Origin: Hexactinellida sp. DTS-2022
Taxonomy: Eukaryota > Porifera > Hexactinellida
Length of the DNA: 64,000 nt
Direction of reading: 5' to 3'
Assembly (NCBI GenBank): GCA_028753945.1
Contig: JAPNXP010000017.1
Coordinates: forward strand, 2,170,001-2,234,000
Numbering within the stretch: the stretch's first letter is position 1; every line of letters begins with the position of its first letter. The notes under the pieces were generated by a model. That model had not been told where the DNA came from. It did no database searches and saw only the letters and a program-made list of their open reading frames with translations. The position numbers were made by a program, and so were the translations under genes. Of this stretch, positions 1 through 64,000 are shown piece after piece.

Positions 1-773
1 CGTGACCGAACGGTTTTTCTATAATAACTCTGTTGTTACCAGTGCGAGACCAACAAGATGCCTTTATGCTCAATGTTACTTCCTATTGGAAAGGTAAATA
101 ACAACAAATAATTGCTATAGGTAAATAACAACAATACTTGCTATAAATACAGGTCAATAACAAGGTTGTTGTTGTTGGTACTATTTGTTTTTAATATTTT
201 ATTATTTTTGTTATTTTTATTGTTATTAATGTTGTTATTTTTGTTGTTGTTGTTGCTATTATTATTTGTTATTAAATTTTATTGTAGTTGTTGCTATTAT
301 TATTAGTTATTAATTTGTTGTTGTTGTCAATATTATTTGTTATTGTTGTTGTTGTTGTTGTTGTTGTTGTTATTGTTGTTGTTGTTGTTGTTTACCTTGA
401 AGACAGAGGGCGGGAGTGCCAGATAGAATACTCTGTTCCCATTAGCGGTTCCCTCCTGCTTCAGAATCTCGTCATCTAACCTCTTATACGAACTCAAATC
501 ACCATAACCATCAGCTGACACATAGCTATTTATAGCAAAGAACTTATTTGCAAGCGGCTTCTGCTCTTCTGTTAGTTTCAAGAAAGGTTCCACTTTCTCG
601 ATCAGCTGTTTCTGGTTCATTTTCGAGCGGGCAAACCCGACTATGCTCATATTAGGCGGGAACTTATCCTGTTGGAATATCGACCACAGGGTCGGATAAA
701 TCTTCTTTTTAGCCAGGTCGCCACTGGCCCCCAGGACAACGAATGTGTGGTGATCCCCCGAACTAGCTGCCAT
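1..773 (-). CDS. G6PD: Glucose-6-phosphate dehydrogenase, 5' part (two exons, runs off the left edge)
   Basis: Catalyses the first step of the oxidative pentose phosphate pathway in the cytosol, oxidising glucose-6-phosphate and making NADPH. Exon 1 is 396..773 and exon 2 is 1..82, continuing beyond the window. Exon 1 carries the NADP-binding motif GASGDLAKKKIYPTLW (from residue 15), then FARSKM and RVFYLALPPSVF. Exon 2 reads EVTLSIKASCWSRTG followed by NRVIIEKPFG, the conserved stretch before the substrate site. The donor is CTTCAAG|GTAAAC and the acceptor CCAATAG|GAAGTA. The start at 773 is chosen because family similarity begins there and because an acceptor-like TTTGTTTGTCAG lies 3 bases upstream. 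An in-frame run of Asn codons past exon 1 is intron microsatellite, not coding. Confidence 0.93.
120..395. repeat. (TTG)n/(TTA)n microsatellite filling G6PD intron 1
   Basis: A TTG/TTA-rich tract fills most of the 313-base intron between the two G6PD exons. It creates spurious poly-Val and poly-Asn reading frames. Similar CAA/TTG tracts recur throughout the window, usually inside introns. Confidence 0.85.
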
Positions 774-814
774 TATCTGACAAACAAACAAACAAACAAC
801 TTAGTAAACAAACT

Positions 815-1074
815 ACAGTAGATTCTGTTATTACTAATTAGGAACACGAATAAGGGAAATATCGGACAAATAGACAAACAGTGTAAACAACTTTGTAACA
901 AACTACAATATACTCTGTTAACAGGAACACGGATAAGGGAATATCGGTTAAGGAGTACAAGGTTTAATTCCCCTAGCCTATACAAATGCATGCAAGTGAC
1001 TCCGATTAATACGAATTCCGGATAATACGAACATATTAAGACGGTCCCCTGGTGTCCTATTAACGAGTCTACTG
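815..1074. mobile_element. Family A TA-flanked MITE, full copy (906..1074) plus a partial copy
   Basis: Ends are related to CAGTAGAACCTCGTTAATAC and its reverse complement, with TA on both sides. The inner part contains GGAACACGGATAAGGG and GACGGTCCCCTGGTGT. The partial copy begins near 815. The end sequence resembles pogo/Tigger-type (Tc1/mariner) termini; no transposase is present. It lies just upstream of G6PD. Confidence 0.75.
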
Positions 1075-1299
1075 TATTTGATTTTAAGTTGTCCTATTAA
1101 TTAATTAATGGACTATTCAGGTAACTAACTACCTATTATATATTCAGCTAGGTTCTAATTACAGTTCTAATTACACTACGTATTGTATTACTGAGCTTAT
1201 AATGTGCATATTTATAATCATTCCAGGCGCCCTATATTTGATACAGTTGGTATTCATTATAAACTGAGTATATTTATAAGTATCAATTTAAGTTTAATG

Positions 1300-1422
1300 G
1301 GCCGTTCAAACGCTTCCAAAGGGGAGGGGGTTAATTAATTAATTAAACAATGTGTGACAGACCATCCTTTTTCTATTACAAAAAGTATAATTCCGGGAAT
1401 TTTGCGTTACGTAACGTTTAAC
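1300..1422. mobile_element. MITE with GGCCGTTCAAACG ... CGTTACGTAACGTTTAA ends
   Basis: Related to the more complete copy at 27403..27560 and to a degraded copy near 23040..23160. Both halves carry the phrases 'aaaggg(g)aggggg' and 'tgtgacagrccatcctttt'. Non-autonomous; superfamily not assigned. Confidence 0.55.
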
Positions 1423-1621
1423 TTTTACTATTCTATTTACCAAATATAAAGTAGATACAAATAAAATCATTCTTTAATATTCTTAATTCAAGAAAAATGT
1501 AAAAAACAACAATAAAAAAAAGTATAAAAAAACAAAAAAGCAGAAAAAATCCCAAATAATCACTGGAGGGTTTACACTGGACATATTATACAGTTAGGAA
1601 TCTATTGTGATTAATGGAAAC

Positions 1622-1779
1622 AGGTGTCAATAACTGGAACCATAAATGGAACTGGTACTAACCATCTTGATACACGAATCGCAAAAAATATTTATATACA
1701 AATTTATTTCCAGAATATTTTGGCTCAATTGTTTTTGTGGGCAACAGGTGTCAATAACTGGAACCATAAATGGAACTGA
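1622..1779 (+). repeat. 31-bp direct repeat pair
   Basis: The phrase beginning ggtgtcaataactggaacc and ending ataaatggaactg occurs at about 1624 and again at about 1748, separated by about 90 bases. No gene is seen between 1423 and 1860. Confidence 0.6.
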
Positions 1780-1871
1780 AATTAATAACGGAACTGATTC
1801 TAACTGTATTATAATCCAGCGAGCTATTCGTACCAGATTTATAAATAACGGATAGCACCTAGTAGCCCCTT

Positions 1872-1906
<35 letters not shown>

Positions 1907-2364
1907 ATAATACTTTTTTCTACCCTGTTTAGCTGTTGAGTATCTATAAAAATAATAATAATAAAATTAAATAAACAAATAGAAAAACATAAACATAGTA
2001 AATACAAACAAATTCATAATAAAACAAGATACAAACTGGTTCTGGTTACTCCGACACGATTAGCCTTGAAACTTGTGTCTCGATCTAAAATAATAAAGCA
2101 ATTAATATATTATTACATACCGCTTTTTGACAGATTTTGGTTAAAAAACTAAGTAAATATGGTGCAATATGGAACTATAACTAACCTTGGTTACATAATG
2201 GGATTGCGAATAGCGATTGGGTAGTTTTTATCCTCCCCTAATAAAGCAGACAGGTATTCACAGAAAATAAGAATATTATACTAATCCATGGATTAGTCCC
2301 ATTAACATACATACACTGTTTATATAATCCATGGTATAAACTAGTAGCAATAATACTATAGCTG

Positions 2365-2638
2365 TACCATGAGATTTGATTGGCTTATTAGCCCCCAATT
2401 AGGCCCAAGGGACTCCCTAACCTGGGTTCATACTGACAGCTGATTGGCTAGCATGACCCAGTGGGGCTAACTCAATAACAGCTGTTAACTGCTACCCCCA
2501 GTCAGCCAGCCTGGAGTATAAATAGGAGGAACACAGCGAGTAAACCGTGGGACTATGTTCCTCGGAATTGTATTTGTTTTTATTTGTTTGTTGCAAACAT
2601 AATCAAAACTACTGCTAGTACGAGTTGTATTTAATTGG
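2365..2638 (+). promoter_or_regulatory. Duplicated promoter-like region with TATA box, short uORF and splice donor (copy 1)
   Basis: Two inverted CCAAT boxes (GATTGGCT, in the 2370s and 2440s), a palindrome AACAGCTGTT, then a TATA box TATAAATA at 2517..2524. About 30 bases on is an ATG opening a 15-codon frame (2555..2602), followed by a strong donor GTAAGT at 2639. This looks like a promoter plus first exon reading plus-wards, toward the 3' end of D1 on the opposite strand. The second copy (9750..10024) differs at only a handful of positions. The target transcript is not identified. Confidence 0.6.
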
Positions 2639-2703
2639 GTAAGTTAGAAATCGGTGTTAATAAGGTTTGAATTTGTATTTGTTTGTATTTATTAGCGGTG
2701 AGT

Positions 2704-3696
2704 TCAGTTATACCCAATTGAAATAACAACATCATATTTTACAGTTGTTTGATAGTTTGCACATAACATATAATAGCTTTTGCCTGACCGATAGTTGATA
2801 GTTTCTGTTGAAGGTATCTTTCGCTTTTGTTCGTCTTTGTTTGTATCAACTGTGACACCTAAAAACAAATAAATAAATAAGCAAAAGAACAAACCAATAA
2901 CAGGATTAAGCTTTGAAAGTTGAGGATTTTCTGTTGGGAAAATAGAAAAATATAGCAAAGTATTTGGCGGAATTTGGTCTAAGATTTCTTCATCTATTGG
3001 GCTTTGGTCAAATAGGGTTTCGTTGGAATATAAACTGAAATTTGTTGTATAAAGTAAGGGTTGTATTATGCTCTTTAGTTTTCCAAACAATTCAAATGAA
3101 TTTAAATCCCTTCTTATGCGCTCGGGAATTCGTTTTTCTTTTGATTCCTTAATAATCTCAGGTTTTTGGATAATATTTGAAACGATTATTGGCCCTATTA
3201 TAACCGATATTTTCACACTTATGAGCTCAATAATCCATTCGCCAAGTTGTTCTAGAGCTTTTTCAAATGAAAGGCCATTGCAATATAAACTCGAAAAGAA
3301 CAACAAAACCCTTAGTTTCAATTCGGGATGGAAGGAATGTATTTTCTGCATTTTTTCAGAAATTAGTTTTCTACATTTAAGACATGGACTGTTCGTGATC
3401 CAAATTGCCAAATCGAATATGGAATTTTCAATTTTATTTTCAGGATTTTTCATGAAATTATCAAACAGTTCCTCAAAATTTCTTAAAGCTATATTTTCAG
3501 CATGTATTATTTCACTGCTATTAGGACACTTAATAGCCGAGACACAATTATCTGAGTTAGTTAGTTCAACTATTATCTCTCCATTTCTATAAACAGATGA
3601 CATCCAACAATAAGTTGTCAGTCTCTTTAAACTCGTGCCCCAGAGTTGATGAAGTTCTTCTTCGGAGTAGTTCTTATTTGAAATATTCCAAGACAT
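2704..3696 (-). CDS. AID/APOBEC-like cytidine deaminase D1
   Basis: 330 residues, no clear intron. The zinc-dependent deaminase signature is present: H65-A-E67, then SPCLKC at 103..108. After it come LKLRVLLFFSSLY and a helix-strand pair ending ISVIIGPIIVS, which parallels the LRIFTARLY...VQIAIM part of human AID. By family knowledge such enzymes deaminate cytosine in single-stranded DNA or RNA; activity here is inferred. The N-terminus (MSWNISNKNYSEEE) differs from the MLSFVR start of D2-D8 and is shared only with D4. Residues 266..283 are strongly hydrophobic: either a C-terminal membrane segment or a 36-base in-frame intron (GTTTGT...TTTTAG). An acceptor-like TTTAG directly precedes the ATG. 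Confidence 0.85.
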   Translation of the reverse strand: MSWNISNKNYSEEELHQLWGTSLKRLTTYCWMSSVYRNGEIIVELTNSDNCVSAIKCPNSSEIIHAENIALRNFEELFDNFMKNPENKIENSIFDLAIWITNSPCLKCRKLISEKMQKIHSFHPELKLRVLLFFSSLYCNGLSFEKALEQLGEWIIELISVKISVIIGPIIVSNIIQKPEIIKESKEKRIPERIRRDLNSFELFGKLKSIIQPLLYTTNFSLYSNETLFDQSPIDEEILDQIPPNTLLYFSIFPTENPQLSKLNPVIGLFFCLFIYLFLGVTVDTNKDEQKRKIPSTETINYRSGKSYYMLCANYQTTVKYDVVISIGYN

Positions 3697-3703
3697 CTAA
3701 ATA

Positions 3704-3875
3704 CAGTAGATTCTCGTTAGTAGGAACACGGATAAGGGAAATATCGGTTAAGGAGTACAAGGTTAAATCCCCTAGCCTATAAAAATGCATGCAAGTGACT
3801 CCGGATAATACGAACATGTTTAGACGGTCCCCTGGTGTTCGTATAAAGGCTAAATGTCGCATATTTAACGAGAAT
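3704..3875. mobile_element. Family A MITE abutting the D1 start codon
   Basis: CAGTAGATTCTCGTTAGTAGG end begins 8 bases upstream of the D1 ATG. Shared with D4 (12062..12250), so it inserted before the block duplication. The far end is degraded. Confidence 0.75.
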
Positions 3876-4403
3876 AAACAAAAATATACTGAAACCTCTC
3901 TATAGGGTACGAAAATTGTTCCTTATTAGAAATAAGTAAACGAATAAACAAACTCACCTTTTTTGAAGAATAATTAAATAATTATTATTAACAACAATTT
4001 GTATTTAAATGATTTTTGAATTAACTATGATTTCTGTGAAAAGCTATTTATATAGCAAATATTTCGTAATGCATATTTTCGAACCTGAAAGCTTATGGCT
4101 TGTTACATTCCTTTCTACACAAGTTGTTGTGTAGGTACAATGGTTGTGGAATTACTTATGGTACTTACCTAAATTCGCTGTAATATTAATTAGCAATCGG
4201 TAATTTCCAGTTTAAATAGCTGTGAGATAAGATAAGAGTTCATATTATTGCAATAGTAATGCTGACTATACGTAACTATATTATTAATACTAGGTACTAG
4301 GTAGTAATATTATTATTTAAAATACTAATCAACTTTTTAATTGTTAAAAGTTAAGAACAGTGAAAATGGGTTATTTTAGGGAAATTAGAAAAATAAATAA
4401 AAT
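3876..4403. other. Intergenic spacer between D1 and D2
   Basis: AT-rich, no reading frame of note. Nearly identical to 12251..12747 in duplication copy 2, including the phrase 'tactaggtactaggtagtaat'. The D2 terminator region and the D1 upstream region must lie here. Confidence 0.6.
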
Positions 4404-5213
4404 TCAATTCAATAGTCTTTTTTTTTCTTTTTTACTTCTTGACCATATTTCTTGGAATGATTCAGGAATAAATAAATCAATTTTCAATTGAGACAGGTTA
4501 TGTTTATCCTTTGGGAAAATTGCTATGTTAATAGGTTGTTCCCAGTTGAAGAAAAGTGTATTTGGGTTTGCAGCTAAATTATTGCTCTGGGTAATCCCAA
4601 ATAAATTAGATTCCGTTAGATTTCCCGTAATACATTGTAGAATGTTTTGGAAATTTTTGATGCAAGTTTCATCCCGTTCTTCAACTTCCGTCAATTCTCT
4701 ATAATATTGATCCATGCCCAATATTGGAACCATATAAAATACGATTATAGGACAAATAAAAACAACTGTTCCCATTTCCACTAAACTCAGAATCCATTCA
4801 GTAAATAAATAAATAATATCCATTTCAGGTTCCAAATCAGTGTCATACAAATTTGAAAATAATAAAATTAAACGTATTGAAGTGTAATTTTGTAACTTCT
4901 TTATCCAACCAAAAATACGAGCCCTACAACCCGTACACGGGCTATTATTTGACGAAATTATAAAATCAAGAACAGAGTGGGGAGTATGGTGTTTCATCAT
5001 CAAAAAGAATAAATTTTGCTCAATCGAATTATAACCAATTATTTCCGCATGCATACGATCAGTAGTAATAGCATTACAGCAAATCTGAAATAACTCTTCA
5101 TTATTATCCGAATCCCCTAGAGAAAATGTAATTCTACATACAGTTGTTGCTGGAAATGGACACCAAAAATACTCTCTTTCCTCATGCGTGAAATTTCTTA
5201 CAAAAGACAACAT
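4404..5213 (-). CDS. AID/APOBEC-like cytidine deaminase D2
   Basis: 269 residues, single exon. Begins MLSFVRNFTHEERE; H55-A-E57 and SPCTGC at 91..96 give the zinc-binding and proton-shuttle residues. The core continues TSIRLILLFSNLY ... LFTEWILSLVEMGTVVFICP, the order of strands and helices found in the AID/APOBEC fold. The C-terminal 110 residues contain the family-wide motif FNWEQPINIAIFPKDK (F-W-x2-P-x-x-I-x-I-x-P). D5 is its duplicate. The ATG follows ACTTATTTAG|A, an acceptor-like sequence seen before most genes of the cluster. Confidence 0.86.
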   Translation of the reverse strand: MLSFVRNFTHEEREYFWCPFPATTVCRITFSLGDSDNNEELFQICCNAITTDRMHAEIIGYNSIEQNLFFLMMKHHTPHSVLDFIISSNNSPCTGCRARIFGWIKKLQNYTSIRLILLFSNLYDTDLEPEMDIIYLFTEWILSLVEMGTVVFICPIIVFYMVPILGMDQYYRELTEVEERDETCIKNFQNILQCITGNLTESNLFGITQSNNLAANPNTLFFNWEQPINIAIFPKDKHNLSQLKIDLFIPESFQEIWSRSKKEKKRLLN

Positions 5214-5350
5214 TCTAAATAAGTAAATAATAACAATTCAGGATTGAAACAACAAACATTAAGTAGAAAATAATATTCAATTATATTATCACATTCTTTC
5301 TTATAATGTATAATGAGTAACGATATAATAAACCTAATAATATAAATTAC

Positions 5351-5490
5351 AGTGAATTCTGGTTATAACGGGTATAACGAAATACCAGTTTATAACGAAG
5401 TTATTTCTATTCCCCAGACGGATGAAATAATTGAATTTACTCCGCTTATATCGAACGTATATTGAAACAGATTAAGGGGTCCCTAGGACT
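5351..5490. mobile_element. Family C MITE (CAGTGAATTCTGGTTATAACG end)
   Basis: Related to copies near 13715, 15101, 23291, 41650 and 50248. The inner phrase 'tataacgaagttatttctattccccagac' is shared by the deaminase-cluster copies. Non-autonomous, degraded at the right end. Confidence 0.55.
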
Positions 5491-5661
5491 TTAATTTGGA
5501 AGAATATATAAATATAAGTAAAGTTTGAAAAATTGTTTATCGTCAATAATTGAGAAATAAATAAATAGTAGTAAATAGAAAAGTGTATTATAAAAAGAGA
5601 AATTCATAAAATTTAGATATTCGGTATTGTTTACATCAAACTCTAAAAAAGCTCAATGAGT

Positions 5662-6608
5662 TTACTTTGGGACATAGGTTTTCGTTGTTTCGCTCTTAAA
5701 GAAACCTTTTTTTCTGCCGAAACAATTTCTACGCATGCTGTTGTAAGAATAGGGATTGGAAGCGTGTTTTTTGTAAGAATAGGATTTTAAAGAGTGTTTT
5801 GTTGAATACTTCTTAGATTTTAGAGAGATTATTTCAGAAACTTCTGTCAGTGGAAATTTCAAAAATAAGTCCGAAAGATTTTCTTTATTCTGAGGGACTA
5901 TTGAAATAAATTGTGGATTTTCCCAAGTAAATAAGCTTAAGTAAACTGAATATTTTCGATTGAAAAAATCGTGACTTGGGAAAACATTAAAAAAATTGTT
6001 TTGAGGAACAGATTTCTTAGACCTGAACTCTTTGAGCAATTTCCTGAATATTTCTATAATTCTCTCATCAGCCTTTACAACACTTAACAATTCTTTAAAT
6101 CTATAATTGAATTCTGGAAGCATTTTGAACACAACAATTGGGCAAATAATAACAACAATTTGATTTCCAACAATTTCTAGAATCCACTTTATAAACGGTT
6201 CCAAAACAGTAGAAACGGGTTTTTTAACAGTATACTTGTATAAACTCGAGAAGAATAGAATCAAACGAATCGAGGTGTGCGGTATTATTGTCTGTATTTC
6301 CTTAATCCAATTTAGAATTTCTTTCCTACATTTGGTACAAGGACTGTTATTAAGTGATATTATAAAGTCTAATAATTGCAAATTATTCTGATGAGGGAGA
6401 AGAGTTAATAATTCATCTTTTATTGAGTTATAAGCAGCTACTTCGGCATGGTCATCCTCAGTATTTCGAGAATAACTATCAATTAAAGATATTTCTCCGT
6501 TTATAAAAAAGTCATTCTACACATAGTTATGCGATAAATTCGATGTTGGTAAGGACGCCAAAAGTACTTAACATCATTAGATGAGAAGTCTCTGATAAAA
6601 GATAACAT
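5662..6608 (-). pseudogene. AID/APOBEC-like deaminase D3, apparently broken
   Basis: The 3' 239 codons are open (5662..6381) and include SPCTKC, TSIRLILFFSSLY, VVIICPIVVFKMLPEF and the C-terminal WENPQFISIVP motif. The tail ends SMRRNCFGRKKGFFK...TKTYVPK, as in D6. The 5' part, from an ATG at 6608, encodes MLSFIRDFSS and then a CRMTF-like stretch. It is separated by a frameshift from the part that holds DHAEVAAYNSI, so the HAE and SPCxxC halves are joined only across the break. It is either a pseudogene or a gene spliced in a way not visible here. D6 is its intact relative. Confidence 0.75.
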
Positions 6609-7161
6609 TCTAAATCGAAAGATTTATCAATAAATATAGACCAATAAGTTGATAGACTGCTTTGGTGTGTACAGTATAATCTCGTTAGTAGGAACACCAG
6701 GGGACCGTCAAAATGTATAGTCGTGACCTACGTAATATAAGGCCATGGCACAGGATGTGAAATTTGGACTATGGATATGTCACCAGGCCGGATTTAAAAA
6801 GCACAAAATCAATTCAAATAGTTTATTTGATTGGTTATCCTCATAATGTAGCTTCTTTATGAAGCGTAAAAGTATTAAAACAGATATACGCATGTACAGT
6901 TGCATGTTCTGTACGTAACACAATGAACTAGGAAAGGACTATTAGAAACAGATAATTTTTATATACTATTTTAACTCAATTTTAACTTCTTTAATTTCCT
7001 ACAATTTTCGCTTCTTGACAACAATACTGAATTTACGTTTTTCACTTTGTTAGCAATAATACAGTTGCTGGTGACTGTTATCAGTTTAGTTAGAATATCC
7101 CAACCAAATGTACTGCAATTTTGACAACTTCTTCCCCATTCTTCATTACTGTCTAGCTCAA
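6609..7161. other. Intergenic, partial MITE, no gene seen
   Basis: A partial family A MITE end (about 6671..6720, CAGTATAATCTCGTTAGTAGG to GGGGACCGTC) is present. The rest is AT-rich and contains no supported coding region. Confidence 0.5.
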
Positions 7162-9110
7162 TTAGTGTAAGGGATAGTTGGACAAGGATTTCCCGTGAAG
7201 TCCTGTTGAAAACAGTTTCAAGAGAGGTTCATTCTGTTCTATTATTGAAAAGCATCTCCAAACCATAACAATGGAATCCACAACTATATTAGATGGCCAT
7301 TTGAGGGATCCGCGGTCTATTACATTGATTAATTGAAATTTCGGGTTATCAAAAAGCATATCTTTATCTTCTGTAAGAAATTTTAAACATACTTGACATT
7401 TTGAAGTCGATTTCATATAGGAATGAACAGCATAGCCTGCGATAAACACAAGGGACTGTAAAATTTCGTCTTTCAAAACAATTCGAGAAAGGTCATCCAT
7501 TTCGACCATGTAATCTTCTAAATCAAAGGAGAAATTTAACTCATGTCCGGGTCCAGTGGTCTGTCCTGAATTATTCGCGAGAAAATCTTTTAGTGAATTA
7601 CAATCACTTGTGTCTGTCTCTGTACTTTGGGAAAAACAATTTTAATTCATGTGACAATTTCAATCTTCTTTCAGACTGCAGAATTTGACAGTAACTGATG
7701 TGATATTGAGCGCCAGACATCATGCGATAGGCCCAAAATGGTGTTCGAGAGGATCATTCTGTAATCGAGAGCTTAACACGTATTGAAACTGTCTATTCTC
7801 AGTGAGAAAATTAACGATTTTAGGAAGTGCCATACAAGAATGCTTAAAAGAAGTGAAGGTTTGTGCTGATAATTTCCCGTTTTTCTCTGATCTTGATGAC
7901 CAACAGTCTAACCAATCCACTACTTTGGAAAGAAAGGAAAAAACGAAATCGTTATGTCCAAGTTGTTTTGAATATTCATCATTTAATCGTATGTCTTTAT
8001 TTGGAACATTGACGTTGAATACTTTCCAAATATTAAGGATGAGGGTAACAAATTCTGCTGTGTGTGATTTGATAGTTGAACGAGAATTCGAAAATACACT
8101 AAGAGCACCAACTGTAGACTCATCAAAAATTTTTAAGGCAAGATTTACATTTTGTCTCTCAAAATTTGAAGGGTAACACGATTTAGCAGTTTGTCGAGGA
8201 GCGAGCTTAACTACAGAGTGTTGTTCAGTTTTGTATAACATGCGGATGTCTTCAAACGAAGCTGTATTAAGAACACTAAAATCTTCGAATCTGGGAACAC
8301 AAATGTTCGCTGATAGTCTTTAAGATTGAGCCAATTGTTCCGAATGGTTTTTAGAATATGTACAAAATCGAATACCAAGAATAATTGCCGATATGGATCA
8401 CAAGGGTGTATAATTCTGGTGTTAATGTCTTTTGATCTGGGGAAAATAATTTGAAAAGACTAACATTCAAAGGATATTTATCAGTGCAGATAACATGAAC
8501 GGACAATCCACAATTTTCTATTTCGCCAATTAGTTGTGTAATTACAGGCTTTAGTTCAATTGCTGAGGTGCTAGAACAAGGTAACAGACGTACAATTTCT
8601 GACCATTTTCGATACAAACTGGATACCATTACAGCAAAAACAGTTTTGGTGGGCTCGTTTGAATTAAGCGTAGAACCAATGATTTCCCCCCCTTTGTATG
8701 AGATGTCTGATTTGATATGGATTTCATCCATGTGGATGATAACATTGCGTTGAAGATATGTGAAATTAGAAGTAACTTTTTCGAGATAACTTGAAAATTC
8801 ACTCTCTAAGCCAATATTGGAACACAATTTTAATATATTCCTTTGATTCGGTAAACAAAGGCACTCGAGCGATTGAAGATAACTATAACAAGCTGGAGAG
8901 ATGAGGTGTACCTTTATAGCAACAACTTGTGTAATGATGTTGTATCGCCGACGATTCTTGAAACGGAGGGAATTTTCAACTTGACAGAGGATAAATTGCA
9001 GTCTCTGTTGAATTATGTTAAGATTGTATGAAGTATTTCCACTAAAACTCTCTGAATCTTGGTCTGAATAATCACATTCGGCTATAGCTAATTTTATTTG
9101 TGCTGCACCT
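7162..9110 (-). mobile_element. Decayed P-element/THAP9-like DNA transposon (transposase remnants)
   Basis: Three blocks in order on the minus strand. Block 8351..9110 has HMDEIHIKSDISYKGGEIIG and VICTDKYPLNVSLFKLF, typical of the RNase H-like core of P-element transposases. The piece near 8250..8400, in another frame, reads FDFVHILKTIRNNWLN, the conserved D-x2-H-x2-K-x-I-RN-x-W motif. Block 7720..8241 ends LQNDPLEHHFGPIA, like the THAP9 C-terminal L-x2-D-x-LE-x2-FG-x-I motif; 7162..7509 has FIAGYAVH and CQVC. The N-terminal THAP DNA-binding region is missing, and at least one frameshift and a gap separate the blocks. The upstream end coincides with the left edge of duplication copy 2. No terminal repeats were found. 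Confidence 0.8.
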
Positions 9111-9749
9111 GGTAGCTCCCTTATAAACAACAACAACAACAACAACAACAAATAATAATACTTTTCTACCCTGTTTAGCTGTTGAGTATCTATAAAAATA
9201 ATAATAATAAAATTAAATAAACAAATAGAAAAACATAAACAGAAATACAAAAAATTCATAATAAACAAGATACAAACTGGTTTTGAGATAATCCGACACG
9301 ATTAGCTTGAAACTTGTGTCTCGATCTAAAAATAATAAAGCAATTGGTACCAATTGGAACTAAATTATTATAAATCGCTTTATGACAGATTTTGGTTAGT
9401 AAAGTAACCAAATATGGTGCAATATGGAACTATAACTAACCTTGGTTACATAATGGGATTGCGAATAGCGATTGGGTAGTTTTTATCCTCCCCTAATAAA
9501 ACAGACAGGTATTCACAGAAAATAAGAATAGTATACTAATCCATGGTTAATTTGCTATAATAACAGAATTAAATCTGGAATTATTACTGAAACAGAACCA
9601 TGGAATAGTTCCATTAATTCATTACAAATGCAGAAATTACAAAACTCTATTGTCACTGCAATGGGGAATGTATAAATCAATAAACACATAAATACACACT
9701 GTTTATATATAATCCATGGTATAAACTAGTAGCAATAATACTATAACTG

Positions 9750-10024
9750 TACCATGAGATTTGATTGGCTTATTAGCCCCCAATTAGGCCCAAGGGACTC
9801 CCTAACCTGGGTTCATACTGACAGCCGATTGGCTAGCATGACCCAGTGGGGCTAACTCAATAACAGCTGTTAACTGCTACCCCCAGTCAGCCAGTCTGGA
9901 GTATAAATAGGAGGAAACACAGCGAGTAAACCGTGGGACTATGTTCCTCGGAATTGTATTTGTTTTTATTTGTTTGTTGCAAACGTAATCAAAACTACTG
10001 CTAGTACGAGTTGTATTTAATTGG
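9750..10024 (+). promoter_or_regulatory. Duplicated promoter-like region (copy 2)
   Basis: TATAAATA at 9902..9909, the same CCAAT boxes and AACAGCTGTT palindrome as copy 1, ATG at 9941 opening the same short frame, and donor GTAAGT at 10025. Very few differences from 2365..2638. Confidence 0.6.
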
Positions 10025-10075
10025 GTAAGTTAGAAATCGGTGTTAATAAAGTTAGAATTTATTAATTTACGAGCC

Positions 10076-10182
10076 CTTCGGTCTCGGTCGCTTTGCGACA
10101 GATCGGTGCTACGCACCTCAAGTTAACGGCCGCTGTGCGGCCTTACTCCTCACACTTTCTACCATGGAAATGGTAGAAAGGG
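10076..10182. repeat. Cluster of GC-rich hairpins
   Basis: Short perfect or near-perfect hairpins in a row: TCGCTTTGCGA, GGTGCTACGCACC, GGCCGCTGTGCGGCC and CTTTCTACCA...TGGTAGAAAG. GC content is well above the surroundings. It lies at the start of the insertion found only in duplication copy 2. Smaller GC-rich inverted motifs of the same style occur at about 16160..16210. Confidence 0.7.
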
Positions 10183-10187
10183 GCGTT

Positions 10188-10890
10188 ATGATTTTGAATT
10201 TTTTATTAATTTGTTTACCTATTTGTGTAAACAACAACAACAACAACAAATACTCATATTAGAATTTTATAAATGCGAAAATCGTGTTCATCATCTTGTT
10301 TACCTATTATACCCGTTGAAAGCTAACTTCTAGGTTGATTTTGAATTTTCATTAATTTGTTTACCTATTTTGTGTAGACAACAACAACAAATATTCATAT
10401 GAGAAATTTTTTAACGCGAAATTCGTGTTCAGCATACTTGTTTACCTATAATACCCGTTGAAAGCTAACTTCTAGGTTGATTTTGAATTTTCATTAATTT
10501 GTTTACCTATTTTGTGTAAACAACAACAACAAATATTCATATGAGAAATTTTTAAACGCGAAATTCGTGTTCAGCATACTTGTTTACCTATAATATCCGT
10601 TGAAAGCTAACTTCTAGGTTGATTTTGAATTTTCATTAATTTGTTTACCTATTTTGTGTAAACAACAACAACAAATATTCATATGAGAAATTTTTAAACG
10701 CGAAATTCGTGTTCAGCATACTTGTTTACCTATAATACCCGTTGAAAGCTAACTTCTAGGTTGATTTTGAATTTTCATTAATTTGTTTACCTATTTTGTG
10801 TAAACAACAACAACAAATATTCATATGAGAAATTTATAAACGCGAAATTCGTGTTCAGCATACTTGTTTACCTATTATAACATTTGTTTA
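10188..10890 (+). repeat. Minisatellite, 142-bp unit, about five copies
   Basis: Unit starts gattttgaattttcattaat and contains gtttacctat, aacaacaacaa and atattcatatgag. Starts recur at about 10334, 10476, 10618 and 10760, exactly 142 bases apart. Units are nearly identical, with a shortened last unit. Followed by a CA microsatellite at about 10980. Confidence 0.9.
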
Positions 10891-11071
10891 CCTATTATAA
10901 CATTTGAAAGTTAGTTTATATCTCAATATTAATTGCGGTTTCTATTCCCCCAATCACTTTAATACAATCCGGACAAACAAACACACACACACACACACAC
11001 ACAAACAACAATCGAGATTTAATAATATAGATTAGCGGTGACTTCAGTTATACCCAATTGAAATAACAACA

Positions 11072-12055
11072 TCATATTGAACAGTTGTTTGATAGTTTGC
11101 ACATAACATATAATAGCTTTTGCCTGACCGATAGTTGATAGTTTCTTTTGAAGGTATCTTTCACTTTTGTTCGTCTTTTGTTGAAGTATTCGTCACCCAC
11201 CCCCCCAACAGTGACTCCTAAAAACAAATAAATAAGTAAGCAAAGGAACAAACCAATAACAGGATTAAGCTTTGAAAGTTGAGGGTTATCTGTTGGGTAA
11301 ATAGAAAAATATAATAAAGTGTTTGGCGGAATTTCCTGTAAAATATTCTCATCTATTGGAGTTCGGTCAAATAGGGTTTCGTTTGATTTAAAACTGAATT
11401 TCTTTGCATAAAGTAATGGTTGTATTATCCGCTTTAGTTTCCGAAAGAACACAATGGAATTTAAATCCCTTCTTATGCGTTTGGGGATTCGTTCACTTTT
11501 TGATTCCTTAACCGTTTGAGGTTTTTGGATAATATTTGATACGATTATTGGCCCGATTATAACCGATATTTTCACACCTATGAGCTCTATAATCCATTCG
11601 CTAAGTTGTTCTAGAGCTTTGTCAATTGTTAGGCCATTGCAATATAAACTCGAAAAGAACAACAAAACCCTTAGTTTCAATTCGGGATGTAAGGTATGTA
11701 TTTTCTGCATTTTTTCAGAAATTAATTCTCTACATTTAAGACACGGACTGTTTGTAATCCAAATTGCCAAATCGAATATGGAATTTTCAGTCATATTTTC
11801 ATGATTTTTCATGAAATTATCAAACAGTTCCTCAAAATTTCCCAAAGCTATATTTTCAGCGTGTATTATTTCACTGCTATTAGGACATTTAATAGCAGAA
11901 ACACTATTATCTGAGTTTGTTAGTTCAACTATTCTCTCTCCAGTTCTATAAACAGACGACATCCAACAATAAGTTGTCAGTCTCTTTGTACTCGTGCCCC
12001 AGAGTTGGTGAAGTTCTTCTTCGCTGTAGTTCTTGTTTGAAATATTCCAAGACAT
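11072..12055 (-). CDS. AID/APOBEC-like cytidine deaminase D4 (duplicate of D1)
   Basis: 327 residues. H-A-E at 65..67 and SPCLKC at 103..108 are intact, and LKLRVLLFFSSLY and ISVIIGPIIVS follow as in D1. The hydrophobic stretch PVIGLFLCLLIYLFLGVTV is conserved with conservative changes relative to D1. The last 45 residues differ from D1 because of small insertions, including a run of Cs near 11203. An acceptor-like ATTAG precedes the ATG, with a MITE (12062..12250) directly upstream as in D1. Function inferred as for D1. Confidence 0.85.
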   Translation of the reverse strand: MSWNISNKNYSEEELHQLWGTSTKRLTTYCWMSSVYRTGERIVELTNSDNSVSAIKCPNSSEIIHAENIALGNFEELFDNFMKNHENMTENSIFDLAIWITNSPCLKCRELISEKMQKIHTLHPELKLRVLLFFSSLYCNGLTIDKALEQLSEWIIELIGVKISVIIGPIIVSNIIQKPQTVKESKSERIPKRIRRDLNSIVFFRKLKRIIQPLLYAKKFSFKSNETLFDRTPIDENILQEIPPNTLLYFSIYPTDNPQLSKLNPVIGLFLCLLIYLFLGVTVGGVGDEYFNKRRTKVKDTFKRNYQLSVRQKLLYVMCKLSNNCSI

Positions 12056-12061
12056 CTAATA

Positions 12062-12250
12062 CAGTAGATTCTCGTTAATAGGAACACGGATATGGGGAAT
12101 ATCGGTTAAGGAGTACAAGGTTTAATTCCCCTAGCCTATACAAATGCATGCAAGTGACTCTGGTTAATACGAATTCCGGATAATACAAACATGTTTAGAC
12201 GGTCCCCTGGTATTCGTATAAAGGCTAAATGTCGCACATTTAACGAGAAT
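12062..12250. mobile_element. Family A MITE abutting the D4 start codon
   Basis: Duplicate of 3704..3875, same position relative to the ATG. Confidence 0.75.
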
Positions 12251-12747
12251 AGAAACAAAAATTATTCCTTATTAAAAATAAGTAAACGAATAAACAAACT
12301 CACTTTTTTTGAAGAATAAAATTAAATAATTATTATTAACAACAATTTGTATTTAAATGATTTTTGAATTAACTATGATTTTCTGTGAAAAGCTATTTAT
12401 ATAGTAAATATTTCGTAGTGCATATTTTCGAACCTGAAAGCTTATGGCTTGTTACATTCCTTTCTACACAAGTGGTTGTGTAGGTAAAGTGGTTGTGGAA
12501 ATTACTAATGGTACTTTACATAAATTCGCTGTAATATTAAATTAGCAATCGGTAATTTCCAGTTCAAATAGCTGTGAGATAGGAGTCCATATTATTGCAT
12601 AGTAATGCTGACTATACGTAACTATATTATTAATACTAGGTACTAGGTAGTAATATTATTATTTATTACCAATCAACTTTTTAATTGTTAAAAGTTAAGA
12701 ACAGTGAAAATAGGTTATTTTAGGGAAATTAGAAAAATAAATAAAAT

Positions 12748-13563
12748 TCAATTCAATAGTCTTTTTTTTTCTTTTTTACTTCTTGACCATATTTCTTGGA
12801 ATGATTCAGGAATAAATAAATCAATTTTCAATTGAGACAGGTTGTGTTTATCCTTTGGGAAAATTGCTATATGAATAGGTTGTTCCCAGTTGAAGAAAAG
12901 TGTATTTGGGTTTGCAGCTAAATTATTGCTCTGGGTAATCCCAAATAAATTAGATTCCGTTAGATTTCCCGTAATACATTGTAGAATGTTTTGGAAATTT
13001 TTGATGCAAGTTTCATCACGTTTTTCAACTTCCATCAATTCTCTATAATATTGATCCATGGGGAATATTGGAACCATAGCAGATACGATTATGGGACAAA
13101 TAAAAACAACAGTTCCCATTTCTACTAAACACAGAATCCATTCGCTAAATAAATAAATAATATCCATTTTAGGTTCTAAATCAGTGTCATACAAATTTGA
13201 AAATAATAAAATTAAACGTATCGAAGTGTAATTTTTTAACTTCTTTATTCAACCAAAAATACGAGCCCTACAACCCGTACATGGGCTATTATTTGACGAA
13301 ATTATAAAATCAAGAACAGAGTGGGGATCGGGAGTGTGATGTTTCATCATCAAATAGAATAAATTTTGCTCAATCGAATTATAACCAATTATTTCCGCAT
13401 GCATACGATCAGTAGTAATAGCATTACAACAAATCTGAAATAGCTCTTCATTATTATCCGAATCCCTTAGAGAAAAAGTCATTCTACATACAGTTGTTGC
13501 TGGAAATGGACACCAAAAATACTCTCTTTCCTCATGTGTGAAATTTCTTACAAAAGACAACAT
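12748..13563 (-). pseudogene. AID/APOBEC-like deaminase D5 (duplicate of D2), apparently broken
   Basis: Nearly identical to D2 throughout: MLSFVRNFTHEERE start, M-H-A-E and SPCTGC intact. A Trp codon just after SPCTGCRARIFG in D2 (TGG) is TGA here, which ends the first frame at 13249. The frame stays open downstream (12748..13194) with the same C-terminal motif. The remainder shows few changes, so loss looks recent. An assembly or allelic error is the alternative. Confidence 0.8.
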
Positions 13564-14025
13564 TCTAAATAAGTAAATAATAACAATTCAGGATTGAAAC
13601 AACAAACATTAAGTAGAAAATAATATTCAATTATATTATCACATTCTTTCTAAGGAGCTTTCTTATAATGTATAATGAGTAACGATATAATAAACCTAAT
13701 AATATAAATAACAGTGAATTCTGGTTATAACGGGTATAACGAAATACCAGTTTATAACGAAGTTATTTCTATTCCCCAGACGGATGAAATAATTGAATTT
13801 ACTCCGCTTATATCGAACGTATATTGAAACAGATTAAAGGGGCCCCTAGGAATTTCATTTGGAAGAATATATAAATAAAAGTAAAGTCTGAAAAATAGTT
13901 TATCGTCAATAATTGAGAAATAAATAAATAGTAGTAAAATAGAAAAGTGTATTATAAAAAGAGATATTCATAAAATTTAGATATTCTGTATTGTTAACAT
14001 CAAACTCTAAAAAAGCTCAATGATT

Positions 14026-14964
14026 TTACTTTGGGACATAGGTTTTCGTTGTTTCCCTCTTAAAGAAACCTTTTTTTCTGCCGAAACAATTTCTACGCAT
14101 GCTGTTGTAAGAATAGGGATTGGAAGCGTGTTTTGTTAACTTCTTTTTAGATTTTGGAGAGATTGTTTCAGCTAATTCTTCTGTGAGTGGAAATTTCAAA
14201 AATATGTCCGAAAATTTTTCTTTATTTCGAGGGACTATTGAAATAAATTGAGGATTTTCCCAAGAAAATAAGCTTAAGCGGACCGAATCTAAAAATTCGT
14301 CACTTGGGAAAATGTTAAAAAAATCGTTTTGAGGAAGTGATTGCTGAGAATTTAACTCTTTGAGCAATTTCCTGAATATTTCTATAATTCTCTGATCGGC
14401 CTTTACTCGGCCTTTTACAATACTTAACAATTCTTTAAACGTAAAATCGAATTCTGGAAGCATTTTGAACACAACAATTGGGCAAATAATAACAACAAAT
14501 TGATTTCCAACAATTTCTAGAATCCACTTTATAAACGGTCTCAAAACAGTGGACACATCTTCATTATCAGAATACTGGTATAAACTCGAGAAGAATAGAA
14601 TCAAACGAATTGATGTGTTGGGTATTAATGGCTGTATCTCCTTAATCCATTTTAGAATTTTTATCATACAGTCGCTACAAGGACTGTTATTAAGTGCTAT
14701 TATAAAGTCTAATAATTGCAAATTATTCTGTTGGTAATTTGCTTTTTTCAGACGAATGAATAATTCTTCTTTTATTAAGTTAAAAGCAGCAACTTCGGCA
14801 TGCACATGCTCCGTTACCATAGAATTAGAGTTTTTATTAAACAACTCGTTATTATTATTATCCCTTAGAGAGAAAGTCATTCTACATACAGTTGTTGGTT
14901 CTGGAAATGGACGCCAAAAATAATCTCTTTCTTGATATGTGAAGTTTCTTACAAAAGACAACAT
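14026..14964 (-). CDS. AID/APOBEC-like cytidine deaminase D6
   Basis: 312 residues, the longest intact MLSFVR-type copy. H55-A-E57 and SPCSDC at 94..99. Core: NTSIRLILFFSSLY, then FIKWILEIVGNQFVVIICPIV. C-terminal extension: SLFSWENPQFISIVPRNK, then a basic tail with HASNPYSYNSMRRN and FGRKKGFFK, shared only with D3. The basic tail could aid nucleic-acid binding or nuclear entry (inference). The ATG follows ACATATTTAG|A. Positional counterpart of D3, although its middle is closer to D7 in places. Confidence 0.86.
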   Translation of the reverse strand: MLSFVRNFTYQERDYFWRPFPEPTTVCRMTFSLRDNNNNELFNKNSNSMVTEHVHAEVAAFNLIKEELFIRLKKANYQQNNLQLLDFIIALNNSPCSDCMIKILKWIKEIQPLIPNTSIRLILFFSSLYQYSDNEDVSTVLRPFIKWILEIVGNQFVVIICPIVVFKMLPEFDFTFKELLSIVKGRVKADQRIIEIFRKLLKELNSQQSLPQNDFFNIFPSDEFLDSVRLSLFSWENPQFISIVPRNKEKFSDIFLKFPLTEELAETISPKSKKKLTKHASNPYSYNSMRRNCFGRKKGFFKRETTKTYVPK

Positions 14965-14990
14965 TCTAAATATGTAAATAATAACAATTC

Positions 14991-16343
14991 AGGATTAAAC
15001 AACAAAACATGAAGTAGAAAATAGTATTCAATTTTTATCAAATTTCTGCTTTTAATGTATAATGAGTAACGATATAATGCAGATAATAATTAAATTAAAG
15101 TGAATTCCGGTTATAACGATGTTGGATATAACGAAGTTATTTCTATTCCCCAGACAGATGAAATAATTGAATTTACTCCGCTTAGCACTTCACTGGGAAG
15201 AATACTGTATATAAATAAAAATTGTTTATTGTTAATAATCTTATATATTAAATCACAATGATTTTTTTTGTTTGTTTGTTTGTTCAGAATTGATTGAGGA
15301 ACTGGTAAGAGCTACAGGCTTGAAATTTGGCAGGAGGGTGGGAAATAGTGTATCTAGAAACAAGTTCTAATATCTAAGAAAAATATTTACATCTTCCCTC
15401 TCAAAAGGTGACAAAAAACTTTAGCCTACTTAGCCTATTAAATTCGAGGGTTTTCCAGTATGGATTAGCAGCTAGCATTCAATTCGTATAAAAGGATTTT
15501 AGTGTCTCTATCAATTGTTAAGTGTGCATTATAGAATGCCTATCTGAGACTGTGATTTAATTGGTCGAGAGGAAGTTCATTCATCCAATCAGTCAATGTG
15601 TTCCGTGTGTCTACCCATACATTTCTATCATTCCATTGTGTCTATTTGATTATTACCAATCAATTCAATAACTTCTCCACAGCCCAAAGTTAGGGGTCCA
15701 CAGAGTTGTACAGTTCCTTAGTGATATTTAATTAATTTTCTATTTGGAGTTGGTATATTATTATACACGAACATGCGTTAATATCTAGAAAATTGTCAGT
15801 TCTAATTAGCATAAATATTCAACAATCAGGCGCTGATTAGTATTTCCCAATTTATTTTTTATGTCCTTATACGTATATACCTATGGCTAGGGCTCACGGA
15901 TATATAGACAGCTTAGGGGGGCACAGCCCTTCTCTGAATCAATAGCATTACTGTTATGTGGGTCACTAGCGGTAAACTAAATATTACCCATATGATTCCC
16001 CGTAATATAATCGACCTGTGTATAGGGCCTTTGACATTTTTTTATAGGCGACTAAATTCAGTTTGAGCTCAATCATACATTACTCAATTTGCATTAAGTC
16101 TATTGGAGTATGTATATAAATACAACCGGCATTGATTTGAAAAGGCATGTGTTAGAATACAAGCGAGGGCCGCAGGCTCGAGTGCAAGTTGTAAGAACGC
16201 GCGTAGCGCGGACCAGCAGCTTGTTGTTAATAATTGAGAAATAAATAAATAGGAATTGAAATAGTGTTTTTTGTAATAATAGGAATTGAAATATAGTGTT
16301 TTTTGTAATAATAGGAAATGAAATAGTGTTTGTTGAATACTTT
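14991..16343. other. Intergenic, no gene supported
   Basis: Contains a family C MITE fragment near 15101..15190, a GC-rich stem-loop patch at about 16160..16210 (CGCGCGTAGCGCG) and, at 16220..16340, tandem copies of 'aataggaattgaaatagtgtttt'. The last look like the decayed coding tail of D7 (see findings). Nothing else coding seen. Confidence 0.55.
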
Positions 16344-17150
16344 TCAGATTTTTGAGATTTTTTCATCAACTTCTTCTGTCATTGGAAAATTCAAAAATAA
16401 TTCCGAAAGATTTTCTTTATTTCGAGGGACTATTGAAATAAATTGAGGATTTTCCCAAGAAAATAAGCTTAAGCGGACCGAATTTTCTGTATCGAAAAAA
16501 TCGTCACTTGGGAAAACATTAAAAAAATCGTTTTGAAGTGATTTGTTAAACCTGAACTCTTTGAGCAATCTCCTGAATATTTCTATAATATTCTCATCGA
16601 CTTGAACAATACTTAATAATTCTTCAAACGTAAAATCGAATTCTGGAAGCATTTTGTATACAATAAACGGGCAAATAATAACAACAGTTCCAATCCTAAC
16701 TAATTTCAGAATCCATTCTGTGAATAAAGTAAAACTACTACCTTGAGTTTCCCCAAACTTCCTAGTTATATAAAAATTTGAAAAAAATAAGATTAATCGA
16801 ACGGTAGTAACTTCTTGTAAATCGTGTATCCAACCAAATATGAGTTCCCTGCATTCGGAACAAGGACTGTAATTTAATGCAATTATAAAATCGAGAATTG
16901 AACAATCTGAGTTGTATTTCTGTAGACAATATGATAAATCTTCTCGTATTGTATTAAGAACTTTTTCTTCAGCATGAACATGATCCTGTGACGATTTTGA
17001 ATTGTAACTAATTCGGAATAATTCCCCGTTATTATGCACATCTCTTAATGAGAAAGTCAACCTACATACTGTGGTTGGTTGAATGAGCTCGAAAGGATAC
17101 CAAAAATGATATTCTTCCTCACGTGTGAAACTTCTTACAAAAGACAACAT
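16344..17150 (-). CDS. AID/APOBEC-like cytidine deaminase D7
   Basis: 268 residues. H59-A-E61 and SPCSEC at 95..100. The core has TTVRLILFFSNFY and LFTEWILKLVRIGTVVIICP (D2-like). The C-terminal half is D6-like: FDFTFEELLSIV, SLFSWENPQFISIVPRNK, LSELFLNFP. It ends at KISKI where D3 and D6 continue into a basic tail. The ATG follows ACTTCTTAG|T. Not part of the duplicated block. Confidence 0.86.
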   Translation of the reverse strand: MLSFVRSFTREEEYHFWYPFELIQPTTVCRLTFSLRDVHNNGELFRISYNSKSSQDHVHAEEKVLNTIREDLSYCLQKYNSDCSILDFIIALNYSPCSECRELIFGWIHDLQEVTTVRLILFFSNFYITRKFGETQGSSFTLFTEWILKLVRIGTVVIICPFIVYKMLPEFDFTFEELLSIVQVDENIIEIFRRLLKEFRFNKSLQNDFFNVFPSDDFFDTENSVRLSLFSWENPQFISIVPRNKENLSELFLNFPMTEEVDEKISKI

Positions 17151-17483
17151 ACTAAGAAGTAAATAATAACAATCCAGGATTGAAATAACAAATAGTGTAA
17201 TTGTTAAACTGACTATAGTGGCACATTACAATGAAATGGACTATAGTTTAATAAGCATTCTTAATCTATTATTAATAAATAAATAAGAAATATAAATGAA
17301 TAATAAAGTTCACTAAAAAGTTTGTGACTTGGGATAAATATATTGTATACAAATTTTAATATTAAAATGTAAAAAAATCAAATTGTAATTGTGTAATTAT
17401 ATTTAAAATAAAATTAAGGATTGAATACGAATTATGACTTTGAAAAGTGTTTTGTTGTTGTTTACATTCAGTTTTTCAGAAGA

Positions 17484-18287
17484 TTAAACCCTCCTTGGGT
17501 CTAGTTGATAGCTGACGCTTTTTGAACTGAATGCTTTACATTGTTCAGGTGGAAATAGTTTAAAAGTGGGAGATGTGACCTTTGGATAAATTGATATGTA
17601 TTGAAGGTTGTCCCAAGTGAATAGTCTCAAGGAGATAAAAGCTCCATATTTTAATAAATCCGGACTCAGATGAATATCAAAATCTTGTGTTGTATTTTGC
17701 AATAGTATGTTTTTTAGATTTAGAATATTTTCGAAACAAATATAATCATTTTCAATAGTTTTTGTCAATATTTTAAGATCATAATCGATTTCAGGAACCA
17801 TTATATGTACAATTATAGGGCAAATAATGACAACAGTTTTAATTTCAACTAAGTTTAGAATCCATTTTGTAAATAATGCAGTAATAATACCCTCTGTTTC
17901 TTCCTCAGATATATAAAAATGTGAAAATAATAAAATCAAACGAACAGGAGTTAAGGTTAAGGTTTGTAATTTTAATATCCATCCCATAATGGCCTCTCTA
18001 CAGGTACTACATGGACTGTTATTCGAAGCAATTATAAAATCAAGAAGGGAATAATCAGAGCTAGCATTTTCTTGTAAATATTTGGTTAATTCTTCTTGAA
18101 TTGAATCATAAGCAACGATTTCCGCATGTTTGTCTTTCGTGGGTATAGAATTGCAACTAATATTATATATTTCCTCATTATTTCTCCTTAATGAGAAAGT
18201 CATTCTGCATACTGTTGATGGATATGGAAATGGACGCCAAAAAAACTCCCTTTCCTCAGGTGTGAAATTTCTTACAAAAGACAACAT
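17484..18287 (-). CDS. AID/APOBEC-like cytidine deaminase D8
   Basis: 267 residues, intact. H54-A-E56 and SPCSTC at 91..96. Then TPVRLILLFSHFY and LFTKWILNLVEIKTVVIICPIIV. The C-terminal motif is FTWDNLQYISIYPK. This is the most divergent of the MLSFVR-type copies and the first gene of the minus-strand array. Its ATG lies about 200 bases from the divergent D9, so the two probably share a promoter region. The ATG follows ATTTATTAG|T. Confidence 0.86.
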   Translation of the reverse strand: MLSFVRNFTPEEREFFWRPFPYPSTVCRMTFSLRRNNEEIYNISCNSIPTKDKHAEIVAYDSIQEELTKYLQENASSDYSLLDFIIASNNSPCSTCREAIMGWILKLQTLTLTPVRLILLFSHFYISEEETEGIITALFTKWILNLVEIKTVVIICPIIVHIMVPEIDYDLKILTKTIENDYICFENILNLKNILLQNTTQDFDIHLSPDLLKYGAFISLRLFTWDNLQYISIYPKVTSPTFKLFPPEQCKAFSSKSVSYQLDPRRV

Positions 18288-18489
18288 ACTAATAAATAAA
18301 TAATAGAATTCAAAATATTTAATTTAAATATACTATTCAAATATTATCAAATTCTTATAGCGTATAACGAGTAACCATGCAATCGTGTATATTCCATAGA
18401 AATATAAAGAGAGTCCCTAAAATATACAAACCACATTCCTATAGCCACATTATAAAACCAGGATTTTAATTACATTAATTCATTTGAGA
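18288..18489. promoter_or_regulatory. Short divergent intergenic region between D8 and D9
   Basis: 202 bases separate two start codons pointing away from each other. AT-rich, containing GAAATATAAAGAGAG. Co-regulation of the deaminase D8 and the pseudo-deaminase D9 is inferred from the spacing only. Confidence 0.45.
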
Positions 18490-20367
18490 ATGGATTATAC
18501 AGAAGAAGAGAGACTTGAGTTTTGGAAAAGATCTGGAAATAAAACATTTATTTGGTGTCAAATAATAATAATAACAAATGAAAATGAAATAGAAATTATA
18601 TCAGATCATTTTACATACGACACTAATACTCAACATAATTTCATGAAAACAATAAATGAGCTACAAACAAACAACAACAAATATATTCCTATTATAGAAA
18701 CAGCTTGTACCATTGAATATAGAGTTTGGATAAACGAGTTTCCGAATGCAATAATTCAGGATCAAATAACGGATGCTTTATTAGAAATAAAACAAGTTTT
18801 CAAAGGTGTTAAAATACGGTTAACTCTATTCTTTGCAAACACTGGTAATATGATGGTAAAGCGATTATCTGATTGGATAAGGGAACTAAGGGGGAATGAT
18901 ATTAGTGTCATTATTGGACCGATTTTAGTGACGCATTCAATTGATGCACCTAGCAACACAAGTGAAGAAATGGAATGTGAAAGAATGCGAGAAGATAGTT
19001 TGTTGTTAAGGAAGATTTGGGCAACTTTAGTGTCGGTTTCCAGAGGTGTTAGTTCCGAAAAGGTTTTATTTCTAAGTGACTACATTGGAAATGATTACAG
19101 TACTAATTCAGTGATGGAATCATTTAGTAGTGAACAGTTATTTGTGTTCTATAAAATTGTGAAAACTTCAATGTCACTTTTATCACAAGATTTATCAGCT
19201 AGAGGTGTTAAAAATAAGTTGCAAATTGGATTTCCGCCTTTTTGTTTCATTTTCAAACTGGAACTACAAATACAGGACACTTTCTCAAAGAGTTTAATAT
19301 TGGAACCAACTTTGATGAAATATGGAAGTGAAAATTCAGTTTTCCATAAAATTGATGAAACAGTTAATGAACTTTGCATTGAATTCAAGAAAACGAAATT
19401 ATATTTAAGAAGTGTGCGAATTGTACTAAATAGTGTATCGGAACAATCCAGGGTTACGACAGACGCTCTATGGAATGTTGTCGAGGAAATACAACAAAAT
19501 AATTCAAACGGGAAAGGTGTGAAAAACATTACAAAAGTAGTTGAGAGTTTTATGAAAATGCAATCTGCCCAGAAAGATGTATCCATGGAAACACATCGGA
19601 ATGTGGAATATGAGTTGCATAAACTCAACCAATCAGCTATCGACCTAGATTACGCCATAAGGGAGCTAAATATAGACATTTTAAAATATTCTAAATTTGG
19701 TATCAATTTTGAAGATGCTTTTGAAATTTTAAAGAAATTCGAGAAAACGTTTGAAGGAACAGATTTATTGTTGATTTTAGAAAAAACAAACATGTTTTGT
19801 TTACTTTCTTTAAGTTATAAAGCAAGCAAATATTTATCCAAACAACAGCAAAACAAAGATAAAATGCAAACAAGTGAAATTACAGAAATCGAAGAGATGT
19901 TAGTTCGATTGACAAAAGAAACAAAATGGATTTCAACACAACTGGAATTAAAACAAGAATTACTTTCAAAATCGGACATTGAATTTGTAAAGAAGAAATA
20001 TGAGCTCACTCAAATGTTAATAAAGAACAATTCCCTAAAAAAACATTTTGAAAACGATCTACAATTTGCAAAAGGTTGCACACCTAAAGGAGAACTAAAT
20101 CAATTGTTATGTTTCAGTTCCAAATTAAGATGCGAACTTGCGAAAGAAAAAGAATACAATGAAACAATTAAAAATCCTTCTACAAACACGGATTTTAAGA
20201 TCCCTTATCCAAATATAAACATAAATATAAGTGAATATTTAGATCTAATTCATTGTAACAGAGATGATACTCCCAAAAGAATTTCTGAATTTGCAACAAA
20301 TATTCAATTAATTGAAGAGAAATTAACACAAATTGCTAAAATCCTATTTTTAGATAATTTGAGATAG
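18490..20367 (+). CDS. D9: inactive deaminase-like domain fused to a long helical tail
   Basis: 625 residues from the ATG at 18490. Residues 1..180 follow the D-family layout: MDYTEEERLEFWKRSG start, VKIRLTLFFAN, then LSDWIRELRGNDISVIIGPI, matching LxxWIxEL...ISVIIGPI of D1. The catalytic elements are gone: where HAE and SPCxxC should be there are THNFM-like and ETACTIEYRVWI sequences with no zinc ligands. Residues from about 190 onward are rich in Lys, Glu, Asn and Leu and predict long helices or coiled coil (for example MEEMLVRLTKETKW-like heptads near 450..520). It may act as a regulatory or scaffold partner of the active deaminases (inference). No other domain recognised. Confidence 0.75.
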   Translation: MDYTEEERLEFWKRSGNKTFIWCQIIIITNENEIEIISDHFTYDTNTQHNFMKTINELQTNNNKYIPIIETACTIEYRVWINEFPNAIIQDQITDALLEIKQVFKGVKIRLTLFFANTGNMMVKRLSDWIRELRGNDISVIIGPILVTHSIDAPSNTSEEMECERMREDSLLLRKIWATLVSVSRGVSSEKVLFLSDYIGNDYSTNSVMESFSSEQLFVFYKIVKTSMSLLSQDLSARGVKNKLQIGFPPFCFIFKLELQIQDTFSKSLILEPTLMKYGSENSVFHKIDETVNELCIEFKKTKLYLRSVRIVLNSVSEQSRVTTDALWNVVEEIQQNNSNGKGVKNITKVVESFMKMQSAQKDVSMETHRNVEYELHKLNQSAIDLDYAIRELNIDILKYSKFGINFEDAFEILKKFEKTFEGTDLLLILEKTNMFCLLSLSYKASKYLSKQQQNKDKMQTSEITEIEEMLVRLTKETKWISTQLELKQELLSKSDIEFVKKKYELTQMLIKNNSLKKHFENDLQFAKGCTPKGELNQLLCFSSKLRCELAKEKEYNETIKNPSTNTDFKIPYPNININISEYLDLIHCNRDDTPKRISEFATNIQLIEEKLTQIAKILFLDNLR

Positions 20368-20574
20368 AATTTATTTTTGTATTTATCGCTTAATGTTATG
20401 CAAATTATTAGCAGCCATTTGAAAATGCCACATAAATATATTTAGTTATAAAGTACTAAAAACAAACAATTATTGCTATTAAACAAATACTAATAAGTTA
20501 GTTAGTAACAAATATACAAGAATCACCAATCAAAAGCGTACTTATATACAATTATATAAGTTGTTAATTAATTC
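20368..20574. other. Convergent intergenic region D9/SNX29
   Basis: 207 AT-rich bases between two 3' ends. No repeat or gene recognised; it must hold both polyadenylation regions. Confidence 0.4.
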
Positions 20575-22947
20575 CTATAAACCAGTATACGTTGGTGACT
20601 TAGGTGGTTGAGTGGAATTTCGCCTTCCACCTTGAAAAGTCGCAGGAGAGGAAGCACGGGACCCTCGATCACTTCCGGTCCCATTCCCAAGGGGGTCGGC
20701 GAAAAACGGGAGTAATTCAAGAAACCTCTGCTTATTTAAACTGTCGTCAAATAAAGCAGGTTTGCCTGGTGATCTAGGTTGGCTTAATATATGCGACATG
20801 TACCGTAAATAACCCTGCAATCGTTGTCTACGCTCTTCTACTAATTTAGCATCTTTTCTGCCAATATTCTTTTTAGGCGGAAAATGGAATTTTTCTATTG
20901 CAGGCACTTTTTTCCGAAGTTGTTGATGGAACTCATGGAATTCAGTATAACGTCTGTATACATTCCATTCGTCGTTATGGATACGGATATATATTTGGTA
21001 TACGTGATGTGACTCGCCGCGAAGAAAAGCAGATGGAATCCAAATCTTCACAAATTCCCGCTTTAAAATTCCTTCAGTACTAAACTGGTTGCCATCTTCT
21101 ATTGTTATAGATTGTGTATCAAATGTAGGCACTTGCATGCCTACAGAAAGCATTGTATTTTGCATGCATTTAATTCCTCTGTTCTTCATTATAAGCTCTT
21201 TATGCAGTCGTTCGTTTAATTCCATTAATTCGCCGTACATGTCAGATAACTGTACTATCTTTTCATCATCTTCTAAGTTGATTTCCGTATTACTTATTGG
21301 TGACATGGTATTAGGGACACCAATTGATTCCCGTATTTCCATAGATTGCACCATGCCAACATACTTCTTTAACTGCGTTTTTAGGAGCTCATTTTCGCGA
21401 GAAATCGAAGTGAGTTTCATTGACAATTCGTCTCCTCTCATTTTCATTTCAGATTTTTCTAATTCAATTTCGTCTCGCAACATTCCATTCAGTCGCTGCT
21501 CGCGTTCGAGTTCTATTTTTAGTTCGGTGTTCCTATCGGCTACTCTCTCGTTCTGTTTGCTTACTGTACCCATTAGCGCTTCCAGATCCCCACGGGACAT
21601 CTCTGATAGGGACAGGATTGGGGGGAGTTTGGTTTGTTCCTCAAAAGTTGCGGGATTTCCAAGCTTAGAAGCGCTGAGCGCCATTTCCGTAGCATTGAGA
21701 GCCTCCTGCGTAGACGCTGTCAATTGATTGGCTCCTGTTGAGTACTGTAGGCCTTCGTCTGCGTGAGTATATAAAGAGGCTGTGGTGTGTTTGTCGGGAG
21801 AAGAACTCAGTTCTCCAACGAATAGCTTGGGATCTCTGTTGAGCTCTTCGGGGTCAGAAAGTGAGGATTTGTCAGAGTGGTCTGGTATCAAGTTGGTGTC
21901 ACCTGACATAGTTTCAGTTCCAGTTCCATTTGAGATCGGAAAGGTGTCATTTGTTATGTTTTCAAATGCGTTATTGCCAGTTGGAGTTTTGTCCGTCTCG
22001 ATCGTTAGAGCGTCACTCCACTCACTCACCTTCTGTTTGTGTCGGACTACTATTTCAGTTTTGTTGTCAAACTGCACAACAGTAGTTTTCTGACTCCTCC
22101 GCTTGCTTTTCTCTTTTCTCACCAGTTCCTTAACCGGCGCATGCATAACGGGTTCTGGCGTGAAGTCGCCTTGCGGGAAACTCGAAGGCTCTACAATAGA
22201 CGGACTATGGACATTGAAGGTAGATATCTTCTCGCTTTGAGTGAGCGGATCTGTTTTGTACGTCATGTGTCTGGGGGCGGTGGACACGAATACGCTGTGA
22301 CTCGTAAGGGGACTCGACTGTCCGTTCCGACCCACTGAGAGCCCGGGTATGGGACCAGGGGACGGCTTTCTATCCTCCGGTTTTGGAGAGGAACCCCCTC
22401 TCGAGTTTAAACAAACTTTGAGAGCGAAAATAACCGATACTAGTCCAGCTGCACTCGTTGGTAGAATCGAAGACTTTTCCTCATCTCTGATGAAAGCGTG
22501 AGGATCATAGAATTTCTGAATAACCTGTGTTTCATTAAGAAGTGCGGTTAGTACGGTTTGTAGATTCCTTTCATTCAAGGCTAACTTGAGCCACACCATT
22601 CCCATATTGGCTTTTGTAGAATCCATATTCTGTTCCGTTTGTACGACGCTCTTCAATCTCTCGAATTGGAAATCACTCAGCACTTCTCTCACTGCCGGCC
22701 AGAAGGCTCCCGAATCTTCTCGTCGCCCAAACGCCTGTTTCAGTTTACCCGCTTTACGTTTGATGCCATGGGACAGACACGTGTCCATACTATTCAGCAG
22801 ATTCACAACCCTGTGGTCCCCCTCAGTGGCTACCCCCTGGCCGGCACCGAAGTACCGCTGACACTGTTTGACGGAGTCCAGCACTGAGGCCAGCAGGAGT
22901 TCTCTCACCTGTCCGTGCTTAGAAGTGTCCGTATCGACCAATGACAT
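20575..22947 (-). CDS. SNX29: Sorting nexin 29-like protein (RUN + coiled coil + PX)
   Basis: 790 residues in a single exon, close to the about 813 of vertebrate SNX29. An N-terminal RUN domain (about 10..180) starts VRELLLASVLDSVKQCQ and includes FWPAVREVL. A coiled coil occupies about 440..560. A PX domain (about 634..750) has VYQIYIRIHNDEWNVYRRYTEF and FHFPPKK, the phosphoinositide-binding Arg and Lys positions. PX proteins of this type act on endosomal membranes; RUN domains bind small GTPases. The middle and C-terminal tail are Ser/Pro-rich and likely disordered. Lack of introns is unusual for this family, which has many in vertebrates. Confidence 0.88.
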   Translation of the reverse strand: MSLVDTDTSKHGQVRELLLASVLDSVKQCQRYFGAGQGVATEGDHRVVNLLNSMDTCLSHGIKRKAGKLKQAFGRREDSGAFWPAVREVLSDFQFERLKSVVQTEQNMDSTKANMGMVWLKLALNERNLQTVLTALLNETQVIQKFYDPHAFIRDEEKSSILPTSAAGLVSVIFALKVCLNSRGGSSPKPEDRKPSPGPIPGLSVGRNGQSSPLTSHSVFVSTAPRHMTYKTDPLTQSEKISTFNVHSPSIVEPSSFPQGDFTPEPVMHAPVKELVRKEKSKRRSQKTTVVQFDNKTEIVVRHKQKVSEWSDALTIETDKTPTGNNAFENITNDTFPISNGTGTETMSGDTNLIPDHSDKSSLSDPEELNRDPKLFVGELSSSPDKHTTASLYTHADEGLQYSTGANQLTASTQEALNATEMALSASKLGNPATFEEQTKLPPILSLSEMSRGDLEALMGTVSKQNERVADRNTELKIELEREQRLNGMLRDEIELEKSEMKMRGDELSMKLTSISRENELLKTQLKKYVGMVQSMEIRESIGVPNTMSPISNTEINLEDDEKIVQLSDMYGELMELNERLHKELIMKNRGIKCMQNTMLSVGMQVPTFDTQSITIEDGNQFSTEGILKREFVKIWIPSAFLRGESHHVYQIYIRIHNDEWNVYRRYTEFHEFHQQLRKKVPAIEKFHFPPKKNIGRKDAKLVEERRQRLQGYLRYMSHILSQPRSPGKPALFDDSLNKQRFLELLPFFADPLGNGTGSDRGSRASSPATFQGGRRNSTQPPKSPTYTGL

Positions 22948-23926
22948 TTCAGCTATCTAGTAGGCCTAGACACTCAAATGGTATTCGTAATGGATAAATA
23001 AACAAATTGGAAATATTGGGATCCCGATTCTACCTAGGGCAGTTCTAACGTTACGTAAAGGAAAATTCCAAGGAAATTAGACACTCCCCTCATTTTACAT
23101 TTTTCTGACCTGTTTGTATTATAAAACGGATGGTTTGTCACAAAAAAAGGATAACCCCCTCACTTGGATTAATTAGTATTTTGGAAATTATAATATTTAG
23201 AAAGCGAAAATCGGTGTAGCTATTATTTTCAAATAAGTTTGCCAAGGTGTCAATGATTATTATACAACTCGATTGCGTACAAATGTAGTACAGTAAACTC
23301 CCGTTTAGAACAAACTAAATGCATTAATTATTATCCGCTTATAACGAAGGGATTTACAGGTCCCAAACACTTCGTTATAACGTGTGACTTATAAAGAAGC
23401 TAGTTTGAATCAATATAACTATGCAACCCTGCTTTTATATGAAATCTAATTATCCTAATTGCCCTATAATTATCCCATCTGAAGGAAATATACGACACAA
23501 TAGCTAAGACATGAGCATACTTTGAATAGCTGAGTATTAATATATAACAATTGGGCTTTAGTCAAAATGTGAGCGAGTGTGGTCAAAGGAAATTCCTAGA
23601 AAAACCTTAGGAAATAGAATATAAATTACTTATATCAAGCCTACACCTTGAATGTAATTCAGACACTGGTAAAGTCAGATTAGCAAATATACCTTAACAA
23701 CTCGAGTCACTTTACTAGTGACAAATTTGATGACTGGAGAATCATCAAGTCGATGAGATTAAACTTGAAAAGTATGCCTTTGCCTAACAGCAATATATAT
23801 TAGCAAGTTATTTTCAGTCCTCATAATGTTGATTTTCCTCTAATAGAAATTTCGTGCAAAATGCGACTTGATATTACCCGACCAAAACTGTAGTTTGTAT
23901 ATTGTAAAGGTGTTTGGCCGATCTAC
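22948..23926. other. Intergenic with MITE remnants
   Basis: A degraded GTTACGTAA MITE at about 23035..23165, a family C MITE at about 23291..23390 (CAGTAAACTCCCGTTTAGAAC ... TTCGTTATAACG) and a family D fragment at about 23795..23875 (TGCAAAATGCGACTTG). No coding region supported. Confidence 0.55.
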
Positions 23927-24054
23927 GTAGTGGATGCCGGTTGTAAGAACATCGTTGGGAATGCATATAGTGTTCTTCTTATAACCGACATAAATTACAT
24001 AGGGGTATATGCCAACCGTGTAAAGTAGAATGTTCTTGTATCCGGCATCTACTG
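23927..24054. mobile_element. Family B MITE (GTGGATGCCGG...CCGGCATCTACTG)
   Basis: Inverted ends GGATGCCGGTTGTAAGAACA and TGTTCTTGTATCCGGCATC around a short centre with ATGCATATAG. Same family as 35010, 46382, 53805 and 54867. Confidence 0.7.
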
Positions 24055-27000
24055 TAAAAAACTTAATTAATAAGAAATTATTGGGTGATGTAAAACGGAT
24101 CACTAGATGCAGCACAAGGCTATTAATTAATATTCCAAATTACAGTAGATGCCGGATATATACTGTAAGATCTAATTTACCAAAACGGTATTTCTCATAA
24201 CCACACTATTCCTTAGAAGCTTAGATATTACAACCTGTAACTAATAGACACTAATTATGTAATGCTCATTTGGGATATGATAATTCATATAAGCAGTGTC
24301 GGTTTTGCTGATATCAGTTGGAATAAACAGGTAATGTTATAAATATTTGTTTGAAATAAATTGTGAATAAGATATGTATTGGGTGCAGAGAATTATCCCA
24401 AGTACAAGTGCCACTGCATAGGAAGATCGTTATAAGGCACTTAGTGATAAAGTTGAAAAAAATATTGAGAAAAGATTTGGTTAAGGGTGCTCTGTACTGA
24501 TATTTTGACACCCGACGACCTAATGTTTTTATTGCGTTTTTGGATAGTACTAATATATCTAAGATATCCCTGAAAATATTAGAGTTCTACTATGTATATA
24601 TCCTTAGTTATGAACTAGACAATGTCAATATAGGCCTAATCCATACTAGCCAAATATTTACAAAAAAAATTTATGTTAGTTTTTAGCGCGAAACATGTCA
24701 ATTATAAAATATACCTGAGTCAATACTCAATGTTTTAAATCGAACCGAAATATGCTTTTTCTTTAATCTACTCTATGTTATTGTCATTTTTGTGAAATTG
24801 GTCAAAAAAAACCCACTATTTTTCATTAAAAGTATACTAATTCAATTTTTTTGTATTAAATTGCCAAAACTGCCCGCTTTTAAAACATGCGCCTACATAT
24901 ACTGAGCATTTTAAAAAAAAGTTTGACTTTCTAGAATAAAAATTCTCTTTTTTACATCCATATGCCCAAATGGTCTTTTTTTACACCTTCATAATTAGCA
25001 TTTAATTAATTTGTGTCGAAGTGGCTGAGTCCAGAATATGAAAGTGCGAGGAAAAGGAGTTCCTAAACTGCATAAAATAGATAATGTCATTTGAAATTGA
25101 ATTAGACTATTTTTAGAAATTTAGAGCTAAGCTCTATCTCATTTGGATCAGAAGTTGGATTTTTGTCAGCTTTTTAACATATTGCCACTTTGACACCACC
25201 ATATTTGGGCATTTGAAATCAGAACACATCATTCGAATTATAATATAATCCCAAAAGTTTATCCAATGAGTAAGAAATAGTATCATGATGTGACTAGAAT
25301 TTTAGAGCTAGTCTCTGCTGTCCAGAGATCAAGAGTTACAAAATTTGCTTCGTCATCAAAATTGGGCACATCAAATTACCATATATGGTCATGTTAAAAA
25401 GTGTGACACCTAGAGTCCTAAAATGTATTATAAACGTATAGAAAGTCAGGTATTTACAGTATTTTCTAATGCCTATGATCAATTTATCTCAAAGCGTTTC
25501 TGAAATATCAACAGGTGTGAAATGTCAGATTTTTTGCCCCCTTCTGTGGCCCAAAAGTCCATAACTTATCGAATAATGATTGGATCGTGTTGTGTAACGT
25601 CTCATTTTGTGCGCAAATGCTATTTCCATATTTGTATTACCAAATTGGTGTTTTATATAATACATTATTGTATATTTGAGGGCCTTGAGGTGTGAAAATA
25701 TGACAAAACAGACAAAACCATAGTCATAAATTGGTCATAACTCATGATATTTTATTGTAAAAGTGTTGAAAACAAATGCTACGCATAGATAAGAAGCTGG
25801 CGCATTTTTATGAAGAATAACAGAATTATTCTGCTGTCCAATTTCCCACAGTAATATATGATCACCGGCTACTTGCATACCCTTCATATTCTTTTATGCC
25901 CCTAATTTCCTAATTTTTGACATATTCCTGAACCTTTTGACGTGAACCTGTATATTTTGACCTGTAGATTCCGAAATTTTTAATTTTGGGAACAATATAT
26001 GGCAGTGTAGAATTTTATCACCTCTTTTGATGTTGAAATTCGGAAAAATTCGTGGGCCGCAGCCTTAGAATGCTTATAAAACCAAAAATAATAATCAGAA
26101 AGTCAAAAAATTTCTCTGGGGTAACACATGATGCATCCTCAGACCCTTGAACTAGAATTGAAAAATTTTTCTTCTAACATTTTATAACGATAGTTTAGTG
26201 CACGACTGCGTTTTATGATTATTTTGAAAAAATGCCCTTTAGCATCGTTTCTTCTGCAAAAATAAATAAAATAAAAATTATTACTGAGAGGAAATAGTCT
26301 CATAATAATATGTTCAAAAATTCAAAAAGATTCAACAATTTTGAAAAAATGTCATGCCCATATAAGGAAGTCGACGTCTTATTTTATTAAAAAACACCAT
26401 CTTGATTGAAAATTAAGAAAAAAAAAATCATAGAAGTCAATCTCTATCTCATCTAGAGTATTCCTAGTAGTAAATTATGCAATTCTGAGATTCACCGTGA
26501 ACGCCCGAATATCAATACAGATTACCCTTAAATAGTATTTTCTAAGAAGAAATATAAAGCATAGAAATCTCTCTTTTATATATTGTAAGGGGCTAGGGTA
26601 GCCCCAGAGCACAAGGCTCAACTCACCTGTAGTTTAGTTTTATGAAGTTTTGAATAAGTTTATAAAGCAAATAATAATTCCAACTATTCCACTATAAACA
26701 TGTTAGGTAGAATAATGTTATGGGTCATTTTAAATAACTCTATTATATGAATAGAAATAGCCAAAGGTTTCTTTCATTGTTATTGTTTCTCTCATTCAAA
26801 GGTAGATTTTTATTCTGATAACGGATTTCTTTTCACTCAGGAAAGTTTATGACTCGAAATATTTATTGTATTTATTTCCACGGAAAACAAATTATATTTT
26901 TTATAAAAATTTACCTCGAAACCGGTTTTTTCTAACCAATTCTTTGAATGGAAATAAAATAAGAAAAATCCGATTGTAAATAAAACTAAATTGGAATTTC

Positions 27001-27402
27001 TTCACATTTAGAATAAACAGGTTTCGACTATATAAAAATTTCATAAATACTCGCTCTTATGATATAACTGTTTTGTTTTGTTTTGTTTATAGCTTCGTTT
27101 ATTTCCCGAATCCGTGGATAATTCAATAGTTTTACGTGTCTCTTCTTTAGGTATTAGGGAGTTCATTATTATAAACTCAACAAATTATTTACTTTATTTC
27201 CAGAAGAGTTAACATGCCTAATTTCCGAAACGGGACAGTATACTACTATATAGTAGGTTACCAAATTGTCGATATCCGTTACTTACTTTGTTGATGTGTA
27301 TTCTATTTTATCTCTTGGGTGTTATTTGAGAAAGTACAATTTCTCAATTTATATTTATACATAAGACTCAACCAACTATTCGTATTGTTATTGTTGGTCA
27401 TG
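24055..27402. other. 3.3-kb gene-free stretch
   Basis: No frame of gene length on either strand. AT-rich, with loosely repeated phrases such as 'tttgacaccaccatatttggg' and 'gggcacatcaaattaccatat', and scattered 'tgtgaaatgtcagat'. It could be an old decayed element or ordinary intergenic DNA; I recognise nothing specific. A family A MITE follows further right, at 27625. Confidence 0.5.
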
Positions 27403-27560
27403 GGCTGTTTAAACGTTACGTAACGCTTCCAAAGGGGGCGGGGGGGGTCAACTAAAGTGTGACAGGCAATCCTTTTGTATTATAAACAGGCCAAAAGCGT
27501 GACATAGGTTGGGGTGTCTATTTTTAATTGAATTTTGCTTTACGTAACGTTTGAACGGCC
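27403..27560. mobile_element. MITE with GGCYGTTYAAACGTTACGTAA inverted ends
   Basis: 158 bp. The left end GGCTGTTTAAACGTTACG mirrors the right end CGTAACGTTTGAACGGCC. The centre has 'ggggtcaactaaagtgtgac' and 'ccaaaagcgtgacatagg'. The most complete copy of the family in the window. Confidence 0.75.
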
Positions 27561-27624
27561 ACGTTGGGAATTAATTGTTTATGGACCCATTTATCTCTTG
27601 GGCCACAAACCAATTTACTAGATA

Positions 27625-27778
27625 CAGTAAACCTCGTTAATAGGAACACGGTTAATACGAACAATATTTCAGTCCCCTTCATACCCTTTTCAATACAAAT
27701 GACATTGGTTAATACGAATTCCGGATAAGGCGAACACATTTTGACGGTCCCCTGGTGTTCCTACTAACGAGGTTCTAT
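27625..27778. mobile_element. Family A MITE
   Basis: CAGTAAACCTCGTTAATAGG to CTACTAACGAGGTTCTATA, TA-flanked at the left, with ACGGTCCCCTGGTGTTCC near the right end. Lies just downstream of the NHL gene. Confidence 0.75.
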
Positions 27779-27893
27779 AAACTAAAATATAATATTAGAA
27801 GCAACATTTAATTAATCCATTAATTAATAACAACAAACTTGTTTTTTTATACAAAAATTAAATATTTCTACAATTCTACGTATTTATACTTTA

Positions 27894-29123
27894 TTAATAT
27901 TTGTGTACTGCGTTGACACCTTGCCGCGAAAGCACAAAAACATCACCAGCTGTCTCTGCCACACCTGCACATTCCATATACTCACCTCCGTTGTCAAGGG
28001 AATGAACACAATTTCCTTCTTGATTAAATACTTTCACACAATCCATGGATCCATCGATTATGTAGAAATTTCCATATTTGTCAATGTCAAATCCTTTTGG
28101 TATTAAAATCCCATTTTTCCCATGTGGAACTAATTTGTTTACAATAACACCTTTTCGGTCGAAAACACAAATACACATTTCAGAATGGTGTAGTACGTAA
28201 ATGTGGTCGTCATCTATTTTTATGTCAATCGGAGAAACCAACATTTTGTAGGCCAAACGACGAACGCAAGCCCCGTTTGTATTGAAAATAGAAATTCCGT
28301 TATTATTAGTATCACACACGTATATTTGATCTTCTTTGCCATTCCAATTGACTGAAATTGCTGTTGGATAATCCAATTTATGAACCGTCTTCCCTTTACC
28401 TCCAAACCTTTTTATTAACCGCCCACTTTTTGAGAATATGAATACGAAATCCGTTTTAATGTCTGTCACATATACTTTGTCATCTTTAAAGAAAACACCG
28501 TATGGTCCATGCATAAATGGATGCTTTATAGAGGCGACTATTTCCCCAAGGGGTTTGAAAATATGTACACTATTTTGCTCGCTGTCTGTTATTGCAATAT
28601 AATTTGTATCGGCGTTAATCGCTATTTTTTCTGGAACTACATTAAGGAATGTTTTGTTGAAAGGAGCAAATGATTTAATTGGTCTGTTTTTCAATTTGTA
28701 GTAAGGTACGGTTGTTGTTGTTATTGTGGCGTTGAAATTTGTTGTTATTGTTTCCCAGTTTATTAGTAGCATGCATGGTTTGGTTTCTATTAATTTAGAT
28801 TTTCGCTTTTCGACTACGCTTACTAATTCTACTGCTAGAGATTCCAATTGAACGAAATTTTGAAAACTTTGTTCAACTTCGTTAATGCTATCTAATTTCT
28901 TCATTTTTTGATTAATTTCTTGTTTAATAGATAAATATTTGTTTTCTAACTCGGTTATTAAATCTTTCCGAAATAATTCTATTTTGCTGTGTAATTCATC
29001 GCATTTTGTGTCAATTTCTTTTCGACAAATTGTAAAACTCTCTTCAATCAATTCCAACCTCGATTCCATTATTTCAGCCATTTTTAATGCAGAATTTATT
29101 ACAAAATTATATTTTTCTTTCAT
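27894..29123 (-). CDS. Coiled-coil + NHL-repeat protein (TRIM/NHL-like without RING)
   Basis: 409 residues, single exon. The N-terminal 115 residues form a coiled coil (CRKEIDTKCDELHSKIELF and similar). From about 160 to the end there are five or six NHL-type beta-propeller blades. Each holds a pattern like NYIAITDSEQNSVHIFKPLG, DKVYVTDIKTDFVFIFSKSG, DQIYVCDTNNNGISIFNTNG or GNFYIIDGSMDCVKVFNQEG. In TRIM-NHL proteins the propeller binds RNA or protein. No RING or B-box is seen upstream, so ubiquitin ligase activity is not expected unless an exon is missed. Start at the first ATG; an AG lies 8 bases before it. Confidence 0.8.
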   Translation of the reverse strand: MKEKYNFVINSALKMAEIMESRLELIEESFTICRKEIDTKCDELHSKIELFRKDLITELENKYLSIKQEINQKMKKLDSINEVEQSFQNFVQLESLAVELVSVVEKRKSKLIETKPCMLLINWETITTNFNATITTTTVPYYKLKNRPIKSFAPFNKTFLNVVPEKIAINADTNYIAITDSEQNSVHIFKPLGEIVASIKHPFMHGPYGVFFKDDKVYVTDIKTDFVFIFSKSGRLIKRFGGKGKTVHKLDYPTAISVNWNGKEDQIYVCDTNNNGISIFNTNGACVRRLAYKMLVSPIDIKIDDDHIYVLHHSEMCICVFDRKGVIVNKLVPHGKNGILIPKGFDIDKYGNFYIIDGSMDCVKVFNQEGNCVHSLDNGGEYMECAGVAETAGDVFVLSRQGVNAVHKY

Positions 29124-29436
29124 ATTTATACCTTAACTATAATAATGCTATTTGTCTTATCATTCATTTGTATTAGCAAACCTATTAACGTATATGCTTA
29201 CGTAAAATGATTTATTTCCAGGTAAATGTAATTAGGTATTGTATCTAATTAAGAGTTAGTTTCATATTAGATTGTCAGTATATTAGGTCAATTTATAAAT
29301 AATAATTATTTGTAATATCCTGTATTTCAGTAATTCATTGCAAATTGATAATATCCTAAAGTTAATGGATAATATTATTCAACAAATTGACAAATTGTAA
29401 GTACAAGCATAATGCAGAAATGTGATTTTTAAACTT

Positions 29437-29699
29437 GATATTGGTTAATACGAATTCCGGATAATACGAACACATTTTGACGGTCACCTGGTGTTCCTAC
29501 TAACGAGGTTCTACTGTAGTTTGTTTGGTGTTAAAATATTAATATGGACAAACAACAAATAAACGAACTTATAAAATTCAAAAAACAAAATCAAAATATT
29601 AAATCCATTTGTATAGAAAATGCTTTGAAGGGGACTGAAATAGTGTTCGTATTAACCAAATTTCGTACTAACCGTGTTCCTACTAACGAGGTTATACTG
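29437..29699. mobile_element. Two family A MITE fragments flanking 90 bp
   Basis: Both fragments end in CTACTAACGAGGTT(C/A)TACTG, at 29516 and 29699. They lie immediately upstream of the DEGS1 start, so the DEGS1 5' flank is built largely from MITE sequence. Confidence 0.65.
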
Positions 29700-29734
29700 T
29701 ACCCTTATTCTAACTTAGCATTATTTCATTTCCA

Positions 29735-30772
29735 ATGGGTCAAATCCAAACGCGAACAGACTTCGAATGGACACAAACCAACCACCCACATACTTACCGT
29801 ACAAAACAGATTCTACAAAAACACCCCGAAATAAAGACTCTTATGGGCCTATGTCCGACCATTATTTACTCCGTTTCAATTCTAGTTATAATCCAGATAT
29901 TCGCTGCTTACTTCGCGTCTCATCTTTCATATTTCTGGCTTGTTATTCTAGCTTATTGTTTCGGTGGAATTATAAACCATAGTTTAACTCTTGCTATACA
30001 CGATATTTCCCATAATGTAGTGTTCGGGAATTTGTACCCTTGGGCAAATCGACTTTTCGGAATTTGGGCGAATATTCCTGTTGCCGTTCCAATGTCGGTT
30101 TCTTTCAAAAAGTATCACGCAGAACATCACCGGTTTCAAGGAACAGATTATTTCGATTCCGATTTGCCCCTTGCTTTCGAAGCGAATCTATTTAATTCCA
30201 CGATTGGAAAAACTATTTGGATGTTCCTCCAACCGCTATTCTACATAATTAGACCCTTTTGGGTGCGGCCAAAGGGTCCGAATAAGTTCGAGATTCTAAA
30301 CATTGTTATACAGATCCTATTTGATTTAGGAATCATGTATTTATTCGGGTTTAAGGCCTTATTTTATTTGTTTATCGGGACTATGATGAGTACGGGATTA
30401 CATCCAATGACGGCCCATTTTATAGCAGAACATTATATGTTCGCTAAGGGGTACGAAACATATTCTTATTACGGATTTTGGAACTTTCTTTCGTTCAATG
30501 TTGGTTACCATATTGAGCATCATGACTTTCCGTATATCCCTGGTTCAAAACTTCCACTTGTAAGGGAAATGGCTCCCGAATTCTATGACCCTTTGCCCCA
30601 CCATTATTCCTGGTGGGAGGTCGTTTATGGGTGGATTTTCGAGAACCATATGGGTCCATTTACGAGGGTCAAAAGGCGACCGGATAAGAAAATACTTTCG
30701 ACTGAAATTAAGGAGAAATTGCCCCACATTCCAAAGACCCAGGAAATGAAATCGGTTGCTAAGGACGAGTGA
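29735..30772 (+). CDS. DEGS1: Sphingolipid delta4-desaturase
   Basis: 345 residues, single exon. Converts dihydroceramide to ceramide in the endoplasmic reticulum membrane. Starts MGQIQTRTDFEW: Gly2 fits the myristoylation site known for DEGS1. The three di-iron histidine boxes are present: H89-D-I-S-H93, H128-A-E-H-H132, and HIEHHDFP near residue 260. Hydrophobic membrane segments lie at about 42..62 and 67..85 and in the second half. The length and the FIAEHYMFAKGYETYSYYG stretch match the animal family closely. The family usually has introns; none here. Confidence 0.95.
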   Translation: MGQIQTRTDFEWTQTNHPHTYRTKQILQKHPEIKTLMGLCPTIIYSVSILVIIQIFAAYFASHLSYFWLVILAYCFGGIINHSLTLAIHDISHNVVFGNLYPWANRLFGIWANIPVAVPMSVSFKKYHAEHHRFQGTDYFDSDLPLAFEANLFNSTIGKTIWMFLQPLFYIIRPFWVRPKGPNKFEILNIVIQILFDLGIMYLFGFKALFYLFIGTMMSTGLHPMTAHFIAEHYMFAKGYETYSYYGFWNFLSFNVGYHIEHHDFPYIPGSKLPLVREMAPEFYDPLPHHYSWWEVVYGWIFENHMGPFTRVKRRPDKKILSTEIKEKLPHIPKTQEMKSVAKDE

Positions 30773-31209
30773 GGGTTGTCTTGGTGACAGGATTTGTTGA
30801 ATGGAATGTAGTTGTTTATTATTAGCGATTATTTATCCGTTAGTATTTGAATTTATTTATTAGATTAGTTGGTGTTCATAGTTAGTAACTTATTTATTTA
30901 TTTGATTCCGTATTTACACAAATGTCAAATTATTCACTATATATCGGCCGTCAAATTTAAATATAAAAACCCGTTAAAATTATTTTATGATAATTAATAA
31001 CAAAATATACTTTCTACTTTTTTAACTTTCCCGAAATTTCATTAGAAAAGTGTTGTGTGATATATAAGTAATTCAAAAAATATTATAATTGCCTGAAATT
31101 AAAAAAAAAATCAATTTTTCTGAGGTTTAGACCGTCGCATTATATTGTTGCCAATTTCTAACAAAAACTGCCACTGTTTAGATACATATTATAACACCTT
31201 TCTGTTAGT

Positions 31210-31480
31210 ATGGCATCTCGCTGGCGAGTTTGGGATATGGAATTTAAGGACGAATTACTGCCAAACGGTGAAACAGTTTTAAAGAAGGAAATATACCCAG
31301 AATTTCGGAGCACGGAACAATCGATTGACAATCCTATTATACCGAATTCCATCCTAGCAATTATAGCTACAAACTCTAAGAATAGAATTAATGAGGATGT
31401 TATTATAGTTTCAAATTCCGTTAATGGAACTGAGTACTCTTATACTAGGGATGGAGAGTTAAAGATACAAACACAAGTTA

Positions 31481-31511
<31 letters not shown>

Positions 31512-34500
31512 GTTTATAGTTACATAGTATTTGTTTATTTGTTTATTTGTTTACTTATTTACTTCTTTAGCTGTTTATTTGTTTACTTATTTACTTGTTT
31601 GAATGTTTATTTGTTATTTCTTATTTGTTTACTTATTTGAATGTTTGTTTCGTTGTTTTTTGTTATTTTTTTTGTTTATTTACTTGTTAGTTTACATGTT
31701 TATCTGTCTATGTATGTATCTATTTATGTATACATGTATGTAAACATATATACTTGTATATCTGTCTATATATGTCTCTATTTGTATCTACTTGTACTCC
31801 TTAGGATTCTACTATTATCCCTAGTGCATATAACCAGACTGTATCTTGCACTAGTTTAATCGGAGAAGAGTCCACAGCTAACCTAAGTCAGATCAGACAT
31901 TCGTCTTGTCCGAATCTTATTTTCCCACAGAACAGGAACTATAGTAAAGACACACATTCCATGGCAGGTGTTGGTTGCCACGGAAAGCCTCAATCAATAG
32001 GAAGAGCTCAGGTTTTGAAAGAAAGAGCAATTAAAGCGACCTCAAAAGGAATAGTGAGTAATATTAATATTAATATCATATTTTCACACCTATTTTAACC
32101 GACAGTAAGTATAAATATCTATATTTTAAACACCAAATTTTCGTCTATTAGCAATATTGCTCTATTAGCAAGTTATTTTCAGTCCCCAAGCGAGCATTTA
32201 ATGTTAATTCTGTTCCTCTAATAGCAAGTTCGCCTATTAGCAAGCAAATTTCATGCAAAATGCGACTTGCTATCACGAATACTATTGTTAGTTATATCTG
32301 ACAATAAAATAAAGTCAGGTTATTTTATTATGAACATTCAAGGGACCAATAATTGTGTTCATAATAGAGAGACTTTATATTAATCGAACTCAACTTAATA
32401 CAAGGGAATTAAATAAATAAATTCTATATTTTCAGTCTTTTTTTTACAAATAACTCATTATTGAATTTTTCCCCTTTGATAGTTCCCCAAATTCCATTTG
32501 GTTTTATACTGTATAGAATTACATAAGTATTAATTACAAATATATTTAATCTTGCATATATCCCCATAAGCTTTTTATACGCTATATATGTATTGCAGGT
32601 ATTAGTTATCTGTTATCTGTTATTATATGCAATGAGTGTGGATAATATTAACGATATTCTGTTTGTAAGAAAAGAGGATTCATTTCGGGGGTATAAGAAA
32701 TGTGTCGTTTCAGAGAATGCCACACAAAATTTGAGTTCTCTCTCCTGTGTGGAGTGTCAAGGGGTGTTGAGGGACCCTCTTATGGTACAGGGGAACAATC
32801 TGTGTACCCCTTGTACCGGAATTAAGGCGCCACTTTCAAACCCAGAATTAATAACAGCTGTTAATCAGTTGTTATGCAAATGCCCGCTAGAAACCCGAGG
32901 TTGTGATTGGTTGGGAGAACTCTCGGGTTTGTTTGGACATATCAAGGAATGTGGTTACCTAATAATTACGTGTCCCCTAGGGTGCGAATTAGCCCTGTCA
33001 ACAAATGAGGTGTTGGACCATATTGAGGACTCCTGTCCACTTAAGCCAGAAGAGTGCCCCTTTAATAGTGTCGGTTGCAAGGTGCGAAATTTGTGTCGCG
33101 GTAAAGTGGCAGAACACATGGAGAGTTCTTTGATTGAGCATCAGTCTTTGTTGCTAGGAGCAGTTTTAGGAATGCGAGAAACTAACTTGCGAAGCCGCGA
33201 ATTAATAGTTATACAAAGTAGAACGATCAAACAGCATGATGAAATGGTTAAACAGCATAATGAAACGATTAAACAGAATAAAGAGGCCATTATACAACAC
33301 GGAGAAATAATTAATGAAAATAAACAAACGATCGAACAACATAATTTTGCGATTAAACTGCAGGATGAAATTGTTAAACAGAATAAAGAAAAACTGTCGC
33401 AACAAGAACAAACAATTAATGAAAACAAACAAACGATTGAACAACACGCTAAGTCAATTGTTGAACAGAGAGAGACAATTCTTGTAAATAGAGATTCTAT
33501 TGTACGGTACGGACAAACAGTTATACGCCAAAACGAAAAGATCGAAAACCAGAATAAAACGATTGAAAACCAAGATAAAACGATTGAAAACCAGAATAAA
33601 AAGATTGAAAACCAGGATAAAACGATTGAAAACCAGAATAAAAAGATTGAAAACCAAGATAAAACGATTGAAAACCAGAATAAAACGATTGAAAACCAGA
33701 ATAAAAAGATTGAAAACCAGAATAAAACGATTAATTTGAATAAACAAACTATTAGAGAGAACGAAGATATAGTTGAAGAAGAACTTGAAAACCAAAATAA
33801 AACGATTGAGCAGCAAAATGAAAAGATTAAAAACCAGGATAAAACGATTGAACAACACAATCAAACGATTAATTTGAACAAACAAACGATTAGAGAGAAC
33901 GAAGATATAGTTGAAGAACAAATCAAAAACATTCAAGAATTATTGACTGCGTTTAGTATTTCGATTGGAGTAGTAAATAACAATGACACTAAAGAGATTC
34001 GAGAATTAACGAAAGAATTAAAATTTACAACAGGAATAACTTTCAACAAAATTCTCGACAACATGGAGTGGAAAGTGATTAATTTTTCTTCAATTTACTC
34101 CGGAATTAGTAATCCTTACTTTAGTCCAGTGTCTAAAGTTGGCAACATTAAATTGAGAGCTAGGATAATATTCGATCAAAATACAGACAATTTAAGCATT
34201 TCTGTTGAAAGAATAGCAGATGGCATTTTCACCGCTCCTAATGCATATATTCTTTATTGGAAATTAGTTATTTTCAATAGCAACAATCAAGACGATTTAT
34301 TGCTACAAGGGCAAAATGAAAATGCAATAGAACTTAATGTTGGGAACATTTTCAGTTTTGGAATCGTAAATCGAATTGAATTGATTACAAAGGGATTAAT
34401 TCAGGCAAATACTTTGCTAATGAAATTTTATTTTGCTTTTATTTAAAAAAGCAAAATAAAATTGTCGGTTGTTCCTATTTATCCTCCTATTTACATTATG

Positions 34501-34768
34501 ATAACATATATACTTGTAAATTGTATGTTGGTTTGTTTGTTTGTTTGTTGTTTTATTGAACTGATTGGTTAATGATTTGTCGTTTTTTTATTGGTTAATG
34601 TTTGTTTTATTGATTGATTTTTTGTTGTTTACATGTCTATTTACGATATTCTTTATTTGTTACTTTTGTTTGTTTGTTTATTTATTTGTTTTATTTATTT
34701 GTTTGTTTGTTTAGGATCAAAAACAGAAGGTGGTGGGTCGCGGGAGAGCTACATTTCGCAAGAAATAA
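31210..34768 (+). CDS. Uncharacterised three-exon gene hosting the TRAF-like gene in its intron
   Basis: Exons 31210..31476, 31805..32053 and 34715..34768, all phase 0, give about 189 residues. It starts MASRWRVWDMEFKDEL and ends KVVGRGRATFRKK-stop. Donors are ACACAA|GTTAGT and GGAATA|GTGAGT; acceptors are TACTCCTTAG|GATTC and TTTGTTTAG|GATCAA. CTGTTAG|T precedes the ATG. No family recognised; the basic C-terminus is the only notable feature. The 2.66-kb second intron contains the same-strand TRAF-like gene. Alternatively exon 2 joins the acceptor at 32598 (also phase 0) and the two form one longer protein; the last exon argues for a separate gene. Confidence 0.55.
32146..32285. mobile_element. 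Family D MITE (TATTAGCAATATTGCTC ... CTTGCTAT)
   Basis: Carries the family D phrases TTAGCAATATTGCTCTATTAG, CAGTCCCCAAGCGAGCATTT and TGCAAAATGCGACTTGCTAT. A short family with CAGTCAGGTTATTTTATTATG ends follows at about 32312..32400 (relative at 53447..53570). Both lie in the intron of the host gene. Confidence 0.65.
32632..34446 (+). CDS. TRAF-like zinc-finger protein with long heptad-repeat coiled coil
   Basis: 604 residues from the ATG at 32632. A partial RING (CVECQGVLRDPLMV ... CTPC) lacks the usual His/Cys ligands of the second half. Two TRAF-type zinc fingers follow (CPLETRGCDWLGEL, HIKECGY, CPLGCELAL, CPFNSVGCKVR, about 80..165). A coiled coil of about 260 residues comes next, largely perfect heptads of the type KTIENQN/D built from 21-bp DNA repeats (33541..33735). 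The last 150 residues are beta-rich and hydrophobic and could be a divergent MATH/TRAF-C domain. TRAF proteins link receptors, including TIR-signalling ones, to ubiquitin and kinase cascades. Intronless and nested in another gene's intron; AG|GTATTAG lies upstream at 32598. Confidence 0.75.
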   Translation: MSVDNINDILFVRKEDSFRGYKKCVVSENATQNLSSLSCVECQGVLRDPLMVQGNNLCTPCTGIKAPLSNPELITAVNQLLCKCPLETRGCDWLGELSGLFGHIKECGYLIITCPLGCELALSTNEVLDHIEDSCPLKPEECPFNSVGCKVRNLCRGKVAEHMESSLIEHQSLLLGAVLGMRETNLRSRELIVIQSRTIKQHDEMVKQHNETIKQNKEAIIQHGEIINENKQTIEQHNFAIKLQDEIVKQNKEKLSQQEQTINENKQTIEQHAKSIVEQRETILVNRDSIVRYGQTVIRQNEKIENQNKTIENQDKTIENQNKKIENQDKTIENQNKKIENQDKTIENQNKTIENQNKKIENQNKTINLNKQTIRENEDIVEEELENQNKTIEQQNEKIKNQDKTIEQHNQTINLNKQTIRENEDIVEEQIKNIQELLTAFSISIGVVNNNDTKEIRELTKELKFTTGITFNKILDNMEWKVINFSSIYSGISNPYFSPVSKVGNIKLRARIIFDQNTDNLSISVERIADGIFTAPNAYILYWKLVIFNSNNQDDLLLQGQNENAIELNVGNIFSFGIVNRIELITKGLIQANTLLMKFYFAFI

Positions 34769-35009
34769 TATTTTTGTATAAACTCAGTTAAAATCGATTA
34801 AACTTTAATAATGGTTTGCTTCCAATCTTATTTGGTTGGAAGCGAAATGGAAATAACAATTTGTTAATTATAATTTATTAAATGGAAGCTAAAACAACTT
34901 TTAATCCAGTTTATTTGTTTACAATCGAAAATGTGTATTTTGTATTTGTATAATTGTCTTTAAGAACTGTTTTGTGTCCCAAAATTACTCTAAAATGTGT
35001 CCTCTTATA

Positions 35010-35168
35010 CAGTAGATGTCGGATATAAGAACATATCGGATATAAGCACACTGTGTTGGAAAACGTTTGCCATCTACCCTGTATAATTTATGTCGGTTAT
35101 AAGAACATGCCGGTTATAAGCACATTAAGTGCAGTTCCCGACGATGTGCTTATAACCGGCATCCACTG
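35010..35168. mobile_element. Family B MITE, complete with TA flanks
   Basis: CAGTAGATGTCGGATATAAG to CTTATAACCGGCATCCACTG, TA on both sides, 159 bp. Lies downstream of the TRAF-like and host genes in the 34769..35827 intergenic stretch, which otherwise shows no gene. Confidence 0.8.
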
Positions 35169-35827
35169 TAATTCCATTTCTGCATTAAGTTATTGGGAAA
35201 CCAATTTAGAAGTTTAACAATTAAAGATTGGATTATGAGTTCGAAATTCTTTTGTTATTCTTTTCATTAATTTAATTGTTTAACAGCGCCAAATATACAC
35301 AAATTATTTGACTTTTAATTTGAATGGAAATTAGAATATCTTTCATAAGTGTAAAACCAAAACAATAATTGTTAACTAATCGTTTAATTATTTCTACTTT
35401 TAAAGTTAGTTCCATATTGTAGGGTCCATTTATTATTTCAGAGGGGTGTAAGGTACCTATTATTAACCCCTTAATATTACGAACTAAACTACAGTCTGTT
35501 CTCTCTAATAGTCCACTTATTTAATTGTCCAAATCAACTATTTATTTATCTCTAAATTTTTCTGAATTTCTATTTTAAATCAAAACTAAGATTTGGAACT
35601 AAACTAAGAATTAATGTATAAATTTTGAATTCCTATATTTAACACACTTGTTTCTATAATTAGAATCCCGTTTAATTCCTGCATATTTAATGTCTTAACA
35701 ATACGCATAGTAATACATGACCAATCATATCACGGCTTACAAATTGTTGCCATTTAAGTATAAAACTACATAAATAGTCATATGAATATAATTATAAATA
35801 AATATATTTGTATCGTAAGTGACTGGG

Positions 35828-36922
35828 TTACTGTAACTCGTGTAAATAGGTGTCATGCGGCCAGTTGAAAGCTGAGGGAGACAAAATATCGTTTTTTAAA
35901 ACCGGTGAACTTCCCTCTTCAGAAGTAAAACTGTTGTGTTTTGCCTGTGCAATTGTACTAGCGTCGAATGTGAATATATGCCTTTGTTCTTTAGCTGATT
36001 TCGGATATCCATGGTTATGTATGTACTGTGCATACGAAGGGTCATACGGTAAGTATGGGAAATAAGGCTGAGGGAAATTCTGTTGATACAAATGCATAGA
36101 TTCTAAATCCTGTGTTTGTTTGTTATAAAACCTTCCATCTAAACTTGGGTATGTAATATCTTCAATTTGTGTTGTTTGTCCGATAGGGGACAAATCTGTT
36201 TGACCACTGTATATTCTCTGGTAATATTCCGCTAATTGTTGTTGGTAGGGCGCGTGTGTCTCATTAATATACACCCCCATTTCGTCCATTTCCTCGTTTT
36301 CATCCGACGTAGAGTAAGGTCGCTTTATGGGGCGTCTCCTCCGCCTTTTATAGTTGCCCTCTTCGAAAATAACTTCGTTATTCGTGTCCAGACTCCAGTA
36401 ATGGGATTTCCCAGATTTCCCACCTTTTGCGGGAAGTTTTATGAAGCATTCATGTAGCGACAGGTTGTGTCGAATGGAATTTTTCCACCCCTGGTTTTCT
36501 CTGAGATTGTAATACTCAAAGTTATCCATTATGTATTCGTATATTCCGTTTAGTGTCATTTGTTTTTCTTCGCAGCTTTCGATTGCCATTGTTATGAGTG
36601 CCACATAACTGTAGGGAGGTTTTATGGCAGAACTCAGTTTTGGGATGCAAGGATTGTCCGAAAAATCTGAGACTTTAATTAAACGCGCCGGAATAGTTGG
36701 AATTGGAAGCTTTGGAATATTTTTAATGTTTTTTTGGAATTCGAGAGTTAATTGTATCGCTTGTCTTATTTCGATTTCTAATTGCAACAATTCTGTTTGT
36801 GTTGTTGGAACTATTTTGTTTGGTGGCGCAATTGAAATTGGTTCGTCCGACTTTTTGTTTTCAGATTTCTGTTTTTCTTCATTTTCGAATTCAAATTCTG
36901 ACATAGAAATCGGAGAAGACAT
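35828..36922 (-). CDS. Forkhead (FOX) transcription factor, FoxF/FoxL1-like
   Basis: 364 residues, single exon. The winged-helix domain spans about 101..196. It begins [16 protein letters not shown] and contains the recognition helix [20 protein letters not shown], then GKSHYWSLD and [13 protein letters not shown], which doubles as a basic nuclear signal. The HYW...F-EEG-x-x-RRR spacing is closest to FoxF and FoxL1 as I recall them; the subfamily is not certain. The N-terminus is acidic and the C-terminus is rich in Tyr, Pro and Gln. Nuclear DNA-binding regulator. No acceptor-like AG near the ATG, unlike its neighbours. Confidence 0.9.
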
Positions 36923-37137
36923 TTTAATTCATTTTTGTATTTATGACACTATTTATAGTTACTCGTAAGAGATAATGAATGGGTCATATCAATTGTTATA
37001 GTATTTGTATGGAATCCTAATTAGTGGTTTGATTTCAATTAATTAACTCTGTTTATAGTTCCAGTTTATAGTTCCAGAATGGTTTCATAAGGCGAGCTCT
37101 CTGACTATCCCAATTTACCGTCTCTAACAAACATTTC

Positions 37138-37245
37138 TGTTATTGTGCCACTATATCTACAACAACAACAACAACAACAACGATCAATGTTTTTTGAACT
37201 TTTTTCTACACGATTATATATAAACAACAACAACAACAACAATTA
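37138..37245. repeat. Two (CAA)n microsatellites in the FOX/DR1 intergenic region
   Basis: (CAA)7-type tracts at about 37158..37181 and 37224..37241. The 36923..37544 region holds the divergent upstream sequences of FOX and DR1 plus a 'acatacatacatac' run; no gene seen. Confidence 0.6.
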
Positions 37246-37544
37246 GCATTTATTCAACATTTAATTCCAACTTTAAAATGCTATAATACTGTATATTTAC
37301 AACAAGTCAACAACACATTTATAACAGCTTATTAATTTTAATTAAAACCCTACATTAGCTCACTATAGAATGGCCTCATTTTACATACATACATACATGC
37401 TATTGTGTATACTGTATAAATGTTGCAGTGTAAGTGTGAATACACTAATTTCGCACTTACACTGCAACTGAACATACATATTAATAACACCAACAAGTTA
37501 TTACCCTATATTAGTTAGCTATCACTATAGAATATTAGCTATTA

Positions 37545-37735
37545 GCACTAAGAATGGCAACGTTTGACTTTGACATGGTAGTATACTGTATATATCCTAA
37601 TTAACTATTAGCTCTTGTTATAAGAATGGCAACATATGACTTTGACATGGTAGTATACTGTATATATCCTAATTAGCTATTAGCTATTAGCACTAAGAAT
37701 GGCAACATATGACTTTGACATGGTAGAACGCGGCT
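37545..37735 (+). repeat. Tandem triplication of the DR1 start region
   Basis: A 72-73-bp unit containing TTAGCACTAAGAATGGCAAC and GACTTTGACATGGTAG is present three times, with ATGs at 37554, 37626 and 37699. The first two copies open frames that start like DR1 and then stop after VVYCIYPN. The third leads into the real gene. Confidence 0.9.
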
Positions 37736-38358
37736 TGGAGGATGAGCCAGGTTTGCCGCGTCTGACGGTTAACAATATGATTAAGGAACTTCTGCCTGAT
37801 ACTAAGGTAGCTAAGGATTCCAAAGACTTAATTATAAACTGTTGTTCTGAGTTTATACATGTCGTGTCGACAGAGGCAAATGAGTTAGCTGAAAAGTCTA
37901 AAAAAGCGCACACCTTAATTACACCGGACCATATAATACAGTCCCTTACAAACCTTGGTTTTAACGAATATACGACAGAAGTTGTTCAAGCTTATACCGA
38001 ATTCAAAAGCACCTATAAAAAGAAAAAAAGCCAACCAAAAGCAGATACAACCGGTAAAACACAAGAACAATTAGAAAAGGAACAAAAAGAAATGTTTGAA
38101 AAAGCTAAATTCGAGCATTTACAGCAAGAACAACAAGAGTATATTATAGCGATACAACAGGCACAACAAATGGGTACGATCCCCTTAGGGGGGTACGTTG
38201 GCATGCCCCCTTGCATGGCCTACCCAGAAGCGACACAATTTAACCCCTATGGACCAGGTAAACCCCCAAGTTTGAGTTTGCCCCCCTCTGATTTATCGAA
38301 TAGCAGCGACGGTTCGGATACTCTGTCCAGTGATAGCGAAGATATTATAGCCGACTGA
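37699..38358 (+). CDS. DR1: Negative cofactor 2 beta (DR1)
   Basis: 219 residues, single exon. A histone-fold protein that pairs with DRAP1 to bind TBP on promoters and block TFIIA/TFIIB recruitment. The histone fold (about 15..95) reads LPRLTVNNMIKELLP, CCSEFIHVVSTEANEL and TPDHIIQSLTNLGF, all in family positions. A Gln/Lys-rich helix follows (EQQEYIIAIQQAQQ), as in vertebrate DR1. The C-terminal Pro and Ser/Asp-rich tail is longer than in vertebrates (176 residues there). The start is taken from the third copy of a triplicated start region; CACTAAG|A precedes the ATG. Confidence 0.94.
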   Translation: MATYDFDMVERGLEDEPGLPRLTVNNMIKELLPDTKVAKDSKDLIINCCSEFIHVVSTEANELAEKSKKAHTLITPDHIIQSLTNLGFNEYTTEVVQAYTEFKSTYKKKKSQPKADTTGKTQEQLEKEQKEMFEKAKFEHLQQEQQEYIIAIQQAQQMGTIPLGGYVGMPPCMAYPEATQFNPYGPGKPPSLSLPPSDLSNSSDGSDTLSSDSEDIIAD

Positions 38359-38625
38359 ATATTATATGTTTATTGGCAAATATTTGTTGTTGTTGTTGTT
38401 GTTGTGAGTTCAATTTGACACCTCTACTTGATTGAGATAATTTCTTATTTAATAACAAACTTATTATCTTGTTTATTTACTTGACAAAAATAATTGGTAT
38501 TACTTTTAGATTCCAATTTATGGTCTTGTCAATAATTTATTAGCCACACCTATTAAATGTGTATAAATATTCATTATTTATTGTTGTTTACATTATTGTT
38601 TACAAACTTTTTTAATAAGATAAGC

Positions 38626-39516
38626 ATGTCTATTTCTTCTGACGAATTAAATTCGCGGGAAATACGAATAGGTGTTGAATTCCAGGCCTCTCTCCCTGAC
38701 TACCAAACTCAATATTCCAGAAAATCCACTTCGACACTTTTATGGGCACCTCCGTTAAACCACATTCCTGAAATCACCATGGTAACTCAGGAATTCTATG
38801 AGCTAGGCTTTTCGAGACAAGAAGTGTTGGAATCTATTTATAGCCACAATTATGATCTGATAGGTGTTAAACGGGATTTGCGAGAGTTAGAAAATAACAA
38901 ACAAAATTGGACACAAAATGACAAGAATAATTTCGAATTAGGTTTAGAAGAATTTGGAAAGAATTTTGATTTAATTCAATCGAATTATTTGTCGCATAAA
39001 TCTATTCCTGATTTAATTGGGTTTTATTACAAATGCAAAATAAATCGTCCAATTTCGAAAGTGGATTTGAAACTAAAATGTTATTTAGAAAACCAAGAGA
39101 ATACTGTCACTAATCCGGACATAGCAACCACTAAGGCACTTAGTAATGTGGCCTGGAGTGGCTCGGTTAGTGACAACATAAGTGTAACCGTCGACGAAAT
39201 AAAACAAGTCATGTCTGACACAACAAATTCAGAAATGACACTACTTAATCAACAATCCGAACTGAATTTAATGCAAATACAAACAAACTCATATTCAATA
39301 AACAAACTCAAATTCACACTTGGAAACAACGAAATAGAAAAATTGAGACCAAAATCTTTCTACACAACAAAAGATCTAATTTCTAAAAAATTTAATCTCA
39401 CAAAAAAGCGTTTAGAATATTTGACACCGGAAGTGGTCACAAACGGGAGAGAAAGTCCCAAACGATTCAAGTATGGAAGTGAAAATGATAATATTACCGA
39501 ACTAGAATACTTATAA
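38626..39516 (+). CDS. CoREST/RCOR-like ELM2-SANT corepressor
   Basis: 296 residues from the ATG at 38626; an in-frame ATG at 38557 is possible. The later start is preferred because AATAAG lies 6 bases before it. The ELM2 domain begins REIRIGVEFQASLPDY (compare RVGxxYQAxxPD in CoREST) and includes LLWAPPLNHIPE. The SANT domain (about 100..150) has WTQNDKNNFELGLEEFGKNF, then IGFYYKCK. ELM2-SANT pairs recruit HDAC1/2, and in CoREST also LSD1. MIER is the alternative family; the spacing fits CoREST better. The C-terminal half is Ser/Asn-rich and unrecognised, without a visible second SANT, so shorter than vertebrate CoREST. Confidence 0.8.
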   Translation: MSISSDELNSREIRIGVEFQASLPDYQTQYSRKSTSTLLWAPPLNHIPEITMVTQEFYELGFSRQEVLESIYSHNYDLIGVKRDLRELENNKQNWTQNDKNNFELGLEEFGKNFDLIQSNYLSHKSIPDLIGFYYKCKINRPISKVDLKLKCYLENQENTVTNPDIATTKALSNVAWSGSVSDNISVTVDEIKQVMSDTTNSEMTLLNQQSELNLMQIQTNSYSINKLKFTLGNNEIEKLRPKSFYTTKDLISKKFNLTKKRLEYLTPEVVTNGRESPKRFKYGSENDNITELEYL

Positions 39517-39626
39517 TAATGTAGTAAATAATTTGTGTATATTATTGTTGTTTGTTTGTTGTTTACTTAATTAACAGGTGTAAACAACTGTCCAACCTTT
39601 TGTTGTTCACAAAGTTTCGGTTAATA

Positions 39627-39786
39627 CAGTGGTGTTCGCCTGATAGCAATATTGCTCTATTAGGAGTTATTTCAGTCCCCAAGCGAGCATTTAATGTTAA
39701 TTCTGTTCCTCTAATAGCAAGTTAGCCCATTAGCAAGCAAATTTCGTGCAAAATGCGATTTGCTATTTATTACACGAACACTACTG
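39627..39786. mobile_element. Family D MITE, complete
   Basis: CAGTGGTGTTCGCCTGATAG to GAACACTACTG, TA-flanked, 160 bp, with TGCAAAATGCGATTTGC near the right end. Immediately upstream of ERI1. Confidence 0.8.
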
Positions 39787-39869
39787 TATTTACAAAGTTC
39801 TGGTTAATAGGAACTGAATGTTTACTAATATGTTTACTAATATGTTTACTAATTTGTTTACTTATTAGA

Positions 39870-40679
39870 ATGGCTACTAATTATGGAGTTACTCCACCAA
39901 CCAAAAAACCTTTATTAGATTTGAAGAAAAGTTATCAACACCTCTGTCGAGACATTAATATTATGGAAATTTCGGAACTGAAATTATTCTTACAATCCCA
40001 AAATAAGAATTCAGAAGGAGTAATTGAAGTTTTAAGGAAAAGATCTAAAAATATAATTTCAACTAGAGAGATGTTAAACTTGTCACAACAACCATTTTAT
40101 TTACTAATTTTAGATTTTGAATGCACGTGTGATAAACCAAAACCTTTGGGATTCCAACACGAAATTATAGAATTCCCAATTCTACTTCTAAACACGCTAA
40201 CTATGGAAATTGAATCGGAATTTCACTCTTATTGTCGACCCATAATTAACCCAAAATTAACAGAATTCTGTTTAGAATACACTGGAATAAAACAGGAACA
40301 AGTTAATATGGCCCCCACTTTTCTAGAATTAATGCCACTTGTCAACAAATGGGTTTATAATAATGTAGGTGTTAAAAATGTGTCGTTTGCTTTTGCTACC
40401 GATGGTCCTTGGGATTTCGCAAAATTCTTGTACCCTCAATGTGAATTTTCACACCTTAGTTACCCAATGTATGCTAAGGAATGGGTGAATGTAAGGAAAC
40501 ATTTTTCGCGTTACTATGGTATCCGAGGTGGAATTTCATTTATGTTGGAAAGTTTGGGGAAAAAATTTGTTGGGAATCCTCATTCGGGATTGGATGATGC
40601 AAGAAATTTGAGTTTTGTTGTTGTTCAATTGTTAGAAGATGGAGCTTGTTTATTTGTTAATGAGAGTGTTGGTAAATAA
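39870..40679 (+). CDS. ERI1: 3'-5' exoribonuclease ERI1
   Basis: 269 residues from the ATG at 39870, single exon. Trims histone mRNA stem-loops and 5.8S rRNA and degrades small RNAs. A SAP-like helix-turn-helix lies at about 32..62 (SELKLFLQSQNKNSEGVIEVL). The DEDDh exonuclease has D82-F-E84 in LILDFECTCDKPKP, then HEIIEFPILLLNT, the second Asp in FATDGPWDFAKFL, and the H-x4-D motif HSGLDDARN. All catalytic residues are present. The upstream in-frame extension (LLICLLICLLIC) is the repeated pyrimidine tract of an acceptor (ACTTATTAG|A before the ATG) and is not coding. Confidence 0.94.
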   Translation: MATNYGVTPPTKKPLLDLKKSYQHLCRDINIMEISELKLFLQSQNKNSEGVIEVLRKRSKNIISTREMLNLSQQPFYLLILDFECTCDKPKPLGFQHEIIEFPILLLNTLTMEIESEFHSYCRPIINPKLTEFCLEYTGIKQEQVNMAPTFLELMPLVNKWVYNNVGVKNVSFAFATDGPWDFAKFLYPQCEFSHLSYPMYAKEWVNVRKHFSRYYGIRGGISFMLESLGKKFVGNPHSGLDDARNLSFVVVQLLEDGACLFVNESVGK

Positions 40680-40756
40680 TATGTTGTTGTTATTTGTTTT
40701 GTTTTAATGATTAAGTATTGTTGTAATTATTTTGTTGTCATATCTATTGTCAAATA

Positions 40757-40910
40757 CAGTAGAACCTCGTTAGTACGAACACGGTTAATACGAACACTAT
40801 TTCAGTCCCCTTCAAATCCTTTCAATACAAATGAATGGTTAATACGAATTCCGGATAAGGCGAACGTATTATTATGGTCCCCTGGTGTTCCTACTAACTA
40901 GGTTCTACTG
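40757..40910. mobile_element. Family A MITE, complete with TA flanks
   Basis: CAGTAGAACCTCGTTAGTAC to CTACTAACTAGGTTCTACTG, 154 bp, a good type copy of the family. Confidence 0.85.
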
Positions 40911-41342
40911 TACTATAAAGGAATATACTCCATTTAGAACGTATTAACACCTGTTAATATTAATTTCGGATAAGGGCTATAAATTCCAATAGTCCCCTGT
41001 GTTTCTACTAACAAAACTCTTTATTAGTAGAAAATCCCAAATTATTGTTGATTGTATTTACCTAAATATCGGCCAACACCTTAATATAAATCGGCTTCGC
41101 AAAGGTGAATTTTGATTTTGAAAATGACCTTACCAGTGCCTGAAATTCCTTTAGAAAGGTATTGGCCGATATATACGTATTTCCTTGTTTTGATATTTAT
41201 AAATTTAATCATAATCTATGACATAAAAGTGAATACCATTCTCAAATAATATGAAATATATTTGAATTTAGTTCTAATATTTTCTTCTCGGTCGCTGTGC
41301 CACTAACTAACACCTCTTTAATTGTGTCTTTTGTGTCGCTTT

Positions 41343-44300
41343 TCACTTTTCGTTCATAAGTTGGGAATCCCGTGGAACTCTTTTCCGGAAAACGAATGCC
41401 AAATACATTCCTAAACAAAATATGTCAAATTTTTAAGTTATCAATATTTGGGACTTCGGTAAAATTGTTAAATTTTCACACTTTTCCAAAATACTGATAA
41501 ATTTAATATATTATTGTTGTTGTTGTTGTTGTTTACATTTCTCACCTATTATATCCCACTCTTCTTGACTGATAGATCCCTGTAAAGGTGTGAATATATT
41601 AATACACAAATATATTTATCTAAGTATTAGCAAGAATAATACTCAAATACAGTGAACTCCCGTTATAACGAAATGGATATTTCCCCCAGAGCACTAAATG
41701 CATTAATTATTATCCGCTTATAACGAATATCCGGATATAACGAAGGGATTTACAGGTCCCAAGCACTTCGTTATAACGAGAGTTGATAGTAATACAATAA
41801 ATTTACCGAGTTTTTCTCAAAAGCTTTCATTTTATAAGCTAGCTCCATGAACTTCCCATCTTCAGCATATTCGTCGAATAAATCATAGAAGTTTACACAC
41901 CAAACACAATCCATACCGTATTCCCCAAGCATTCTACAGGAAACAGTATTTATGTACAGATTTATAAAGAGCGTATTATATGTAGACGGTATATAAAGCC
42001 CATACAAACTAAGCTAAATATTGACCAACACCTTTCAATATAAAACCAGCTTCTAAAAGGTGAATTTTTATCTCAAAATGATCTTAAATATTACATTAGA
42101 AGTAATTCCTTTATCTAAACAACTCTGGTTAATAAGAGTCTACTGCAACTAAAGTATTGGAGATATCAAGTTGGTTATACTCTCATTTCAATTGAATACA
42201 CTACACAGAAACTAATACAGATATCAGCCCTTAAGAAATATATCTGAATAGCTATTATATCTAGTTATATCTTCTCAACCGATTCATGTATTTGGAAAGT
42301 TGTAATTATTCTTATAAACTGTATTTTGTTTAAACAGTAGAACCTCGTTAATACGTCAAAATGCGTTCGCCTTATCCGGGATTCGTATTAACCAATATAA
42401 TTTGTATTGAAAAGCTTTGAAGGGGACTGAAATAGTGTTCGCATTAACCGTGTTCGTATTAACGAGGTTCTACTGTTTGTTTTTATGAATAATTAACTTA
42501 TTAGGAATTACAAACACATTTGATAATTGTTGTTTGTTTACTATATTTATAGCTTGAAAAGACAAATAACAACAAAATGGCAACAAATAGAGACGCCTCA
42601 ATATCTAAACTCAAAGATTCAATTCGTGATTTCCCAGATTTTCCCCAGAAAGGTGTTACATTTCGAGACATATTCTCTCTAATGCGATCACCTGATTTAC
42701 TGAAACTATTAATGGAATTGTTAATCGAAGACGCGAAATCCTTTGGGACTAAAATAGATATTGTGGTTGGATTAGACGCACGCGGTTTTTTGATTGGTCC
42801 ATCGGTGGCCATTAGTTTAGGCGCGGGATTCGTACCAGTGCGGAAAAGTGGGAAATTACCCGGCGAAACTTTAACCCACGAATTTGAGAAGGAATACGGA
42901 AAAGATAATTTCCAGATACAAAAAGGGTCAATTGTAAAGGGACAAAACGTGTTAATTATCGATGATTTAATAGCCACTGGTGGTTCACTGTTAGCCGCTT
43001 GTGAATTAGTTAGGAAATCTGGGGGAAATATTGTCGGATGTCAACTTATGATAGAACTGAGAGAGCTTAAAGGGAAGGAAAGGGTTTGTAAGGTGTTTGA
43101 GGGTGTCCCATTCAAGGTTCTGTTAGAATACTAGCCTATTGTATTATTCTTAATAACTTTCAAGTACTACTTGGCTTTAGTTAATAGTTAATTCCTAGGC
43201 TTTAGTTAATGTCTTATTTTATTATTTGTATTTCTATTGTTTGATATTATTTTATTTGTGTAGTTTGATCTTGATTTTTGATTGTATTTGTGTAGTTTAG
43301 TTTAAGTTCCATATATAGATACCGGTTTATACGTACAAAGTTCAGCTTAACTTTCAAAGGCTTTAATACTTACCTGTTGTTGTTAATATGAATCTCGGAT
43401 AAGGGGAATATACATATTTCGACGGTCCCCTGGTGTCCTTACTAAAGTTCAGTTATATTTTGTTAATATAATATGTTCCTAAATTGGATTTATAACTATA
43501 GCTGTAAATTGGAAATATAACTAAAACCGGTTTCGACTGTACTCTCTTCTTATAGCTTATTATTGGAACTGCAAAATAGCTATTGATTCACTTAATTTAA
43601 TTTATGGCCCTTTAAGAATTTGCATATCCCAGATTGCCCCCTTGCATGCAAATCCTGCCTGTAACACTGACTATTGCATAGGCGCCGAGGTTTGATGAAT
43701 CCAGGGATGGTCATTAGCCATCTCAGTCCAATTCCTGGGATGGAATAGCCATCCCAGGATGCATGCCTCGGCGCCTATGTATTGACTCACTTAATGAGTT
43801 TAATTATGCCCCCATAACAGGATTAGGAGCGTATTTACCCTGCCTGTACTACCACTGATTATTACTCACTTAATGAGTATACTTATGCCCCCATAACAGG
43901 ATTAGGAGCGTATTTACCCTGCCTGTACTACCACTGACTATACACTCACTTAATGAGTATACTTATGCTCCCATAACAGGATTAGGAGCGTATTTACCCT
44001 GCCTGTACTACCACTGACTATACACTCACTTAATGAGTATACTTATGCTCCCATAACAGGATTAGGAGCGTATTTACCCTGCCTGTACTACCACTGACTA
44101 TTACTCACTTAATGAGCAGAGGAAGGTACACTAGGTACTCCCACGCATCTACCACCCCCTCCAGCTTGAACAGGTACTTAGCTCCGAAGAGAGGAAGGCT
44201 GTCTATGCTCTGATCCGGGTCCAGTTGTACCCGGTAGTAGCTGTTCCCGAAACTGGGAGGGCTAGTTCGAGACTCCCTCAGTCTCTGTCTACACAATACA

Positions 44301-47300
44301 AACATAATTCCTATTAATACATATACACCAGTGCTCGACAAATTAGGTGGTTTGGTGGCGTTAGCCACCAAAAATCTTATTTAAGCCACCAAATTTTGCC
44401 TTTGGTGGCTTAACTAATCTAGCATAAATTGTGAATTATTTGACTTTGTGTAGATTATATTATTCGTTGCATCATTTGTTATTAACATTAGTATTGTTTT
44501 ACGGCATCAAAAATTTGTTAGTCATCAGTGTTTGTTAAACCGGCAGTTGTTTATTCATTAGCCACCAGAAAAAGTCAGGTGATGGCTAATTTAGCCACCA
44601 CCAAAATTTTATTTTGTCGAGCACTGATATACACAATACAAACATAGTTCCGGTTAATACATAGACCTTACAATATACAAACTACAGTGGTGTTCGCATA
44701 ATAGCAAGTCGCATTTTGTATGAAAATTGCTTGCTAATAGGCGAACTTGCTATTAGAGGAACAGAATTAATATTAAATGCTCGCTTGGGGACTGAAATAA
44801 CTTACTAATAGAGCAATATTGCTATTAAGCAAAACTTATTTTATCATTTAACACATTTATTAATTAAGTAAAATGAAAATTATGCCTTATATTGAATAGA
44901 CTAAAATTGTATCTATAAATTGGCTCTAAAAAATGGAACAATATGTACCTATAATAGTACCTATAACAGGAACTATAACAGGAACTATAACAAGAACTTA
45001 CACTAGAACGTTGGCATCCACTGTGGTCCCTATGAGGTACCCCCCGGGCCTGAGGTCCTCGCACAGGTTCCGTAGCATCATGTGGGACTGGTCGAAACTC
45101 TCGAATGCGTAGTGGATAGCGAACTGACAGCTGGACATGTGGAACTTGTGGCCACTCTCGTACACAGACCGTAATCGAGTCTATAAAGTATAGCTATGTT
45201 ATAACTTATAATGTACCTGGGTTAGTACGTACTCATATACAGACCGTAATCTAGTCTATAAAGTACATAGTATAGCAATAGTAGTACAGTAAGCTATGTT
45301 ATAACGTACAGTAGAACCTCGTTAGTAGGAACACCAGGGGACCGTCAAAATGCATTCGCCTTATCTGGAATTCGTAATAACTACAGTGGAATTGCTTTAT
45401 TAGCAATTCGCATTTTGAATGAAATTTGGTTGCTAATAGAGCAAATGTTGCTAATAAAGCAATTCCACTGTTATATCATTTGTATTGAAAATTTCGAAAA
45501 GGCTTTGAAGGGAACTGAAATGGTATTCGTATTAACCGTGTTCCTACTAAAAAGGTTATAACGTACCTGGGTTAGTACGTACTATTGTTTAACAAAGTTT
45601 ATAAAGCAGTATAGTATGTATTTCTATGTGCACTCGAATAATACGAATATCTTCCTTGTATTTTAACAAACTTACTCTTGTACAATCTGCTACGTAGAAA
45701 TCCGAAGTATATTTTAAATGAAATTTTTCAAATCTTTCTGTACACTTTTCTATTGACGCATCTGATAAATCTAAAATAAACAAACAAGTAAACAAATAAA
45801 GTAAACTCTGTTAATAGGAACACCAGGGGACCGTCTTAATATGTTCGTATTAACCAGAATTCGTATTAACCGGAGTCACTTGCATGCAATTGTATAGGCT
45901 AGGGGAATTAACCTTGTACTCCTTAACCGATATTCCCTTATCCGTGTTCCTATTAACAGAGTCTACTGTATTTGTATTCTAATTATTATAAGACAGTCAT
46001 TATTATAAAGTCAGAAATTAGTTATTATAAACGCTTATTATAAAGTCTCTACTATGAACACAGTATATAACCTGACTGTACTAATTAGCACTTACCAACA
46101 CAGACTAGCTTTCCAATATTGGACTCTCCCCATTTCCGGAGGTCGCCACCTTTCCCACACGCCAAATCTAACACCTCTGCGCCATAGGGGATACGCAGGA
46201 ACACTTGAATGAGGACACTTTTCACCCAATTATTAAAGTTCCGTAAGGTGAGTATATCGGAATTAATTCTCTGATTTAGCTCAGATTGTCTTTCAGAATT
46301 CTCGTCATAGAATTGTTTAACTTCACTAGTGTTGTCCTAAATATAATTTCTGGTTAAACCCAACACAATTATATTTACATACAGTGGATGCCGGTTATAA
46401 GAACATCGTCGGGAACTGCATATAATGTTCTTATAACCAGGGTTTTATCCAGGAGCGCGCCATACGCCTAGAGGCGTGTAAATTGGGATATATTTGCGTT
46501 TAGGAGCGAAAACTGCCGAAAGTCTCCATAGACTAATACAAAACTAACCTTTTAGGCGTACAAATTTCATACTCTAGTGACCTTAGGTTAGGAGTGTTCA
46601 TTCTACTCCTGTATAATACCCTGCTTATAACTGGCATAAATATATAGGGTATATGGCAACCGTTTTCCAATATAACCTATATTATTAAACTCTATTGTTG
46701 TTTGTTTGTTTTTTGTTTGTCCGGATTTTAGAGTGTAAAAAATAAAATAAAAATTCCCTGTTGTAAATTGTATATATACTCTTGAGTATGTCACAGGTGT
46801 TCACATAAGTGGAACTATACTATACTATACAGAGAATAACACCTGCATACAAACATCTGCTATTATGTCTGCGATACAGAGAATAACACCTGCAACAGTA
46901 GCACGAGAAGTATAAATACCGTCAAGTTGAGAGCAGAATAGATGCTCGTATAGGAGCGATATTGTTCTTATAACCGGTGTTCTTATAACTTGTGTTCTTA
47001 TAACCAGTGTTCTTATAACCAGTGTTCTTATATCCGGCATCTACTATAGCAATTACTGTACTAGTTAAACCCGACACATTTGTGCCACATTTTGTCACCT
47101 CTGGTTTAATCGGGTAGCCACCAAATTCTGAGTTAGTCTCAACAGACTGTATTTGCTCTGCTGGAGACATTAACTCCTGTTTTATCGCCTCGTCAATTAG
47201 TTCCTGTATTGGTTCCAGTTTGGGTTCGGAGGTGTTAGTGGCAGGAGGCGAGCTGACACTTGTGTGTATAGGTTCACATTCCATTGAACTAACGTCGTAT

Positions 47301-48797
47301 CTAGGCTGCAAACTCGGGCTTGTGTACGCGGGTAGTTCCAGTTTCAGTTCCACATCCGAGGAATCTGTTACTTCTACCTCGTCCCACTCCGACTGTGAGC
47401 TCTCACTGACCACCTAAAGTAGGAACACCAGGGGACAGTTATAGCAATATGGAACTAACACCTAAAGTAGGAACACCAGGGGACAGTTATAGCAATGTGG
47501 AACTAACACCTAAGCTAGGAACACCAGGGGACAGTTATTGCAATATGGAACTAACACCTAAAGTAGGAACACCAGGGGACAGATTATAGCAATATGGAAC
47601 TATAGTAGGTGTCAACATATACAGTAGTTTCCTAAATGACACAGGTAAACAACAACAACAACAACAATAGGTGTATAGTAGAACCTCGTTAGTAGGAAGG
47701 GGACCGTCAAATGTGTTCGTATTATCCGGAATTTGTATAGAAAAGGCTTTGAAGGGAACTGAAATAGTGTTCTACTAACGAGGTTCTACTGTATGTCAAA
47801 TAGTATTGTAATACTACATTATTATCCTTTTATAAGAGTGGCTTTAAAATTATGTTAATTCGCAACTAAACTTATTGGTAGTGTATATCCTTGTACATAT
47901 TATAAGTTCTTAGTGTATATTATTGTACAATATTATAATTTGTAATTGGAACTGAAACTATACTTACTTCTCCCTCGCTTAGGTCTTCTGTTGATTTTAT
48001 AGATTGTCTCTTTACGTATTTAAATTTCCGTTTTTTCGTCTCAAATTCTGGATTTTCGAATTTTTGGAAAGTGTCGATTTCATCTGGCGAAATAGGTGTG
48101 AAACTCTGTTGGAAAATGTTTGTGTCTGTCGAGAAGACACCTGTGATTGGCCACAATAAAGTATTTGTATAAACAAACAAACAAACAAACACATAAACAA
48201 ATAAACAAGTAAATAAGTAAACAAACATATATACAAAGAAATAACTTGTATGTAGACCGTCTATATCTAGACCAGGTTTTCTTACATATACATTATTATT
48301 ACCCATATACGGCAGGGCTTTTGGTTACAGAATTTATAGACAGTCGACAAATTTTTGCCTTATTTGTATGGGCTTTTATAGACCGTCTAGAAATAGACCG
48401 TCTACATATAAGGATGCTCATAAACAAACAAGTAAGCATGTAAACAAATAAATAAACAAGTAAACATATAAACAAACAAACAAACAAGTAAACATATTAC
48501 ATACGGTATAAACAAATAAACAAACAAACAAACAAACACCTTCAAAATCCTTTTCGAAATCATCCTCCACCCGATTAGCGAAAGCATCATAAAGTTTCCC
48601 TTTGAAAGGTTCGTCTTCGTCTGAGACTGTTTCCTCTAGAATCCTGTGTGTATCGGAAAGAGAGCTATGTTGGTTGGTGTCAAGTGGTTTGTTAATATCT
48701 GCCATGTCCTCCCGGTATTGCTTTATGGCGGGTTTAAGTGGTTTGGTTACTTTGTTCTGTTTGGGACTGTTTTTCTTATTCGGACTAGTTTCTAATC
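41343..48797 (-). CDS. RNMT: mRNA cap guanine-N7 methyltransferase
   Basis: Adds the N7 methyl group to the nuclear mRNA cap. Exons: 48540..48797, 47968..48140, 47099..47413, 46096..46336, 45676..45770, 45002..45180, 44109..44288, 41807..41933, 41546..41579, 41343..41410; all phases agree. The catalytic domain starts [13 protein letters not shown] and has the SAM-binding [15 protein letters not shown]. Then come [45 protein letters not shown] and LVYLPLL, ending [12 protein letters not shown]. The N-terminal 250 residues are acidic and low-complexity, as in animal RNMT, but longer. If it is a gene of its own, translation could start at MADINK (48705). In-frame exons upstream encode a TIR domain (see next entry). 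The intron 41934..44108 contains APRT on the other strand. Confidence 0.92.
41650..41784. mobile_element. Family C MITE in RNMT intron
   Basis: CAGTGAACTCCCGTTATAACG to CGTTATAACGAGAGTT, with an inner ATTATCCGCTTATAACGAA. Related to 23291 and 50248. Confidence 0.7.
42335..42475. mobile_element. Family A MITE upstream of APRT
   Basis: CAGTAGAACCTCGTTAATAC to GTATTAACGAGGTTCTACTG, 141 bp, inverted ends nearly perfect. Confidence 0.85.
42577..43134 (+). CDS. APRT: Adenine phosphoribosyltransferase
   Basis: 185 residues (human 180), single exon. Salvages adenine to AMP using PRPP in the cytosol. Conserved pieces: [41 protein letters not shown], and the PRPP-binding loop [17 protein letters not shown]. 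The gene lies on the plus strand within an intron of RNMT, between its exons at 41807..41933 and 44109..44288. Acceptor-like ATTTATAG is 19 bases before the ATG. The lack of introns fits retroposition, but this is inference. Confidence 0.95.
   Translation: MATNRDASISKLKDSIRDFPDFPQKGVTFRDIFSLMRSPDLLKLLMELLIEDAKSFGTKIDIVVGLDARGFLIGPSVAISLGAGFVPVRKSGKLPGETLTHEFEKEYGKDNFQIQKGSIVKGQNVLIIDDLIATGGSLLAACELVRKSGGNIVGCQLMIELRELKGKERVCKVFEGVPFKVLLEY
43677..43779. mobile_element. Palindromic GC-rich MITE (CATAGGCGCCGAGG ends)
   Basis: 103 bp with 14-bp perfect inverted ends CATAGGCGCCGAGG / CCTCGGCGCCTATG and an inner hairpin CCTGGGATGGAATAGCCATCCCAGG-like. Inside the RNMT intron. Confidence 0.75.
43784..44115. 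repeat. 80-bp minisatellite carrying the RNMT splice donor
   Basis: Units begin ACTCACTTAATGAGT and contain CATAACAGGATTAGGAGCG and ACCCTGCCTGTACTACC. Starts fall at about 43785, 43864, 43944, 44024 and 44103. The last unit overlaps the donor of RNMT exon 44109..44288 (CATTAA|GTGAGT on the minus strand). Confidence 0.9.
44329..44626. mobile_element. hAT-type MITE with 8-bp target duplication
   Basis: 298 bp, perfect 14-bp inverted ends CAGTGCTCGACAAA / TTTGTCGAGCACTG, flanked on both sides by ATATACAC (44321..44328 and 44627..44634). End sequence and 8-bp duplication are typical of hAT elements. No transposase. In an RNMT intron. Confidence 0.92.
44684..44832. mobile_element. Family D MITE in RNMT intron
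   Basis: CAGTGGTGTTCGCATAATAG at the left, then TTGCTAATAGGCGAACTTGC; the right end has AGAGCAATATTGCTATTAAG. Confidence 0.7.
45309..45561. mobile_element. Family A MITE with a second MITE inserted in it
   Basis: Outer element CAGTAGAACCTCGTTAGTAGG to AAAGGTTATA. The inner element (45384..45470, 87 bp) starts CAGTGGAATTGCTTTATTAG and ends CTAATAAAGCAATTCCACTG, with near-perfect inverted ends and TA at its left. The inner family is related to family D by TTGCTAATAGAGCAA. Confidence 0.8.
45800..45968. mobile_element. Family A MITE (GTAAACTCTGTTAATAGG variant)
   Basis: Ends AGTAAACTCTGTTAATAGG and CCTATTAACAGAGTCTACTG. Same subfamily as 906, 51239, 55675 and 62846, marked by CATGCA(A/T)TTGTATAGGCTAGG. 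Confidence 0.8.
46382..46670. mobile_element. Family B MITE interrupted by about 175 bp
   Basis: Left part CAGTGGATGCCGGTTATAAG to TGTTCTTATAACCAG (46441); the rest resumes at about 46620 (CTTATAACTGGCATAAATATA). The insert contains paired GCGCGCCATACGCC and TTTAGGAGCGAAAAC motifs, and similar wording occurs near 56470..56560 and 59250..59410. Confidence 0.6.
46937..47043. repeat. 15-bp array from a family B MITE end
   Basis: Five copies of GTTCTTATAACCAGT followed by GTTCTTATATCCGGCATCTAC. In an RNMT intron, just past the donor at 47098. It opens a spurious GYKNT repeat frame. Confidence 0.8.
47412..47612. repeat. 50-bp minisatellite repeating a splice acceptor
   Basis: Four units with CCTAAAGTAGGAACACCAGG and GGACAGTTATAGCAATATGG. 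The first overlaps the acceptor of RNMT exon 47099..47413 (TACTTTAG|GTGG on the minus strand), so acceptor-like sites recur in each unit. Units include the family A core GGAACACCAGGGGAC. Confidence 0.85.
47677..47791. mobile_element. Family A MITE
   Basis: TAGTAGAACCTCGTTAGTAGG to CTACTAACGAGGTTCTACTG, 115 bp, internally shortened. Confidence 0.75.
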
Positions 48798-48894
48798 CTA
48801 TTGGAGTAAATTGTTGGATTAGTAATTATGTAATTGATACTTAGGTGTGTAGTATAGTGTATTATGGAACCATGAATATTAACAATTTGTCAAT

Positions 48895-48993
48895 AGTCGA
48901 CTCCGCTTAATAGAGCCACCGGTTAATAGATTTCTCCGCTTAATCGGGTCAAAGTAACCTGGTCCCGAGGTGACTCTATTAAGCAGGTCGACT
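48895..48993. mobile_element. Family E MITE (GTCGACTCCGCTTAATAGAG ends)
   Basis: AGTCGACTCCGCTTAATAGAG to CTCTATTAAGCAGGTCGACTG, with CACCGGTTAATAGATTTCTC inside. Same family as 52291, 60845 and the 61-kb satellite. Adjoined by a long CAAA microsatellite (49000..49110). Confidence 0.75.
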
Positions 48994-49113
48994 GATTTGA
49001 AACAACAAACAACAAACAACAAACAAAAACAAACAAACAAATAAACAAACAAACAAACAAACAAACAAACAAACAAACAAACAAACAAAACAAACAAACA
49101 ACAAACAAATCAC

Positions 49114-52100
49114 CTAGAGGATCTCTTTGATAAGGTTTTTTGGTTGCGAAAGTTATAACAGTTTCTGGTTCCAATTTTGTATCTTTTTGTTTGTGTTTTT
49201 TATAAGATTCTTGTTCTCTAGACTCATTTATCTGATTTTTGAGGTTAGCTAAAAGGTAAACAAGTAAACAACAAGTCAACAGGTAAATAAATACGAAATT
49301 ACCGGCTTTTCTACTGTAATTCTAAGAAATAACTTATATGTAAACCGTATATTTATATACCAGGTTTTACTTACTTAAATACTATTGTAGCGATAGGGGC
49401 TTTTGGTCTACAAATTTTTTGTTTAGTTTGTATGGGCTTTTATAGACCGTCTACATATAAAGGAAGCTCTAATTTCAATATACTGTGTCATTTTTAACAT
49501 AAAAATCATTTTTTCGAAGCCTGGTTTTATATTGAAAATATATATACTAGCCAATATACTACCTGGCCAAAAGTATTTGAACAACTATAATTTTTGTGTC
49601 ATTTCGCCACAAGTGGCTCATAATAGGGACACAATGATACCACATTGAAATGACCTGTATTACTGTTGCTAACTTGAAAACCAGTGTTTTCCGGTCATGT
49701 TATATCGATATACGTACTTGAATTGATATACGAATGTGACACTATTCTTACCGATTGTGTCCACTAACACCTTCCACACCACGCTCTCCTTCTTGTGATC
49801 TACGAAGTCCAGGTACATAAGGTTTAGCTTCTTGAGAGGGTCGGGTCGGGAGCAGGGCTTAACCGCTCCCATTATAACCGTGGCCTGTTTCCGCTCCGCT
49901 AGGCCAGCCGCTAGTTTCCATTCCACAGCGCACCTGTCGCTGTTAAGGTAGGTCTGACTCAGCCCCAGCAGAATTATAGACGCCTCCTCCATACTACACG
50001 CATGTACACAGTTTGTTAAAACGATATACATTATACAGAGTTATAGATTCCAATATAATACAGTGAATACCGTTATAACGAACACAAACGGACTGTAAAA
50101 ATTTGTTCGCTTTATCCGGAGGAATAGCCATTGTAGGGAGCTGATTTTGAGGAACTGTTTGTTCGTCTTACCCGGAAATTCTTATTTACTGTGTTCGTAC
50201 TAACGAGGTTCTACTGTAGTTATACACAGTTCTTAAATTCCAATATACAGTGAACTCCAGTTATAACCAAGTCGGATATATAACGAAATAACTGATTATA
50301 ACCAAATGGATATTTCCCCCCAGACCACTAAATGCATTAATTATTATCCGCTTATAACGAATATCCAGATATAACGAAGGGATTTACAGGTCCCAAGCAC
50401 TTTGTAACTATAGTTAAATTATTGTAAGATCAACAAAAAACTGTTTTCCACTGTATTTGAGTCTTGAATTTGATTAGTCATTTAACGATCGAACATTCGA
50501 ACATTCGTTGGTTCCATTTATATACCGTATTCCTACAATCCCTATTTATAGTTCCGGTTGTTGTCACCTCGCCCTGATGGCCTGCTGGTTATAAGTGTCT
50601 CCGTCTGGTCTGAAGTGGTAGCTGGCGACTACGGACACATGAGTGGTCTTAAGGTTCCGCAGCTTCATAACCACTTTAACTTTAGCCCACGTAAAGTCAG
50701 CTGTGCTGTGAGACACGAACACGTGGTACTGCTTCCTCCTAGCTGGAGGAGTAAACAGTAAACAGGAAGCAAACTGGAACTATAGTAGTAAACAGGAACT
50801 ATAGTAGTAAATTGGAACTATAGTAGTAAACCGGAACTATAGTAGTAAACTGGAACTATAGTAGTAAATAGGAACTATAGTAGTAAACAGGAACTATAGT
50901 AGTAAACTGGAACTATAGTAGTAAATAGGAACTATAGTAGTAAACAGGAACTATAGTAGTAAACAGGAACTATAGTAGTAAACTGGAACTATAGTAGTAA
51001 ACCGGTTTTTCTAACACAGTTTTGACTGATAATATATATCTACAGTATAAACCGGTTTTAATTCGAACTACAGTCGAAACCGGTTTTTCTAGCACAGTTT
51101 TTCTAACTAACTATTTATTCTACATAAGTAAGAAATTCCTATTTTGTTTTATTTGAATTATTATATTCTAACTATGGGATTTTCTTACTTTATTTCCATG
51201 CAAAGAATTGGTTTCGACTGTTGTTTCAATTGGAAGTACAGTATACTCTGTTAATAGGAACACGGATAAGGGAATATCGGTTAAGGAGTACAAGGTTAAT
51301 TCCCCTAGCCTATACAAATGCATGCAAGTGACTCCGGTTAATACGAATTCCGGATAATGCGAACATATTAAGACGGTCACCTGGTGTTCCTACTAACAGA
51401 GCTATTAACGAGTTAGTTCCAGTTCCAATACGTACCAAGGGACTCTCTATGGTATCTGGTTGGGTGTGCGTAGGCTCGTATGACCTCAGATCTCTGCTGT
51501 GTCGCTGTGCCACTCTCTGACTTCCTTCTCTCTCGCACTCTCTGGTACCTAACAGGGGACACTATATGAATACAGGTGTTGTTGTTGTTGTTGTTTGTAC
51601 TGTACAGTAGCATGTTAAAGTCAGAACTAATAGATACGTAAAAGGTATTTATAGTTGTTATTGTTGTTGTTGTTTATATACAGTACAGTAGCATGTTAAA
51701 GTAGAACTAATAGATGTTGTTGTTGTTGTTTATATACAGTACAGTAGCATGTTAAAGTTAGATATAACAGACTATTTCATAAATGCTATTTATTGTTGTT
51801 GTTGTTATACAGTAGAGCCTCGTTAGACGAACACTGTTAATACGAATTCTGGTTAATACACACTATTTCAGTTCCCTTCAAAGCTTTTTCAATACAAATG
51901 ATATTGGTTAATAGTAACTTAATACGAATTCCGGATAAAGAGAACACATTTAACTGTCCCCTGGTGTTCCTACTAACGAGGTACTACTGTATACATAACA
52001 CAAATATGAACTATTTAACACCTTTTCTCTCTAGAGTTTGTAGTTTGTGCCACAGGTGATCTCTCCCTCACAATACCACGGTCCACACTTTGTTCTATAT

Positions 52101-52255
52101 TTAGATTTTCCCACTGACCCTCTATCTGTAAGAGTGCGGGGGGAATAGAGTTTGGCGAAGTTATGTTTATTCTGCTTCTCAGCTGTTCGATTTTAGCTTC
52201 GTTCTTCTTTGCAAGCGTTTCCGTGTCGCTTGTTTGCTCCTTTCCTCTCTTGTCT
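49114..52255 (-). CDS. TIR-domain exons directly upstream of RNMT (possible TIR-RNMT fusion)
   Basis: Exons 52022..52255, 51436..51548, 50568..50742, 49752..49993 and 49114..49248, all in phase. The TIR domain spans the third and fourth: QYHVFVSHSTADFTWAKVKV, VSVVASYHF, then ASIILLGLSQTYLNSDRCA and VEWKLAAG, with Glu at the position of the catalytic Glu of NADase-type TIRs. Also ATVIMGAV and VVWKVLVDTI. The first two exons encode a charged helical region (KKNEAKIEQLRSRIN) without a Met, so a 5' exon is missing. The last donor (phase 1) fits RNMT exon 48797 (phase 1). TIR domains act in innate immune signalling or cleave NAD. A separate TIR gene ending near 49114 is the alternative. Confidence 0.7.
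50248..50410. mobile_element. Family C MITE between TIR exons
   Basis: CAGTGAACTCCAGTTATAACC to GGTCCCAAGCACTTTGTAAC, with ATTATCCGCTTATAACG inside. A degraded element with CAGTGAATACCGTTATAACG lies just left (50061..50216). Confidence 0.7.
50757..51005. repeat. 19-bp minisatellite beside a TIR exon
   Basis: About a dozen copies of GTAAACTGGAACTATAGTA, differing at one or two positions (ACTGG/ACAGG/ATAGG/ACCGG). Begins within 15 bases of the acceptor of exon 50568..50742. Confidence 0.9.
51239..51404. mobile_element. Family A MITE
   Basis: CAGTATACTCTGTTAATAGG to GGTCACCTGGTGTTCCTAC, CTCTG subfamily. Confidence 0.75.
51810..51989. mobile_element. Family A MITE
   Basis: CAGTAGAGCCTCGTTAGACG to CTACTAACGAGGTACTACTG, TA-flanked, 180 bp. 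Confidence 0.8.
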
Positions 52256-52290
52256 CTAAACACCAATATGGAACTAACACCTATTGTACA

Positions 52291-52375
52291 GTAACTCCGC
52301 TTAATAGAGCCACCAGTTAATAGATTTCTCCGCTTAATCGGGTCAAAGTAACCTGGTCCCGAGGTGAATAAATGG
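52291..52375. mobile_element. Family E MITE, right end lost
   Basis: CAGTAACTCCGCTTAATAGAG through TCCCGAGGTGAATAA. In the 326-bp gap between the first seen TIR-gene exon and CRNKL1, which shows no start exon for the TIR gene. Confidence 0.65.
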
Positions 52376-52581
52376 GCCTTCTATAGGTTTAATCCATTCC
52401 TCTTAAATATGTATGATAAATTAGTGTGATTTATCGAAATGTTAAAATTAGTGTCGTTTACAGTTATTACCCTTTTTAATCGAAATGTTACATTAGTTAT
52501 TAACAATTTAACTTTTTTAATCGAAATATTATATTATGTTGCATACAGTTGATACCCTAGATACGGTTAGAGTCGTTAGGA

Positions 52582-55500
52582 ATGTCACAGGCAGTAGCTT
52601 TTGGCGCCAAAAGAGGAACGGATGACAAACCAGGAGCGACCCGGATCCCAAAAGCCGCGCGGGTTAAGAACAAGAACCCCGCGGCCATCCAAATAACCGC
52701 GGAACAAATTCTCCAAGAAGTCACTGACAGACAGTTGGAAAAAGCCGCGCCTCCCCCGAAACAACCAATCAGAACAGAGGAAGAACTCAAGGACTTTAAG
52801 GTATGCTGGAAATGGTTCGAAAAACCAAATAGGAAATACAGTCGAAATCGGATTATTTTGTTTTATCGGACTATTTTGTCCTAATATTCGAGGAAAATTA
52901 TGATAAATATACCATTTTGCATGGATATCCCACCGGGTTTATTTGTCTTATCGGATTATTTTGTCGAATTATTCATGAAAAGAATTGGACAAAATAATCC
53001 GATTTCGACTGTAGTTCGATTTTTTAGTGTTGCTGCACCATGGATATGAGAAAAATCCCGGCTTGAATCCATGGTCCAACAATACAAAAATGAAAGTAGA
53101 ACTATTTCCTATTTTGTTCGAACTATTTCCTATTTTGAAAAAATCGAACCATCTCCGTATTACCGATTTTAAGATGCGGAAACGTAAAGCGTTTGAAGAC
53201 AACATTCGTAAGAACAGAGGTGTCATAAGCAACTGGATAAAGTACGCAGAATGGGAGGCCGCGCAAAAGGAGATTAAGCATGCGGAGTCTGTGTACGAGA
53301 GAGCTCTGGATGAGGATCATAGGAACATAGGACTCTGGCTTAAGTATGCGGAGATGGAAATGAAGATTGGACAGGTATTAATAGCGGATTCTAAAAGTCA
53401 TCCTGATATAATGACCTTTGAGGATCTGGCCCTTAGTTAAGTACAGTCAGGTTCTTTTATTAGGAACATTCAAGGGGCCAAAAATTGTGTTCATTATAAT
53501 AAGCGAATCAACTTAATACAATCCCTATGTAAGTTGTAAATTGGGACCATAGGGCTTGTTCATAATAAAAAGTTTAATATTAATTAAGCAGAACAAAATG
53601 GTTCACAATATAACAACCAGTTCCATTACAAATTATAGCAGAACCTCGTTAATACGAACACCAACGGACTGTAAAAATTCGCTTTATCCGGAGTTCGTAT
53701 TAACCGGAGTAATACCCATATAGAATAGCCATTGTAGGGACCTGATTTTGTGGAACTGTTTAGTCGTCTTAACCGTGTTCCTACTAACGAGGTTTTCCCA
53801 TATACAGTAGATGTCGGATATAAGCACACCGGATATAAGAACATATCGGATATAAGAACACTATGTTGGAAAACGTTTGCCATCTACCCTGTATAGTTTA
53901 TGTCGGTTATAAGAACATGTCGGTTATAAGCACCTTAAGTGCAGTTCCCGACGATGTGCTTATAACCGACATACACTGTATTAACTATATCAATATGTAT
54001 TATGTTACTACTACGGTATGTAGGTTAACCACGCGCGCAACCTGTGGAACCGGGCCGTGGCCATCCTGCCGCGTGCCGACCAGTTCTGGTACAAGTATGC
54101 GTACATGGAGGAGATGCTGGGAGAGGTGGGGAAGGCCAGACAGGTGTTCGAGCGGTGGATGGAGTGGGAGCCCAAGGAGCAAGCCTGGTTCTCGTATATA
54201 AACATGGAGATTAGGTAGTTATAGTTATAGTTCTGTTATAGTTACATATACAGTACAGCAGTTATAGTTCCTGTTATAGTTACATATACAGTACAGTACA
54301 AACAGTCATAGTTTCAATAACAGTTCTAACTATGTACAGTGAACTCGAAGTTGGATATAATAAATGGAGATTTTCCCCAGAACACTAAATGCATTAATCC
54401 TTTGTATTAACAATTGGTAAAAAAACGTGACATAAGGAGGGGTGTATAATTTTGCGAATATTACGTTACATAACGTTTGAGTGACACCCTGTATTAATCT
54501 GGTTAGTTAATTAGTTGGTTAGTTGCTTCTATTTATAGATACAAAGAGGTAGATCGAGCCAGGAAAATATACGAACAGTTCGTTCAGGTCCACCCAGTTA
54601 CCAAATATTGGATGAAATATGCAAAGTTTGAGGAGCAAAACGGTTGCCTAGCAACAGCGAGGAATGTGTATGAAAGGGGAATGGAATTCTTCGGAGATGA
54701 GCACACAGATGAGGCGTTCTATATGGCGTTTGGAAAGTTTGAAGAGAGACAGAAAGAGTTCGAAAGGGTGAGTAACAAAATAGTAGAAATTATAATCATT
54801 TGTAAGCTTTGATTGAATACCATGGATAATTATAGAAACTGAATATCAAAAAAGCAAAAAATTATACAGTGGATGCCGGTTATAAGAACATCGTCGGGAA
54901 CTGCATATAATGTTCTTACAACCGACATAAATTATATAGGGTATATGGCAACCGTTTTCCAGTAGAATGTTCTTATAACCGGCATCTACTGTATAATCTA
55001 CAGTTATATACAGTCAACTTCATTTCCAGGATCAGAATTATGACAATAGTTTGGTTATTATTCTATAGCTAAGAACTATTGTCACTGTAATAGTTCAGTT
55101 TACAGGGGAGCATCCTTATATGTAGACGGTCTATCAAAGCCCATACAAGTTATTTCTTTACAGGGACATTATACATGGAACTTAAACTAAGTGGTTCCTG
55201 TATTATAATTTATAACAATACTGTTAGGTACGGACTATATATAAGTACGCAGTCGAGAAGCTGGGCAAAGAGAAATGCCAGCAGCTCCTGAAGGCCTATT
55301 CGCAGTTCGAAAAGCGACACGGCGATAGGCTGGCTATCGATGACGTAATCCTAAGCAAGCGGAGACAGCAGTATGAAGAGCAGCTGTCGGGTAACACTCA
55401 GGATTATGATTTGTGGTTCAATTACATTAGGCTTATGGAAGGGGATGGAAGTGTTGAGTTGTTGAGGGAAATATTCGAGCGGGCAATTGCGAATGTCCCG

Positions 55501-57479
55501 CCTGTTCAGGAGAAGAGATATTGGCGAAGGTAAGTCAAACCGGAACTATAGAGTTATATAGTTCCAATTGGAACTATAGTATATTCTCGTTAATAAGACA
55601 CGGATAAGGGGTACAAGATATAGAGGTGTTAAAATATGTATATAAAGAGGACACAATGTGTGTATTTAACATATAGTAGCTCTGTTAATAGAACACGGAT
55701 AAGGGAAATATCGGTTAAGGAGTACAAGGTTAATTCCCCTAGCCTATACTAATGCATGCAAGTGACTCCGGTTAATACGAACATATTAAGACGGTCCCTT
55801 GGTGTTCCTATTAACAGAGTCTACTGTAATACATAAAAGTACCATGGATACGCTATATGTCAATATTACTGTCAGGCCTTAAAATGGCTTGTTAATAGCT
55901 CTGTTACTATAGGAACAAAAGGTGTTACAATATGATTAATAGGTACATATACATTTGGATAAACTACGCTCTATTTGAAGAACTGACTGCAAAAGATATG
56001 TCGAGAACGCGAGAAGTTTATAGAACTGCGATTAACCAAATTCCACACAAAATATTCACTTTTGCTAAGATGTGGCTTTTGTACTGCCACTTTGAAGTCA
56101 GACAACTTGAGCTCACACAAGCTCGCAAGATCCTTGGCAACGCGATTGGAATGTGCCCTAAAACCAAGCTGTATAGAGGGTACATAGAACTGGAACTGGA
56201 ACTAAGGGAGTTCGGGAGAGCGAGAATACTTTATGAGAAATTCCTAGAGTTTAATCCTAGCAACTGCACTACCTGGATAAAGTATGCCGAGTTGGAATCT
56301 ATTTTAGGTACTGATTTATACTAGTTCAATTGTGTATAGTATCCATAGTCCAATAGTACCGTAATTAGTCAAATAGTAGCCTATGCGATTATTGAAGTAA
56401 ATACGGTATTGTTTGAATTCAAAATCCATGGTAAAAAAAAAGATATGCAATGCACAGTATTGTTACATCCTTGGCGCCTGAATTTTCGCTCTAAAATGAT
56501 TGTTTTATTTATAAAATTTCGCGCCTAAACTTAGACAAATTTCTATTAACGCGCCTAGATAAGATCATGTTGTTGTTGATGTTGTTGGAAATTGTTTCAA
56601 AAGTTACTTGTGTGGTATACAACATTCCAATGTACCTGTTGATCACTAGGAGACACGGACAGATCACGCGCCATACTGGAACTTGCCACTCAATACCCGA
56701 GTATGGACATTCCTGAGATTCTATGGAAAGCCTACATTGACTTTGAAGTGGAACAGGAAGAATGGAATAAAGTTAGAGATTTGTATGAAAGATTATTGGA
56801 GAAAACCAAACACCTGAAAGTGTGGCTCTCATACGCGAAATTCGAAACTTCGATTGAAGAAATAAATACCGCCAGAGAGGTTAGTTCCAATTGCTAATAT
56901 GGAACTAAGTTAATGGTATAAATTGTATTACTCAACCATGGATATAAGAGTGTGGGTTTAATCCATAGTCCAATAATACAAATAGTTGTTTCAATCCCCT
57001 GTAATTCGTTCAATTCCATATCAGTTTCAATAGATAAGTAAATTATATGTTAAAATATGCTATTTTTAGAATGTATTATATAGGTTTACAGCCGTGCTGA
57101 TAAACAGTTGAAGGAATTCAACCAATCAGAAGAGCGGAAGGGTCTGCACGAGGCTTGGTTCAGTTTCGAAACGAATCACGGCGATGAAATCAGCCAATCA
57201 GAAATCAGGAAAAAGGCGCCGAAAATGGTTAAAAAGAAGCGCCAGCAGCCTAGCAACGAGGGCGGTGCAATGGAATGGGAGGAATACTGGGAATACGTGT
57301 TTCCAGATGAAATTACGAAAGCGCCTAATTTGAAACTTCTGGAAATGGCGAAGAAATGGAAAAAGGGAAACGAGGAAGCTATAAATAGAACTGAAACTGA
57401 AACTGAACCAACAGCTAGTGACGTAACAAATCCAAATAAGATCCCATTGGATGATAGCGACAGCGATATTGAAATGTGA
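52582..57479 (+). CDS. CRNKL1: Crooked neck-like pre-mRNA splicing factor (HAT repeats)
   Basis: Core component of the NTC/Prp19-associated spliceosome complex in the nucleus. Eight exons: 52582..52800, 53174..53374, 54024..54214, 54539..54767, 55228..55529, 55943..56307, 56650..56879 and 57084..57479. All join in frame. The protein is made of HAT (half-a-TPR) repeats, visible as [90 protein letters not shown] and [16 protein letters not shown]. It closely follows human CRNKL1 throughout. The C-terminus is acidic (DDSDSDIEM). GTTAG|GA precedes the ATG. Introns are loaded with MITEs. Convergent with the Gln/Pro-rich gene, 111 bases apart. Confidence 0.94.
52839..53011. mobile_element. Family F MITE in CRNKL1 intron 1
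   Basis: CAGTCGAAATCGGATTATTTTG to CAAAATAATCCGATTTCGACTG, perfect inverted ends of about 20 bp with TA flanks, 173 bp. Followed at about 53030..53085 by a small foldback with ACCATGGATATGAG / GAATCCATGGTCC ends. Confidence 0.85.
53639..53796. mobile_element. Family A-like MITE in CRNKL1 intron 2
   Basis: CAGAACCTCGTTAATACGAAC to CTACTAACGAGGTTTT. The inner sequence 'cggactgtaaaaattcgctttatccgg' marks a subfamily also seen at 50085..50215. A CAGTCAGGTTCTTTTATTAGG element lies just before (53445..53570). Confidence 0.7.
53805..53978. mobile_element. Family B MITE in CRNKL1 intron 2
   Basis: CAGTAGATGTCGGATATAAG to CTTATAACCGACATACACTG, TA-flanked; close relative of 35010..35168. Confidence 0.8.
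54867..54991. mobile_element. Family B MITE in CRNKL1 intron 4
   Basis: CAGTGGATGCCGGTTATAAG to CTTATAACCGGCATCTACTG, TA-flanked, 125 bp, near-perfect ends. Confidence 0.85.
55675..55826. mobile_element. Family A MITE in CRNKL1 intron 5
   Basis: TAGTAGCTCTGTTAATAG to CCTATTAACAGAGTCTACTG, CTCTG subfamily. Confidence 0.75.
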
Positions 57480-57578
57480 TTGGTTAAATGGAATTGTAAT
57501 TTGAAACTGAAACTAACATATTTTGGAGGATATTTAAGTTGCAAGAAATTCCTTATAAATTTGGTGTATTTTCTATTA

Positions 57579-57624
57579 CTGGACCATGGATTATGCATTA
57601 TCCTTGAATCCATAGTCCAGTAGT
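57579..57624. repeat. Foldback overlapping the stop of the Gln/Pro-rich gene
   Basis: ACTGGACCATGGATTATGCA / ...TTGAATCCATAGTCCAGTA inverted pair. Related ACCATGGATAT foldbacks lie at 53030, 56930 and 57885..58048. Confidence 0.65.
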
Positions 57625-58871
57625 ATAATATCATACCCGATAACTATTGGCTGTTGTGTTTGTTGGCTTGCAGCTAGGGTCGCTTCTTGTTTTGCGGTTT
57701 TAATCAGTTCGGATAGATTCGTGTTTATGACGTTGACGGTTTGTAGGAGGTGCACTGGGTTAGCCTGTAGCATGGGGGCTGCTGGCGCTGTTTGTGTTGT
57801 TATTGTTATGTCGGATAGCTGCGCTAAAGGAACCTAACCATAGGGTAACAGGCAATATGATTGGGGAGATTCAAAGGGTTAGGAAGTATTATTGGACCAT
57901 GGATATTGAAAAACTAATTTCAGAACCTACAAATACAGTAGAACATGTCAATAACTGGCGAAAAATGACTGTTATGTACAGGTTCTGCTGTATCTTAATA
58001 GAAAACGGTTTAATTCCAAATATATTTATTGGTTTAACAAATCCATGGTCCAAAACATAATTTTATACAAGAATTGAGCAATCAATGGATCGCTTATCCA
58101 TGGTTGCATTACACTCACTTGATTGGGGAACAGGCCGGTGGGCAGTTGAGAGAGGTCGATTGTCTCGGGTTGTCTCCGTGGATCCTTCGGGTACACCTGC
58201 GAACCAGGGATGACACTCATATAGGCTGTGTCCTATAAACAGACCAATCATATACCAGCTTCTGTGGTTATAAGTGGCACTTACCTGTGGCATAATCGGT
58301 GGCATTTGTTGGAGGAATGGCATGGGCTGAGGTGGCAGGGTTGTCACTATTTGTGGCAGTAGGCCCACTTGCGGATTAACCTGAATGCTGATTGGCTCAG
58401 TGGTTAACTGAACGACAGAGGGAAACCTCTGCTCACTGACTTCCTCCTGCAAGGAATCTGATTGGCTGATGTCAATCTTAACCGGTCTCAGCTGTCTCTG
58501 CGCTTCCACTAATCGCTGCTCGGTTAGGTTGCTATCCTGCGTCTGAGGAATGTTGGGCAAATCCAGTCCTTTCAAAATAGAAAATAGTGCTTGGTGGGCT
58601 CCACTGGTAAGCGTGTCTATAAATAGAATAAAAGATATAAATAGAACATTTGTTAAATATTAATAAACCTACTTTGTAGGCCTTGCATTTGTGGCTGCAT
58701 TCCCCCTGACAACGCCTGTAGGGCATTGGAATGCAGAAGAACGGGCGGGGGAATGGGAGCAGCTGATTGGATAACTATAGGCGTGGAAGAAATCGAATTT
58801 GATTGGCTGATTACAGTGGATGTAATCTGGGTGCCAGGTTGTAATTGAGTGAATTGAAAATTTGGATCCAT
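57591..58871 (-). CDS. Gln/Pro-rich protein, unrecognised
   Basis: Four exons, all in phase: 58673..58871, 58285..58616, 58119..58232 and 57591..57833, giving 295 residues. Starts MDPNFQFTQLQPGTQI. Rich in Gln, Pro, Ser and Thr, with QPMPFLQQMPPIMPQ, GSQVYPKDPRRQPE and LLQTVNVINTNLSELIKTA. This resembles activation or scaffold regions of transcription and RNA-processing factors, but I cannot assign a family. The last eight or so codons (LDYGFKDNA) and the stop come from a foldback repeat. It lies between CRNKL1 (convergent) and RPL10 (same strand). A further exon or an alternative end is possible. Confidence 0.65.
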
Positions 58872-59034
58872 TAAATCTATAAATAGCTACTGTCTTTGAT
58901 AAACAGTGAAGTATTCATAAATGTAATCACGCGTTGTATGTAATCATGTTTAACTACAAATAATCACTACGATTACATTCAACTACAATTCTAACTACTC
59001 CTACACACTACCCTAGCGACCAGTCTAGCAATCT

Positions 59035-60784
59035 GGAATTTCCATTCTTTTTAACCAATTCTTGAAAGGTCCCTTTTCTCCGTGGTACTGTACGTTGACG
59101 CCATCCTTGGTTAGAGTTTTGGTTTTTAGTCCCTTTTCGTATTCCTCCGGAGTGTACTTTGTGAAACCGTGCTTGTTAGAAACAACGATTTTCTGGCGAC
59201 CTAAGTGTGAATAAAATAGTATTTAACTGATAATTTATTGATCAATTCTGCATTGAATAAACGCGCTTAATTTAAGCGCCTAAATTATGTATTATATTGC
59301 GTTTATGGGAGCATTTTATAGGCACGCAAATATAAATTTCTTAGTGTTTTGGCGCGAAAATATTTTGCAATATAAAACTAATGTTTGGCGCACAAATTGG
59401 CGCTAGGATTTAGGCGGGCTTATATTTCGGAATTAACTAAGCAGGAAAATAGGCGCCATATAACTGACAAACCTGGGAATTTGAACTTGGCTCTCCTGAA
59501 GGCCTCACAGGCATGCTGCTCGTTCGTAGCTTTGGAGCGAATCGACATCATAACCTGACCGATGTTAACGCGGGCAACCGTGCCAGTAGGCTTCCCAAAG
59601 GCACCCCGCATTCCTGTCTGTAACCTAGGTAACAGGAATTGTGAACAATAATACAAATTGAAAAATCAAACTTTTTTGAATAAAATAATACCTTGGATAA
59701 GAAATTTTTGTTCATTTTCAGTAGCCATAGTGTAATATACAAGTTCTTATTTCAGTTAAAATAACTTAATTCCTATTAATAATATTCCTAATATTACATA
59801 AGAACTGTTGTATTACGATAACCATGGATATTAACCCATGGTATTTAATGAGCTTCCTTATATGTAGACGGTCTATAAAAGCCCATACAAACTAAGCAAA
59901 AAATTTGTTGACCGTCTATAAATTATGTAGACCTGTTGTATGACAGTTTACTTACCTCTATTACTATTACAATAATTAACCATGGATACTTTCTATCCAT
60001 GACGGTTTACTTACCGTCTTTGCAATGGCTTCACACTTTATACTTCCTATTACACGTCTGCACTTGTAAGGATTCACATCTCAAATTCTAATTGGAAAAT
60101 GTCATTATGGCCAAAAATATCTTAGCTAATATGGAAATTATTAGATGCTATGTTGATGCAATGTCAAATTATGAAATTAGAATTAGAATTTGAGATGTGA
60201 ATCCTTATAAGTGCAGATGTGTAATAGGAAGTATAAAGTGTGAAGCCATTGCAAAGACGGTAAGTAAACCGTCATAGATAGAAAGTATCCATGGTTAACT
60301 ATTGTAATAGTAATAGAGGTAAGTAAACTGTCATGGTAAGTAAACTGTCATACAACAGACCAAAAGCCTCTGCCGTCTATGGGTAATAGTATTTAAACTG
60401 AATATCCATGGTTAAACTACACAAGTATTTAACTGAATATCCATGGTTAACTAACCTGTCTGCCCCGGCACACGATAACATCTTGTTTATCCTCAGCACA
60501 TGAAACGGGTGTAGTCTAATCCTCAAGTGGAACTGGTCCTTTCCACAATGCTTCACCATATACTTATTAGCGCAAATCCTGGCAGCTTCTAGAGCCTCGG
60601 AACTTATCTGTTCGTGTTCGTCGCTCAAAAGGTGAATGCAGAGTGGGAACAAATGCACAGGCGTTTTCTTTGCGCCCATATCGAATATCCGGATTTTAGA
60701 ATCAGGTACCCCTCGACAGTATCGAGATTTGGGGTACGGCTTGTTCTTACAGTAGCGGTAACAGCGAGCTGGCCTCCGACCCAT
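59035..60784 (-). CDS. RPL10: 60S ribosomal protein L10 (uL16)
   Basis: Three exons, 60456..60784, 59473..59624 and 59035..59200, give about 214 residues, the same as human. Starts [20 protein letters not shown]; then [57 protein letters not shown] and [11 protein letters not shown]; ends [13 protein letters not shown]. Part of the large subunit near the peptidyl-transferase centre, needed for subunit joining. The junctions ACAG|GTTAGT to CCTAG|GTTACAG and CCCAG|GTTTGT to CTTAG|GTCGCC keep frame. Intron 1 carries a long inverted repeat. Confidence 0.96.
59933..60358. repeat. Long inverted repeat in RPL10 intron 1
   Basis: Left arm 59933..60095 and right arm about 60180..60358, nearly perfect complements, separated by about 85 bp. 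Arms contain CTGTTGTATGACAGTTTAC, ACCGTCTTTGCAATGGCTTC and TGTAAGGATTCACATCTC with mirrors. The right arm has a short internal repeat of GGTAAGTAAACTGTCAT. Could be a foldback element or an inverted duplication. Confidence 0.9.
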
Positions 60785-60844
60785 TATGGAACTGGAACTT
60801 AATATGGAACTATAAATTAATTGTATGAAAGTTACTTATAAGTA

Positions 60845-60938
60845 TACTCCGCTTAATAGAGACACCGGTTAATATATTTCTTCGCTTAATTGGGTCAAAT
60901 AACCTGGTCCCGAGGTGACTTATTAAGCGGAGTCGACA
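60845..60938. mobile_element. Family E MITE upstream of RPL10
   Basis: TACTCCGCTTAATAGAGACACC to TTATTAAGCGGAGTCGAC. Likely relative of the source of the adjacent satellite. Confidence 0.75.
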
Positions 60939-61057
60939 CTTAATTGAAATTGAAACTAATTGGTTTCACTAAGATATATGGTAGCAAAGTGCCAAATTTA
61001 ACTAGAAACACATCTTTCCTTGTACCATGGATATTACATATAGAAAAGTCATTATAC

Positions 61058-61975
61058 AATTGACTCCGCTTAATAGGTCAGTTTTGTTCCAGGGTAGTTT
61101 GACACGATTAAGCGGAGAAATATATTAACTGAAATATTTTGAGTCAACTGTAATTCCGTCCTATAAATCCTGTGAAATTTTGAACCCATTAAGCGGAGAA
61201 ATCTATTAACCGGTGCTCTATTAAGCGGAGAAATATATTAACCGGTGACCCCATTAAGCGGAGAAATCTATTAACCGGTGGCCCGATTAAGCGGAGAAAT
61301 ATATTAACTGAAATATTTTGAGTCAACTGTAATTCCGTCCTATAAATCCTATGAGAATTTTGAACCCATTAAGCGGAGAAATCTATTAACCGGTGCTCTA
61401 TTAAGCGGAGAAATATATTAACCGGTGACCCCATTAAGCGGAGAAATCTATTAACCGGTGGCCCGATTAAGCGGAGAAATATATTAACTGAAATATTTTG
61501 AGTCAACTGTAATTCCGTCCTATAAATCCTATGAGAATTTTGAACCCATTAAGCAGAGAAATATATTAACCGGTGGCCCGATTAACCGGTGACCCCATTA
61601 AGCGGAGAAATATATTAACCGGTGACCCGATTAAGCGGAGAAATATATTAACCGGTGACCCCATTAAGCGGAGAAATCTATTAACCGGTGGCCCGATTAA
61701 GCGGAGAAATCTATTAACCGGTGGCCCGATTAAGCGGAGAAATCTATTAACCGGTGGCTCTATTAAGCGGAGAAATCTATTAACCGGTGACCCCATTAAG
61801 CGGAGAAATCTATTAACCGGTGACCCGATTAAGCGGAGAAATCTATTAACCGGTGGCTCTATTAAGCGGAGAAATCTATTAACCGGTGACCCCATTAAGC
61901 GGAGAAATCTATTAACCGGTGCTCTATTAAGCGGAGAAATCTATTAAGCGGTGCTCTATTAAGCGGAGTCGACTG
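61058..61975. repeat. 33-bp satellite with about 180-bp higher-order units, derived from family E MITE
   Basis: Basic unit TTAAGCGGAGAAATCTATTA + ACCGGTGACCCCA. In the left half, 180-bp blocks containing TTTTGAGTCAACTGTAATTCC recur at about 61137, 61318 and 61498. The right half is pure 33-bp repeats. The block is bounded by GACTCCGCTTAATAGG and GCGGAGTCGACTG, i.e. MITE ends. Confidence 0.92.
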
Positions 61976-62072
61976 TATTTCCAATACCATTCTCTCCCAA
62001 TATAAATATTATGTTTAATATATATAAATTAACTTGGTTCTTATCACAGAACGTTCCAGTCTATTCCAGCTC

Positions 62073-63920
62073 TCACAGCAGATTGCATCTTATCCGATGT
62101 TTGTGTTTACTTTGTGAAATCAAGGTGTCTGAGGTTGTTATTGGGAAGTGTCGACTGCCCCTCCCATTTGCGCGTGTTGGCGATATCTGTTCGCTCTCAT
62201 TAAAGGTGTTGTTGTTGTTTTGGTGTGAATTTAAACCCATGGGACATGACCTTGATTTAGGCGTACCAGGGCAAGGTACATCTATGTTTGCTTCTTTCGA
62301 TTGTACGTTTATAACAATCGGTGACTCCATCCTTTCGAAACCGGGGTTACTCGTGCTCACAGGTTGAGAGCTCTTTCTAACGGGCTCGGTACCAATCGCA
62401 CCTCTAAGGTGCAATTCCTTTCGAGTCTCAGGGTAACGTTTCTTATCGTTTGAAAGCTTATATTTGGGAACTGTTGGTTGGTGTGAGGTTTTAAAGAATT
62501 TCTTTTTCCGTTTTTGCTTAGCGCTGGTGTGTCTGAACTCCTCATCCATGTCCCCTGAGCTCATTCTGCGGATCGGATTCTCGCTGGGGGGGCGCCGCGT
62601 GGGGAGGGTGAGGTCGTCTCGGGACGGGATCAGGTCTCCCCCGAAAGCGATCTCCGTTAAAGGGTTAGTGTCCTCTGTGTCAGAGCTGTGGACTAGGGAC
62701 ACAACAAGGGGGTAATAATATATGGTCAGTAAACCTCGTTAGTACGAACAGGGTTAATACAATAATTAGAGGTATGAAAATAAGTATATGGATACTGGGC
62801 TTATTAGACAATATATTGACAAGGTTAAAGGTGTTAAATATTTATAGTAGACTCTGTTAATAGGAACACCAAGGGACCGTCTTAATATGTTAGTATTATC
62901 CGGAATTCGTATTAACCGGAGTCACTTGCATGCATTTGTATAGGCTAGGGTAATTAACCTTGTACTCCTAAACCGATATTCCCTTATCCGTGTTCCTATT
63001 AACCAGAATCTACTGTAGTTTCTATATTGCTATAGGGGGGTCCACGGTTGAAAAGGTGGCATACTGTATATAGTAGGGTGTCTATTAACAAATTAGTTAA
63101 CGGAGTAGAGGTGTGAGTACGTATAAACTAACCGGATGAGTCCTCGAGGGGGCTCTGCGGGGGCACGAGAGAGGGTATGCTCTTGGCCTGGTAGAGTCTG
63201 CTGCTGAGCCCAGAGCCCGCCCTGTTGCAGTGAGGGTCCTCGCACCCCGAGAGGGTGTCCAGGTCAGACTCTACGATCTCAGGAATGCAGAAGTTAGTTC
63301 CCTCGGGAGGGAGACTCAGTCTGCCCCCCACCTTGGTACTCTCTCTCACAGGGGACACGTCTATAGATAAACAACAATGATAACAATAACAACAAAAATA
63401 GTAACAACAATAGTAACAATGATAACAACAACAACAATAATTTATCCTGAAAATTTTGGAAAAATCAAGAAAATAATTTTAATGTAATTTTACATTGCAG
63501 TTATCAACAAATGTGTTTTAATTTGTCATACAAATCTAATTATTATTGACCCGGCGCTTATTCGAAGCAATACGGTACTTTTATAAAACAAGAAAAAAAA
63601 AACGAAATTTAAGTTTAACTACCCTATAATTAAACTATTTAAATAGGAACTATTACAGGAACTATAACAGGAACTAACTCTTGGTGGGAGATCTGAAGCT
63701 GTTGCTCTCCTTTATAGAAACCTCAGCGGGTCTAGCCCACATATCCCTGGTCCCCTCTTCAGGAATGCAGACTGTGTCTTTGTGCCGCGAGGTGGGCACA
63801 TTGGGGATGGATTCTAGAATGTTCCTTTTCCGGAGCACCCCGGTCTCTGCGGCCCCCCGCTTGCTCTCGAATACCGTGGGGAGGGGCGAGGGGCCCGAGG
63901 GGGAGCTGAACTCAAGCTTC
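62073..63920 (-). CDS. Unrecognised Ser/Pro-rich protein, three exons at the right edge
   Basis: Exons 63679..63920, 63133..63360 and 62073..62692 join in phase. The first begins with the last base of a codon, so the gene continues right of the window. The protein is low-complexity and probably disordered: SSPSGPSPLPTVFESKRG, VCIPEEGTRDMWARP, FCIPEIVESDLDTLSG, KQKRKKKFFKTS. Phospho-site-like RRMSSGD occurs once. If the last exon ends at the stop at 62073 the C-terminus is HKHRIRCNLL, a basic stretch plus a CaaL-type box. Alternatively a phase-2 donor CTGCT|GTGAGA at 62076 removes the stop and could feed the phase-2 acceptor of the TIR exon at 52255. No family assigned. Confidence 0.6.
62846..63015. 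mobile_element. Family A MITE
   Basis: TAGTAGACTCTGTTAATAGG to CCTATTAACCAGAATCTACTG, CTCTG subfamily. In the intron between exons 63133..63360 and 62073..62692. Confidence 0.8.
63369..63450. repeat. (AACAAT/AACAAC)n microsatellite in an intron of the right-edge gene
   Basis: AAC/AAT repeats directly upstream of the acceptor for exon 63133..63360. A second (CAA)n tract adjoins exon 63679..63920 at 63922..63968, and a family A MITE end begins at about 63977. Confidence 0.7.
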
Positions 63921-64000
63921 CTAACAACAACAACAACAACAGAGGTAAACAACAACAACAACAACAATAGGTGTAATGTAGAACCTCGTTAGTATAGACA

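Follow-up and report, generated by a model that had tools for sequence, protein, structure and literature searches.

A tandem cluster of AID/APOBEC-like deaminase genes with an adjoining predicted pseudo-deaminase in a glass sponge

Vertebrates depend on AID/APOBEC enzymes for antibody diversification and for much of their intrinsic antiviral defence. AID/APOBEC-like genes are also present in invertebrates, and those of sea urchin and brachiopod are reported to have enzymatic activity and to be induced upon pathogen challenge (Liu et al. 2018, PMC5956068); the words 'sponge', 'Porifera' and 'Amphimedon' have no occurrences in the main text of that paper. Among the closest known systems is the AID/APOBEC family, in particular the metazoan clades NAD1 and SNAD4 of Krishnan et al. 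2018, represented here by PMC11004436 and PMC8201067 and by the Pfam models; SNAD4 is said in the former to have been identified only in sponges. The main text of two glass-sponge genome papers (PMC10280926, PMC10282587) contains no occurrence of deaminases or APOBEC. The locus described here resembles the AID/APOBEC family, these clades in particular, in its catalytic motif, its fold and its best profile matches, and differs from them in that its genes stand in tandem beside a dead neighbour with a helical tail.

The window is the whole analysed stretch of 64,000 nucleotides. Eight minus-strand HAE...SPCxxC genes, D1 to D8, lie in tandem between positions 2,704 and 18,287, and a ninth gene, FUS, is arranged head-to-head with the last of them.

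2691..6615, minus strand: block copy A (D1-D3), from the block alignment
2704..3696, minus strand: D1, predicted AID/APOBEC-like deaminase, ORF of 330 aa, own subclass with D4
4404..5213, minus strand: D2, predicted AID/APOBEC-like deaminase, 269 aa, HAE at residue 55
5662..6608, minus strand: D3, predicted AID/APOBEC-like deaminase, broken frame
7162..9301, minus strand: transposase fragments (TNP-like) between the block copies, outside the deaminase system
11031..14971, minus strand: block copy B (D4-D6), from the block alignment
11072..12055, minus strand: D4, predicted AID/APOBEC-like deaminase, duplicate of D1 (block duplication)
12748..13563, minus strand: D5, duplicate of D2, pseudogene with an in-frame TGA at codon 105
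14026..14964, minus strand: D6, predicted AID/APOBEC-like deaminase, structure modelled
16344..17150, minus strand: D7, predicted AID/APOBEC-like deaminase, NAD1 28.1 bits (cut-off 27)
17484..18287, minus strand: D8, predicted AID/APOBEC-like deaminase
18288..18489, no strand: 202 bp separating the start codons of D8 (minus) and FUS (plus), from coordinates
18490..20367, plus strand: FUS, 625 aa, predicted pseudo-deaminase ending in a long helical tail, from hhalign, Foldseek and homologues
19339..20343, plus strand: FUS helical tail, model residues 287-621, from DSSP on a low-confidence model (pLDDT block means 28-69)

A six-frame scan of the window for H[AVI][ED]...PCxxC returned eight occurrences, all of the HAE...SPCxxC form and all on the minus strand (3504, 5051, 6450, 11863, 13401, 14802, 16976 and 18128), in keeping with the eight minus-strand copies of the original prediction. 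HAE...SPCxxC occurred in 0 of 100 order-2 Markov sequences of window length, and the looser HxE...PCxxC four times in total over 100 such sequences. The spacing between HAE and SPC, put earlier at 33-40 residues, is real and slightly tighter (32-36). Downstream, the proposed order of an R-L-I-L-F-F/L-S-x-x-Y strand, a helix and a V-I-I-C/G-P-I strand is present in all eight genes with small variants, RVLLFFSSLY in D1/D4 and VFICPI in D2/D5. The zinc/catalytic motif H-x-E...P-C-x-x-C is whole in every cluster gene and, in the wider set, in 44 of 46 active-type rows (C6 counted in; S allowed for P). Frames are open in six of the eight genes, the exceptions being D5 and D3; in the latter, the frame from the ATG at 6608 meets a stop at 6503, and the catalytic part is open in another frame from 6516.

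Profiles and predicted structure indicate that D1-D8 are AID/APOBEC-like deaminases, as originally proposed. In Pfam scans of 21 members at E<=0.01, NAD1 was the most frequent profile (19/21), with SNAD4 (18/21) and APOBEC_N (17/21) close behind. Among the seven cluster genes with a whole motif that were scanned entire, the curated AID/APOBEC cut-off was reached by three, D3 (NAD1 27.1 bits, cut-off 27; APOBEC_N 25.0, cut-off 25), D6 and D7, and was not reached by D1 (APOBEC_N E 3.2e-5, NAD1 E 2.2e-4), D2 (NAD1 E 4.5e-5), D4 (NAD1 E 2.7e-5, APOBEC_N E 3e-5) or D8 (APOBEC4 E 0.0017, NAD1 E 0.0021), and this mixed outcome is a point of difference from the known family and its clades. D5 was scanned as two separate halves, neither of which matches an AID/APOBEC Pfam model. 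Structure prediction, proposed earlier as a check, gave for D6 a five-stranded deaminase fold in AID/APOBEC order, and all 40 Foldseek matches to this model in the PDB at E<=0.001 are AID/APOBEC.

The C-terminal part of the D6 model contains a long helix spanning residues 176-208, accompanied by two short strands. Structural alignments of the model to AID/APOBEC extend to about residue 202-210, and therefore the common C-terminal extension, which is real but had been called unrecognised, begins with a part that corresponds to the last portion of the AID/APOBEC fold. Beyond about residue 210 the D6 model has no structural match in the AID/APOBEC alignments, which again sets it apart from the known family. 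The F-x-W-x-N-P-Q-x-I-S-I-x-P core that was thought to be common is exact in D3, D6 and D7, changed in D2, D5 and D8, and much looser in D1 and D4.

SNAD4 is a secreted sponge clade, for which a signal peptide is expected. Judged by eye, N-termini of the cluster such as MLSFVRNF or MSWNIS show none; likewise, no hydrophobic core is seen by eye in the first 20 residues of D6. A membrane anchor was considered at the hydrophobic, conserved-looking end of D1 and D4 (GLFFCLFIYLFLG in D1). This stretch can alternatively be read as a putative 36-nt intron with GT...AG ends (2859-2894 in D1, 11218-11253 in D4), both readings being in frame, and homologues such as P0034 and P0038 carry charged residues there; for these two reasons, we do not claim a membrane protein.

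Relatives were collected by protein searches that depend on shared 5-residue words. Those with a named source all come from the glass sponge Oopsacas minuta, in agreement with the prediction of an invertebrate-type genome; the remainder are ENA proteins, whose rows carry no organism. The tree supports the predicted lineage expansion. In it, D1 falls in a clade of 14 (D1, D4 and 12 homologues), and D8 groups with P0008/P0009 (support 100/98). One relative, C6 (APOBEC_N E 2.9e-11), is missed by the cluster queries and, as a query, finds only itself, and so we regard it as a separate, more classical AID/APOBEC gene. A phage origin of the cluster was also considered and set aside, since 50,697 phage records searched by tblastn with D6 contained no match.

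FUS is the most unusual part of the locus. This gene, adjoining the cluster on the opposite strand, had escaped the original prediction, as had three dispersed relatives elsewhere in the same genome. The head-to-head order is directly observed, and the 202-bp interval is possibly a common promoter of D8 and FUS. FUS matches a profile of the active cluster genes (hhalign probability 97.4, E 1.6e-11), its match to D4 within its own genome has E 3e-8, and 17 of 17 Foldseek matches at E<=0.001 are AID/APOBEC. No Pfam family was found for FUS, helical tail included, and the best PDB sequence match has E 1.7. Neither HxE nor PCxxC is present in the first 195 residues of any of eight FUS homologues examined for them, and N/H and I/L/M stand where the two cysteines would be expected. 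On these comparisons and the predicted fold, FUS is a homologue of AID/APOBEC-like domains that lacks the catalytic motif: a pseudo-deaminase rather than one of the family's enzymes. Its full-length homologues in relatives number seven, with identities of 50-86%; all are likewise devoid of the motifs and lie on seven different contigs, and FUS changes more slowly than the active genes on the same contigs. The tree places FUS beside the D1 class, a doubtful placement because long branches meet. Weak Pfam matches of two homologues (P0019, AGO_N E 0.0044; P0020, DUF6620 E 0.042) are under the cut-off and were taken as chance.

We consider it about an even chance (roughly 0.5) that the locus encodes a family of defence-type deaminases together with a conserved partner that is not catalytic. 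The active members would deaminate cytosine, giving uracil, in single-stranded DNA or RNA. The mechanism would be the one usual for AID/APOBEC enzymes, in which Glu is the proton shuttle and one His and two Cys hold a Zn-activated water; their targets would be mainly viruses or retroelements. Less certainly, FUS may serve as a constant partner. Its deaminase-like domain would then pair with the catalytic chains, which change, and its helical tail would guide them to a target or scaffold, a role like that of ADAT3 towards ADAT2. More tentatively still, glass sponges may possess a two-part AID/APOBEC system, in which changing catalytic deaminases share one slowly changing pseudo-deaminase as a targeting or assembly subunit. 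We met no such division of labour in the open-access literature that we searched.

It is somewhat less probable that the active genes are defence-type deaminases that work alone, and that FUS is an old duplicate with an unrelated structural role, kept nearby only through tandem growth. The locus has indeed grown in tandem, as shown by the block duplication; a single full-length dead gene was found by search in this genome, so that C1 and C4, where dispersed relatives lie, have none beside them; and the FUS tail has no assigned family. However, the deaminase-like domain of FUS is conserved about as well as the whole protein (84% versus 86%), and the linkage of dead and active genes is kept on five of the seven contigs with FUS homologues, both of which speak against this reading.

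A block of three genes is present twice, as D1-D3 and as D4-D6, the copies being 88% identical over 4,028 columns; the transposase fragments between them match TNP-like_RNaseH_N (E 6.3e-14) and, just under cut-off, TNP-like_GBD (E 5.7e-5). The non-coding DNA between the genes is 94-100% identical per 100 nt and more alike than most of the coding DNA (D1 79-97%, D2 90-100%, D3 68-100%), and coding Ks (0.11-0.31) exceeds the intergenic divergence; exchange between paralogues is a likely cause. Ka/Ks over eight pairs is 0.23-0.70 (NG86, own script). The three duplicate pairs give 0.45, 0.23 and 0.70 (bootstrap range of the last, 0.46-1.04), Ka of D1/D4 being inflated by the inclusion of a tail that is read in different frames in D1 and D4. 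Positive selection was considered and finds no support in these whole-gene values. Duplication and decay, as predicted, are evident in the block copies and in the broken D3 and D5, but rapid change by positive selection is not supported, given these Ka/Ks values and subfamilies that persist in the tree across contigs of relatives.

Purifying selection and these lasting subfamilies would also suit a role in C-to-U editing of endogenous sponge transcripts, comparable to that of APOBEC1, in which different paralogues serve different targets. So would a small test for retroelement editing, in which no footprint was found in 23 pairs from 30 loci with reverse transcriptase matches (best of 150 scored, biased to intact copies), the lowest p for G-A asymmetry being 0.078, with low power. 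We nevertheless regard this explanation as unlikely. Changes in copy number, broken genes and a duplicated block, all seen here, are more typical of conflict genes than of housekeeping editors.

That the active genes are free nucleotide, dCMP or tRNA deaminases is very improbable. The dCMP_cyt_deam_1 model matches 6 of 21 members, and deoxycytidylate deaminase 1vq2_A (E 0.053 and 0.043) came second when the PDB was searched by sequence, behind APOBEC-2 (E 0.003 and 0.018); but in the profile search that had been proposed as a check, AID/APOBEC models match far more members, and the fold matches at E<=0.001 are to AID/APOBEC only. Least probable of all is that the sponge diversifies its own receptor genes in a programmed way, as AID or lamprey CDA do, no cassette array or receptor family being seen in the window, where eight other ORFs were scanned with Pfam.

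As to the proposed non-catalytic partner, double-domain APOBEC3 proteins such as APOBEC3G combine an inactive N-terminal domain with an active C-terminal domain. The dead AID/APOBEC domain assists the active one, much as proposed for FUS; here, in contrast, dead and active members are encoded separately and transcribed divergently, and a helical tail is attached to the dead protein. The sea-urchin and brachiopod genes likewise form an invertebrate AID/APOBEC-like family, in different phyla. If our reading is true, an elaborated AID/APOBEC machinery would reach back to an early-branching animal lineage, and on the two-part reading early animals would have had an innate machine for editing nucleic acids in which labour was divided. 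The locus offers a compact test case, with two genes, a 202-bp interval and clear predictions on binding and activity. The tRNA deaminase ADAT2/ADAT3, which lies outside AID/APOBEC, unlike the cluster, is described in PMC7713142 as a catalytic chain working with a dead paralogue that carries an extra domain, an arrangement like that proposed for the active genes and FUS; yeast ADAT3 keeps a zinc-binding site and loses the Glu, whereas FUS lacks HxE and both cysteine positions.

A six-frame scan of the window recovered eight HAE...SPCxxC motifs, all on the minus strand and all within 2704-18287, with no further H[AVI][ED]...PCxxC match besides these. The motif was absent from 100 order-2 Markov sequences of window size, and the looser HxE...PCxxC pattern occurred four times in total over 100 such sequences. 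The predicted tandem cluster of eight deaminase genes (D1-D8) is borne out, and we judge its assignment to an AID/APOBEC-like family to be right. The HAE-to-SPC gap is 32-36 residues, and six of the eight genes have open reading frames; the D3 frame is broken (start 6608, stop 6503), its catalytic part being open in a different frame, and D5 is interrupted by TGA at codon 105. A T-rich 36-nt stretch ends D1 (2859-2894, minus strand) and D4 (11218-11253, minus strand) and is compatible with two readings, a GT...AG intron and a tail of hydrophobic residues; hydrophobic C-terminal ends resembling these are also present in relatives.

D4-D6 and D1-D3 are two copies of one three-gene block. Other features of the window are as follows.

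7162-9301, minus strand: TNP-like transposase fragments (P-element/THAP9-type), between both block copies
20575-22956, minus strand: RUN and PX domain gene, an ordinary neighbour, next after the dead deaminase
27894-29132, minus strand: NHL-repeat protein
32527-34446, plus strand: zf-TRAF protein containing an extended repetitive region

Two repeat pairs lie outside the block genes (2305-2674 and 9686-10060, 96.8% identity over 375 columns; 2058-2291 and 9300-9546), and a tandem array of 142-bp period, its inner copies 98-99% alike, adjoins D4 at 10153-11004. Within the block, intergenic non-coding DNA is more similar between copies than most coding DNA, which suggests exchange with other paralogues. 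Ka/Ks (NG86, our own script) was 0.45 for D1/D4, 0.23 for D2/D5 and 0.70 for D3/D6 (bootstrap 0.46-1.04); five additional pairs gave 0.30-0.46. These values argue for constraint, with possible relaxation in D3/D6, and the arms-race reading of the original prediction holds only in part. Given this constraint and the conserved motif, the active members are likely to be catalytic.

The genome comprises 112.4 Mb in 18 contigs, the window being bases 2,170,001-2,234,000 of its contig 9. Own-genome searches by single proteins score the best candidates only, so member counts are lower bounds; outside the cluster they found at least one relative on contig C1 (L010, 4631147-4632043, minus strand) and at least one on contig C4 (761065-762042). 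The C1 gene has relatives of 69-87% identity on three other contigs and is a slowly changing class within the active family. A gene on contig C6 (L001, 497546-498406, minus strand; HPEAKF...SPCNNC) is separate, single and more classically AID/APOBEC (APOBEC_N, E 2.9e-11); it was missed by the cluster queries, and its own search of the genome returned itself alone.

Database searches returned 15 proteins for D6, seven for the dead gene and 21, 20 of them new, for a nine-sequence profile. The named relatives (P0015, P0019 and P0025) are all from the glass sponge Oopsacas minuta, the others being ENA proteins, and the genome is probably that of a glass sponge as well; P0025 (LOD99_14671) is called an RNase H type-1 protein in UniRef, yet it carries HAE and SPCxxC, and the name therefore looks wrong. 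The tree of 50 rows (C6, P0013, P0033 and P0042 omitted) contains a dead-gene class (8 rows), a D1/D4 class (14), C4, a C1-type class (8, to which P0015 adds a long branch) and an expanded class of D2, D3 and D5-D8 (18). Some subfamilies extend across contigs (D8 with P0008 and P0009; C1 with P0023, P0024 and P0014). The sister group of the dead gene is uncertain because its long branches meet those of the D1 class.

The conserved dead neighbour, a pseudo-deaminase gene head-to-head with D8, is the most interesting part of the locus. Its seven homologues are full length (86, 73, 70, 54, 51, 51 and 50% identity), and five of their seven contigs, proteins from contigs of identical length being assigned to one contig, also carry active members (contigs are labelled by their length).

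385678: P0001, P0008, P0012, P0029
763633: P0032
799374: P0007, P0010, P0030
410180: P0015 (consecutive locus tags, LOD99_5982 and 5983)
312331: P0034

No active member was found on contigs 118822 and 24875 among the homologues retrieved. Over the first 190 residues, identity was 84% for the dead gene against 47-75% for active pairings on 385678 (n=7, not all orthologous), 77% against 63% on 763633 and 70% against 53-61% on 799374. This low rate is not peculiar to the dead gene, since the C1-type gene is conserved about as well (89, 74 and 75%, on other contigs). Of the readings compatible with the evidence, the boldest, to which we give a probability of roughly 0.35, is that the cluster and the dead gene may form a two-part system.

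Reverse transcriptase gave 608 candidates genome-wide (150 scored, all 150 matching over the cut-off) and integrase 706 (150 scored matches over the cut-off); some of these matches lie in long open frames and in pairs of nearly identical copies. The genome is thus rich in reverse-transcriptase elements, and editing targets therefore exist; in a test for retroelement editing, asymmetric G/A differences at p<0.05 were seen in none of 23 pairs from 30 reverse-transcriptase loci.

A CRISPR review aside, we found no open-access literature on glass-sponge APOBECs, and Krishnan et al. 2018 may describe sponge members; neither the O. minuta nor the A. vastus genome paper (PMC10280926, PMC10282587) uses 'deaminase' or 'APOBEC' in its main text. 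Activity and induction are reported for sea urchin and brachiopod by Liu et al. 2018 (PMC5956068). SNADs, of which SNAD4 is described as identified in sponges only, are said to have a signal peptide (PMC11004436); by eye, no such peptide is apparent in the cluster proteins. A dead partner with an added domain would resemble, in logic only, ADAT3, which supports ADAT2 (PMC7713142).
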